A stretch of DNA of 64,000 bases from Dryococelus australis (Eukaryota > Arthropoda > Insecta > Phasmatodea > Phasmatidae): contig CM057009.1 in assembly GCA_029891345.1 (NCBI GenBank), positions 307,808,666 through 307,872,665 on the forward strand, in the 5' to 3' direction. A model generated the notes under the pieces. That model did no database searches. It saw nothing but the letters and a program-made list of their open reading frames with translations, and had not been told where the DNA came from. Shown here in pieces: positions 1 through 64,000 of this stretch. Position numbers and translations under genes: made by a program. Every line of letters begins with the position of its first letter. Positions within the stretch are counted from its first letter, which is position 1.

Positions 1-2160
1 ATATGATAAATGAAATGTTTTTCATGTATGACTGCATGTCATTAAAATGAGAAGTTAAAAATAATCTATATAACCACATTTGAAAAATTAACTTTGAAGT
101 GCTTTGTTGTTTCACATGACTAAAATACTCATAACTGGCCATTGCGTTTCAAAACAGGTGAACAGCATACAGGCGACATACATACTTCGAAATATTACAT
201 TAAAGGCAAGAGTTTTGGGTTAGCATCGCGATTCATGTAGGAAGATTTCTATCAATGTCAGTATATTTGTTGTTTATCTGCATCTTTTTAAAAACTGATT
301 TGTTTGCATGGTAAATTTTAAGGCTATGGAATGACTGGTGTAATCTATATTATATTAGTCTTTGTTAATAACTCATGTCCCAAAATATTATAAATTAGTT
401 CGTCTAAACGAAAGAGTACACAGTGGAGTAATGGTTAGCATGCTGAGCTGTCAAAGTAAGGGGTGTGGGTTCGAGCCCCCTCTCCTGCAATGCTAAGCAT
501 AAGAATAATGTTCAAAAAAATTATCTTTAAAAGATACAGTTAGACATATGGTATAAGCATGGTTAGCCATCAGATGGCTGTGAAATAGTACATCCATTTG
601 CCATTGCTGTTGTAAGCATATGTGTTGACCACACCTAGCCCAGTTATGGGCAGAGTATGACTAGTTATTGGTGCCACTTCAGGCCCAGCAATGGTGCTGG
701 TCATGCTGGGTGCATGCCAGCTGTTGGCCAAGAGTTGGCTTGACATCCGACTGTAAATCATCAATGGGCCATATGTGGTTTGCTACATGGGTATTTATTC
801 TTGGAGGTGATAAACATTGATTTTTTGCATTATTTTATAAATCTCGTCTGCTACAGTATTTTACGACTCTCGCTTTTCAATATATCATACAAAATTTTCA
901 CTGTCTCGTTTTAGATTACCTACTCGGGGAACAATAATTCCTCTGCTTGTATATATGTATAGCTACTTCCAGACTTGTAACTCAGTTGATATCTGGACTG
1001 TGAAGAGGGAACATCATATCGACCCAATATGGAATGTATTCCGGAACATGTTTGTTTAGTTACTGTGTGAAGAAATTTTGCTAAAATTCTCGGCGACATG
1101 ATGTCAACTGTATTAAGAATGTTTAGTGTGCTACTTTCGCATATGAAAATGCAAATCTCACTTTGGTCAGTGAACTGACAACCTCAAAAGTCATCTCAAA
1201 TCCTGCACTGGTCTCCCTTCACCACCTGCTAAGTTTAAATGTCAACATTGCATCAGAGTTGTATTGGCATATTAACTGATGGGACCCACACTGGAAAATC
1301 TTCGAAGGAGGAGACTTCAGCTGTGAATGCTGTAGGCAGTTTGTTGCTTTCATCAAGAATCCCAAACAGCTACTGCGACAAGACTTGCATAAATGCTAAT
1401 AAATGATGAATTTATGAAATGTACGCATGTGTAAAAAGTATCATCCGAATGGTATTTCGATGTGAGAAGCGGTCTAATAGTTTGCATGAACCAACAGCTT
1501 AAATAGACATTTTAAACGACGTAAAGGAACTGCATCATCCCCGTTGTTGAACGAGCCGCCCATACATCCTTTTTGCAGTTTACAGAGGAGGTTGGTCCTA
1601 GTGCAGCTTCGAGTGACGAATCAGAAGCTATGCCTACCAATTCGCCATCTGACCATGCATCGCAACATACTAAAGTAACTTGTGTGATGAACCCAAATAT
1701 AAATTGATTTTTTTCTGATGCAATCTGCATGCCAGGGCCTTATAAAATATTGCTGTGCTCCGAATCTGATAGCTTAATCGAAAGATGTTTGTTCATTTTC
1801 GACATATATTAAACAAAATTTAATAAACCAACTTACATAGGAGGTAGAAAATATGGTGCTCTAAAATACAGTACAATATACAGCTGGAATGCAACCGGTA
1901 GTAAACAACAGGCATAAAATGATCAGCAACCAGAGAAGGTATTCAAGACCTCGAATGTATATGTTATCGGAAAGAGCTTTGAAAAAACATAAAGAGGTTA
2001 TGCCACGAGGATGAATAAATGGTAATGAATGGCTCTTGCAAGAAATTCTATACAGTAGAACATCTGCAGCTGAGAACGAGTAGATTAAAACCACTCAACA
2101 CAAAGACGATACATTGATATGCTCGTATTTGGTGTGGATTACGAACATGTAACGATATCC
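1..2160. other. gene-poor AT-rich DNA
   Basis: No convincing gene is visible. Open frames are short and unsupported. A tRNA-like segment near 420-495 is listed separately. An open plus-strand frame around 1,560-1,710 is Ser/Glu-rich but has no recognisable family. Confidence 0.6.
421..495 (+). repeat. tRNA-derived (SINE head-like) sequence
   Basis: The segment has a tRNA-like A-box region (GGAGTAATGGTTAGCATG) and a good B-box (GGTTCGAGCCCC) at tRNA-like spacing. The anticodon-arm region contains CTGTCAAAG, recalling tRNA-Asp. The acceptor stem does not pair well, so a degraded tRNA pseudogene or SINE head is more likely than a working tRNA. Confidence 0.5.
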
Positions 2161-2183
2161 ACATTTCATGATATCACAAAGTG

Positions 2184-2189
<6 letters not shown>

Positions 2190-2234
<45 letters not shown>
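2190..2234. repeat. (TA)n microsatellite
   Basis: An uninterrupted AT dinucleotide tract of about 45 bases. It lies immediately outside the left copy of the inverted repeat pair, mirroring the tract at 7,415-7,489. Confidence 0.95.
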
Positions 2235-2237
<3 letters not shown>

Positions 2238-2249
2238 GGTGTGTATATG

Positions 2250-2932
2250 TATGTATATAGTGTGGGGCTGGATTCGACCGACAAACTTCGTGAGGTGATT
2301 CCTTATGTAAAATCAAGTGGCAAATATGCATGACACTTTGTACCGAAACTAAATATCAAGGGCGAAATAATTCCCCTAACATGGAGATTTTGAAATGTAT
2401 TTTTGCGATATACCGTAAACTAGGTGAGATGAAAGTGCAATTAATGGAACACTGTTTTAAGTTATGGGTATCGTCAACCTAAAAGTAAATTCACAATAAT
2501 AACACTCCCTGTTATGAAAAACAGGGGTGGCCACCCTAATATTGCCGGCAAATTCGTCACCGTCAGGAATTATGAAAGTTTGATGCTGGTTTATTGAGTA
2601 GTATGACCTACGAAACAAAAATGGTCCCCTTGTTGCAACTGTCTAGGACCCACCGTTTTCGTTTAAAACGTACACAATATTCAGCTAAATTCTACTGCAG
2701 CGATAGAGCGCCTAGTATGCAGGCAAGTCTAACTACATGTGTGTATGGCCACGGCACAACCGATTGTGGCGAACTAGGTTAAAACCTACTGTAAACAATG
2801 CGTACCATATATTAATTAGCATTCATCACTGTTCGATTGTGGCGACAGTCGGCGTGTAATTCCATACAGGGTGTAAAAATATTAGTATTGCCTATGCACT
2901 TGTAACTGTATCGCTGCTGCTGTGTACTGTGC
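2250..2932 (+). repeat. left arm of a long inverted repeat pair (unclassified element)
   Basis: This segment matches the reverse complement of 6,712-7,407 over nearly its whole length. Landmarks in order are the TGGGGCTG start, the AAATCAAGTGGCAAAT block, GGGGTGGCCACCCT, the GACCCACCGTTTTCGTTTAAA block and CTGCTGTGTACTGT. Divergence is moderate with small indels. Each arm has a (TA)n tract on its outer side. No protein is recognised in it. It could be a foldback-type element's terminal repeat or two independent insertions of one non-autonomous element. Confidence 0.85.
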
Positions 2933-3084
2933 AGGCTTTTGAATATTGAGACTTTTGTTGCAGCAGTATAGAGCAATGCCATTAAAATGCATCGCATTTA
3001 CTTAGTATCATGCAAAATTGAATTTGACAACAAAAGCTGTAGCAATCCATTAGTTTTACTGTAGAAACATTATCACAAACACTC

Positions 3085-3975
3085 TTATAGGAAAGGCTCG
3101 ATGGTACGACCGCCGTGTTCGACGCACAGTTCACATCGCCGCACCAACGATTGTCAGACACATTAAAAAACACCGTCATTGTCCCGAATAATCCCTGCAG
3201 CTGCAACGATGCGGGCGACGAGGTCCTCTTCCGATTCCACCGTGGTTTCATACAACAGGCTGCGCATGTAACCCCAGAAGAAATAGCCCAATGGATTAAT
3301 ATCTGGGGATCGTGGAGGCCAGGGAACAGGACCTCCACGTACTATACATCGTCCAGGGAATACGAGATTCAGGTGATATCGTGTACGTCGCGAAATGTCG
3401 GCTGGAGCGCTGTCGTGCTGGAACCACATGGCCGCTTGTGTTTGTAATGGGAACTCTTCGAGTAATGTCGGCAGAACTTCCCACAGAAATGCAGTGTACA
3501 CATTTCCGTGAGACGATGTGGTAACAGGTAGTGGCCAACTAACATGTGTATTAAGCCCGGCAAATGTTGTACACTGAATCGCTATTGATCCCGTGGAAGA
3601 ATTTGGTATGATGATTGACATCCGCCCATTTGTGGATTTTTCGACAATTCTGTATGCCATTACGTTGAAAGGAAGCATCGTCAGTGAAGAGAATGTATCT
3701 GTCAAAGTCACGGTGTGTTCTGCGTTGTTCCAGAAACCATGCTGCAAAGTCCACCCATCGAGTATAATCCGCAGGACCCACTGCATGCACACGTTGTACA
3801 TGGAACGGTTGCAGTAATTACTCGTGAAGTACTCGACCAATGGTGCGGCGGCTTCTGTTGAGTATTCTGGCAATAGTAGACATATTCACACGTGGGTTAT
3901 ATTCAACATGCTTCACTACATCATCTTCAAACTTGGCTGTCCTCGCTGTCCGGCAGTCGGCGATTGTCAAGGGGC
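3085..3975 (-). pseudogene. mariner/Tc1-superfamily transposase, degraded
   Basis: A minus-strand transposase spread over three frames. The N-terminal helix-turn-helix remnant (STIARILNRSRRTIGRVLHE) lies near 3,830-3,900. The first catalytic Asp is in FTDDASFQRNG near 3,670. The second is in FQHDSAPA near 3,420. The C-terminal WPPRSPDINPL block near 3,300 should be followed by the third acidic residue, but GYFFWG is read where this family usually has an acidic residue. The C-terminal Arg/Cys-rich tail runs to 3,085 in another frame. Length is close to a full ~290-residue transposase, but frameshifts and stops rule out function. It sits between the two arms of the long inverted repeat. Confidence 0.85.
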
Positions 3976-6711
3976 GAGGTCAGCTGCTAGACCAGGTGGG
4001 GCGATGTCCTTCCCTGGGGGCGGCGAGGCCAGAGTGTGAGACCGGGACTTACAGTGATGTAAGTGTATAATGGCTTCCAGTACAAGCCCGTTCAAACGGT
4101 CGTATGTCACAATGAAGGATGTATTATTATTAAATGTTATTGTGAAGCCGAAGACTTTCAAGGCAAGAAGAAAATAGTTGAAAGGCTTATTGGGCCAAGG
4201 AATTGTGCCGAGGTCTGCGGCCGCAGCGGCTGTAAACCGTCTGTTGGACACTGACTTTGCGCCACCCCTTGGCGCTCCACATCAGGGGACAAGAAAAACA
4301 GCCCAGTGCTTTCCAACAAAATGAAAACCCCAGCTGCTGGCCCCCTACATAAGCACCAAGGTGCCCCAGAGGAGGACGTGAAATGAAGTATCTTCACTCC
4401 CACGTGCAATCCTTCAGTGTATAAATAAATAATCACGGAGAAAGGAAGTTCAGCCCAAAATAATTATTAAACATCTAACTCCACTCACTTTCCTTGTTCT
4501 CCATTCAGGTACACTGTTGAGGGTTTTCTTTTAATGCCCATCAGAAAAACATCACACTAAAGCTCTCGTCAATAAATAAGTTAAAACATGAACGTGCACT
4601 TACAAAAAAGGTAGTAGGTGTTAGTGAATTTCTTTTTAAACAAATAAAAAAAATTTGCTATTTGGTTTGGGTTTTTATTTGACCATTTTTCCTTCTTACC
4701 ACACACACAATGAGAAGAGATAAATTATATATGCTATTTAAACAAAAGAATAATTGGTTTTATGAGTATTACAGTTGCTTCGAACTAGTTACAGATAAAA
4801 GACCCCCCCCCTTTTTTTTGTTTTCATATTCTGATATTTTTCAAACTCATTACAGTGCATCCGAAATTTACCATTTTAGCTACAGCTTCCTCACTTTCTC
4901 CTTTATTTTATTTTAGGACCAACAAACTTAAAATTTGTAAATAGAAAATTCTTATGGTTGTTCACACCATTTCATGCCAAGACCTCTAACAAGGTAAGTA
5001 TTACATTTTTAAACATGTTGTCCAGGATAGTTGAGTCCAGAATAAAACATCGTGCAGCAAGTTGAAGGTAGTCACTGTCGTGGTGTCATGCAGTAATAAA
5101 AAAATCACGAAAACATATAAGTCTTAAGGCCGAAGTACACAACCTAATAAATCTCCTAACTTGAGCCTAAACTAACAAATTAGTACTGGCTCGTTTACAC
5201 ATTTGACTCATGTAAGGGACTACCAATGTAAGCGCCAGGGTTACGTCACTTTACAACCAAACCTTTAAACAATTTGACGACTCATAGTCCTGGATATTGC
5301 TGGGGTGACCAAGCGCCTTAACACTGCGCCGAAACATTAAATAGTAAATCAGTTTCTCTCAGTTCTAAGTTGCTCATGACACATGTTCCTTAAACCAATA
5401 CTAATAAGAACTTTCATGATAACTCAGTTTTATCAGAAAGCAAGGAAAATATCAATAATATGATATTAAATATACACCAAGCCCCGCAGGCGAGTAGCCA
5501 CATCAACGGACGTGTTGCTAAAATGAACAAGTTGAAATCACTATTAAAACCACACTAGCACTTCGTGCGCCAGCACCCCAATACGTAAAATTATTAAGGG
5601 CCATTAGGGCGACGCACGATTAAAACCCAGACATAACAAAGTAAAATATGTATATATATTGCTGACGCGGCATGTGGAACAGTTGAAAATCAGAATAGAC
5701 CTGCCCAGCCGAATAGGACAAAGAGTTAAAGGCAAACTACTTCAAACCAATGCGAAAAATCTTGCTAGTAAACCTCATGTTAATTCATTACAAACGTTAC
5801 TCTGGCAAACCGAGGTAAATAGCTGAAGATATATCAAAAGCTGATAGCCAGCTACCAAATTACAACTCCTAATTTGCAAAGACTGCCTAATTTAAATACG
5901 CCCTCCAAACTCACCGCTCGTCGCTTTCGCACAATTGCGATCACAAAAAAAATGCAAAACATGACTAGAAAAAAAATTGCCTCACTCGGCAGTATTGAAA
6001 GAATTCTTATTACATTACTGATCGCTGAGCTGCTGCTGACTTACGAATTCTCGGCCCCTTCATTTCTTGACAAATGCTCGCCGACAGGAATGAACCAATT
6101 GGACGGCAGCAGTTGACCCGCACATCTAGCTCTACACCGCCTCGTGTACTGTACATGAATCAAATTAATATTAGTAACGAGCTAGGATAGGAGAATTGGT
6201 AGAAGGGAGGGGACGCAAGGAGAAAGGAGGGGTATTCGAGCCCGCCAAGGAGGAAGTGTCTGCGCGCTGCGACGATGGCGGCGAAGCGAACTAATGTGTA
6301 GATAGCAGCATAGCTGTAAGATAGCGGAACATACAAGTAGGCACTTGAAGGGCCTTTATTAAATAACCGTCCCAGCGTTTGCCTCGAGTAACTTCGGGAA
6401 ACCACGGTAAACATAATTATGGATGGCCTGACAAGTATGCGAACCCGCATCTTCCCGAATGCGAGTCCAACATGTCACATTTACCCCACTTCGTTCGGTC
6501 CCTGATTTATTAAAGACGGGAGATGTTTACACGTAAAGTCAAGACTTATTCACATGTGATACTTGTTTATTTAACACTATGATTTGGGTAACACACAGGG
6601 CCTCTAACCACAACTGCCTAGGACCATCGCTTTCGTACAAAACACACATACATAAAGCTTCGGCTGCAGCGATACATGTCCAGGCACATAAATAATTATC
6701 TTTACAGTACA
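3976..6711. other. no gene recognised
   Basis: Includes a GC-rich patch at 3,950-4,260 of unknown nature, then AT-rich DNA with homopolymer runs near 4,802-4,820. Open frames are short and have no family signature. GC-rich DNA at 6,190-6,330 also codes for nothing I recognise. Confidence 0.5.
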
Positions 6712-7407
6712 CAGCAGTAACAGCAATACGGTTCCAGGCACGTAGGCAATACCAATACTTCATGTAGGGATTCTCTTACCGACTGTTGCCTGGAACACAT
6801 TGTCGGTTGCCCAATCGTGGGCTTCTTAATGCACGCTATTGGTTGTTTACATTACGTAATAAATGTTCTCCGCCATGGTTTTTTACTGTGGTAACAGCAG
6901 CTTACCATTCACACCATAGAGGGCGCATTGCCTATATACTAGGCGCTGTATCACAGCAGCGGAATCTAGCGGAATTTTTGTGTGCGGTTTAAACGAAAAC
7001 GGTGGGTTCTCGGCAGTTGCAAAAAGAGGGCCATTTTTATTTCATAGGTCAAACTACTCAATAAACAAGCATCAAACGTTCATAATTCCCGACAGTTACG
7101 AAGTTTCCGACAATATGAGGGTGGCCACCCCTGTTATTTTCGTAACTTGGAGTGGTGTTACTGTCAATTTGCTCTTAGGTCGACGATCCCGACAACATAA
7201 ACCAGTGTTCCGCAAATTGTACTCTCATCTCACCTGGTTTCCGATATTTCGCAAAGATACATTCCAAAATATTCATTTTTGGAACTTATTGCGCCCTTAA
7301 TACTTAGTTTAGGTACAAGATGTCCTATATATTTGCCACTTGATATTACATAAGGAATTAAGGAATCATTTCACGAAGATTGTCGGTATAACTCAGCCCC
7401 ACCCTGT
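6712..7407 (-). repeat. right arm of the long inverted repeat pair
   Basis: Reverse-complement homologue of 2,250-2,932, with the same block order and a (TA)n tract just outside. Homology may extend a little further inward toward 6,570, where the left arm has no counterpart because it runs into the mariner-containing DNA. Confidence 0.85.
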
Positions 7408-7412
7408 GTGTG

Positions 7413-7414
<2 letters not shown>

Positions 7415-7489
<75 letters not shown>
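7415..7489. repeat. (TA)n microsatellite
   Basis: About 75 bases of pure TA dinucleotide, flanking the right arm of the inverted repeat. The open frames here that read as alternating Tyr-Ile are artefacts of the repeat. Confidence 0.95.
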
Positions 7490-7494
<5 letters not shown>

Positions 7495-10367
7495 CATTTA
7501 TCCGAGGCACGTGATAAGCCTATGGTTTGCAGATATTTATGTCTCCAAGGAGACAAAAATGAAGAGAAGTTTATACCTGGGCTGCTATAACCTCATTCAT
7601 AGGTGTGATTGACAACATTTACATTGTTTCGTTCCTTTATTGCCTGCCATGGTCCACCACAACATCCACTCTATGTTATGTACGGATATATAGGTGGGCG
7701 ATTTCATGTTAAAGAGCTTACTTTGATAGTGGTCGAGGTAAAAGGCAAATCATCTCAGCAGTTAACGTGAACTCGCATAAATATAATGGAGACATAAGTC
7801 GTGGAATCAGCAGAAACGCCATCGAGCGACGCTGGTAAAATGCCAATGAATTCTGATGTTGGAAAATTTCTTTGCCATTTTCGACCGCGCCTTCGGAGGA
7901 ATTGACAGCACCAGTTCTTATTGCAAGATCGGTTTCTTCGGATGAACCATCCAATCTTTTGGCTGCCCATCACCTGCAGAGTTTGGGTCGTCGTGTAAAA
8001 TACGTCCGCCAGAGAAAACCTATTCTTACAGCTACTTCGAGGAGGTATATTCACACCAACCCATCCCATCATAGCACGAAATTCATTCCTGTATGAAAAA
8101 TCCTAACCGCTTTAAATATATGTGCTTATTTTGTGTGTTAATGTTATACTGCAACGATACTTACTGGAAACATGTGAGGTAATCCAAAGTTAAACTGCCG
8201 GCCTCATCGATGCCTTTATGCCATTTCTGCAAAGATGGATATCTTGCAACCTCCTTCGCTGGTGTGACGAATGGCAGTTTCGATCCTATGATACCACAGG
8301 CAACGACCAGCCGGCCAACGCAACGCCGACCGAAGACACTTCTGATGGCAGAACTGACTGGGTCTGCTACGAAGACTTTACCTTCAAACATATTGCACGA
8401 TGACATAGAGTTTAACAGTGCCTGAATACTTCGGTGCATGTTAATGAAGGACTGAGCACATTACATGGACGAAATGATTAATATATTTAGTTCTTTGGAA
8501 GTTCTACAGTTCAATGAATTTTAGATACGAAAATATTTGTATGTATTATTTCTTATTTTAACTGTTTGTCGTAACCATACTATTGGACACTGATATCATT
8601 AAAAAATTATATGATGCAAATATTAAATTTTATATTAGCTAATCGCTACGTTTATAAAGAGTCTATTTTAACAAACATTCCTGGAAATGGAAATTACATT
8701 TGCAAAGTGAATTTACGAGACTGACCTTAAGTGTTTGCAGATAATATTCACCTATTCACCTATGTGTATAAATATTCGCATGCATACGATCTGACTTTGC
8801 GAAAATGTGGTTTACTGCATAATAAATTAAAACAAACATAATAAAATGTTCAATTTATTTAGGCACGTAACCTGTTTTAATATTCTAACCTGACTGTAAA
8901 GAAACGCGTTCTATGATACATCGCTTGTATTTCAAAATACTTTTTAATTGCCAAACATAATGATTTTAAACCAAAATAATTATAATTATTTGTACAGATA
9001 GCTTTAAAATAGACGTGGTGATTTAAGCATTGAATGGAAAAATGTTAAACTAGTATACAAACATAATTAAATTAAAAAAAAGATGTTTAATACATTAACA
9101 ATTTAAGTACTGGCCCAAAAGGATGTGGCCAATTTGTTTGGAAGACTAAAATACTACATCAAAGCACAATGTTGTGTTCCTTTACCTGAAATGTTACTGC
9201 GCGTGACTTATGGTCAGAATGTTGTAGGTTCAAATCTCTCTGCATACATGAGAATTTTTTTTAAATACAGCTGTCATGGGAAAATTCCAATTTAATGTAG
9301 TTTAAATAAAAAGATCGGTTTTGCATTGACAATTCATGGTAGATACATTAAATTGTATTTGTTGAATTTTGGGCATTTTTCAAATATTGTATAGCAAATT
9401 AATGAAATAAATAGAATTATTGATGAATACACTGTTTCCTAGATGTCGGATCATTTCACACTTGTTTTGTTAGGGTCGGCCACAGGCCTGATTCGTGAGC
9501 AGAGTGTGAGAGGGTGTGAATGCAGGGGGAAGGGGGGCGGTCGATGCATTTTGTGGGGTGGGGTGAGGGGGAAAAGTTTCATGGTTGTTTGATGAGAGGA
9601 TAGAATGTTGGGAGCGGAGGCTCATGTTCGTGTAATGTGAAGTTTTCATTGTGGTGTGACGGTTCTTTGAGAAGGGGGGTGGAGTATATGTATTGATGCT
9701 TTCAGTAAACAATTTCAGATGCTTAGGACCATGCTATAAATAGCTATTTTAGACATTTATTAAAGTAAAAAGAATAGTAATGAAGGGCCAAAGAGGGGAG
9801 GTGGGTTATTGTAATGTAGGTCGATGAGACTGAGAAGTGTTTGTGTTGGTAAGGTGGGATAATGAGAGTGGGTAGGGGTTGGCTGGTGGGGGGAAATACC
9901 TATTAAATCGAAGATGTTCTTTTTGTCATTTTAATTCAGATAATGGTTACATCACAATCCTTTTCGTCTGTAAAAGATGAATTCGGTGAATTATAATACT
10001 GTATACTTAAAACTTCAAAAAATTTAATTATAAAATAAATTTAAATTCAAAAATAATATATATATATATCTAGTTTTACTGTATTTACACCTGAGTGTGG
10101 CTGATGTTTTAACAACTTCTGCGGATATTCAGCCACAGTGAGGAGACACTCAGCCACTTTGAGGGGCAAGCATTTTTTTTTCCACAAATGTTTGGAAATT
10201 TCTGGGGTACTGGGAGATAGGGACATTTTGGGGACAAAGCATACATTTTAGAATGCCAAACGGGTTATTTTGAGGCGGGTGGCCCCTCAGCTCCTCGGGC
10301 TGCAGCCTATGTGCCACAACCTACATTTCATAACTACTTAGGTTTGGCATTTCCTCTGATTCTTGCA
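7490..10367. other. gene-poor DNA with a G-rich patch
   Basis: No gene is recognised. Around 9,500-9,900 the plus strand is strongly G-rich, with repeated GGGG tracts (for example 9,520-9,572). A weak tRNA-like B-box (GGTTCAAATCTC) occurs near 9,227-9,240. The open frames at 7,720-8,440 on both strands have no recognisable family. Confidence 0.5.
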
Positions 10368-10747
10368 CCTCACTGACGATGATCGAAGGAACCCTGATGG
10401 CGCGGCGGTATTTCCAGGAAATTCTTCGCCCATGTACGCTCGCCTTCCAGGTGCAGCTTGACACCTCAATTCGCTAGCAGCACAATGGCCGGCTTCACAC
10501 AGCACGGGTATCTCGGGCCTACCTGTGAAACGTAAACATGCTTGCTTGGTCAGCATCACCCATCGAGAACGTGGCGGACCAGATTGAACTGCAACTTCGG
10601 CCAGTGGCAACTAAGACAGAATTTGAGGGTAATTTCCGCAGTCTGTGTCAGGATCTTCCTCAGGAGAATATTCTATGTCTATATGCTTCCCTGCCTGACC
10701 GTATCGCAGCATGTTTCCATCCTACGGATAGTCCAACACCATACTAA
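10368..10747 (+). pseudogene. Tc1/IS630-superfamily transposase, C-terminal fragment
   Basis: Plus-strand fragment read in more than one frame. GTLMARRYFQEILRP corresponds to the block before the second catalytic Asp. QHNGRLHTARVSRAYL corresponds to the second Asp block, with Asp replaced by Asn-Gly context. ASPIENVADQIELQLRP holds the third acidic residue (Glu of SPIENV). The tail up to the stop at about 10,745 matches a family C-terminus in spacing. Residues between the second and third blocks are partly deleted. Two in-frame stops and missing N-terminal sequence mark it as a fossil. Confidence 0.75.
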
Positions 10748-11548
10748 GTGCACCATGTTTGTGTTGGCTCCTCCCAATACATGCTTGATGTGGTATAATA
10801 TTTTTATGGTTTTTCTGTCGATAAACTACTTTGTCTTGTGACTGGACTGAACCAACCTCGTACCCCTACGATGGCTCCTTCAGCGTTATCCCTTTTTATT
10901 ATGAGTGTATATCAATTTCGGATATATATATATATTGTTTGAGGTTATTGTCACTATAATAATCAAGATACGGTTCACGTTTCAGTTATTCGTATGCTCA
11001 TTATGTTATACACACAAATAGAAATATAGACAAATACATTTTAAATATTTATTCGCTGTAATAAATATCCCAGAAATATTACAGAGAAGGCAAACACTTT
11101 TAGCGTTTATGTTTGTATTCGCCTACATAAAACATTAATACTATTATTTTAATCGTTCATCTTTTTTCGATTCTAGTGGGTTTTTGTAAGCAATGTATAG
11201 TCAAGGTTCATGCTCACTTTCATTAGACATTCTCATTACTACTTATCAGGAAAAAAAACTATAGCAATAGCATTTATGTGGACTCGCCATTACGGCCGTT
11301 TGACTGTAATTGAGCAAAGGAGCAGAAAATAAGCGGCGGCACCAAATAATTCCAATGCAGCCGCCGGCGAGCTATAATGACTTACCATCAGTTGCAATAC
11401 TTCCAAGTGGCCGATTTAATCCCGCTCCTGATTGCCACCCCACTATCACGGAAATCCTCTTTCCAAACTGGTCATGTTCCCATAACTATGTTTTTTTTCC
11501 AAATATCATCTTTACTTCTTGTAATTTTCTTGCATACGCCGTTTCACA

Positions 11549-11720
11549 ATGGCGGCCGCGGTGCGTGAGCGGTTAGACTGCTCGCCTCCCACCAAGGCGA
11601 ACCAGGCTCGATCTCCGGGCGGTCACCCCCGGATTTTCGCAAGTGGGAATCGCACCGGACGATGCCGCTGGTCGGAGGGTTTGCTTGGGGATCTCCAGAT
11701 TCCCCCGCCCTTGCATACCG
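11549..11720 (+). repeat. tRNA-derived SINE-like element
   Basis: The first ~75 bases read like a tRNA. There is an A-box (GTGAGCGGTTAGACTGC), a potential anticodon stem (CTCGCCT pairing with AAGGCGA) and a B-box (GGCTCGATCTCC). The following ~100 bases form a GC-rich body unlike the AT-rich surroundings. This is the layout of a tRNA-headed SINE. No poly-A tail or target duplication was identified. Confidence 0.6.
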
Positions 11721-14700
11721 GCGCTGCTCCATTATCACCTCATTTCACTTTCATCGGCTCTCAAGACCTCCTTCAAAACCACCCAGATCTCTCAACTGAA
11801 CGTTTTCACATAATCGACAGTAATTATAATAACTCGTCTCTTTTTTAAATATATTTAAAATACCTAACTAAATTTTAATGAAATATGCAATATTATATAT
11901 TATCTTGTTTTACATTATTAGATATTATGTAACCATGGTTAGAAATCAGATGTAATTTTTGGTTGAGAATACATTCCTTATCAAGACTTCCACATTTGTA
12001 TAAAAGCAGTGTATTTTTTTCAACCCTTAACATGTATTAGGTTTTTTTTGGCATATATATATTCTTTTAATATGTCAACTTTAATCATAATTTATTTCCC
12101 GTACTATACTTTGCTATTTCTGGCTCCAGCTATGTACACTTATATGGAAACATTCTCCTTCAATGTTTTATTTATTCGCTGTAATTCGGGAATGAGCCAG
12201 TTGCCTACAATACCGTAAACGTCATATGATCAATTGAAAAAAAAAAACTGAAAAATATTGACAATATAAAGGAATTCAATTTCATAAAATATCTCTAGGA
12301 AATTGTTGATATTTTGTATTGCTTCATATTTTGAATTCATTCACATTTTTATGAATTTAAACCTTATTTTCTAATTTTCTACCAATCATTAATAAGCAAT
12401 AGAATAGCGCTTGCAACATTTACATTGCTCCTCTTCTTTCCTTCCCGAGGATTCTCTAAAATATTACATTTTATTTATATACTCGTCTTTGTAATGTTTT
12501 CTGTCCATATGTAAATAATAAAATCAATATCATAATACCTATATCAATAAAACTTTTCTAGTCTTTTTTATTGTGTATTTCCTTCAACAAGACAGTTTTA
12601 CAAACGTCGCTACTTCCGACATTCAGACCCTTTTAGCCCGAGAGTCGATGATCATCCCTTATGCAAATCGGTTAAGTCGCTTCCTTTATCCATGACAGCA
12701 GGAAGCGCCCTGTGTACAACCAGCCTGTCAGTTAAATGTAATACCCGCTTCACCAGCCCACGTCACGGGACATACGTCATGGGCTGCGCGCAGCAGATGG
12801 CACTTCTAGCAGGTGGCCATAATAGTGTTATTTTACTGTGTATATAGGACACGATATACCTATTATTAATATTAAAGGAGGCGATTTACCCACAGTACGT
12901 CTCACACAGTTGAATGGGACACGCCCATTTGACTCGCCATGAAGCGTGTACTAGTGGAGGTAATGTCATAGATGTGCTGACGTATCACTTCCTCAAGCCG
13001 AACAGTGCGCACAGACCGAGGACGACCAGCATTACGCGTGTGTCTCTGCAACATGGGAAGCATAAGTCACCTGTTTGCTGCGGACTTTGTAGGTGTTGTA
13101 CAAGGCATTCGGCAAAAATACTTCTTCAAAACCCAATTTTCATAGGCTAATATCTCCTTTAATGTTCCGTTTAGGTATATGGTGCCCCATATATTTTCGA
13201 TTATTTTTTTCATAATTAATCCCCCCCCCCCCCTTGCAGTTTGGGTGATTAATTTCCGAACATTCTGTATATACTTACATAATAAAAATACATTATTTAA
13301 GAACTAATACAAATCTTGGAAATGTTATCATGCCTACATGAACTGTATCAATGTTTTAAAAACAACTTTAAGTTACAAATTCTTTATTAGTTGAATTTTG
13401 TGAGTTTTGAAGTGTATTATAAGAAGTGTTACTAATTAATATTATTTAATGTTTTAATAATGTAAATTAATTATTTGGCATCGAAATTTAAATATATTTG
13501 ATGTATGTATAGTAAATTATTAAATAGTTAATTGAGTTTATTTAATTTTAAAATTATGGCAGGAAATGTTTGTTAATATGAAATGTTCAATAAACGAACT
13601 TTTATTATAAATGTGCAAAGTAATTTTAACTATACATTTTTTAAATTGACTAATATAAGGTATTTTGACTTTGATATACTAACATAGTAATATATAGAAA
13701 TTAAATAATAACTTTTCATGATCACCTCGTTAAATTTATAAACACAGCATTTGACAATTGTGAACATTTTTCAACTGTATTGAAAATTTAATACGAGCGA
13801 AGTCAAATTTAAGATCGTTAAAAATAATATTTTGTCAATCGTGAATTTACAACCAGTGGAGTTTTAAGAAGAGCAACTGTGCTGCAATTTCATTCTCACA
13901 GTGACGAGTAAATTTTGTAAACCACAGATCAGGGCTACTCCTATTACGTGCAGATACATATCGCATAGATATAAATCATCGCTGATCTTAAACCCATGCC
14001 GAGAGTAAAACAATGGTGATGCGTGCTATAGTTTCATGGGCAAGCTACTGTGTACAGGGGACAGAAGTGGCGTTGGTCTCCCCAATAAAGGGGGAGGGGA
14101 GTCCGGGGGCCCTTCCATGGGAAAATTTGTATTTCAAGGTGCAAAATGGTGCCATGTAAAAAAAATTTTCGTACGTAAATATAAACTACACCGTTTGTAA
14201 AATTATTAATTTTTTTACCGTAAAATTTGCCCGAGTGAAAAACTAAATAAAAACAATACGATTCGTGTTGTGCGCCCGAACTTGCCCACGCATAGATTTA
14301 GTTACTGTAAACTACACGACGCCAACTGCCTGCGGCTAGGCCAGCTGCGGCAATGTCCGCTTCAGTTCGACGAAGAAAGCACTACCATCGCAGCTTCTAA
14401 CAAGGGTTAACTCAGCCATCATCTCCGCCCCTCCCCGGATGGTCTCCCTATCTTGCTGACCCTCCGTCGGCTGGGAAACCATCGCGACCGCCTACCTGCA
14501 GAAAGCATTACTTACAGCGCTCCCAAACATCTTGATTTTACTAGCTAACGAGTTGTTTTCTTATAAGGTACAGTATTGTTTCCTGACTAGAACGTGTACC
14601 GCATGAGTGAAGCGTTACCTTAAAGTAGCCTAAATATAAGATATAATTTAGTATTTATTTTAAATATGACATTGTCAGGAAACTGTCTGGGCAAGCACTG

Positions 14701-17644
14701 CTTGCCTTGCTTGCTCTAACGAGAAACCATAGGCCTGCCTATACGATAATCAATAGAGTTTTCCCTTACAATGAAAAAACTAAATATTTACCTTATACGT
14801 ACAGAGATGACCCGAGATTGTAATGCTTATTTGCATTACAGTAGTGAATCAATGATTTTGCTCTTATCATAAATATTAATTGTATGTACACATGTATACA
14901 TATATATACATATATATATGAAGTGATTACATTACAGTAAAAATAACAGCGAAGGCATTTACTCAATCGTGTATATATATACATATAGATTGCATTTACA
15001 ATTATGTAGGCCTATAATACATGGCTAATTACGTGGCTATGAACACCAAAAAGATGCGAAAATGTGATAAGCTGTTCTTCAGTAAGTCAAACTTGTTCCC
15101 ATGAACACAAACAATTTTTACAAATAACGTTATGTTAATAATGGTGAGAAACTCTCATTGGAGTTTATTATCGTTGCAAAGGAAGCACGTTCGTTTCCGA
15201 CCACGTATTAGCCCCGGACGCAACATCCTTACTAGCTGAGACAGGACTGGAGCAATATGTTTAAACATTTCTTACGGCGTTGTAGAGTGGTCGCGACGGT
15301 GTCGGCTGGCCATTGCCTTCCGCAGAAGGGGAAACGATCGCCGCACGCTCGCGCACTCACGAAAGGCGCTGCTACTCGCTCTAAATAGCAATCCCGCTGG
15401 AGGGTTCCGTCTTCGAGGCACTTACTAAGATTGCAAATGCTCGGTGCGAAAACCCTCGCCACGCGCCAGAAGTTCTAGAGGCATTGGTGCCGCACGTTAT
15501 CCGTAACCTAGTTGCCGAGCGCCCTGCAGCGCACGTTCGGAATACGGCTTATATAGTGAAGTGAGCAAGCGATTTAATGGCGGTCACCTGCGACGCAAGA
15601 GAATCTGCTCTTGCAAATATTTTCTGCAGGAATTCATTTTAGAACCAGAAAATCAGTTTAATTCATTTATAAAATGCTACAAGTGGTCTAGTAGAACAGA
15701 ATTGTTGGATCATAACAATGTGCCTGAAAACGATATGGTTTCTGAAATTGACTATCCCTATTTCTTTTTCCCATTATTTGGAAGTATTTTGTTGGCTGAG
15801 GAATTTTTTCTCAGCGTAGGAAAAGGAAACTAGTCTTCAGAAAAGTTATCGCCATTGCATAGTTTTGTATAAAATAATATAGGTGTGTAACGATAGTGTT
15901 TAAAATAATGATAAACAAAATTCTTTTATCAATGCACATATCTTTTGAAGAGCAGACTACAAACATGTTATAAATAAAGCAAACACTTTTCTGTAGTAGG
16001 AATCAACTGCTACACGTTTATAAGACTCGTGCTTGCATCGTCTACTGAACTCTGTTTGTCATATAAGCGCCAGCTGGCTCAGGGAGAGTTATTAAATATC
16101 GTACAATGGATACATTAAATTAATAAAAAGTCGATACAACTTTTTTTTACTATGGGCCCTCACGACCGTACACTGAGCGTATTTGTTCCGGTTTCATTAC
16201 GTATTTTCTCTTTATGGCAAATTCTCCTCACTGGCCTTTAAACGGCTGATATTATTATTCTGAATTCCAATGATTGTTCGGCACTCCACAAAAACAAGGC
16301 AACCAAAAATATTTCCTGCAGTCCTTAAAAAGACTTGTACTCCTTCCTCCTCCGACCTTACTGTTAGTCTCTTAGCTACGCGAACACGCACATCCCGCTG
16401 GACTCTTGGGTAACTCGAGTGTTTCTCAACTGTATCCCCGTTGGGCCAACCCGAGAGAAGAATCCTCCATGCCCCGCCTACATCTTAAGAGAGAATTTCT
16501 GCGGGAACCAAATCATTTTTTTTCCAAATGTACACTACATAATCTTTTCTGAGAACTAACTCCAATTCTTTAACCACCACTACCAAAAAAAAACCATAAC
16601 CTTATAAAATAACAATTTATTGTATAATTAGGGCCTCAGCATTTGTGTGTGGCAGACAACCCTCGGTCAGTAGTTTATCTAAAGTTATAGAATGTGGGTG
16701 ACATGATCTACGTCAGTCGATCATTCTATCAATAAGTTTTTCTTTCAAATGCTATACATTCGGTACGCACTATGATATACGTATCAAATATCCTTCTAGG
16801 AAATATCTTCTAAGAAGCAAAGTCTTGCCACAGATGCTTTACATTATCTAGTCGCACACAGTTTCTAAGCTTACACAACTGCCTTAGCCACTCCTTAACC
16901 TAACGACCTAATTATTTACATTGCTAATTCTTACTGTCGCCACATCACTTCTTAAACCCGGAGAGGAATCTACGTACGTATCTAAATAAATCCTAAATTT
17001 TTTCCTAGTAAAACAATAGTTTTTACTTAATGAAAACACCAACAGAGATTGAACTAACAAACCCCTCTCTTTCTTCCAATATTCCAAGAAAAGATGGGAT
17101 CCATGGTTTTCTTACTTGGACACCCTATTAGTAACACTCCTAATGAGTATTTTCCTCCGTTAGCTTGGGTTTCAAATCCTCCTACTCCAAAACACAGATA
17201 CTTATGCGAGATTAGATGTATTTTCTTCCCGTCAGCCTACTGCATCGCCTCTTTTGTCAACACATCATCCAGCCAAGCAAGACAGGCTTGGCTGTCTGCT
17301 AGACGTTCTCCAGAACTGCGTGAAGCATCACTTGGTACACTTCCTGTACTAATTACCGGTTTTGCACGTGCATGGGATACGACCGTTCCCTGCTTCTTAC
17401 CCATGTGCTTCTTTGTAGTTATTATACGATCGTCGTTCCCAGGTCATGGCTCGTCTGGTTTACGAATAGCACTAGTCCCTTCCCTTGGGCGCTGCCTACA
17501 GACCTTAATTTTATAATTCCCGTTACACTAGTTACCATGATGTGGCGAACTACACGACTGCCACGCCGGCTGGCCAACTTCTTCTTGCGTCTGATCGTCC
17601 CCCGTTCGCGTGTCCTTGAAACCCATAGTCCCTAGTTCTTAATT

Positions 17645-17705
17645 CGGCGCGAACAATCACCAGAGTGTGCTATTCAAACCACTCCGCCATCGCGGCTAAC
17701 TGCGC
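17645..17705 (-). repeat. possible tRNA-derived fragment
   Basis: On the minus strand the start resembles a Leu/Ser-type tRNA (GCCGCGATGGCGGAGTGGTTTGAATAG without its end). No clean B-box follows. This may be a truncated SINE head or chance. Confidence 0.3.
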
Positions 17706-20700
17706 AGGTCACTGTTTTAGCCGCCACTTTGCATACAGAGAAACCAATGTTTTGTAAGGTGATGCTCAATCCATGCAGGCCCGGACATATTTTTAAGATA
17801 CTTCCATTTTCTGAATTGTTTCACGAAGATATTCCAAAACTTGCGTATTACCTGATTGGTACCACCGTTGGTAAAGGTATTGTACAAGAAATTCCTGTAC
17901 ACAAGGAGACCAATACAAGCTGTAGCTTTCCCACTACTCCCACGCTACTTGTCCCCACGATTCTGCCGATCCTAAAAGATAAGACGAAAATATCTCTCTT
18001 TTAACGCCATTGTTATATGGGACTCTCTTTATGTAACGATCCACCCTTTTTATAAATCTAAATGACGACGTGTTCTGTCATTCCAGTGAACAAGGGTACT
18101 AAATATTCTACTGTGGGTCAGGTGATCATATGCACTACGATACTGCTCTGGGAAAAGCACAACCAAGCCTCTTCGCTTTTTTTTGTGCCGCTTCGATGAC
18201 TGAGACACTAGTGTGAAATATTATAATAAATAAAGTCATTTTGTGCCTAACCATCCTTAATTGAGTCTATACTATTTTACATATTCACCATACATTCAGA
18301 TATCTTTCTTTTACACTCTACTGCACAACATACCGACTCTACATGCTGTACTGCTGCCCCCCCATGACCTCATTTTATCCCTCTTTTTTTGAGTGACACG
18401 TCTCCTTAATCTGATTTATTCCTCATTTTGTGAGTGACACTTTTCATTAATCTGATTTATTCCCGTCACTGTATGTTCAAAACGAACACGCATCATGTTC
18501 CAGCCCCATCCCGATGGTCGAACGAGTGCCACACAGACTCTGAAACCGCAGCGCGTATCAACCAGGCTGAACACGGTAGCAGAGGCACAATGAAGCGGGG
18601 GTGACATGAAGAGGGGGAAGGCAGGGCAGCGCTATAAATGTGGGTGCAAGACACGCGCCGCTCCCACTCTGCCGCCATTCAATAAGTTCATACACAAGAC
18701 TGCACAAGGCATCACGATGTTGAGAGACGCTGGGCTTCACGAGTGTCGAGAGACGCTGAGTCAAGGGCATCACAACACCGAGGTTCGGAGGAGCCTCTGT
18801 TCGAGTGCCGACTTCTCATACAAATCAGTAGCAAGACACGTCTGGATGCAGGGTATGCTCAAAATAGGAAGTTAGGCCGCGATACCAGTAATTGCATTAA
18901 TACTATTATTGTGAATTAGCTCTTAATGTAATAAATTTATTATTGCTTCAGCATTCAGTATCGATTTATATCCTTGAAAGATCAAGTTAAATGTATAATT
19001 TAGTCTCAAGTTGAAGTGTAATAAAATAATAGTATTTAAATGTATTTGGAGAGTATCCTTTACTATCTGGTTACGTTTACCAGCTGCAATGCTCTTAGGC
19101 TAAAACCTAGGGGAAAGTTGACACTGGTGGCGTTTTTGTGCAACACGTAAATTGGTACAGTGTTACTGGTAAACACTTAGCTCGTGACTCACACAAAATG
19201 GCTACCATAAAGATTACAACCCGCCACTTATGTAGTTTTGACAGGCAATGCATTCCCGTTAACATACATTGTTATGAAATCTTCTTCTATACATTTATAT
19301 ACAAAAATCTCTTTTTTTTCTCCAACTGCAGGTCTTCGAGATAGCGTCGTATTGTAAAAAATGTGTTCAGTGTCTTGTCACCTTTATGTCGCATATTCGG
19401 ATATCCTATGCATTTAAAAACAAATCCGTACACGGTTTATACCTGCCTGTGCGTGTCTGAATAACGACCTTAAAATAAATCGTTACGCCATCAACCTATA
19501 CACACCAACAGGTATATTTGCAGTACTGGTTATTTTAATGTGGTGGAGAAATGATTTAACAACTGCTTTCACAGATCTATGAATGTTTCTGGAAAACCAA
19601 ATAAAAATGCCAAGAAATTCAAAGACGAATTCGTGTATTTCTTAATGACACTATCAGTAATAATTCCTTGACATGACAGGTTCTAAGAGCATTGATGTTA
19701 CAACAAAATAATTATCACCTAAATACATATATTTTCGTTACAATATAAAGTTTCAGTTATCATTAAAAAAATTTTAAATTCCATTTGTCTATGTTATACT
19801 ACTTCTTTTACAGATATTACGTTGAAATTAGTGAACGAAGTATAGAGCGATTTTTTTGCCTTGTGATAAACTGACGACAAATATCTCACATTTGTAGTTA
19901 TTATACTCATCGATACTGTTGGAATTGAATTTGAAACAATTATTGTTCTACAGCCTTCTATGCTTTACATTATTATATTTAAATAAAATATCCCGGAGTA
20001 GCATTGGCTGACAGTAGTTTTACAAAAGGGATTTTTTTCTTACTCATTTATGCTTAAGGGAGCTGATTCCAAATAGATAGGCCCAAAATTTATCCTAATG
20101 GCTTCAGTTTTTTTTTGTAACTGACAACGCATATTTTTCTTTAAACAAATCATTCGCTTGTTAAACATAGCCCACCGCAATGCTTCTTTTTGAGTGTTAA
20201 GTATATTTTTACTATTATCTTTGGACTTTCTCAACAAAATCCCGGATATTCAAGAGAACATGATGAACGCTTCCACCAAACTATATAAACGATGAAAACT
20301 CGCTACCAAAGAAAAGTGCGACAAAAATTACTTTCAGGTTGTTGCTGGACACAAATAAATATTTTAATAACAAATAAGGCGAAAATAAAAAATAAAAAAT
20401 TTCTGCGATATAGGAATGTTTCATGTGTGTATATTACTAAAATTATATACTAAATTATTTGTTTACAATACGTGTAAACAAAGCGTACATATAATAATAG
20501 CCTAACTTACTGCATATATAACACACAATATATATTAATATATAATTCGTATGATATTTTATACGAATAGTAGTATTTATTTAATAAATATTAGAATGGA
20601 AGTTACTCAAGAATTACTTCGCCCAAAAATGATGTAATCATATTTGAAATCTAGCGTGTAAATTATACAAGAAACGTCCTTTTAGCTCAATTAAGCTTTA

Positions 20701-20829
20701 ATAAATGTATATTTTTAACGATTAAAGTAATGTCATTCTTCAGGAAGGAAATACGAACAGCTCTTAACAAGCTTGTAAAAGTGGCCCTATTTTAAATAAT
20801 TCAGATTGCAGGTTCAGGTAACAGTGTAA

Positions 20830-21742
20830 GGACGACTGGTGCGACGGGAGAACAGGCTTGTAAGGAGGACAGCGAAAAATGTGCCGGGAGTCGAGAGGGG
20901 ATTGCAGTCTCCGACAGAGCTTCGTGTCGACCAGTTGTGCGGTGATCTTTTATTCAGCAGATCTGGGCGAGCTTGCCTGGCACTACCGGGCTGTGACTCT
21001 GCACTCCAGCTCACTTCATTTCTCTTCGAGTGTCCGGACGGTCGAGGCGGCATTACGTCGTGAACGTGTGCTCAACATCGTCGAGCGGCAGGTGGACGAA
21101 GCACACTTCTTCCTGAGAACAACTCGGACAGTGGAGGCAGTATTACGTTGTGAACGTGTGCTCAACATCGTCGAGCGGCAGGTGGACGAAGCACACTTCT
21201 TCCTGAGAACAACTCGGACAGTGGAGGCAGTATTACGTCGTGAACGTGTGCTCAACATCGTCGAGCGGCAGGTGGACGAAGCACACTTCTTCCTGAGAAC
21301 AACTCGGACAGTGGAGGCAGTATTACGTTGTGAACGTGTGCTCAACATCGTCGAGCGGCAGGTGGACGAAGCACACTTCTTCCTGAGAACAACTCGGACA
21401 GTGGAGGCAGTATTACGTCGTGAACGTGTGCTCAACATCGTCGAGCGGCAGGTGGACGAAGCACACTTCTTCCTGAGAACAACTCGGACAGTGGAGGCAG
21501 TATTACGTCGTGAACGTGTGCTCAACATCGTCGAGCGGCAGGTGGACGAAGCACACTTCTTCCTGAGAACAACTCGGACAGTGGAGGCAGTATTACGTCG
21601 TGAACGTGTGCTCAACATCGTCGAGCGGCAGGTGGACGAAGCACACTTCGTCCTGAGAACAACTCGGAAAATAAACTGGAAAATAATACTGCGTGACGGC
21701 CGCGAAATATTTTGTTCGTATTCACCCCGGCAAATACAGTAA
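20830..21742. repeat. 90-bp minisatellite, seven copies, open in both directions
   Basis: A 90-bp unit is repeated seven times from about 21,045 to 21,676, nearly without divergence. One site alternates tcg/ttg across copies as C,T,C,T,C,C,C. Because 90 is divisible by three, frames stay open: 287 codons on plus (20,879-21,742) and 254 on minus (21,016-21,780). The plus unit is a 30-residue block beginning TVEAVLRRERVLN and ending FFLRTTR. No family is recognised. The upstream 200 bases are GC-richer unique DNA. I treat this as a satellite, not a gene. Confidence 0.9.
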
Positions 21743-23194
21743 TTGTGTCGTGAACGCAACATTTTTTTTCTCGTTACCACTTAACATTTGCGGTCTCTAA
21801 AAATGTATTTTGTGTGACAACAAAAATTTCTCTGAAGATCACAACTTAATTTAACAGGGTGCTCACAAACAAAACATTTTGTGGCCACCACAAAGTATTT
21901 TTTTTTCAGTTTACATTTTTAGTGGCTTATCTTTAAACATTATTACATTACAAAGATAAGCGATAGAGGACATTTTCCAGATTTTGGTTATAGCGTTTAA
22001 CCATATTAGTATGAGGATGATAAGGTGACGTCTGTACCATCTCTTTACCTTCAAAAACGTCACGTTTTCCATATAAACTGAAGAAAAATAGGTGGCTTTG
22101 TCCATCAGAAGATGCACTGGTGATGCAATAACCGAGAAATCACAAACTCACTGTATTTTTTGTAAATTGTACTCAAATGCTCTTCGCACAATTACATTAG
22201 CAGGAACAAACAATTTCAATTGTGATACACGGGCCTTTTTAATTCGGTTGGGAGCATTTTTATTCTCCAAAAACCTTCAGAGGATGAAGAAACTTTCTTA
22301 TCATGAAGGCACCCCGAAATTTCGGCTCTTACTTTGAACAAAAGCTAGCTGTTTTTGTGCCATTTTGTGGCACCATAAGCGTTTTGCTTATGGTTTTTCT
22401 TTTGTCTCTGACCTTATTCGGGTAAAAATTTACTTTTGTTAGCAAAGTCTTGTTATCCTTAATTTGTTGCGGTTAATTATCTGCTGGCCAACTATTAGCT
22501 TTTTATACTCAAACATAAATTTGAAATTTTTATAAAAAAGATTTTATTAAAAATATTATTGTCATAACTTTTTATATTGCTTAAAAGCAATGTATTTATT
22601 TATGAGATTTAATCTTTTATATGAATAAAAGGTTCTTTAAATTTGTTTTTGGTACAAAATCTGCTGGTTGTCAACTCCATATGGATGTATTTAAAATATG
22701 TGTGTGTTTAATTTCTCATGACTAGAGAGGTTTGGTGGGTTCGGGCACATCAGGCTTCAGGGAGATCATCTGAGGATCGGCCACCATCTTGGAGTTTCCC
22801 ATTTTAACCCTTAAACTTGCTTGTTTTACCCCCAAAAGTTGTCCACTTTTACCTTCAAATCAGTTTTTTTTTACTGAAAGAGTTGTTTTATTCCCTTAAA
22901 GATTTCCCAGTTTTTCCAAAAATTTGCGAAAGAAGTGCTTCGTCCTCAATGTGGCAGACGGATTTCTGAATGTAGCTGAGGTACCCAAAACTCACCCACA
23001 TAATGAGGAATCTAAGGAATCGATAAAATCAAATAAAATAAAATTTATTTTTAAAAATAGAATATATTTTATACTTAACAAAATTTAAAGCCATAAGTAT
23101 TAATTGTTATGTGTCACTGGACTCGTCTTTTCAAGGCGCATACGATCGTGATGTCATTCCATCAATTTGTTTTTGCACTTCGTGCTCTATCATT

Positions 23195-23325
23195 CTGTGT
23201 TTTATCTCTCATTTCATCTCTTTCTCTCTCCCCTTTCTCTTTCTCTCTTTCTCCATTCCTCTCTTTCATTCTCTTTCTATCTTGTCTCTCTCATTCCATC
23301 TCTTTTCCTCTTGTCTCTCATATTC
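23195..23325 (+). repeat. polypyrimidine (CTCTTT)n-like tract
   Basis: About 130 bases almost entirely of C and T on the plus strand, rich in CTCTCTTT motifs. The hydrophobic and serine-rich open frames here are compositional artefacts. Confidence 0.9.
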
Positions 23326-25779
23326 GTTCGACACCGCCGTCTACGCAGTTCCTTCATCGCCTGCTAGAGTGCGCGAATCGCCAGTGTGTATATTTATGTG
23401 TGAATTTAAAGATGTCATTTTCCATACTCGGGAGGGTATATACAATTATTGTAAAGTACATTACATTAAGGACTTTGCAAAAAATATTTAAATCTTAAAA
23501 TTTTATTTTTTAAAATCTTTTTTTTATTTACTTTATTCATTTTGGTTTTACAGTTGTACGAAAATTAAGTAGTTTAGCCTTGTAACCACGAATGCACGCA
23601 CCGGCAGGCATGCAAGGCAGACACACCTGTTATTACAGGCGAACAGTGCAGCGATGTTCATAGGTAGGCACCACGTGAGTAAAGGAAGGAGGACCAATGA
23701 CCACGATCGCTCGCTCCACTATGCAGGTTTTTCAAATCAATGAGACATCTAGGAATCAATGAATTTATAAATAAGTAGAATTATTAAAATTTTTCATTTT
23801 AGAAATTCCGAAATCTTAGAAAACCCAGTTAAAATTTTTTCAAAGTCATTCGAGATTACAGGGTCATGGCCAAGGTCACCTGTCCACGATATGGTGGCAG
23901 TATACAGTAAAGTAAAATGCTTGCTAACTTTTTATGTTTTTTTGCGATAATTTGTTTTTAAGATCATTCAAGGTCACGGGGTCAAGTTCATCTGCATCCA
24001 ATATGATAGTAGTAATTAGTAACATAATATGTTCGCTGACTTTTATGAATTATTTCTAAAATTATTCAAGAAGATTGTAGGTCATAGGGTCAAGGTCACC
24101 TGCACATAATATGGCGGTAGAAGTAACATAATATGCTCCTAGAATAAATTTTTCGAGTGTTTTTAAAAATTATTTAGAATAAAAAAGGGACATTTTAAGT
24201 GAAACAAGTGAAATGTTAAGGAAAATAAATAATATTTAAGGCGAAAAGGGAAATTTTTATTAAAATACAAATTTTAAGGGAAAAAGAGAAATTTTTAAGG
24301 AAAAATGACTGCTGAGGGACTGTAATTTTGAAATATTATTTTTATAATTTTTATATAGTAGTTAATAATTTTTTAAATAATTTTAACAGTATTGAAATTT
24401 TTCTCAATAATTTTAAATTATATTTCGTAGTATTGTTTTTAATGTATAAAATTTTTTTAGTTTTATTTTTTATTTTTGGATTTTTTTTAATGATAGGTGT
24501 CAAAGGTCCCTCGTCAATGATCAAGGGTCTAAGGTCGCCCGTCAATGATCAAGGGTTTAAGGTCACCCGTCAACAGCCACTGGCTTCCAATATGGCCGCC
24601 GTGGCGTCGTAATGACAGATTATGAACAGCTCCGAGCCTCGACGCCCCATGCCCTTGCGCCAAAGTCCGTATTTCTCTACTACATATAGTTTAATATATG
24701 ACTTTTCCCTTTGTATTATAATTTAAAAATTACCTTTATATATTTTGGGTTCGTACTCGTGACACTACTCTGAATTCAAATAAGATGTGAAGCAATAAGC
24801 ATATATAATATTATTGTAATTCAATTATAGTGGGTTTTATTTTTAATGTATTTATACTAGAGTGCACTAATATCTAACTGTGTGTATATATCATCTCATG
24901 AGAAATAAACAGATGTTGTTAAGATTATGCCTTACACAATTCCTAATATGGCACATATAATATTCTTTTCAGCCATGTATTGAGTTAGTGCTCGCAATGT
25001 TAAAAATTATGAGCAAAGATGAAGTGTAATATCCTCTTATATATGCATGATGCTGTAATATCCTCTTATATATGCATGATGCAGTAACGAAATCTGGCAT
25101 GTATTTCCATGGCAGGTTTAGTTCCAAAAAAGCAGACATCCCACCATGCATATCACTATGCCTGCCAAACTTCGACTGTTAAAATTAAACTAAATTTCGC
25201 TATTGATTACTTAGGTTTTCTTGACAAATCAGCATTAAATGTATGACTTTATTCCAAAATACTGACCAAATATTTGTATTCCAACACGAAGTATCAACCT
25301 GTTACAACAGTATATTTCCCAACTATTAACCGAAACATAATAAACAACCGGCAGTTTATTTATAAGTAACTATGTGCCAAGAAATGATAAATTTTTAAGC
25401 AAATAAAAGTAAATATATAGGTTTTAATGTAAAAAATATTAATCCTGCAGTGCAGTGTTAAGACAACATAAGAAAAAGCATCCTTCACCAACTGTTATGT
25501 TCACAACATCGTCGGAAAACACAGTGAACAAAAACAGTTAAACGGGGAAAAAATAGATTATCTTCATCTTCTATGAAAATCGTTTGTTTTTTCATTAAAA
25601 CATTTTATTTCCAGCTTATCAAATAATGTCGGTTGTAGTATGTTGTTCCAACGAATGTTGACATACCAGATACCAACAGCAAGTTTCACAACAGGTAACT
25701 GACACAACACCAACGGCGTCAATTTGAAATAAGACGCGTTCTGTTAAACACATCGCTTCTGAACAACAATACGAACGTA

Positions 25780-25930
25780 TAGTATTGCTCCATCAGAAGC
25801 ATGTTTATAACGGGTGTATACCATTTGTCATGCCCGCCACTTCTCCGGCTCCAAAGAGGCCCCTTCTCCGAGCTGCCAGTTCTCTTCTCCGAACTCTTCA
25901 AGGCTCTATGCCCACTCTCACTGCACTGCT
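25780..25930 (+). repeat. dispersed repeat, copy A
   Basis: Matches the reverse complement of about 40,880-41,080. Shared blocks include CATTTGTC followed by CCCGCCACTTC, the CCCTTCTCCGA block, TTCTCCGA..CTG(C)CAGTTCTC, and CCCACTCTCACT. It is GC-richer than its flanks. Copy type is unknown, perhaps a MITE or SINE fragment. Confidence 0.6.
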
Positions 25931-26035
25931 GGTACCTGGCCCTGCCAAATCCTCTCTTCGCAGCAGCACAGTCGACCAATAACAAACGCTTCGAGAAATT
26001 GATCAGAAGTAACTAATCGCCACTAGCGTCTGGGA

Positions 26036-26130
26036 CACAGGCTCCCTTCTGGTGGGCGTATTAGAACACAGGCTCCCTTCTGGTGGGCGTATTAGAACAC
26101 AGGTGCCTTTCTTGTGGGCGTGTCAAAACA
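26036..26130 (+). repeat. 31-bp tandem repeat, three copies
   Basis: The unit begins ACACAGGCTCCCTTCTGG and ends GGGCGTATTAGA. Two copies are near-perfect and the third has diverged. Confidence 0.85.
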
Positions 26131-26897
26131 GTTTTGTGGATGTTGCGTGCTTAGTGGATAGATCGCCTTAGTTTAAGGGCACTTAAATATAAAGTTAGCC
26201 TATTGGTAATAATTAACTGGACAAATTGTTGGTCCTGGAAATAAGCAAGTACCAAAATCAAGTTATAAGTCTACCTTTATAGAATACCATGATACCAGTT
26301 AAATTTGCGTTTTGAAATCGGCAGCATGTCTGCTTTAATAAGAGGCTTATTTCAAGGTATATAATCACCAAATAAGATTTAGATTAACAACCATTTGTTA
26401 ATAAAATAGTGTATTAAATTAGTTAATTTTTTTTAGTTTCAAATAACTGTGAAATCACGCAGAGGAAGCAATATTTTTAGTAATGATTCGTGGCGTTGTG
26501 GAGCCTCAAGTCATTCGGAAGGCGCCATAATTAGTTGGCAAGAGAGCTATGAGAATATACATTTTGCAGCAGAAATCTGAATAATTGGGGATGTTGAAGT
26601 TATAATGTTGTTATACAATCATTGTTGTTATGTGTCACGTGCTATGTTATGACGAGTATGATATTGTTTTGTGACACGACCATGTATTGTTGACGGAAGG
26701 AAATATCCGTCCTGTTACTGCGGTACTGTGCAGGCAGTCTTGTGCTTAAGTTTATTCTGCCCTGTATTTGATATTGGTTGTAAAAACATAGTGATAACTC
26801 TGAAGGAGTGTAATACGCGCTTAGCTCGTGCAGGCGCGCCGGAGCAAACTTTTGAGTGCGGGGCAAACCCAAGAAACTAATTTTTTTTTCTGAACGA

Positions 26898-26899
<2 letters not shown>

Positions 26900-26975
<76 letters not shown>
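26900..26975. repeat. (TA)n microsatellite
   Basis: About 75 bases of TA dinucleotide with one interruption near its right end. Confidence 0.95.
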
Positions 26976-26980
<5 letters not shown>

Positions 26981-29449
26981 CAAATTGCATGTCGCACATT
27001 ATTATCTGTGTTACTTCGTGATAAGTTAATGTAAACAATGACTTTAAACATTTTTTCCTCTCTCAGATTGTTAATAACTGAAACACCTCATGGCCGTGAG
27101 TACATTGAAGACTGAAGTACATTTTGCATAATTTATAAGCACAATATCTAAAGTGCGTTTTATTAAAAACGAGCTGCACCATGTTTGATATACGATTTTT
27201 TTTCCAAGAACCCTGTGTGGAATATTATAACAACTAACAAAATTTACAAGTAATATCTGATGAAATAATATGTTTACACACAATAATGGTAATAATAATA
27301 AAACAATATTTGTAATATGTAAAGTTATGTTGAACATGCGTTCCTAAATGTACATTGTTCATTGTTTCGTTAATAGATTTTTGTAATTTTAAATTTGCAA
27401 TATATATATGTGTGTGTGTATATATATATATACACACACATGTATATGTTTGAAGCATTATTGCATAGAACTGTGACATGTTTACTTAAAACATCACATG
27501 GCATCGATCTAAAGACATATGACAAGTGTTCAATAAACACACTGAATATTTTCTCCACCACTTTCCCAAATAAGGCCTTTCTTTCGTCCTTGCGGGAAAT
27601 AAATTCTCTCATTGTATCATTAATATTAAATACACTAATTCTCTCTTTATGGACATGAAGTAGCATCACATGCATTAGATGTTTCTGCTTCTTGGTGGCC
27701 CGCAGATAAGTCTTCAAACGGCGTAGGTTAGAAACTGGACAGCAATGATATAAACGTGGTCACACTTTCGTTCTGCACTATACAATACTCATTGTATAGT
27801 TAGTTACACTACACTGTACGTCTGCATCGACTACAAACAGAAGGGAGTGAAGGCCGGGCGGACACAGGCAAACGAATTGCTGTTGTTCACACCTGCTGAA
27901 ACAATAGTATTTCTACACAGGAGTGGAGTTACTAAGCATGCGATATACGGGATGTAGATAATGCGCAGACGCCAATGTGACGGCGTGCGAAAAGGGGAGG
28001 GCTTTAGTCACAGGACTGATCGCGACTTGTGTCAAGTCAACCGCCATCTCGCTCCCGCGCCTCGCATTCGATATTCTATCGGCAGTGCACATTGGTGTGA
28101 GGGCCAACATGCTAAAATAAAAACTTGCATGGCAGCTTGGTGTTTTATGATGTAATGAAGGCGTAGAATAGAAGGAACGTTACGGCGTTAATTTTTCGAA
28201 ACTTGTGTACAAAAAAAGTGGAGGGGCAATACACATGTTTTGCCCCTCCCCCCTTCAAAAAGAGCCGGGGGGGGGGGCAACTGTCCCTGCTGCCCCCCCC
28301 CCCCCGGGCACCAGCGCTACTGTGCTAGTGCATTGTTGAGCTGGAAGTCAGCACGAGATAATTTAATACGCCAGACAGCTGTACGAAGCGACTGTACTGA
28401 AGTGTACAGAAGAGAGAGGAGATCACTGTAATATGATCACTCCAGATGTGTTTAATCGGCTGAGATTACTGCGAGCAATTGCAATACCAGCTGCTGTTAT
28501 ATTATATTCCAGTTCAAAGAGATGGAATTTAATGATAGAAAACTAGAGTTTTATTTTAAAGCGATTGGTACACGCTGATTGGCTAGACAAGTTAATTAAT
28601 GACTCACCTTGTAGTAAATACACCGAAGTAGTCACCCATTTCCATCTGTTTACTATGCTCTGCCGTTTTAACATCTCGTAAAATATCTCATACAAGTGAC
28701 TCTGCTGATTGTTTCTCACAATAGAACAACAAGGTGCTCAATGAATTATGTTGAAAACATAGTTACAAAGTATCAAATCCTTACTTCCGCTTACAAAATA
28801 AAAGTGTATCATCACATTGAACATGGCACACAGTCCAATTCATCGCGATTATTTTTGTTAACAATCGTTTCAACGTTCGATTATTTGACACGTGAGTAAA
28901 AATGAAAAGCCACTTATACATAACGGGGAAATTAAATGAAAATGCGCGTTGTTTCACGGTCTTCGACTTTACTGCAATGGCTACAATATCAGACCACACT
29001 GACAACGGAGTAGGCAGCACGGAAATGCAGCTTGTTTCATGTCACTAGATCTAGATACACTTGTCGATTCAGTGATGAAGGGAGTCGTAGAACCAATATG
29101 TTCTCTCCAGAGACAAGTTGGCCAATAGCTGTTTAACTCGCCAACGATATTTTGCAGAAAGGTACTTATTCGGAATCGACAAATTAGTTCCGTTTCCATG
29201 CACTTTAAAGGTGTGTTAAGAAATTACGATGTTTATTAATTTCTCATTTATAACGTTATGAATCGCTCATTTCTTTTGACCTGCAAACACAATAAGCAGG
29301 TGCTTTTCGTAAATTTACGGCCATCAGTGACTCGCGTAAGTAGTAGGAGCGTGGGGATCCTACTACACTTTTTTTAGACATTGACCTCGACCTTTCAGAC
29401 ATAGTCCCATAAGATTAACCTAGGGCCGATATCGCTGTACTTTCTAGTT

Positions 29450-29830
29450 CACATTGCTCCACAATCGGTCCACAATTGTGGAGCTAATCCTGTGCTGTGA
29501 TTGGCCCACACTTAGCTCCGCACTGCTCCGCATTCTGCTCCACAATCTGATCCACTCCTTTAACTACAGGGGGTTTCATTTCACTTTGGTCGATCGTAGT
29601 ACCATAAGATTAACCTTTGAAGCGGAAAGGGGGGTGGGGGGGTTAATTTCGCTTACTTCCGCAATCTGCTCCGTAATCTGATCCACCATCTGATCCACCC
29701 GTTCACCTATGGGGATTTCATTTCACTTTTAGAATGACGTGTGGATAGGGGACAGACAGAATCCCATTAGATTAACATAGCTCCGCAATCTGCTCCGCAC
29801 TAGGCTCTGCATGCTCCAACCCCTTCCCCT
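29450..29830 (+). repeat. degenerate tandem repeat rich in GCTCCGCAATCTG motifs
   Basis: Motifs of the form CTCC(A/G)CAATCTG and CTGATCCACC recur, together with GGG(G)ATTTCATTTCACTT at ~29,568 and ~29,710 and CCAT(A/T)AGATTAAC at ~29,410, ~29,600 and ~29,766. This indicates 2-3 decayed units of roughly 140-190 bases. Confidence 0.6.
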
Positions 29831-30839
29831 ACCTGAACTGTGTTGTGATTACTTCTGGAATTAATTGGGGTCCTGCTGCGAGATTCTAAGTTCTCTTCTC
29901 CTCCGGTTATTTATTCTGAATACATTGTACACTATCACCCCTCTCCCCTACCTACAACCCCTCCACTCATCATCCTCCTCTCCACAGATATGATTAAAAC
30001 CCTCCCCAACCCCTTTTCCATACATTCCCTCCCAGTGAGGTAGGCTGTCTTCACTTCCACACATGTATGTTAGAAAGCATTGCTGCAGCCATCGGCAAAC
30101 CATTTTAGTTGTAGAGTTAACCACCAGAAACGCTAATGCCTGTTGATGCCGTCATCGGCTGCTAGGTAGCACGCAAGTTCGATGAATCGATTACATTGTG
30201 GTTGCATCGCCTGCCAGTGAGCGCACGAGTCGCTCGCCTGACACGGACACTGTTGTTTATTGCTATTAGCTGCTGCTAGGAGCACTGGAGATAGGATGAA
30301 AGCTTAAGACAATTTTCTTAATCATATATGTTATGCATTAGTACAATATAAAAACTTTACTCAATGCCTTTACTTTCTTGACCTTGAGAGTATTCAAAAC
30401 GGAGTCGTAATAAAGTAATAAATAATAAATTGCGTACAAAAGTGATGTATTTATATTAATATACGTAAATAAAACTTTAAAATTTTCAAAAATACATATA
30501 TGACGCAACATGATCACGAACTAGTATTTTAAAGCAGATCTAGTTTATATGATCACAATGACCAAATATTCAAAATGTAGTTTTTATATTAAAGAACTGT
30601 CTTTAAATTGAAATACACAGTTATTAATTTTTACAAATAAATATATCGACTAACATGTATAAATATTAATATTTGTTAGACATATAAGAATATGTATAAA
30701 AAATTATTATTTAACTATAATCATCGCCATCTTGGATTTTAGTATTTTATTTTTAAAATAATTATGTAAATACTCCGATCATCAAATACAACGCATCGTT
30801 TACTTTCAACAAGTAATTTAAGTCCTAAACCCTTTCTAG

Positions 30840-31330
30840 CAAGGTCAATTATGAGTTAAGCCCTTTTATAAATATAGGCATTATTTCCGAACGGTTGATG
30901 CTATAGGGATAAATTTCATAATATAGACACCGTATCCGATATTCATCACGGAGGTAAGAGAATTTAAGCCTTAAAACCTTACCACCAAGGTAAATTAGGC
31001 ATTTAAGCCCTTTTATAAATATACTCATAATTTCCGAATCACTGGAACTATAGGGATCAATTTCATAACATAGACACCGTAACCAATATCCAGCACAGTG
31101 GTAAGAGCATTTAAACCCTAAAACCTTTCTACCAAGGTAAATTAGGCATTTAGGCACCTTTATAAACATGCTCATAATTTCCGAACCACTGATGATATGG
31201 TCATCAAATTCATAACATAGACATCATACCCTATATCAAGCATAATGGTAAGGGCATTTAGGTCTTAGATGCTTTCTAGCAAGGTCAATTATATGTTTAA
31301 GCCCTTTTATAAACATAGTTTGCCATAAGC
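30840..31330. repeat. ~147-bp degenerate tandem repeat (about 3.3 copies)
   Basis: The segment TAAGCCCTTTTATAAA recurs at ~30,856, ~31,005, ~31,151 and ~31,297. Between copies recur CATAATTTCCGAA, ATAGGGAT(A/C)AATTTCATAA and CATAGACACCGTA. The minus-strand open frame through it reflects the repeat, not a gene. Confidence 0.85.
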
Positions 31331-31369
31331 TCACCATGCTCGTACTCATCAAGGACATATTCACCAACG

Positions 31370-31870
31370 TAATATTATTTCATTTCCGATTTTAATCAAA
31401 TTTTATTTGTGACTTAGCTAGGCGCTAGACTTACTTAATGTTATGCTAAGTTCAGATTTTGGAGTTCGAGACTTGGCCAAGAAACATAATATTTTTTCGT
31501 TTCCTATTTTAACCAAATTTTATTTGTGATTTTGGTAGATGCTCTGGGCAATTAATTTAATGTTAATATCGGGTTTTGGAGTTCGATCCTCTGTCAGGGC
31601 ATGTGATATAATTTCATTTCCCATTTTAGCCCATTTTTATTAGTGACTTGGGTAGGCGCTAGGGCCAATTAATGTAATGTCAATTTCGGATTTTGGGGTT
31701 TGATCCTCAGTCAGGATACATAGTATTATTTTATTTCCGATTCTAATCAAATTTCATTTGTGACTTGGGTAGTTGCTAGGCTTACTTAATGTAATGGTAA
31801 TTTAGGATTATCTAATTCGAGTCTCGATCAGAACATCTAACATTATTTTATATCCGAATTTAGCATAGAT
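31370..31870 (+). repeat. ~117-bp degenerate tandem repeat with tRNA-like B-box
   Basis: Four-plus units begin near 31,377, 31,493, 31,609, 31,727 and 31,844 with ATTTCATTTCCGATTTTA-like sequence. Each holds TTTGTGACTTGGGTAGGCGCTAGG and a segment like GGAGTTCGATCCTC, which matches a pol III B-box. The unit may be a tandemly amplified tRNA-derived SINE head. Confidence 0.75.
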
Positions 31871-34800
31871 TTAGAGCTTATATGTATCCCTGCTTATAGT
31901 AATTAATGTAATGTAATTTTTGGATTACCGAGATCGATTCTAAGGGGACTCACTTAATAGTTTTAAAAAAAAATTCTGTGAAATGCAATTTTAAAGATTC
32001 ACTTACGATTGCTGTCTATCATATTACCTAATCTGGCTCTACTGCTCAACTAATGTGTTATATGTTTGATGTCAACTTTTGAAGGTTAAGAATGGTGAAG
32101 GGGAATGCAGGTATGTGATGTAATCATGTAATTAACATAATCGTGAAAATCCAAAATTTGCATAAACATACAATTAATATTTACTAGGTATGCACATACA
32201 CATGTGAATAATAACAACTAAACATTCACCAAAGTAATATATCCTCTCAGCAAAGCAGTCAAACTTCAACTGTCATGTACCTTTTCATTTGTTTCAGAAT
32301 TTTCAATTAGTATTATTTTTTATTATTATTAGGTGTGGAAAGTATTACACTCACACTATGCTAGCATTCACTATACACGCTTATAAAGTATGCACATTAT
32401 ATGTAGAAAGACATATGTTCGCTCCCGAGGAACGATAGCTCAAAACTAAAACCTTGCCATAAACATATTGTCCGCGATTTTCAATGTCTACCAACAACCA
32501 CAGGCAAAATATTTCAATGAATTACTTCGATAAACCATTTCATCATGTAATAGAAAAAACACACACATCAACCCCTACAATAAACAAGACGACAAGGTCA
32601 AACACACCTATAGCCCTTTTATAAGCATAATAACTCATAATTTCCCATATACCAAAGCTACAATCATCAAATTCATAACATACACATCAAACCCAACAAC
32701 AAACATGACTACTAGGTCAAACACACCTAAAACCCTTTTATAAGCATACTAACTCATAATTTACAATATACCAAAGCTACAGGCACCATTTCATAAAACA
32801 CACATAAACAAATAAAACATAAAATATTCAAATTGGCAAACCCGCTTCACCCAAGAATTGCTCCTAATGAACCAAATTAAACCAGATCAAGCCAAAATTC
32901 ACCCAAAACGAAAAAATTCTACAAAACACACACACTCACATAATTCATTTGCACATTTCATACCAGGCAACCAAAAAATCCCATACCATCAAACTTTATA
33001 AGCGAAACTATAATCTTGACAAATATATCAACATATCATACAACTAAAATGAACAAAACATACAAAAACAGTCACAATCATATAAACCATTTCAAACTAT
33101 GTTACTTTCAAAATAACACCCAACTTGCAAAACCCCAAACTTCAATCTTTACAAGCAAAACTAAATACTCAACACCTAAATAAAAAACTATCATACAAAA
33201 CATATGAACAAATCTCCATCATCTGTCTTCCAATACACATTATGACATATATTTAATTTAAAGTATAATTTTATAATTTAAAAAAATCCTTACCCATATT
33301 CAATTTTTCTAATTTACTATATAACATATTTTAAAACCAAATTAAGATCCAAATAAACACTTGTCTCACTCAAATCATGTTATCCCACATTACTGTTTAT
33401 CTCATATGAGATGGCAAGATTTTGAGAGGATGTGAGTGGCAACTTGACATAAACAAAACAAAGTGCTGTTTACGAAATTGTGTATCAGCTGATGGATGAA
33501 TGAACAAAGTTAATATTAAGTTGGCTATTCTTAGTGTGTTGCCGACGAACATAATAAAAGTGCAAAATAAGCGATAACAAAGAGTTCTTAGATTAATTAA
33601 TATAATTTATTTTATGTGGTCACAAAACAGCAGTTGTAGTTGTTACTAGCTAATCTTCGTGCTAAAGTAGTAATGTATGGGTGCTCAAAATGAAACACAA
33701 TAAGACGATTCATAGCCGATTAAACACGACTTCAAAACTTAGATATTTTCATGTCGTATTCCAACTGTCGTTCCATGCTTTTCATATGAGCTTGATATTA
33801 ATTCCAAAAGCATACAGAAATATTGCATTGTAATATTGAATTATTTTTTCAAATAATTTGACGAAATATATATTTCAAATTCGTATCGTTTCGAGGCAGT
33901 AATAGGAGAAAAGTCAAGTTTATAAAGCAGGCTTTAGAGGCAGCGAACCTGCTGCAATCTGTCAGTACTGCACGTGACTTACACACTTTACAGTGTCGTG
34001 GGCGCCATCTGTGGGCTCTTTCTCGAACCTAACCAGCTATAAATCTAAAGTGAATATGTTTTGTATGTAAAATACCAAATTTACGAACAGATACCAATAG
34101 TTTTATTTTTCCCTCAAGCCTTGTGTAATTTATAAAGTAACATATATTTCGTGTACAGCGATTATTATTACTAGTAATTTCTATTGGGCCAGTAGTTGTC
34201 CGTCTATGTCCTAAATACGCCATGTTTTTTTTCCCCAGAAACCCATTTCCTTGTTTTCGCATAGCCTCCAATTGACACATCAGCTGATGGTGAAAGGATA
34301 CGAAAACTAAAAGTAAACATTCGTTGAACTGTCAAAATCATGCCATCCTATATGAGATGGGCAGTACATGTAGCAATCAAAACATGTTTATTACATAAAA
34401 ACTCCATAATCAAAGAATGTATGTTAAGATCTGCTCTTTTTAACAGTTGATTCGATACTTCTAGAATACTTTAATCTTATCTGTGTAACAAGAATTTACA
34501 CAATTAAACCTTCTTTCATCTCACAAGAAGCTTAAGATTTGTTTATATGTAACTATATTTATCTACTTCGTAAAGAATAAAAAATCAAGCATACGTACTG
34601 ATTTAGTCAATACTTCAGCCTAAATGCAGGTATGTATAGTCGGAAGACCAGGAATGCAGAGGAGTAACAAGTCACATTTTCCTGAAGAACTGAGGGAATG
34701 TAGTTGGGCACGCACGGTACCAGCAGCAAAACTCCCAACTGGAAATGTGTTTCAACACACGAGAGAAACAGCTAGTTGACCGCAGTCCAAAGTTGAAGCA

Positions 34801-37235
34801 AAGGTTGGATAATTTGGCAGTCGAGGTAAAGTGGAAAATTGAATGTAGAGTTGTACCCGAAAACTGGAACCCTCACTAAAACAAAGGATTAAAAATAAAA
34901 TTAGGGGCACGAGTTAAAGCGAAAAACCAGATTAACCTGTATTTATCAGGGAGGGTAGAAAATAATTCCACTCACATGGTGGAGCCGACTGACGAAACCA
35001 CAATCAATAAAAATTAAAAAGGAATTAATTCTTGCAGTATCACAAAAAACTACATCCTGGGTCTCTACACTACGTGATGATGGTTGTTAAAAGTAACCAC
35101 AGGACTCAAGAAACTGTAAACACTATCGCGGCTGGCACACGCAGAGACATGTTGCCGACGACCCAGGGACACAAAGTGAGGAGAACATGGCCAGAAACAA
35201 CGGCGCATCGAAATCGAAATTAGCCATCCGGGGTAGTTTCAACACCGCCACTAGATGGCATCAGGAGTACGAAAGTGACCGAAACCGATGCATGCATTAG
35301 CGAAACTGGCTAACTTTCACGTGATACCAAGACGTTTTTTTATGTGAAGTCATGCCGCAAGTGCGTGACTGCACAAAAACTCTACCCACACAGCCACAAC
35401 AGAAACGAAGTGTGGAAGGGGGCAGCAAAGGACGTGAAATACAATATATTGTCAACTCTGCAGCATACATCCGGTCAAGCAAGGAACGTGCGGACGAAAC
35501 CGCCAACTAAAAGGTTTTAGAGAGCTTTGAGAAATATATTTCAGAATACCAAATTAAAACCAAATGAATCGAAATTTTCGCAAGGGAAATACAACAAAGG
35601 GAAATTAGTATTGAATACATATTTATTCTGGCCTATATCATAAATAACTTGTACTACCAAATAAACCGAATATAGAAAAATGCATCTATTAACATGAAAA
35701 CATAACATATGTCTGACCACTAGACCACGATAAATTTAAATGAATCTCAGATGGTTCAAAACAGAAAATAAAGTAGCTATTTACCGGACAAATTGACTTC
35801 AAATATAAGTTACTTGAATCAGATAATTCAAAATAGGCATAAAGCAATTATATTTCCCCAGCAATCAAAATATCGATATAACCAATGTTAAAGATATTTA
35901 AAAAAATATTTACTATTATATAAAAATTCTCGCAAATCAAGTTAAAAGGTGAAAAAAAATCATATACTCGAAGCCAGTAAAATTCAGTTAATTATTAGGA
36001 ACCTAAGTAATTATAAAATTCATCATATCAAAAACAAATCAAAATATTGAAAAATTTAGTTTGCGAAAATAGCTTAAAATTAGCTCATCTCAGTGAAAAC
36101 ATATAAAATTCAATATTAGCTTATATCAAACTCACAAGGATATATTGTAAAATTCTTAGTCACACATAAAAAATCTATTTTGATGGATTAAAAAAATTGA
36201 GTGTCGAATAGAAAATTAAGGCGGCGTGCCTATACGGCACATTGCATAATATACCAAGCCTTTGTAATTGCAAGCAGTCGACCCTTCCCGAACCTTTAAT
36301 ACATGCACTTAAATGGTTTACATCTAGCATTACATGTTCAGCCGTTCCACTATGATACCTGTGATGACATGTTTACCCAAAGTGACAAGTCTCGAACCCA
36401 GGTCCCTACGGACAGCTGCTTTTTCTTCACAGTCGAGTTTCACCCGCAAGAGTGTACAAAAGGAAACAAATAGTTATATATAAACAAAATGACTAGTAAC
36501 GAGCACATCGTGCAATGTATGTTCCTCACAAATATCTGCAGTCATTGGTCACACACACTGTGTCAACCTGAGACGAACCGAGTATGGAGGTTTCACAACA
36601 CACACACATACACACACACATGTCAACTACGTATGTACTCTGTTCCTAGACAATGCAGAGCAGAGGTTTTACCTTAACGAGTGTAGCTGTTTCAGAAGAC
36701 CTGCAGGTCGTGATCGCATATCATCGTCGTGAACTCACTGGAAGCAATGACCGCCCTGCCTTTCCATACACACACACACACAATACAGTACTGATTATAT
36801 TTTCGCCAGCAGACAATCGTTCGTCGGAGGGGGAAGGAAGATCCCACTGCCAAAATGTTATGAAGAGACATCATCTACAAGCCCTAACCATACGATGCAA
36901 GCGAAGTGTGTGTACCTTGAATGCACACAGCAGGAAATGTTCGAAGGAAGACTAAGTTGATTGTGTATGAGTGTAAAGACTCCAACTTCACAGCTAGCAG
37001 TCGAGACATCGCAAACTAACATAAGGTGTTAGTAATTATAGTCATACTCTGTCGGCCCTGCCTATGCTCGAAACTTCGATGCATATACTAAGCCTTTCCA
37101 AGTAACTGCAGTCATACTCTGTCGACCCTGCAGCTGTGGCAAGTCGCGAACTCAGATCGCTACAGACAGCTGCTTGTACATACACTCTGCAGTCTCCGCT
37201 TCCTTGTTGGTGTGTTACCCATATCAGATAAGGAT
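31871..37235. other. gene-poor AT-rich DNA
   Basis: No gene is recognised. 32,590-32,800 holds a two-copy ~120-bp repeat related to the 147-bp satellite. (CA)n tracts occur at 36,596-36,620 and 36,768-36,782. Confidence 0.5.
32590..32800. repeat. two-copy ~120-bp repeat related to the 30.8-31.3 kb satellite
   Basis: CCCTTTTATAAGCATA..AACTCATAATTT occurs at ~32,613 and ~32,734, followed by ATATACCAAAGCTACA and TCATAACATACACATCAAA. The CCCTTTTATAA..CATACTCATAATTTCC core is shared with the 147-bp array about 1.5 kb upstream. Confidence 0.7.
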
Positions 37236-37238
37236 GTT

Positions 37239-37300
37239 GGGTGTGTGTATAAAACGATGGTGTATACACAGTCACCCGATCTTTCTGGCTCATTCACAGT
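37239..37300 (+). promoter_or_regulatory. putative TATA promoter of the small gene at 37.37 kb
   Basis: TATAAAACG lies at 37,240-37,249, with an Inr-like CACAGTCACC about 25 bases downstream and a second CACAGTTAGT near 37,296. Distance to the first ATG of the putative gene (37,370) is ~120 bases. This is a pattern call only. Confidence 0.35.
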
Positions 37301-37369
37301 TAGTATTTCGTTCGAGCTCGGACAGACCTGAGAGTGTATCATTTCAGGTCAGCAGTTTGTGCCATAGCT

Positions 37370-37740
37370 ATGCCAAAAACTTGTCGTGGAACATAGTGAA
37401 AATGATGGCATGTCGTCTAGTTGTCAGAATATTCTATCAGCTATTATAGCATATGGAAAGCATAACTCACTTGCAGCACTCGAAAAAGAAACTGAGCATG
37501 CATTCTTAGCTAAAGAATTCCTTCTTTCATATACTCGACATGAAATACGGCATGTCTACAAACATCTACCCACATATCTACAACCAGATGAAGACTTATG
37601 AGCCTGTGTCCCGTGTACAGAGTGTTTTCACGGATGTACTACTGTTATGGACACACCACATTCCAGGGGTTGTTGTAATGCAGGTCAGAAGAGTGTTGAA
37701 GGAGCATCCAAAACTGGTTTCTTCCCTTAGGAACTCATGA
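37370..37740 (+). pseudogene. uncharacterised small protein gene, frameshifted
   Basis: Two overlapping frames read like one protein. One (37,386-37,601) contains GKHNSLAALEKETEHAFLAKE and a TRHEIRHVYKHLPTYLQPDEDL segment longer than quoted here. The next continues with EPVSRVQSVFTDVLLLWTHH and ends in LKEHPKLVSSLRNS before the stop at 37,740. Charged helical composition and continuation across the frame change suggest real former coding. I do not recognise the family. It lies ~700 bases upstream of a Polinton relic on the same strand and has a TATA box upstream, so it could be part of that relic. Confidence 0.4.
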
Positions 37741-38419
37741 TTCACAGAGAGAGAGAGATATGAGTACCTGGAGCAGCTGACGAGGTCGTCGTTGTCGTTC
37801 CGATGCAGGTTCGGCTGACAGTCACCATCAAGCTTGTAGTTCTGTCCCTGAGAGCCCTTGGTGTAGTGTAGTGGTAGAGACAGTCTGGCAGGGTGCGCTC
37901 TCGCAGCAGTTCCTCTTCCTGGCCGTGGTTGGCGATAGGCATGAATCTCACAGAAGTAGTTAACTACCAATATGACATTTACATATGCATACGATGCAAA
38001 GAGACATGAAAAAAGTTCACATATGAAGAGTATCATTTGTATGTCACATCAATATGATAAGTGTCGAAGAATGTATGTGCTTGCCGAAACTTAAAAGAGA
38101 CATTTGATACTGTGTAAGTCAGAACTAATTATTTAAGTATGTATGAAGTACTGCAACAGCACTGCATTGGAAACTTTGTAAGTTACAAAAAACCCCCTTG
38201 CTCTCAAGCACCCTTGTTATATTGTCATGAAAATGTGGCATAAAACAGGCCGGAATAGGCCGGTCAACTCATCGCTCTCCAGACCTCGAAGAGAGAACAC
38301 CATCTGCAGATTACGTGTTTGTATTCGATGATGGAACAGGAAAGTTATTATTGCTGCTACTGTAAGAAGACCTTTTCTACAATAACCAGCTGCAGAGAAT
38401 ATGAAACCAGTTTTCATCA

Positions 38420-39215
38420 TCAGAATTAATATCGTACTATGCTCGCATGTGAACAGTGTAAATCGTAGTTTGTCCGATATGGCAACTTGAGACGACATCT
38501 TGCAACCTGAATGGGTCGCCCTGCACCGCCTGCCAGGCGAAGATTAGCAAATGAACATGCTGGTTCATCTACAAATGTCAAAGATAGTTCTTTGCTCCTG
38601 CGAAGACATCCATGCAACTATTGTGACACAACATTTATAAGTGCATGTGATGTTAGGAAACACAAAAACAGTTATTGTGTGAGGAACGCCATTCGCAGGA
38701 CATAACAATGCGATAAGTACCAAAGAAGGTATGTACATGATGAGGATTTAAGTTCACCATCTATAAAGCTTAATGATAATGGCTTTTTCCTGAAGCGATC
38801 TGCATTTAGGGGATTCTTGAAAGATTTGGTTGCACATAATATGTCAACTACATCACACAATGTTTTCTCTTTCTTGACAAGTATGACCCCTATATCAAAA
38901 AACCAACTTATCGATGAGGTATAACAAAATGGTCCTGTCAAATGTAATATGTGGCTGGACTGTAACTATACAAAACCAGAGCCTCGCGATGACGAATATT
39001 GTACCAGAACCTTCAATAGTTTGGCTGTAGCTGTGTCGCATTCATCTGCAGCAAAAGACACAATTGTTGGTAGCATAAACAATGTATGTCAAGAGGAAGA
39101 AGAAATGGTGGCCAAGGGTTCAGGTTAGACTATGGCTTCGGTAAATGCTCTAGAGTTAAGAACTAGTGGATACACTCCACTTCGCAAATAGACACATACC
39201 AATGTTCCCTGACTA
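38420..39215 (+). pseudogene. N-terminal part of a Polinton-type DNA polymerase B with C2HC zinc fingers (relic 1)
   Basis: Two zinc-finger motifs open the region. CEQCKS..FVRYGNLRRH near 38,447-38,500 is cut by an in-frame stop. CNYCDTTFISACDVRKHKNSYC is at 38,610-38,680. A following stretch (38,760-39,190, mixed frames) contains FRGFLKDLVAHNMSTTSHNV and a VNALELRTSGYTPLRK segment. The latter resembles the segment of Polinton polymerases just before the exonuclease domain. Catalytic blocks are not seen. Stops and frameshifts are frequent. Assignment rests on motif order and remembered family shape, so it is less certain than the main element's polymerase. Confidence 0.55.
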
Positions 39216-39429
39216 TGGAGAAGAAGATGACAACATAGCTTACTCTTTAACCGCTAAACCGTTAGAAGGATAGGTATAAATTACCCCATCAATATTCTTC
39301 ACACACAGTTCTTTAACGGACTTGTATGACATAAATACTGCAAGGAGTCATCTGTAAGGAAGCAGCATCGAGGAGTCATCTGTGAGGAGTCAGCACTATG
39401 AAGTAGTAGTACATGTGTGTTAGTGTTCA

Positions 39430-40512
39430 CACATATGCTTGAAGAGGATGCAATCGAGCACAACTTCATGGGTAACTTCCCTGATCGATCATCTATTACA
39501 TGGTAAACAATGTAGTTTCTGTGACAAGTTCTTAAGTAAAAGTTGTAATGTTCCTCGCCATGAACAGAGCGACTGTACAAGAACACCGAACTCTAGAATA
39601 CACACATGTGATATATGTGTTGCGACATTTGGTAGAGGTGATAATCTAAAAAGATATACTGGTATTTGTAAAGATACTGTACCTTTGCTTGACATGAGAA
39701 GGCACAACAAGTACAGTATTCCTGCTGATTCTTCAGGTACACTAACATTATTTTGAGCACCCATATCATTGCATGGATCTGCATAGTGCTCAAAATCGGT
39801 GTGTGAAGAAGGAACTACGAGTGTTGCAGATCATGAAACATACAGATCATCAGAAGTTGTGATCAACACCCCTGCACAGCTAACATGTAAAGTGAGAAAC
39901 ACAGAAGATGCTACTCAGGATGTTGAGAACGACACTGTGATCTCCAAGTCTGCTGAGAACGATAATGTGACTTCCAAGTCTGCTGAGAACATCAATGTGT
40001 CTGCAGGTGATGACATACCGACATCTGCAAAGCAAAAGCGTGATGCTGAGACCTACTCCATTGTGACCTCCAAGTCTGCTGGTGAAGGTGTGCCAACATC
40101 TGCAAAGCAAAAGTGTGTTGCTGAGACCTACTCAACTCGGAAGAAGAACATTAATGCAGTCATGTATAATGTTACCCCCAAGTCAGCTGAGAACGGTAAT
40201 GTGACTTCCAAGTCTGCTGAGATCGACCATGTAACCTCCAAATCTGCTGGTGATGGTGTGCCAACATCTGCAAAGCGAATGTATGTTGCTGAGGCCTACT
40301 CAACGTGGAAGAAGCGCTTAGATGCAGTCATGCATCGTAAACCATCTGCGAAGAGTGACACAAAGTCTGACTACTCGGAAGACCCCAATGACCTAGTTGA
40401 CAGACTACAATGGTTGGTTTCATTGCAGATAGGGGGATACCTGGATGCCATCGCATTGGAGAGATAAATTCTATTATTGATAAACTCAGAGCTGGAGGCT
40501 TTATTGAATGAT
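39430..40512 (+). pseudogene. repeat-rich C2HC zinc-finger protein with Polinton-type C-terminal domain (relic 1)
   Basis: Zinc fingers CSFCDKFLSKSCNVPRHEQSDC and CDICVATFGRGDNLKRYTGIC lie at 39,510-39,670. A second open frame (39,799-40,467) has internal repeats: KSAEN/NVTSKSAE blocks and three PTSAKQK..AETYS units. It ends with DPNDLVDRLQWLVSLQIGGY, then after a stop/frame change IIDKLRAGGFIE. The same C-terminal pattern (PN.LVDR...L, then IIxxLxxxGxI) occurs in the 60.5 kb relic and, weakly, after the DUF8207-like region at 51.9 kb. This supports a shared Polinton-associated protein family. Function is unknown; DNA binding is inferred from the fingers. Confidence 0.6.
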
Positions 40513-41639
40513 ATATATGTGGCTGTGTGTGTGCGATTTGCTTATGTATATAATAAATATAAACATCAACAATACATATTTGTTTTCTTTTTTTTTCATT
40601 CCTACCTCACGACCATGGTTGACACATTATGCGAATAAACGAAGCATGTTAGACAAAATGTTCTATGGAGGTCACAAAAATCAACGTGCAAAGCAAATCA
40701 CGAATGCTCCTACAAGATGTAAAAATATAACATGGTGTTTAGGTATTTTATGATAAACTAAGTTCATGAACAGCTCCAGAGGCAACTGCGAAGAATGTTT
40801 ACTGTTAGCCAGTCACCTATTCCAAGAAGGACAGGTGTCCTGTTGGTCAACGAAAACCACAGAAGGAGGAATAAGCAAAAAGAGTGTAGTGAGAGTGGGG
40901 ATAGAGACTTGAAGGGGAAACAGAGGGCAGAGAACTGACAGGTCGGAGAAGTGGCCTGTTTGGAGTCGGAGAAGGGACGAGTCAGTGAAGTGGCGGGTCG
41001 GACAAATGGAGATCCCCCTTTATAACTATTGTTGGCATAATGTTTGTTACACAACGTTTGTCCAACAAATGTTTGCATACAAAATCCCAGCAGTGTTTTA
41101 CAGCAAGTAACTTGTATATGACCATCGTAAGCCAGTTTTGAATAAAATATAACATTTGTATTAAAACATCTAGCTTTTTAGCAAACATACTAAATCATTT
41201 TTTATTTGATGAGAAATATGTTATTTTTATTGTTTCTACAATGTTGCTTACACACTGTTCGCCCATCAGAAGATTATGTAACAAATGTCGACAGTATGTA
41301 TCGCAACAAATGACCGGCACATTACCAAAGAAGTAAATTTTACAGAAGATATAAATTGTGTTCTGCAAACATTTCATTTAAAATATCACACGTAATTATG
41401 CTGTTATTTGATTAGAAGTATGGTGTTTACCATTGTTAATATAAGGTTTGTTATATAATATTGGCCCACCATAAAAATTCACGTAATTTTCCTATTGTTG
41501 TGTTTCCAACTTTGATACAACATATAATTAAATAAACACATTTTAAATAGAAAGATCGTAGATCATAAAAAACCTTAATATTTGATCAAATAAAGGAAAT
41601 TGCCCATGTTTCATTCTGAATGAGTGATCCATATGTTTT
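40513..41639. other. intergenic DNA with dispersed repeat copy B
   Basis: AT-rich DNA between relic 1 and the main element. 40,880-41,080 (minus) is a homologue of the repeat at 25.8 kb. No gene is recognised. Confidence 0.5.
40880..41080 (-). repeat. dispersed repeat, copy B
   Basis: Inverted homologue of 25,780-25,930, sharing the CATTTGTCCGACCCGCCACTTC region, CCCTTCTCCGACTCC, the TCAGTTCTC block and CCCACTCTCACTAC. The flanks contain TTATAAAGGGG, matching the flank of copy A only loosely. Confidence 0.6.
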
Positions 41640-42725
41640 TTAATAAAATGTTGGTTGCTTAGCTTTGACCCAACAGAAAAACACTTGACTATTTCTAACA
41701 GCACATTCACCAACCTTTTACCAACCATCAACAAACCATTAAAAATAATATAAGAGTTGTTGGTGTTTGTTTGTTTTTCTGATCTAAAACACCAGCTGCC
41801 GATTCGAGCACAGCCGCAAAAAGTGACTGCAAAAGTTGCTTTAGAATGCAACTGCAAAAAGTGACTGCAAAAAGTTGCATTTGGGAACAGGTCCCAGTCA
41901 CCAGAAAACCAACAGTAAATTGGATGCTCTAGTCATCAGAAGATCAGCAGTAAATTAAATTTGTGGAACATCAGAAAACCAACGGTAAATTGAATGCTCT
42001 AGTCACCAGAAAACATCAACTGCTGGTTCGAGCACAGCTCCAGTTATCAGAAAACCAACAGCAAATGAAATGCACGGGCCATCAGGGAAACATCAGCTGC
42101 CAGTTCGAGTGCATCTGCAAAAAGTGACTGCAAAAGTTGCGTTAGAGTACAGTTGCAAAAAGTGACTGCAAATGTTGCATTAGAGTGCAAGCGCAAAAAG
42201 TTGCATTAGAGTGCAGCTGCAAAAAGTGACTACAAAAAGTTGCAATGAGCGGCTCAGGAAAATTGCATACGTAAAAAACATATAATATTGTCCATAATAA
42301 AGATGGACCAGTTGCTGAATGTATTGAACGGAAACAACAATTTAAGAAACTTTCCGAACTTACAATCGGACAGACCTATCCCATAGACCATGCTGAAATA
42401 TCATATACACGGTATGGATACAAAGTGGTAATTACTTCCGGCAATTTTAAAGTAACCTTGCCAGACAGATATCTTCAGATTTTCAGCGAAAAAGTTTTAG
42501 ATGGTGTTAATCGTGGTGGTATAAATATTGCATATGATGCAATGGAGGATTGTTGCGTTAAAAAAAGGCATTGTATTCGGATTTTTAAAGAGTAAACGAT
42601 CGTCGTATTAGGCATCAGTTGATTTTTATTTATGCTCATATCTCTATAAAGTTTTAAATGTTATCCAATCATTAAAACACAATTATCGCTCTGACTTCGG
42701 CAGTGTGCTACAGCATAGTCTAATT
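41640..42725 (+). repeat. left terminal inverted repeat
   Basis: Matches the reverse complement of 55,455-56,515. The inner edge is sharp at GTGTGCTAC..AGTCTAATT (42,705-42,725). The outer ~450 bases consist of two kinds of internal subrepeat: ~38-base units of the type GCAAAAAGTGACTGCAAAAG, and units like CATCAGAAAACCAACAG followed by AAATTGAATGC. The inner ~430 bases carry the small TIR gene. Clear homology starts at ~41,770 (TCTGATCTAAAACACCAG). Weaker similarity reaches ~41,715 or further. Confidence 0.9.
42303..42595 (+). pseudogene. small TIR-encoded protein, left copy (frameshifted)
   Basis: Mirror copy of the gene at 55,586-55,879. After the start (MDQLLNVLNG) a single-base difference near 42,335 shifts the frame and produces a stop. 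The rest of the coding region is still recognisable on DNA comparison up to the shared end RIFKE-stop at 42,593. The frameshift is absent from the right copy. Confidence 0.85.
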
Positions 42726-42810
42726 TGGGTATGTACGACTAGTTGCGTTTGGGTGCATCCGCAAAAAAGAGTGGGTCATGTAAATTGAATGCATAAAAAA
42801 TTTAATATTG

Positions 42811-42823
42811 TATATAATAAATG
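42811..42823 (+). promoter_or_regulatory. TATATAATAAATG start motif of polB
   Basis: TATATAATAA runs directly into the polymerase ATG at 42,821. The same TAATAAATG context precedes several other genes of the element (see 49,879, 50,995, 52,442, 54,548 and 54,580). Confidence 0.5.
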
Positions 42824-45800
42824 AGCACAAATAAAAATCAACCGACGCCTAATATGATGACGGCCTTGGCAATGAAAAAGGCTAACAGAGTTGGCAATGT
42901 TTCGAAAGAATATAATTTTAAGAAAGACATCATTACGAAAAGAAAGAAGAAGAAATCTCAAGATAAGCATGTCAAATGTGAAACATGTAGCCACTATTAC
43001 AAACCGTCTCTCATAAGAAGCCATCTTTAAAGTACATTGAACAAAGGTGTTACACCAATACGTAATAAATCACATGAGACAACAAATGCATGGGAAACTT
43101 TTAAAGTGCCACAACACTATATATCAAAACAGAAGCCCCCACGAGAGAAACAAGTGAAATGTGTAACGTGTAGCCACTATTACAAACCGTCTCTCATAAG
43201 AAGTCACTTCAGATGTAAAATTCATAAGTACACAACCATATTCAGTGTAGAAGAAATCGAAACAGCATTTCAAAGTAGGATCAAGACTTATGCTGTAAAG
43301 AATGTGAATGCATACAAGGACCCAAAGCATTTCCTAAATGATGTAAATGAAACTGTCACAGGGCTAATTTGTAAGCAATCAAAATCATTCGAAATGAACA
43401 TGAAATTCTTCACTGAGTACAAAAGAGGAATTGGTGAGAATATTGAATATGTAGAAAGCTCCTTTAAAACAGAGAACGAAATTATACTGAAATCGACTAA
43501 TCTTGAAGAATATTATACCAGCAGCATATCGAAAAACATAGCTGAGAGGGGGCATTCGAAGCAAAGGGATCTCAGTGGTTACTCAACAGAATATTTGAAC
43601 TAGAAGTGCGAATAAATATATATGTACCATTCAAGGGCAGTTCTTATGTTGATCTCCCAGAAAAAATCGAAACTAAGCAGGCGGTAATTAATGTTAAGAA
43701 CAATGATCAAAAATGTTTTTTGTGGTCTGTTCTATCTGCATTGCATCAAGTACAAAGAAACCCTCAAAGAGTGAATAAATACGAAGATTACGAACATGAG
43801 TTTGATGATGCACTTAAGGGTTTGGAATTTCCAATGAAATTGGATAGCATATCATGCTTTTAGAAGATAAGTGGAATTTCTATCAATGTATACGCATACG
43901 AAGAAGAAGATGGCAGTAAGAAATATATAATCTGTCCATAAAAAATAACAAAAAATAAGACGGATAAACACATAAACCTACTCTATATGAAAGACGAAAA
44001 GAACGACCACTACTGCTGGATAAAAAGTCTTTCGAGACTTGTCACATCACAAGTAACAAATAATGGCTACAAAATATTTATATGTGATAGATGTTTGCAA
44101 CATTTCTACTCTGTAAATAAGCTAAAAGATCACGGACAAGACTATCGAGATCATGATGGTGTTTGATTTGAACTACCATCTACAGGAAAAAATGGCATAT
44201 TAAGATTTCAAAACCAAAATCATTCTTTGAGAGTTCCGTTTGTGATGTATGCTGATTTTGAATGTTTGTTGACTAAAATCGAAACTTGCCAACCAAACCC
44301 CGACGAATCCTACACGAATCCATACCAAAAACACGAGCCTATTAGCTTCTGTTACTATTTAAAATACGAACATGGATACTATAAACTGCCAGTAACTTAT
44401 GAAGGGCCTGATGTATCTACTGTGTTCGTTAAAATGCTAATGGAAGAAGCAAAGTCTATTGGTGATATATACACAAATGAAAAACCAATGCTTCCACTAA
44501 CTCAGAAAGAACAAATTGTTTATGATACAGCTACCCATTGCCATATATGTGAAAATCCTTTGAATGGTGATTCTGCGAGAGATCATGATCAGCTTACGGG
44601 GAAATTTAGAGGAGCTGTACACAAAGATTGTAACTTATCGTATAGAAATCAATGTTTTGTCCCAGTGTTTATACACAATCTATCTGGCTATAACACACAA
44701 TTATTCATAAGGGATCTTGGCTTCGATGAAAATAAGATTAATCTAATTCCCAACAACGAACAAAAATGTATTTCTTTTATGAAGCACGTAATAGGAAGTG
44801 TAAATATTAGATGTATTGACTCATTTAAATTTATGGCTAGTAGTATCGATAAACTCTCTAGTAACCTTTCCAGAAGCCAATTCCGAGAAACATGTAAGCA
44901 TTTTTCCAATGAACTTCTTGACTTTGTTACAAGAAAAGGTGTCTACACATATGACTACATGGATAGTGCTGAAAAATTTTGTGAGACATCGCTCCATCCA
45001 AAGATGCATTTTACAACAAACTCAATAAATGCGACATTACAGAAGAAGATTTCGTATTTGCGAGAGAGATGTGGGAAAAATTCAACATAAAATCTCTAAG
45101 AGAAAAACACAGAACTCTATAACAAATCTGATGTGTTAATATTGTCTGATATAATGGAAAATTTTAGAGATGTGTGTCTCAAAACATATAAGCTAGATCC
45201 AGCATGGTGTTTCACAGCTCCAGGGATAGCGTGTGATGCTATGCTCAGACACACCAAAATAGAACTAGAATTATTAACAGATTATGACATGAATTTAATG
45301 ATAGAAAAAGGTGTTTGTGGTGGAATTTCACAATGTGGTTAGTGATATGCTAAAGCAAATAATAAATACATGAATGCTTATGACAGCACAAAGGAAATCT
45401 TTTATCTTACATTTCTGGATGCCAATAACTTATATGGATGGGCTATGAGCCAGTATTTGCCCTATGGTGGGTTTAAGTGGGGAAATACAAATATAGATGT
45501 TACAAAAATAGAAGATGATGCTAGCAAAGGGTATATATTGGAAGTTGATTTAAAATATACCCACATGAACTACACGATCTCCACAAAGATCTGTCATTGG
45601 CACCAGAGAATAAAATACCGGAAGGTTCTAAAAATCCCAAACTCTTGACTAGTCTGAATGGTAAAGAAAAATATGTATTACACTATGTAAATCTTAAGCA
45701 ATATCTGTCTCTCGGAATGAAGTTGAAAAAGATCAATAGAATTCTGGAGTTTGATCAATCAGATTGGCTCAAGTCCTATATTGATCTAAACAGAAATATG

Positions 45801-46480
45801 CAAACAAAGTCTACAAATTACTTAAAAAAGATATCTACAAGTTACAATTCCGTTTTTGGGAAAACAATGGAGAATATTGGAAACAGAGTGGGTATACGGT
45901 TGTGCACAAGTTCTAAGCAAATGGATAAACTAGTGGCTAAACCAAACTTTAAATATAGGACTATATTTACGAACTCTTTGGTTGCAGTTAATATGAATAA
46001 AACAAAACTGTGCTTTAACAAACCCATTTATGTTGGAATGAGTATACTTAATCTATCGAAAATGGTCGACCATTTTGATACTTCTGACTATAGAAAAGAT
46101 AATCCAAATGGTATACCGTTAGTTAACAAAAAGATTATTGGCAAAATGAAAGATGAATGTAAAGGAAAAATAATGGAATAATTTATTGGTTTGTAATCGA
46201 AAATGTATGCAATAAATGTGGAGGGTGAAGTAAAGAAAAGAGCAAAGGGTGCGAAAAACGCTGTAGTCAGAAATCAGATTAGTTTCGGCGACTACAAAAA
46301 GTGTTTGTTTGGTAAAAAAGTGTTGTATAAAAGTATGAATCTTATTAGAAGTAAGAAACATGAACTTTATACGGTTGAGATGAGGAAAAAACATTAAGTC
46401 CCGGAGATGATAAAAGATTTATTCTTAAAGATGGCATTAATACAGTACCATGGGGACAGTACAAAATTGAAAAAGAGTGA
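42821..46480 (+). pseudogene. Polinton family-B DNA polymerase, inactivated
   Basis: Protein-primed type polymerase that would replicate the element. Order seen: two near-identical zinc-finger-like motifs (TCSHYYKPSLIRSH) at ~42,980 and ~43,165; a conserved N-terminal block with KCFLWSVLSALHQ (~43,700); Exo I YADFECLL (~44,250); an endonuclease-VII-like CHIC..DHDQLTGKFRGAVHKDCNL cluster (~44,540-44,635); Exo II HNLSGYNTQLFI (~44,670), where the usual Asp and His positions read Asn and Gln; Exo III-like YTYDYMD (~44,950); motif A DANNLYGWAMSQ (~45,420); and motif B-like YNSVFGKTMEN (~45,850). Motif C (DTDS) is missing, apparently deleted at ~46,051-46,075. Stops occur near 43,028, 43,601, 43,861, 44,164, 45,088, 45,340, 45,646 and 46,180, with frame changes. 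The end at 46,480 is in a frame different from the preceding block. Confidence 0.93.
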
Positions 46481-46506
46481 TACTACGAAATATGATATAG
46501 CAGTAA

Positions 46507-47997
46507 ATGATTACCTTTACGATTGTCATCTTTATTTTGGTATCCTCCAGCAGAGGCAAAAATCAAACACGTTCCACAATAAAATATTTAAATGATTTTG
46601 GGTACTTAAAAATACCTGACAAAGATATTACACACACAAATTCATCAATAGTTTCAAACACTCTCTGGCTTTTTCAAGAGTATCACAATATAACAATTAG
46701 TGGTGAAATAAGTAAAGAAACACTAACACTAATCAAAACTCCTAGATGTGGGGTACCAGATGATATATTTGGCTTTTCTACATCTATTACCAAATGGACA
46801 ACGAAAGTAATAAAATGGCATTATGTGTTGGCCAATTATGACATGCTACAACTAAGTCAAGAAGTGTTTCATACATGGGCCAAACATACTGACATTCTGT
46901 TTAATCATGATACTCAAAATCCACACATAATAATATCAAACAAACGCAGTATCCATAGATTTCAAAAGTCTCGGCATTTATGTAATAGCAAATTTGATGG
47001 GAGAGGAGGAGTGCTAGCTCATGCTTTTTTCCCGAAAGCAGATAACACACCAGTTGAAATTCAGATTGATGCTGAAGAAGATTGGTATCTTAAACATGAC
47101 AACAAATCTCAAGGAAAATAAATCTTTTCACTGTGCTATTGCACGAAAGAGGACATGCATTAGGAATATATCATTCGCATGTTTACGAGTCTGTTATGTA
47201 TCCAATAAATGTCTCAGATCGGCTAACATTACAAACTGATGATAGTACAGAGTCTATATGGTAAACCTAAAAGATCTGTGCATTCTTTATCCCCTCCTAA
47301 ACCAAACATATTATTCTTTACAAAATAAGTAGGTTTGTGTAACTTAAAAAACATCAACACATTTTTAGTAGTCCTCCAAGTGATGTATATTTTTTATAAA
47401 TAATATGTTTGGACATATGACATAGTAGATAAAATAGTTAGTAAACCAGAGCTTATCACTAACTGGCTGTTTTTCTTACCTGCTAATTTTGAAAGCTTTA
47501 CATCGATGTATCAGAGACCATAAGGGGAAATAGTAATGTTTATGGAGTCAAATATATATATTTGAATATCCTAGTCTGCAACTCGTGTCTGGTTATCCAA
47601 AGGTTATTTATGATATAGGTGTACCTCAAAATTCCAAAATAAAAGCAGTTGTAAACACCTACTCTGGTGGTACTTTTGTATTTTATGATTAAATGTATTT
47701 GATGGAAATGGATGAGTGCTTATTCAGAACTAAATCTTTCGGTTTAATTTAAAAGAAATTTCCGGGTTTACCAGCTGGGTTATATTCTGTTTTAGATACA
47801 CCAATGGATCATTATACATCTTCAAGAACACAGCATACTATGCATTCAATGAGTTTACAAACATGTTGACCAGAGCTGACAAATTTGAGCTTTCAATGTT
47901 CAATGTAAAGTGTTCTACATTACCATCCTCATACTCAGATATCGTTAATCAGTTCAAAAAACAAGTGATGCAAATGGAGACGATCTCCGTACATTAA
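46507..47997 (+). pseudogene. secreted matrix metalloproteinase with hemopexin-like domain, captured by the element
   Basis: The frame from ATG 46,507 starts with a hydrophobic signal peptide (MITFTIVIFILVSSS). A peptidoglycan-binding-like prodomain follows and ends in the cysteine switch PRCGVPD (46,741-46,761). The catalytic domain includes FDGRGGVLAHAFFP (~46,995-47,035). After a frameshift near 47,115, the zinc site HERGHALGIYH (HExxHxxGxxH, 47,142-47,174) and the Met-turn YESVMYP (Met at 47,196) follow. After another shift comes SLYGKPKR, the usual catalytic-domain end plus hinge. From ~47,330 a four-blade hemopexin-like region is legible: a Cys near the start, PELITNW, the GEIVMF and GGTFVFYD blades, FPGLPAGLYSVLD, and a last blade NGSLYIFKNTAYY that ends with FNVKC. 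The stop is at 47,995. Substrate is presumably extracellular matrix or basement membrane. At least three stops and three frame changes kill it. It starts 27 bases after polB. Confidence 0.9.
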
Positions 47998-48019
47998 ATT
48001 TTCACTTAAAGAGTATTAT

Positions 48020-48543
48020 GCTTTTCATAGCATCCACAAGAAGCAATCAGAGAACATGTTAGAGAAAAGTATAGGCAATCATACGCAAATATAGGCCTGA
48101 GCGATTCGCTCACCCCTTTGAATATGCAGCCACATACCGTATTTATCAATGAACCAGGCTTGTACGCGTTGATCATGAAATCAAAGATGGCAGCGGCTGA
48201 AAAATTTCAGTACTGGATGTTTGAAGAAGGGTTGTCGTCCATACGCAAGCCCGGCGTCGACCAGAAGTATAAACCGCTGCTGGACACGACGAATGCAATC
48301 ATCGACAAGCACATGCTACCGCCAATGAAAGATGCAGGTAAACATCACCAGTTCATACTCGTCTACCTCGGAGGTATACACTACTATGCCATTAGATGCC
48401 AGATATGTATAGTACGTGAACGCATCGATGATATAAGGAACGAGTACCCCGGAGCGCAAGTGCTTCTGGTCATTGCAAACATCACCCACCTTAAGAATGC
48501 ACAACCTCTTATGCTTCAGATCACATTTAAAACACTCTTATAG
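48020..48543 (+). pseudogene. BRO-N domain protein (baculovirus repeated ORF type), N-terminally truncated
   Basis: An open frame follows an in-frame stop near 48,025. It begins HPQEAIREHVREKYRQSYAN and continues with the diagnostic VFINEPGLYALI and EKFQYWMFEEGLSSIRK blocks of the BRO-N DNA-binding fold (48,130-48,255). The C-terminal part (48,330-48,520), with QFILVYLGG, HYYAIRCQ and IRNEYPGAQVLLV, resembles the domain that often follows BRO-N in large insect DNA viruses (DUF3627-like; by memory). The expected first ~40 residues are missing or degraded, and no ATG is seen at the proper place. BRO proteins bind nucleic acid and are thought to affect viral or host transcription. It lies directly downstream of the MMP and convergent with the hexon gene. 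Confidence 0.85.
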
Positions 48544-48617
48544 CACTATTATATAACAGTAAATGTTTTTAATGGATAACTATTCATTAAAAACTAATAA
48601 CCATAATTGTTTGCATT

Positions 48618-49879
48618 CTATTGGGCTTCGGTGATTCTTTCACTTTTAACATCATAAATTAGGTTTCTTTGGCTTACGAGTACCACATTACAAATAGTTG
48701 AAGCCTATATTGGTTTATTAAAATCAACTGTAAGTTTCAGATTAGTTCGATCTATAACAATAGCTGTTTTTCTGTGACAGCAATCAATAACATACAATGG
48801 TCTTCTCCCAATAAATGATGCAGGGTTGAAGCGCAGTTCATTATTATGGTAAGGGGTATCTAGTTTAGTCTTTGAATTTCTAAAATCGTTGTAAGCAATA
48901 AACATCTTATTGTAAATTTTATTATCAATGTCTAAATTCCAATTCTCTTTGGGAAACTCTTCATTCCGTCCATTCTAAATAGAAATATTTTAGACGAAAC
49001 AAGAGTCAAAGATTGTACCGTGTGTGGTTTGCTCAGAATTTTCTTTTCTGTTTTGCTGAAAACAAACAATGGCAAAGTCTGTCATATCGAATTGGATTGA
49101 ATTGAACTGATCTTTTATATCAAACTGAAATGAGTTTGCATTAGTAGGTACTGGTTTTTCAAGCCATTGCCAATAATTAAAACTAATTAGAATTTTGGGG
49201 TGTTTGTATAATTTTTCTTTAATTTCATTTCCATAAATAGGATTGTATTCAAAAATTGGCCACAGAATTTCCAAGTTGTAAATAACAATTTTACCAGAGT
49301 AAGGTATTTTATCTACATCATCAGATCCAACTTCTTTCTTTGGAGGTCTTCTGTAAATCGAAACATCATCACTAGAATTTCGAATAAATGTGATCTTGTA
49401 CCCACCTTTCCAGAATATTTCATTACAGTCTCTCATAAACCCACACAAATATCTTAATGGATAGGTAATTTCGTTAGGCTTATCTCTCCTAACATATTTA
49501 CCTAGTTCTATCCCCAACATTTGGATGTATGCTGATTCTGATTCCGAACCTAACAATGTATGCATCATTGTTGAAGTGATGCCAGGGTTGTCAATACTTT
49601 CGATTATACAACCATGTTTAAATATCTCTATTCTTGAGAACTGGAATGAGAAGAAATTCTCACAGAGCTCAATAGTTGAAGTTTTTCATAAAGTAAATGT
49701 GAATCTCTTTGAATTAGCTCATACTGTTGGTATACATAAGCTTCATTCGGATGCGAAAATGTATCGCCAATTGGAATATCAAACTCGATGAGCTTGCTGT
49801 ATTCATTCAAATTATTTTTTGTTTGGTCGTTTGGCGGAAACGACTGACGTTCATAACTTTCAATTTTGTGTTGATCCAT
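48618..49879 (-). pseudogene. major capsid protein (double jelly-roll hexon)
   Basis: Starts at ATG 49,879 in a TAATAAATGG context. The N-terminal part has FDIPIGDTFSHPNEAYVYQQ, then a frame change near 49,640. The central part, from ~49,568 to 48,990, contains YPLRYLCGFMRDCNEIFW and IVIYNLEILWP. After a stop comes NPASFIGRRPLYVIDCCHRK and then, past another stop, the terminal VVLVSQRNLIYDVKSERI before the stop at 48,618. The order and ~420-codon length fit the hexon of adintovirus-type Polintons, which forms the icosahedral shell. Two to three breaks disable it. Confidence 0.8.
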
Positions 49880-49979
49880 TTATTACATAGAAAAATTTTT
49901 ATTAAACAACTACACTTTTCTTATCAACCCAAGAATTATGAGTGCTATCAAAACCTAGCCATTTAATTAGCAGCTTAAT

Positions 49980-51006
49980 TCATTTTCTTCGCAAAACTTT
50001 TTCCACTAAGTAGTCTTCATCATATTTGGTCTTAAGCAGCTCTGGCTCATAAAAAATACCTTTAATAAGTTCATTTTTTAAATCTTTTATTCTGTATGCC
50101 ATGGGTTTTCTGTGCAATACTTCACACACCTCAAATACTTCAGTGGACCAATTTGGTGTATATCCTTTTTCAAACAAATTCTTACTTTTACTTCTATGAA
50201 CTATTGCAAACTTTGGTTTAACCATTTTTCTTTCTCCTCCATACATTTTGATTAGAAAAAACCTTCATACTTTGCATTTACATTGGCGGGTTTCATTCAG
50301 ATTGTACTGTGAACAGTATTATTGTATTCCCTTATTAATTTAGGTAATATAGCCACCCATTTATAGTTTCCCTGCATAGTAAATAGCTTCCACATTTTCT
50401 CCTTCAATGTTCTATTAAATCTTCCTACAACACTAGCTTTCTTTCCACTGTATGTTGAATAGTGTTTTATGTTGTTGTTGGTCATTAATGTCTTAAATGA
50501 TTTATTGTAAAATTCTTTACCTTCATCTGTTTGTAAATGCATAGGTTTGGATCATTCAAAATAGTTTTAAATGCCAATGTAACATTTTCACCAGTTTTAT
50601 CTTTGATGGGTATTGTCCATTCATATTTGAAAAAAAAAAAAACATCTATCTAAGTTAACATATATTTAAAACCTGTGTTAATTCTATGTATACCTTTTAA
50701 AGATCCAGAATTCATCTCGACTAAATCAGCTTGCCAAAGATCATCGATACCGAAAGATAGAACAGTTATTCTGGGGAAGTTTTTTTGCATTGGTTTATGA
50801 ATTTCTTTTACAATATCGTTTTTTATACTATCACCAGTGAATAGCGGCGTTTTAGCATTATTGGAAAACATACACCTACAAACACACTTAATTCTTACTC
50901 TGTTATTATTGGTAAGTTTATATGAACTTGGTGTATTTTTCATACATTTGAGACAGTATACATTTAAGTTATCATAGTTCATTTTGTATAATAAATGAGG
51001 CAACAC
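49980..51006 (-). pseudogene. retrovirus-type (rve) integrase with zinc ribbon, inactivated
   Basis: Start is ATG 50,982 (or 51,006), read divergently from the DUF8207-like gene. The N-terminus has a zinc-ribbon-like CLKCMKN..KCVCRCMF. A conserved block KPMQKNFPRI precedes the first catalytic Asp in IDDLWQADLVEM (~50,740). A frame change and stop lie around 50,540-50,650. The second Asp is in HLQTDEGKEFYN (~50,520). The third position, normally Glu before RFNRTLK, reads Gly (codon 50,423-50,425) in KASVVGRFNRTLKEKMW. The C-terminal domain (GYTPNWSTEVFEVCEVLHRK, ~50,150) is the SH3/chromo-like part typical of Polinton integrases, ending at 49,980. A frameshift also separates core and C-terminal parts near 50,270. 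Confidence 0.92.
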
Positions 51007-52040
51007 AAAATTGTAAACAATATAGAGAGAAGACAGTTAATTGAAAAGTTTAAAATGTTCAGAAAAATTCGCCAAGATGAATATGATAAAAATAAAAAAA
51101 CACTATCAACCATTGATAGATGCGATACAAGATTTGGGGAAAAAAATTGGACACATAACAAATGAGAATCAGAACTTAAGAAAAGAACTTGTTCCAGTTT
51201 CTGTTAAGAATTTAGACTACCCACAGACACCAACAGAAACATCTTTTGAAAGAAAAGTGTTTGGTAAAACAGGCACTGATGAACACTATGGCGATGAATG
51301 CTATGGCGATGAATACTATAATGATGGCGTTAAACGCATTGACGAGGGCGATGAATGCTATGGCGATGAACGCTATGGCGATGAATGCTATGACGAAGCG
51401 ATGGGGCATTTGAAATCTAATATCCGTCAGTTAACTAACTTCAAAACAACCTTTATTGTTAAGAAAGTGGCCGATTTCTTAATTGACTGCAAGGGCAATA
51501 TTTTTGGGTTAAAGGCTGATAAAGGTAAATTGTATATTGGTGATAGCGAAGTAACATTCAACAATGACAAATTTATTATAAAAGGCCGAACATACACTGC
51601 AACCGATGGTTTGATGAAATTACTAACTAGTAAGAAAGTAATAGAAAGCGACTACACTGCAACCGACTATGAACACTATAGTCGTATCCTAACAGATACG
51701 AATGCAGTTTTTTAAAACAATGATCCAAACTTGGGAACGCCCAAATCGAGTAAAGGGAATAAATTGAAAATTATTGTTAAACCTATTTACGATTCGATTA
51801 AAAAGAAACGACCCTCACCAAAAAGGGGAAAGGTATACAGAAATATACAGACTACCCCAAAGAATACATATGGATGGATGATGTTAGGATGCTTATTGAT
51901 CGACTTCTTGTTATTTATGGTGAAGAGAATGCTGGAAATGATAACTATTACAATGAAAAAGTTGGAATAATGAATATGCTCAACAGCAAGTTTAGTGACG
52001 TTGTGAATAATCCAAAAAGTATACCATATCTGATACGAAT
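50995..52040 (+). pseudogene. DUF8207-like Polinton protein with Gly-Asp-Glu-Cys-Tyr repeats
   Basis: I choose ATG 50,995 because TATAATAA runs into it and the first 50 codons are charged helix (MRQHKIVNNIERRQLIEKF). An early frame change joins the longer frame from ~51,110. 51,280-51,395 contains imperfect 15-base repeats encoding YGDECYGDE-type units. The conserved domain (51,480-51,715) has GNIFGLKADKGKLYIGDSEV and GRTYTATDGLMKLLTSKK, ending RILTDTNAVF, a pattern I associate with DUF8207 proteins in insect transposon-like loci. A continuation after a stop has LGTPKSSKGNKLKIIVKP, and after a further shift DDVRMLIDRLLVIYGEENAG. Role unknown; possibly a virion core or accessory protein. Confidence 0.7.
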
Positions 52041-52424
52041 GTTAAACACAATACCACATACTTTTTGGGAGTCGGAGCATCACGGAAAAGGGTTACTCTA
52101 TGACATAATAAATTTGCTACCTTTTGAGATGCATGCACCCGGTTATTAGTACTTCAACCCAGGTACCAGACTAAAAGAGAGAATTGAGAGTGCTGATAAA
52201 CCCATTAATCCACTAGATGCGGCTGCAATGGAACATGATATAGCTTTTCATAATCATTAAGATATAGCTGAAAGACATGTAGCTGACAAAGAACTAGAAA
52301 AGAAAGCGTTCAAAAGATTGTTAGTTCAGATGGTGATCTCAATGAGAGATTGTGGGTTGGTGTTACTGGATCTGCGATGCACATGAAACGTAAGCTTGGT
52401 TGGGGAATTAAAATAAAATGGTAA
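52041..52424 (+). pseudogene. phospholipase A2-like domain protein
   Basis: The frame covering 51,970-52,149 contains HHGKGLLYDIINLLPFEMHA, then PGY, a stop, and YFNPGTRLKERIESADKPIN. The catalytic-type block DAAAMEHDIAFHNH holds the His-Asp pair of parvovirus-VP1/secreted PLA2-like domains. ERHVADKELEKKAFKRL follows. The final part is read in another frame with GDLNERLWVGVTG and ends KRKLGWGIKIKW-stop at 52,422-52,424. In related viruses this domain aids membrane penetration during entry. One in-frame stop inside the Ca-binding-like segment, another after HNH and one frame change disable it. The boundary with the preceding gene is uncertain. Confidence 0.75.
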
Positions 52425-52441
52425 AATATTTGTTATAATAA

Positions 52442-52830
52442 ATGAAAGTAAAAAACATTGTATTTCAAGTTCCTAACGAGGAGTTGAAGGGTTTGAATAT
52501 TGATTCTTTCCTAACAAAAGACCAACTGGATCGTAATAACAAGAAACTAAAGGAGGACAAATGGATGGCTATCACAATTTCAGTTCCACATCTTAAGAAA
52601 ATGTCCAAAGAAATGAAAACTGGAAATGGTTTGACAGTTCACAAGGGTGGATTTTTACCCTTAATTTTCGCAGCACTCTGGGAGCGTTAGCTGGTGGTAC
52701 ATCATCTATCGCTACATCAGTAATTAATGCCAAGAAGAAAAACCAAGAATTGGAAGAACAACGCAGATATAATTTAGCTATGGAGGAATGCGGCAAGGGA
52801 TTGAAGAGAGTTAAGTGGGGTAAGAATGTT
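52442..52830 (+). pseudogene. minor virion protein (adenovirus pVI/pX-like position)
   Basis: Starts in a TTATAATAAATG context, 18 bases after the PLA2 gene. The first frame (to 52,690) includes TKDQLDRNNKKLKEDKWMAI and GLTVHKGGFLPLIF. A one-base shift near 52,670 leads to LGALAGGTSSIATSVINAKK, then EEQRRYNLAMEECGKGL and a Lys-rich stretch. The Gly-Gly-Phe-Leu-Pro plus Gly/Ala-rich hydrophobic segment is the hallmark of the minor membrane-active virion protein of Polintons. It runs without a stop in the same frame into the protease region. Confidence 0.65.
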
Positions 52831-53262
52831 AAAAAAAAAACAACTCCACTCAGTAACTTTGATATTGATCAAATGGTTAAAAAGTTAAACATTAAAAATT
52901 TTCGGGGTGTATTTTTAATCAATGAGCTACTTAACACGCCACTGAATAATGAATGTGGGATTGTTAATCTAGATAATTCTACAAACTCTTGTACACAATG
53001 GGTATGCTATTGGAAAAAAGCAAACAACAAATATTATTTTGATTCATTTGGCTGAAATCCACCGCGAAAATTAAGAGCATTTCTCGGAAGTAATATTTTT
53101 TATAACGATGATAGAATTCAAAATTTCAATCAAGTAACTTGTGGTCATTTGTGTGTAATTGTGTTACATCTCTTTTCACATAATTTTAAATCCCCAAAAA
53201 TTATTTCACTATTAATAAACAATGGATATATGCGGAAATGCATTAATGAGCTCTTCGATTGA
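52831..53262 (+). pseudogene. adenain-type cysteine protease, inactivated
   Basis: Motif order is LSNFDIDQMVKKLNIKNFRG, then a CGIVNLD block, then SCTQWVCYWKK..YYFDSFG, then a stop, then NPPRKLRAFLGSN, YNDDRIQNFNQV and TCGHLCVIVLHLF. The family's catalytic His normally precedes Trp-Val; here codon 52,996-52,998 encodes Gln. The nucleophile Cys in TCGHLC (~53,140) and the Gln/Asn of FNQV remain. The usual role is maturation cleavage of capsid proteins. It is open with the minor virion protein upstream, with no obvious separate start, so a fusion or lost start is possible. The end overlaps the next gene by ~40 bases. Confidence 0.88.
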
Positions 53263-53867
53263 AGATCAAATTAAAGAACGCATGAACAATATGAGATCAG
53301 TCCTAATGATTTTGTTTCCATCACACAGTTCAACGACTTTATAACCCCACTGACAAGAAATAAAAGATCATTGGATAAAACCTATTTTACTCGGAAGTAG
53401 ATAATAATATAGATTTTGAACAAAAAAGACTAAGACATGTGGGAAATCCCATTGCACCGATGGACGCAATCAATTTAGAGTACTATTAGAAAACCAGAAG
53501 TAACATTATTCGTTTAGTTGGGAATGACAATTCAAAAGAAAAAAATATATTTTACTTTGATAACCAAATAGAATATTTTTTTATGAGAGATGGAACTATA
53601 GTTGAAATAATAATAAAATGAGAAAAATATAAAAGTGTTATCAACTGTTATCATAAACGGAAAAAAATTGACATTCATAAAACTTTTGAAGTACACCCTG
53701 ATGATAAGATATATTTTAAAATACCAAAAGCCCACAATTTACCCGAAGGTACAATTGTGTTTGTTGAAATAGTTATGTTATATGAATACATTAAAAAAGA
53801 TCAGATTATGTTAGTTTTTAATGGAAGTGTTTCCATTAAAAACAAAACTTACAATCTAAAAATTTAA
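53222..53867 (+). pseudogene. fibre-like / tail-spike-like protein
   Basis: Starts at ATG 53,222 (MDICGNALMSSSIEDQIKER). Frame changes are frequent. The middle has LRHVGNPIAPMDAINLEYY, whose spacing resembles the NxGxPxxxxDAxNxxYxD motif seen in phage and virus fibre proteins. The C-terminal part has FFMRDGTIVEIIIK, HPDDKIYFKIPKAHNLPEG and IVFVEIVMLYEY, ending VSIKNKTYNLKI at the stop 53,865. Beta-rich composition fits an attachment fibre. This is an inference; stops near 53,400 and 53,490 break it. It is tail-to-tail with the ATPase, overlapping ~12 bases. Confidence 0.5.
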
Positions 53868-54548
53868 AAAGTCATTAATTTTATTACGATACTTGCCATT
53901 ATTTAACTTACAAGTCATATCTATTGTAACAAAACCATATTCATTATTCCAAAAATTTGAACATGTCTCCCTAAATTTCTCAAATGACATATCACCACCA
54001 ACAAAATCACTATGAATATGTTTAAGATTTGTATCGTCTTGTCTGAATATGCAAAGAAAATTAGCATTGTCTCTTATAAGCTGCTTAGGTACTTTTGAGT
54101 ATGTCTGAGCTAAATAGAAACAATCAATATCTTTGTGTCTACCACGAGTAAAGTAATCTCTTACCATATTTTAATTTTCAAGTATGATATCATCGAAAAC
54201 AACTACAGACTCTTTATGACATTCATTTACGTAAACCATTTCTTCATTTGATGGAAAGAAGTATGCTATTGGTTAATTAAATAATTTTGATGCTACATCT
54301 ATATCTTACTTTAAATTGATATATTTTGGATGGTCCAGACTTTTTGAACATACATAGAGAGTACCAAAGTCCAACCATCCCCGAGTATATATAAAATTAT
54401 CTATCATAAGTGTAGTTTTCCCTCAGTTACTAGGACCCACAATCAAACATCTAATATTATTATGTAATAATTCTCCATGATGTTTTGCTGATACAGTCTT
54501 GTCTGGTATTCTTATTTTTATATCCCAGTCTACATGTTTCTTGCTCAT
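53856..54548 (-). pseudogene. FtsK/HerA-superfamily (A32-like) packaging ATPase, inactivated
   Basis: Starts at ATG 54,548 (MSKKHVDWDIKIRIPDKTVS) in an AATAAATG context. The Walker A region reads VGPSN, a stop (TGA, plus-strand 54,424-54,426), then GKTTL. Later come LYVCSKSLDHPKY and Walker B ESVVVFDDII. After another stop the intact frame 54,167-53,856 has YFTRGRHKDIDCFYLAQTYS, KQLIRDNANFLCIFRQDD (sensor/arginine-finger part) and the C-terminal YGFVTIDMTCKLNNGKYRNK. Length (~230 codons) fits the family, which pumps DNA into capsids. Stops at Walker A, ~54,278, ~54,310 and ~54,170 inactivate it. Confidence 0.93.
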
Positions 54549-54579
54549 TTATTAATAGATTTTTTAAATAATGTAATAA

Positions 54580-55303
54580 ATGAGTAAAGTATTCAAGCAG
54601 ATAACAAATCAGTGTTGAATAAGAGACTACACTAACATTTAGAGATAAAGGGACTCTCATTGGCTTTAGTACAGTTCTATACTACTGATCAAACGCATAA
54701 CATAATGTCTGGGAGTAATAACCTATATTTTGTGGGTCAGAACGATACGGAATCATCAATTGATATTCCAGTTGGTCAATATAGCTTAAAAGATCTTGAA
54801 AAATTATAAAAGCAATTTTTTCAGTTAGTGAAGATTCAATGGGCAGGAAAGAAAATTATATATCTTTCGAGCTGGATAAAATAACAAACAGAGTGAAAGT
54901 AAAATGTATGCTTAAATTACAGTTTGGAAAACAGGGTTCAATAGAAAAACTTTCGGGTTTCGTAGAAAATAAAACTCTGAAAGCAAATGTGGATCATTAT
55001 GGTGATACAATTCCAAAATTTGCTCCATTTGAAGCAGTAAATAGACATTGTAATATAGTAAATGGTATGATATTAAAACATGATGAAAATAACCATAGAG
55101 AAACTAGCATAATTGCCACTTTTAAATCAAGAACAAGATTTGGATTTGGCGACACGCTCTATTGCGAACCAGCTTATCCATTATTTTTTCCAGTGCAAAC
55201 AACTCAAGTTAATGAAATAATAGTAGAAATTTGGGATAAAAAAGGTAAGTTAATTAACTTTCAATTGCCTGAAAGAACAGTGGTATTAGAGATGAAGCCG
55301 TAG
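54580..55303 (+). pseudogene. penton-like (single jelly-roll) capsid protein
   Basis: Starts at 54,580 (MSKVFKQITNQC) after AATGTAATAA, divergent from the ATPase with only ~31 bases between the ATGs. The N-terminal third is spread over frames: DTESSIDIPVGQYSLKDLEK is seen near 54,740-54,800. The last 154 codons (54,839-55,303) are open, with NRHCNIVNGMILKHD, ETSIIATFKSR, EPAYPLFFPVQ, then EIIVEIWDKKGKLINFQLPE and a short tail to the stop. The arrangement (Cys-Asn-Ile-Val-x-Gly, then Phe-Phe-Pro, then Asp-x-x-Gly-x-Leu-x-x-Phe) fits the Polinton penton, which occupies capsid vertices. Confidence 0.7.
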
Positions 55304-55454
55304 ATATTTTTTGCGTTGGAAGTAGTCATATTATGTATATTAAAGTTTCGTGTAATAAAGATGAATAATATATATATATATGAAGTGTAATGAAAGAACT
55401 CAATGTTTCGGCTACTTTAATGTGTCGAATTTGGAGACATGCGTCCAAAATTTT
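55304..55454. other. spacer before the right TIR
   Basis: A short AT-rich stretch with a small (TA)n tract at 55,368-55,381. No gene. Confidence 0.6.
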
Positions 55455-56515
55455 TAATTAGACTTTGTTGTAGCACACTGCCGAAGCCAGAGCGATAATT
55501 GTGTTTTAATGATAGGATAACAATTAAAACTTTATAGAGATATGAGCATAAATAAAAATCAACTGATGCCTAATACGACGATCGTTTACTCTTTAAAAAT
55601 CCGAATACAATGCCTTTTTTTAACGCAACAATCCTCCATTCCATCATATGCAAAATTTATACCACCACGATTAACACCATCTAAAACTTTTTCACTGAAA
55701 ATCTGAAGACATCTGTCTGGCAAGGTTACTTTAAAATTGCCAGAAGTAATGACCAATTTGTATCCATACCGTGTATAAGATATTTCAGCACAGTCTATGG
55801 GATAGGTCTGTCCAATTATAAGTTCGGAAAGTTTCTTAAATTGTTGGGTTCCATTCAATACATTTAGCAACTGGTTCATCTTTATTATGGACAATATTTT
55901 ATTTTTTTCACGTACTCAATTTTCTTGAGCTGCTCTTAGCAACTTTTTGTAGTCACTTTTTTGCAACTGCACTCTAACGCAACTTTTTGCGGTCACTTTT
56001 TGCAGATGCCCCAAACGCAACTTTTACAGTCACTTTTGCAACTGCACTCTAACGCAACTTTTGCAGTCACTTTTTGCGGATGCACTCGAACTGGCAGCTG
56101 ATGTTTCCCTGATGGCCCGTGCATTTCATTTGCTGTTGGTTTTCTGATAACTGGAGCTGTGCTCGAACTGGCTGCTGATGTTTTCTGGTGACTAGGGCAT
56201 TCAAATCAACCCGTTGGTTTTCTGATGGTCCATGCATTTAATTTACCGTCGATTTTCTGATGACAAGAGCATTCAATTTACTGTTGGTTTTCTGGTGACT
56301 GGGACCTGTTCCCAAATGCAACTTTTTGCAGTCACTTTTTGCAGTTGCATTCTAACGCAACTTTTGCAGTCACCTTTTGCGGCTGTGCTCGAATCGGCAA
56401 CTGGTGTTTTAGATCAGGAAAACAAACGGTAATTTTTTCTTATGGTTTTCTGATGGTTTGGGCATTCAATTTGCTGTTGGTTTTCTGATGGTCGCGGGCT
56501 GTGCTCGAATCGGCA
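55455..56515 (-). repeat. right terminal inverted repeat
   Basis: Reverse-complement homologue of 41,640-42,725. Same layout: inner small gene, then arrays of AAAAGTGACTGCAAAAGTTG-type and ATCAGAAAACCAACAG-type subrepeats. It extends ~80 bases further outward than the clear part of the left TIR, ending at ..CGAATCGGCA near 56,512. Confidence 0.92.
55586..55879 (-). CDS. small TIR-encoded protein, right copy (intact ORF)
   Basis: An uninterrupted ~97-residue frame starts MNQLLNVLNGTQQFKKLSEL and continues with IGQTYPIDCAEISYTRYGYK, NFKVTLPDRCLQIF and DCCVKKRHCIRIFKE. The start follows CATAATAAAG, a variant of the element's TAATAA(A)ATG start context. The T(x)YG...LP(x)R pattern recalls small uncharacterised proteins seen in other insect viral-type elements; a nucleic-acid-binding OB-like role would be a guess. 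It is the only element gene here with no visible break. Confidence 0.7.
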   Translation of the reverse strand: MNQLLNVLNGTQQFKKLSELIIGQTYPIDCAEISYTRYGYKLVITSGNFKVTLPDRCLQIFSEKVLDGVNRGGINFAYDGMEDCCVKKRHCIRIFKE

Positions 56516-56527
56516 TTTCTATACTAC

Positions 56528-56948
56528 TCCTGCAAGGCGAGAGTGGTGTGTCGCAGGTCGAGAGTCTTGTGGACATTCTTGTAGCCTAGAGGAGCCAGGT
56601 TATTCATGGCGATGAGCCACTGCATGTCGTCGCGGTGTGCAAAATGGAACAGTGGGAAGAGCAGCCCAGCAGGAATGGAAGCAGCTCAACGAAGAAGAAG
56701 ATCTCGTTGTGGAAGTGCATTAACATGCGGAAGTTAGTCCTTGCTGGCTTGTCCTGCATCAACTTGCAGATTAAGGAGAGGCTCCGCCTGTACCTTACAT
56801 CAGTGACCTCGGCTAGGTACATCTGGGATAGGACGCTGCCTTTCACGACTAAAGGTTGCACCTGCACGTCCTTGATGTCCTTTCCTTGATTAATGAAGTG
56901 CCCTCGAAGGGTTTCAACAACCCAGTTCGTTTCGCAGGATCTGTCCAT
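56528..56948 (-). pseudogene. ecdysteroid kinase-like (EcKL/CHK) N-terminal exon
   Basis: From ATG 56,948 (MDRSCETNWVVETLRGHFIN) the frame gives QPLVVKGSVLSQMYLAEVTD, the SLSLICKLM core with its Lys, and FRMLMHFHNEIFFFVELLPF, matching the N-lobe pattern of EcKinase/CHK proteins. A frame change near 56,650 leads into HRDDMQWLIAMNNLAPLGYK and then HKTLDLRHTTLALQE, the usual continuation (..DLaplGY..). The exon then meets a good donor, GTAGTA (plus-strand 56,522-56,527). The family phosphorylates ecdysteroids or acts in detoxification. The next exon would lie beyond the Polinton and was not found. The frameshift may be real decay or an assembly indel. Confidence 0.75.
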
Positions 56949-59900
56949 AGCTCGCCACGTGGTTTAGCGATGAACTGCAGTTACAATTACTGCATAAATC
57001 TGTGTCTAGCCTCAATTGCTGTACCGTCCTTTAGTTGTTATCAGTACACTGTGAGACATTGTGTGCACTCGACATAAATAATACAGATATAATGTACATC
57101 GCAGACTTCGCGACCGTTGTCTTTGCGCACAAATCTTCTGGGTTTGAGCCACCTCAAATAATTCTATCTCAAGGTTTCGCAGTCATTACAGCTGACATCT
57201 TCATATATAAGCTCCTGTTAAGGACTAATACCTGGAGATGGCTCAAGACGAGAAGTTATTTGTGCGACAGAGAAATAAAGTACTTTTACCGAAACTTCCA
57301 ACAAAAATATCTTATGCGATAAGTTCTAAATTCGTAGGTCATTTTTATTTAACAATTAAAATGAATACAAAAATAAAACCTGGTTTAACCGAGCATTTGT
57401 CTCTCTATTAGCACCCACTTGTATCCACCATTATGAAGGTCGCTGCAGTTTAAAATAAAACGCGATATCTCTCAGAAAATATTATATCGATTCCCGTCAA
57501 TTTTTGTATAAATTGCATTATATAAAAGCTATGTATAATTTTCACATTGATCTACAGTAATAAAAACTTCAAATTTCCCTAAATTCTTGACAGATTTTTG
57601 TACCTTTAATTTATAGCAAATGATCACCATCACCCCTTCTGTTTTTTTACAATCCCTTTCTAATATAATGATTATTCGTCTACATGTTTAAAGAATGTAC
57701 GACACAGTCGTTCAAATTAGTTTATGGGTTATTAATCTTTGAATTTTCCCAATGTTACAAATTTTTCATTTCGGTTTAACTTTCGTGACCTTTTCGTCAA
57801 ATCACCATTCATTATACTGAACTGTCTGTTATTTTTATAATAAAATCCCATTTCATGACATAATTAATTTTTGCCAGTTCTCATTTTTCCACTTCTATAT
57901 CAACTCTTTGCATACTTACCTGCCATATATTAAAAATATTATGCTACGCTCTTCATATCTTGTATGTGGCTCATAATATTTTAAAACATTTCTATCATTA
58001 CCTAAGTTCTTTGTCGAATGCCCATCACCACTACTTATTTATAGCTTCACTCGTATTATGGCGACTTTGACTTTGCACCTGATACAACCTAAGTAAACCA
58101 CATGCAACAATATCTAACCAGAAGTCATAAAAAGTAGCACCAAAAGTAGCAAATTCTTATTTATAATAAAACCCTTCTGCAAACTGCTAACAAACGTGAA
58201 TAAATATAACTAAATATCACTGGATATTAACAGAAGTGAGTAAATCTTATCAGTGGTGACCAAACATTGTAAAGTGTGACCAAATTTTTCCAAATGTCCC
58301 CGAACATTACAAATCTCTCTTAAATGTGATCAAATGAGACAAAAACGGACGAAATTTTTACATGGAAAAGCATAAATAAATTATATAACTAGACGAACAA
58401 TTGTTTTAAATATGAGGCATTAGCTTATATGACCAAACATGACGTTGTGTGACTCAAGTAAAGGGAGTAAACACTAATATCAGCAGCAGCACTGGTAATT
58501 AGGTGTCCAAAATATGGAACGATGTCCAAGTCAATTGTAAGAAGGTTTATTGTAAATTACAAATATCTACATAAACTCCATACAAAGACAATAAAGTTGA
58601 ATTATAACCTTCCACCAACCATAATCTATATTATATCCTTTTCCAAGACTATTTAGACCAGAGTTTGTACCCTAGTTCAGGGTATTCAGATGAATAACTG
58701 TGGATTCTCGTGCCGAAACAATGATTCACAACTCTCTGGAAGTATCTTCAGCTTATCTATGATGACTATCTGCCCTGGTGCTACAATGTCTTACCATGGA
58801 AATATGGCGTCTCACAGAAACCGTCATGTATTATAAGAAACTTTGCCCATTTCTTTTCTACCGTTGGCTCTTTTAATCACTCGGTTGTTGCCATCGAGAC
58901 CATCTTGACATGGCCGTCAACGTAATTAAAACTGTGGGGAACTTTTTGGATTCTGAAAATCGCATAAGTAACTCATGCACTGTCGTACATACATTTAATT
59001 TGAAAACCCAACATAAGTGTTGCCAGAGGTTACAAAACATATACAAAGACCCTTCTGTAACCGAACATGGAAAATATTCACGTAGGTGAGTAAACTAAGA
59101 AATAAAGCAAATATTACAGCTACCCATAATTAGTAGGATTTCAAGAAGTCTGGGACAACTGCGTTTGGCAACGGATTCGGATTCGGGGGAGCTGCAATCT
59201 TGTTATGTCACTGTCCGCCATCTTGTATGTCATTCACCTTTTACTCCTAATCCGTAGGACATTTGACCTTGACCTTGACTGCGAGGACCTTTGACAACAA
59301 AATAAGCCTAAAAAACAATAAAAAAATAAAAATAAATATATTCTAAAAACATTCCGAAAAAAACTATTGTTAAAATTTATTTGAAAATTGTAAAAAAAAA
59401 TACTTAAAGTATCCTTAGAAATGCCACATTTTTTCAGAACAGCATACACCGATCAGCAACCCAGGTGACCTTGGGGACAGGTGACCGGGATCAGGACCAC
59501 TGACCTTTGACCCATGACCTTGACCTTGATCCCAGTGACCTCTAAACCCAAATACAAAAAAAAATCAAGAAATTATTTTAAAATATTCCTACGACAGTTT
59601 TATTAAAAATCGTCTCTAAAATTAAAAAATCGTTTTAAAAATTAATTTCTACATTTTGTATGAGAAAATTTCTTATTAAAAATTTCATGGAAACATGAAA
59701 TTTCGCTTTATCCTTGAAATTTCCCATAAAAAGTTTTATTAAGAAAATTGTTTAAAACATTTCATTTTAAAAAATTAATTATTTACTTACTGGTGGACGC
59801 TATCATTGTAGGCGGCCATATTGCCTAAAAATTTTCGTATTTTTCCTTAAAATTTTTTTTTTTTAATTTTTTTAAAGAAGTAATATAAAAACTTACATTT

Positions 59901-60430
59901 CCGGAGGTCTCCCTCGCACCGCCAATTATTCACCCCTGTCCGAATCCAGCAGAAGACTGACTCCCTCGCCTCCACTCCCCTCACATATACTAATCCCGCA
60001 ATCCTGATTTCTTCGTTCTTCATTTGTTTGCATGCTACTGGAGATTGACTCTCGCGTTCGCTCGACTGCCATGTTAGTTTACATGCTACTGGAGGCAGAC
60101 ATATTTTTTTATATGTTACTTAAGGCCACCATCTTTGTGTATATGTTACGGAGGCCGCCATATTTGTTTTTCTTTGGTCATTTGTTTATACATTACAGAT
60201 AAAAAAAACTTACATTTGTAATACTATATAAAAAAATTCCAATCAACAGTGTAGTTACGTAGATTATGCATGACTTTGACTACATGTTTATTTATTAAAT
60301 ATTTTTAATTCATAATTTCTTATTAAAAACTTAAAGGCCAACAGGAGGATAAAATAAACAAAAATATTGAAAAAACCTATATTATATAATAATTTATTAT
60401 TATTTTGTAAATACATATTCAGAAGAAAGC
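56949..60430. other. gene-poor AT-rich DNA with degenerate repeats
   Basis: No gene is recognised. 58,180-58,340 shows short degenerate repeats (GTGACCAAA..). 59,240-59,540 carries clustered TGACCT half-sites in the inverse sense of the 24 kb block. 60,025-60,170 holds imperfect ~33-base repeats (ATGTTAC..AGGCCGCCATATTTG type). Confidence 0.5.
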
Positions 60431-60439
60431 AGTTCATCA

Positions 60440-60895
60440 CACAATCTGATATAACCCCGAGCCTTAAGTACAGTTATGATTGAAACTACCTCTTCATGGT
60501 CGAGTAATCCACATGTTGTTGCTTATCGAACAAATATTTACGTCTGTCTACAAGTTTGTTAGGCTCTTCGGTGAACATATCGTCGGTATACTCGGCGCCT
60601 TCTGCCTTCTTCACATCACTGGTCGAAGGAAACTCGTTGGGGAAATGTGTGGGACCGTCGAGGGAATAATCATCGTCTTCACCACTATCTCTGTTGTCAT
60701 AGTCATCATTAATGCCGTCTTTATGATCGACTTCACTTCCTGCTGCTTCCTCAATATGAAGTTTACTTTTCTGTGTAGCAGGAGTTGTATGTTCATCAGT
60801 ATTTAGAGCTGATGACAGTTTATTTTGAAATTTTTCGACTTTACATGATCATCTTGCAAGTGTACCTTCTACACAAACCGACTGTACTGCACTCA
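60440..60895 (-). pseudogene. acidic Polinton-associated protein with conserved C-terminal domain (relic 2)
   Basis: On the minus strand, a frame without a usable ATG stays open from ~60,850 to ~60,490. It reads acidic sequence (SGEDDDYSLDGP, VKKAEGAEYTDDMFTEE), then PNKLVDRRKYLFDKQQH, and after a shift HEEVVSIITVLKARGYI. The PN.LVDR..YL plus xxxVxSIIxxLxxxGYI pattern matches the end of the zinc-finger protein at 40.4 kb. This links the two relics. Function is unknown. Confidence 0.6.
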
Positions 60896-61640
60896 TTTCG
60901 TCTTATGCATTAGTTGTAGCAATATTATCGTCTGAAGAAACGGTACCAATCGATATAGCAGGAGGTATTGGTGGCATAACGTGCTGGTTCCCAGTAGACG
61001 AAACTTCTCGGCAGTCAGCGAAGAACTGATCGAATCCACTCCTGTACCTTCCCCTCTGTAGCAGACAGTCCTTAACGATTTTCAAAAATCCATATTTTTC
61101 TTTCCAGCACAAGGCAAACATATCTTTGAAATCTGACAGAGGCATGTCAGTATTAACCTGATTATCGTAAGTAATGTAAATTCGTATCGTCCATGCGAAA
61201 CAGCGCCAACATGTTTGCATTCTCGCGATGCAGTTGTATGGTTATGCACGAATAAGTCTGGCCGAGTTACACACATTCAATGTTCACGTGTCGTTCAATG
61301 CTAAGGTATTCTTAAATACAAGTTTGTTTCGCGCAGGCAATGTCATCGAAGAAAAATTTCTAGTTTCGCAGTGCTTCGCTCGGAGGTACGACAGTTTCGT
61401 TATCACTGCATGCGAAATAACCCTTGCCATCCACAGCTGCAGTGATAATGCCAGTCGCTGGTATTTCGCTTGCTGGAGTGATTTAGAGTACAGGTGCACT
61501 TTCTCGAATCGAAGGCCGTTCTCTTCTTCCAGTAGGCTCAGTAGGATGCATGTCTTACAACAACCCTATTGTTCCGCGGTGATGCAGCGAACAGTATTCG
61601 GAAATATGCTTCCATGTCGCGATTCCTCAGCTTGAATGTG
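60896..61640 (-). pseudogene. Polinton packaging ATPase, older lineage (relic 2)
   Basis: Reading toward lower coordinates: a stop (61,566-61,568) then GCCKT in the place of Walker A, then GLRFEKVHLYSKSLQQAKYQ, VVPPSEA in another frame, Walker B FFFDDIAC (~61,355), a degraded RH-x-NIE..LGQTYS block, then RENANMLALFRMDDTN. The end is open (61,220-60,903) with DMPLSDFKDMFALCWKEKYGFL and RGRYRSGFDQFF. It is the same family as the main element's ATPase but clearly divergent (Y-S-K-S-L and YGFL blocks shared), so it is a separate element. Many frame changes. Confidence 0.85.
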
Positions 61641-61683
61641 TATGGGCAGAGTAACATTTTGCTTGGCGATCCGTATGTTACCA

Positions 61684-61938
61684 CTACGATCTTCTAGAAC
61701 AGGTGGAGCCGATTGTACTTTGCAGAGAACCAGTGCTACAAGTTTTAGAATATGTCTTTAAGGTATCACTCCGAGAAAATTGTCTCTGGCTGAGTTGGCA
61801 TTCAAAAGTCACACTCGAACTTTTCATTCCACAGGTTGTTAATTCATGTCGTCTCAAATTCCGCAAAGCTGTGGGTTCTTTGCCGCAGGAGCGGCACAGC
61901 AGATGCATCATTGACATTTTACGTCTGTGCTGTTCCAA
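61684..61938 (-). pseudogene. C2HC zinc-finger protein fragment (relic 2)
   Basis: An 84-codon frame with two finger motifs: CRSCGKEPTALRNLRRHELTTC and FECQLSQRQFSRSDTLKTYSKTC (the second with a changed second Cys position). They resemble the fingers at 38.6 and 39.6 kb. It lies ~45 bases upstream of the relic ATPase on the same strand. Confidence 0.6.
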
Positions 61939-62035
61939 ATCTAAAATGATACTGAAACAAAAATGTACAAAATTATCGTATTTATTGACTGTCTTTCAAA
62001 ATTAACTGGGCACCTGTCCGCAATGTTTGCTCGGT

Positions 62036-62500
62036 AGTTGTCATCCCGTTAGAATCAGGTAGGGCCATTTCGTGCTGCTAGAATAGCAGCCATCCTGTAT
62101 GATATGCTCTATACTAGTGTTTGCAGGACATCCACGGGGATTTGTCGCCATTCCTCTTGCAACCATTCCACGAGGTGAGCAATGGATTTTGGCCACGCCT
62201 GACTAATCCTCACACTGCGATCCAATTCGGCCCAAAATGTTCTATAGGGGTTGAGGTCGGGGCTCTAGACGGGCCAGTCCGATCGGCGAACATTGTTGTC
62301 GGCGTACCACTGCATAGTAGCCCTTGAAACATGACACCTGGCATTGTCATCCTGGAAGTAACACGGGTTCATTCTGTAAAAACGCCACAATGTTGAGAAC
62401 ATTTCGCTATCCAGAATGTTAGAATAGGCCTCCGTGTTCATGCTACCACGGACAAACACCAGCGGTCCTACGCCGAAGGCCGTGAAACACAAGTCAACTG
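62036..62500 (-). pseudogene. Tc1-like transposase, C-terminal fragment
   Basis: Minus-strand frame with GVGPLVFVRGSMNTEAY, FQDDNARCHVSR (second catalytic Asp) and the SDWPV, stop, SPDLNP block near 62,260. An extra base after Asn-Pro shifts the frame, so the third acidic residue is no longer read in line; the tail (FWAELDR.., WLQEEWRQIPVDVLQTLV) continues to ~62,036. N-terminal DNA-binding parts are absent. Confidence 0.85.
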
Positions 62501-62686
62501 ACGTACTGAATTACCTATCTTCATGGATGCCCAATTACTTTTTGGTAGATAGTGTACATTTAAACCAGCATCTGCCACGCGCCCTACAATTGGATGATAC
62601 TCAATACTGCATGCAATGAATGTGATGAATTATTTGCATATATAAACTAATATATGCATGCATCATACAGTTGGAGAACGAATGTA

Positions 62687-62689
<3 letters not shown>

Positions 62690-62744
<55 letters not shown>

Positions 62745-62752
62745 ATGTGTGT
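62690..62752 (+). repeat. (TA)n(GT)n compound microsatellite
   Basis: About 40 bases of TA dinucleotide are followed by ~22 bases of GT. Confidence 0.95.
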
Positions 62753-62799
62753 GGAGGGCACAGACAGAAAGATTGTGGAAGATTGCGAAATATTGATGG

Positions 62800-62968
62800 T
62801 GCTAAGGAGCTACGGAGCAATGGAGCTATGGATCTATGTAGCAATGGAGCTATGGAACTATGGGGCTATGGAGCGATGCAGCTAAGGAGCGATGGAGTGA
62901 TGATGCTATAGAGCGATGGAGCTATGCAGCGATGGAGCTATGCAGCGATGGAGCTATGGAGCTATTGA
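62800..62968 (+). repeat. degenerate minisatellite of GAGC(A/G)ATGGAGCTATG units
   Basis: Short units of 8-16 bases built from GGAGCTATG and GGAGCGATG repeat some fifteen times with substitutions. Confidence 0.9.
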
Positions 62969-64000
62969 GCGTTCAATCGAATCCAATCCAGTCAGCGACG
63001 ATGCAGGTCACAGCCCCGTTGCCATCAAGGTCAAAATGCAGCTCTCTGTATCCACAATTGATTTTCGTGGCAAGGGAGCACTCTGAGAAAATCCAAATAC
63101 TTGTTTGCACCAGAAAAAAACATGCAGGTATTAAATTACTAATCAAATAATTATGTATATTCCTATATTACATATAATTATAAACATAACTATGTTTATT
63201 CCTTTATTATATATATAATTATACATATTTTTATATTGTGAAGGGGTGTCCGTCAAAAATAGGTGAAATATTGAATGGGAAATGTTTGTTTTACAATTAT
63301 GTAACGCCTGTCGGCCGTGGACTGTTCTATCCACCCAGCAGAGAGGTGCGCCAGGTTGCAGCTGGCAGTAGATTAGGGGCAACACGTGGCAATGTACGTG
63401 ATTTGCTTGAGTTTCGCTCCAATGCGAATAATGTTTGTAAAAAGAGAGCACTGGTGTCGAAAAATGTGGTATAGACGGCACTGGGGTACTGGTATCCTGG
63501 GAGGGGATGACCGGGATTAGGGAGTGCAGTCAGGATAAATACGGGTGTGCGGACTGCGATCGGAAAGAACATCGCCGGCCTGAGAGCCGGGCTCATTAAG
63601 CGGAAGGGTCCGCTTATGTGTGAGAGGATCACCTGACCTCGAGGAAGCGCATTGAAATGATAAGTATTGCTGCGAGATCGGACTTAGAAATTGTTACTAC
63701 CGCCGAGTGCAGATATCGGAGGACTCTGAAAATTTCCGAAGCGAATATGTTCGGACTTAGGATGTGAGAGCTAAGAATTGGGACTTATAAATTTTCCGAG
63801 GAGCTAATGTTCGGACTTAGAATGTGATAGCTCAGAGTTTGGGCATATACAAATTTTGAGGAGCTAGTGGAGGAGAGGAAGCACACAGTGGTAGGGGAAG
63901 TATCCCTGGTCTGTTCCTCCATCAAAAAACGTGTTGGAGGGGTTTTGATGGTGCGTGCATGTAGTGGTAGTGAGGCGGTAAAGCCTGTACTTCGGTATTG
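62969..64000. other. no gene recognised; short tandem repeat near the end
   Basis: 63,236-63,640 has open frames on both strands with no family signature. 63,736-63,875 is listed as a repeat. The rest is unremarkable. Confidence 0.5.
63736..63875 (+). repeat. 62-bp tandem repeat (about 2.2 copies)
   Basis: Units start near 63,736, 63,798 and 63,859 and share ATGTTCGGACTTAG(G/A)ATGTGA, AGAGCT-like and ATAAATTTT-like ends. Confidence 0.8.

Follow-up and report, generated by a model that had tools for sequence, protein, structure and literature searches.

The window, that is, the whole 64,000-nt stretch of Dryococelus australis DNA analysed here, probably carries a degenerate adintovirus-type Polinton (Eupolintoviridae-like), one of many copies, in which a variable slot between the polB region and the hexon gene holds an MMP of an old insect-Polinton lineage; this judgement covers the mechanism proposed below as well. 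The long terminal inverted repeats (TIRs) by which Polintons are recognised were found at 41769–42725 (plus strand; blocks 89–96% complementary) and 55456–56427 (minus strand), with a length of ~0.96 kb and arms 92% identical over 973 nt with gaps. No target-site duplication was recognised by eye in the flanks, and the exact end of the element is uncertain because the outer TIR is built of repeated subunits. Between the left TIR and polB, two open frames at 42821–43603 (plus strand) contain repeated CETCSHYYKPSL/CVTCSHYYKPSL stretches that look zinc-finger-like by eye, and both pieces were matched in 9 of 10 copies compared. Other repeats were observed elsewhere in the window: inverted repeats of 161 nt, 4.3 kb apart (2517–7138), which flank a mariner-like transposase frame (3163–3885, minus strand) assigned by eye and without a Pfam match; a 90-nt tandem repeat of seven copies with 98% matches and one open frame per strand (21035–21668); and three adjoining tandem arrays with periods of 147, 117 and 119 (30815–32809).

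The polB region was assigned by profile and position to seven frame pieces at 43546–46397 (plus strand), the first two by position only. The piece at 44167–45087 matched DNA_pol_B_2 below the cut-off (E=4e-4), and Endonuclease_7 on the same piece; DANNLYGWAM and NSVFGKTMENIGNR in this region resemble what we take to be polymerase motifs. The later part of the region has a 725-aa open counterpart in another copy (L031:4786–6960), in which Pfam and PHROGs found Endonuclease VII only, at residues 21–66 ahead of the presumed polymerase part, and no match was obtained with the polymerase profiles of Pfam and PHROGs or with PDB structures. An OTU-like N-terminal part of PolB is named for the adintovirus/Polinton group in PMC11071296.

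The MMP follows at 46507–47997, and its start codon lies inside a direct repeat, GATATAGCAGTAAATG (46494–46509, plus strand), that was recognised by junction comparison as the left edge of the cargo. The first piece (46507–47121, plus strand) comprises a hydrophobic N-terminus and a prodomain with PRCGVPD, and extends halfway into the catalytic domain (PF00413, E=3e-11, profile 8–102; pro-MMP-1 structure 1su3, E=3e-12), and the second piece, in another frame (47100–47264, plus strand), carries the zinc site HERGHALGIYH and the Met-turn VMYP (PF00413, E=1e-11, profile 103–151), both PF00413 matches being far beyond chance. The hemopexin part is left in four pieces, each in its own frame and 65–89% identical to an intact copy of the same genome. 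Its first half with the domain's first cysteine (47326–47520, plus strand) continues the frame of the first MMP piece with stops and corresponds to residues 278–299 and 315–341 of the intact copy (82 and 89%); the middle (47537–47692, plus strand, other frame) corresponds to residues 351–398 (83%), and the end with the last cysteine (47734–47997, plus strand) to residues 420–500 (65%). When three of these pieces were scanned alone with Pfam, only the end matched, below the cut-off (PF00045, E=0.046), and neither the remnant at 47440–47520 nor the middle one gave a match.

Compared with the intact copy, the window MMP has accumulated 4 frame-shifting indels and 5 in-frame stops, that is, this copy is a dead pseudogene. 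Natural frameshifting was considered as the cause of the three frames and rejected, because other copies read through in a single frame. The initial annotation had described here a complete secreted MMP in three frames, with signal peptide, cysteine switch, HExxHxxGxxH, Met-turn and a four-blade hemopexin region. Its start and end coordinates hold, the N-terminal and catalytic signatures were all recovered, and the profile search that it proposed detected Peptidase_M10 in the window and Hemopexin and PG_binding_1 above the cut-off in an intact copy. The three frames are likewise real, but their meaning as decay had not been drawn, so that "complete" does not apply to this copy; the hemopexin region is borne out by the alignment to the intact copy, but is weak by Pfam in the window itself.

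Downstream of the MMP, a Bro-N gene forms a second cargo (48031–48543, plus strand; PF02498, E=2e-15), and a second direct repeat, TATATAACAGTAAATG (48550–48565, plus strand), again recognised by junction comparison, closes the cassette of MMP and Bro. The hexon, a double jelly-roll major capsid protein, occupies three frame pieces at 48705–49879 (minus strand; PF21738, E=7e-9 on 48993–49685); its open counterpart in another copy has 418 aa and was recognised as a double jelly-roll protein (PF21738, E=1e-25), and a BLASTP search with the hexon returned 6 matches, none with an adintovirus name. The placement of the MMP between polB and hexon inside TIRs, as initially annotated, is thus supported by the TIRs and the downstream capsid gene, but the upstream polB is weaker by profile (see above). 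Frame pieces of an rve integrase lie at 49980–51036 (minus strand), one of them matching rve below the cut-off (E=0.004); an open frame in another copy matched rve at E=2e-11 and, C-terminally, a chromodomain just below the curated cut-off (E=1e-4), and was counted as the integrase of a Polinton. The gene at 51041–52149 (plus strand) has an open counterpart at L032:4180–5547, a 456-aa element protein with a C-terminal phospholipase A2-like domain (PF08398, E=2.5e-11) of a type known from parvovirus capsids. Pieces of a packaging-ATPase-like gene (53856–54681, minus strand) matched Pox_A32 below the cut-off (E=0.03), and an open counterpart in another copy did so just above it (E=6e-5) and was counted as the packaging ATPase. 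The last gene before the right TIR (54636–55303, plus strand) gave no profile match and is a penton candidate by position only.

The published D. australis assembly has 3.42 Gb in 17 main scaffolds with an N50 of 262.28 Mb, according to the genome report (PMC10268593), the main text of which contains neither "polinton" nor "maverick". When the first MMP piece was searched against this assembly (3.415 Gb), in which the window lies at C17:307808666–307872665, at least 151 matches with E≤0.001 were obtained, the window's own among them, a lower bound because only 150 of 2,409 candidates were scored. Thirty loci, one of them the window copy, were taken for comparison. All 30 had polB-region sequence upstream of the MMP and at least two hemopexin pieces downstream, and the first hemopexin piece was matched in all but L002 (29/30). 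A complete, uninterrupted MMP ORF of 500 aa without introns was present in 11 of the 30, with 5–40 differences per 1,500 nt between pairs of intact ORFs, so that an intact MMP at the same locus, which the initial annotation had proposed to seek in related elements, was found within the D. australis genome itself. The intact copies combine cysteine switch, HExxHxxGxxH and hemopexin in one frame. In one of them M10 (E=1.8e-32), hemopexin (PF00045, E=3.5e-7) and PG_binding_1 (E=2e-5) were all above the curated cut-offs, and its hemopexin part matched the structures of MMP-13 (1pex, E=6e-11) and MMP-14 (E=2e-10). The intact copy, and in separate pieces the window copy, show three features of an MMP (M10A), namely a prodomain with PRCGxPD, HExxHxxGxxH with Met-turn, and a hemopexin domain. 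Given the polB-region sequence upstream in 30/30 loci and the 11 complete ORFs, the MMP belongs to the element.

Ten copies compared on both flanks had one gene order wherever pieces were found; in L003 the frames that precede polB were missing, together with five of the seven polB pieces and two pieces further along, and in L020 the integrase and one other piece. The MMP occupies one position in all MMP-bearing copies compared, which agrees with the initial proposal that an adintovirus-type Polinton carries it.

To what extent copies without the MMP occur was evaluated from the hexon side. Among the best 100 of 21,766 hexon candidates, 39 were ≥97% identical, at least 27 of which had an MMP within 4.5 kb, and 61 were at 75–80%, at least 2 of which did. 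Because the list of MMP matches was incomplete, the flanks were compared directly at 9 of 12 young and 11 of 59 old loci without a listed MMP. At eight young loci (L097–L099, L111, L113–L116), the polB stop is directly joined to the hexon side via 69 nt identical to the element's own TIR. At this joint, the polB end of seven of the eight loci is 100% identical to an MMP-bearing copy (107–357 nt compared), and that of the eighth 99.7% (334 nt compared), indicating a recent loss or swap of the MMP, and the sharing of the joint by all eight suggests that it had a single origin. The ninth young locus, L112, had other DNA beside the hexon instead of MMP, Bro or TIR patch in the 280 nt read. Among the old loci, L102, L103 and L105 carry a clean empty site consisting of left flank, a single repeat and right flank, which may be a pre-insertion site or the result of a precise loss; at L100 and L104 (2 kb read) Bro is present and the MMP absent, L106–L110 (280 nt read) have a 26–70 nt stretch matching the 3′ end of Bro, and L101 has a Bro piece with other DNA and no MMP in 2 kb.

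The repeat pattern that bounds the cassette in the window occurred twice in 3.7 kb at ≤3 mismatches versus 0.11 expected, the pattern having been chosen after the junctions were seen. Its left member was recognisable in 10 of 13 old MMP-bearing copies (L019 diverged); the left joint is Bro-like in L007 and L012 and of another kind in L020, and the young copies L008 and L017 are without the left repeat. Bro was present in 4 of the 10 copies compared on both flanks, and it occurs with the MMP or without it, other copies having neither. These results demonstrate that the MMP is an optional cargo, as seen in MMP-less copies and clean empty sites, which is a new observation here. Since many copies are without it, spread within the genome cannot depend on the MMP; the gene would be useful but not essential, and may be lost, and perhaps regained, by recombination at short repeats.

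To assess selection on the MMP, 17 copies of a young subfamily and 13 older copies were compared, with the reading frame taken from one intact copy. The mean dN/dS was 0.57 among young (136 pairs) and 0.60 among old copies (78 pairs), vs. 0.26 between the subfamilies (13 pairs, each old copy being paired with L008). Of 17 codons fixed differently between subfamilies, 10 were synonymous and 7 nonsynonymous changes, whereas private changes in old copies comprised 97 synonymous and 327 nonsynonymous ones (Fisher p=0.002, to be taken as a guide only, given the low number of fixed codons and the shared history of the pairs). This pattern of substitutions agrees with purifying selection during the active life of the element and drift after insertion.

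For the descent of the MMP, the window MMP piece had its best match on a JGI contig, in an uncharacterised protein of 511 aa, and a search with this protein returned at least 532 matches (8,000 candidates scored). Among the 120 listed were "TPA_asm: collagenase [Ladona dragonfly adintovirus]" (P0027, 508 aa), from a virus classified in Eupolintoviridae, and proteins that bear the names collagenase, stromelysin or MMP in locust, planthopper, beetle, bug and ant. The tree that was built comprised 72 rows, namely 38 Polinton-like MMPs, so labelled by similarity before the tree and including two from D. australis, and 34 cellular or unassigned MMPs; the remaining matches, mostly vertebrate MMPs, were left out. 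A branch with support 100/99 separated the 38 from the 34, and a quick tree placed the same 38 together. Within the clade, the D. australis MMP groups with Schistocerca nitens (99/88) and then with the Ladona adintovirus (90/80). The element context is known for the D. australis copies and, by name, for P0027, the other 35 members being placed by sequence alone. The members P0022, P0024, P0025, P0032 and P0034–P0046, from locust, beetle, planthopper and ant, bear MMP, collagenase or stromelysin annotations; such members annotated as host MMPs may be misnamed element genes. Cluster sizes did not separate element from host MMPs, both reaching 37–44. The Hemopexin profile matched P0001 below the cut-off and gave no match in P0034. 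In a 24-sequence alignment the cysteine switch and the zinc site are conserved, and C281 is present in 24/24 and C473 in ≥90%. The four hemopexin blades of the MMP are predicted from sequence.

Relatives in viral contigs were searched as well. Neither the window MMP piece, the window polB piece, P0001 nor the hexon alignment had confirmed relatives in IMG/VR, and P0001 had none among phages and genome contigs. The MMP alignment hit 46 IMG/VR loci, none of which has the same architecture, because 0/46 combine a PRCG switch with ≥220 aa after the zinc site.

The clade differs from the other MMPs in two signatures. The S-loop H-x-D motif, which binds a structural zinc, was found in 31 of 33 scorable other MMPs vs. 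4 of 36 scorable Polinton-like rows (2 of the 38 were not scorable), of which by eye only P0016 has it at that place; conversely, a Cys shortly before FDG is present in 35/36 Polinton-like rows vs. 1/33 other MMPs. That this cysteine serves as a metal ligand is our guess, and the missing H-x-D is a changed detail that does not bar membership in the MMPs. An RX[KR]R of the furin type, no more than 45 residues from the switch, was present in 13/13 insect cellular MMPs vs. 0/32 of the Polinton-like rows that could be tested (of 36). In L008, the intact D. australis protein has no hydrophobic C-terminus of the fly Mmp2 kind. A clade that lacks the furin site, and largely lacks the H-x-D, of cellular MMPs is new here.

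How the MMP came to this position can be read in different ways. Insects have MMPs and the genome is repeat-rich, so a host MMP gene hit by an insertion, or swallowed in mis-assembly, was the reading by which the initial annotation would have fallen; it has next to no probability, because the same gene stands at the same place in 30/30 loci on many chromosomes, its intact ORFs are free of introns, and the host MMP lies elsewhere. With a locust MMP-14-like query, the latter was found as three separate exons on C3 at 51–67% identity, much closer to the locust MMP than the element MMPs (26–38%), and two further, unassigned matches were obtained on C11 (40%) and at C3:269506313 (35%). The MMP is accordingly a gene of the element, neither a host gene nor an assembly error. 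A recent separate capture from the element's own host or another arthropod, which the initial annotation had proposed as an independent capture, accounts for the clear descent from an animal-type MMP, but it is extremely unlikely given the phylogeny that was suggested to examine it: the gene nests with Schistocerca, the Ladona adintovirus and insect relatives in a clade that shares its S-loop cysteine and includes none of the 34 other MMPs sampled, a placement that speaks against a fresh capture. A single old capture may instead have given rise to an insect Polinton/adintovirus lineage of MMPs of its own, with an S-loop Cys in place of H-x-D and no furin activation, maintained by selection and carried in one polB/hexon slot as a swappable cassette that may hold MMP or Bro, the two together or neither; we give this full account an even chance of being correct.

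With regard to function, the infected cells would make the MMP and secrete it as a zymogen, which would be activated by prodomain removal via the cysteine switch and not by furin; the hemopexin domain would direct it to the extracellular matrix, and loosening of the basal lamina could then open the way for virions to other tissues or to the germ line. For a protein with switch, zinc site and hemopexin that is encoded in one element with capsid, integrase and ATPase, the best explanation is a spreading factor that acts on the basal lamina, and the crossing of basement membranes by the predicted MMP, already suggested initially, is plausible. In a baculovirus study, the basal lamina is treated as a barrier to be breached, and MMPs or other proteases are presumed to take part (PMC11865517).

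Two other roles were weighed against this one. MMPs cleave many non-matrix targets, and the clade's altered S-loop and lack of a furin site mean that substrate and activation may differ from those of host MMPs; the protease might thus act mainly on secreted host immune or growth factors, or in the exit of virions from cells. We regard this as unlikely but worth keeping in mind, as the retained hemopexin, with its matches to collagenase and gelatinase hemopexin structures, fits matrix targeting, and the paired cysteines C281 and C473 are kept. That the element carries the MMP as neutral passenger DNA and has no use for it would agree with the dead window copy and with the common MMP-less copies, some as young as the MMP-bearing ones; it is very unlikely in view of the 11 intact ORFs in 30 loci, the low dN/dS between subfamilies with its excess of synonymous fixed changes, and the conservation of switch and zinc site across the 24-sequence alignment.

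The preferred reading, a secreted spreading factor carried as optional cargo, has several implications. A transposon that only jumps within the nucleus would hardly need a secreted MMP, so the presence of a hemopexin-bearing one suggests that Polintons behave as viruses within the animal. Because intact and MMP-less sister copies occur in one genome, the role of the enzyme in spread between tissues or hosts can be tested by comparison. Annotations of insect MMPs may also mix host genes with viral cargo, and if one old capture and a swappable cassette are true, many "MMP" genes of locust, planthopper, beetle, bug and ant would be viral cargo.

A literature search, whose results were partly dominated by general MMP papers, found no paper on a Polinton MMP, and the texts of PMC11071296, PMC11071308 and PMC8363768 contained none of the MMP terms sought. 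We did not find a description of the single clade, its altered signatures, the signal of selection or the swappable slot. An MMP with hemopexin in an adintovirus is already known from a database record, and one in another virus family from print, so two statements of the initial annotation, that it knew of no described Polinton MMP and that insect viral MMPs lack hemopexin, have to be given up, the latter as a general rule. The deposited collagenase of the Ladona dragonfly adintovirus (P0027, a TPA record; Eupolintoviridae) is a full-length MMP of 508 aa with M10 and hemopexin, 42% identical to the intact D. australis protein and with the same S-loop cysteine; it comes from another insect order and is known here from its protein record, whereas the window copy is a pseudogene. 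According to the initial annotation, the MMPs of granuloviruses, which are likened here by description as MMPs of insect DNA viruses, lack hemopexin. Hz2V068 of Helicoverpa zea nudivirus 2, published in 2012, comes from an insect DNA virus too and combines a signal peptide and the active-site signature of MMPs with hemopexin; a role in tissue remodelling was proposed for it (PMC3280521). It differs in its 789 aa, its best match to an aphid MMP and its nudivirus origin, and is likened by description. Insect cellular MMPs (Mmp2-like; P0088, P0062 and others) share prodomain, catalytic and hemopexin domains with the Polinton MMPs, but lie outside their clade at 100/99, bear RX[KR]R near the switch and, like the other MMPs outside the clade, largely have the S-loop H-x-D that most members of the Polinton clade do not show.
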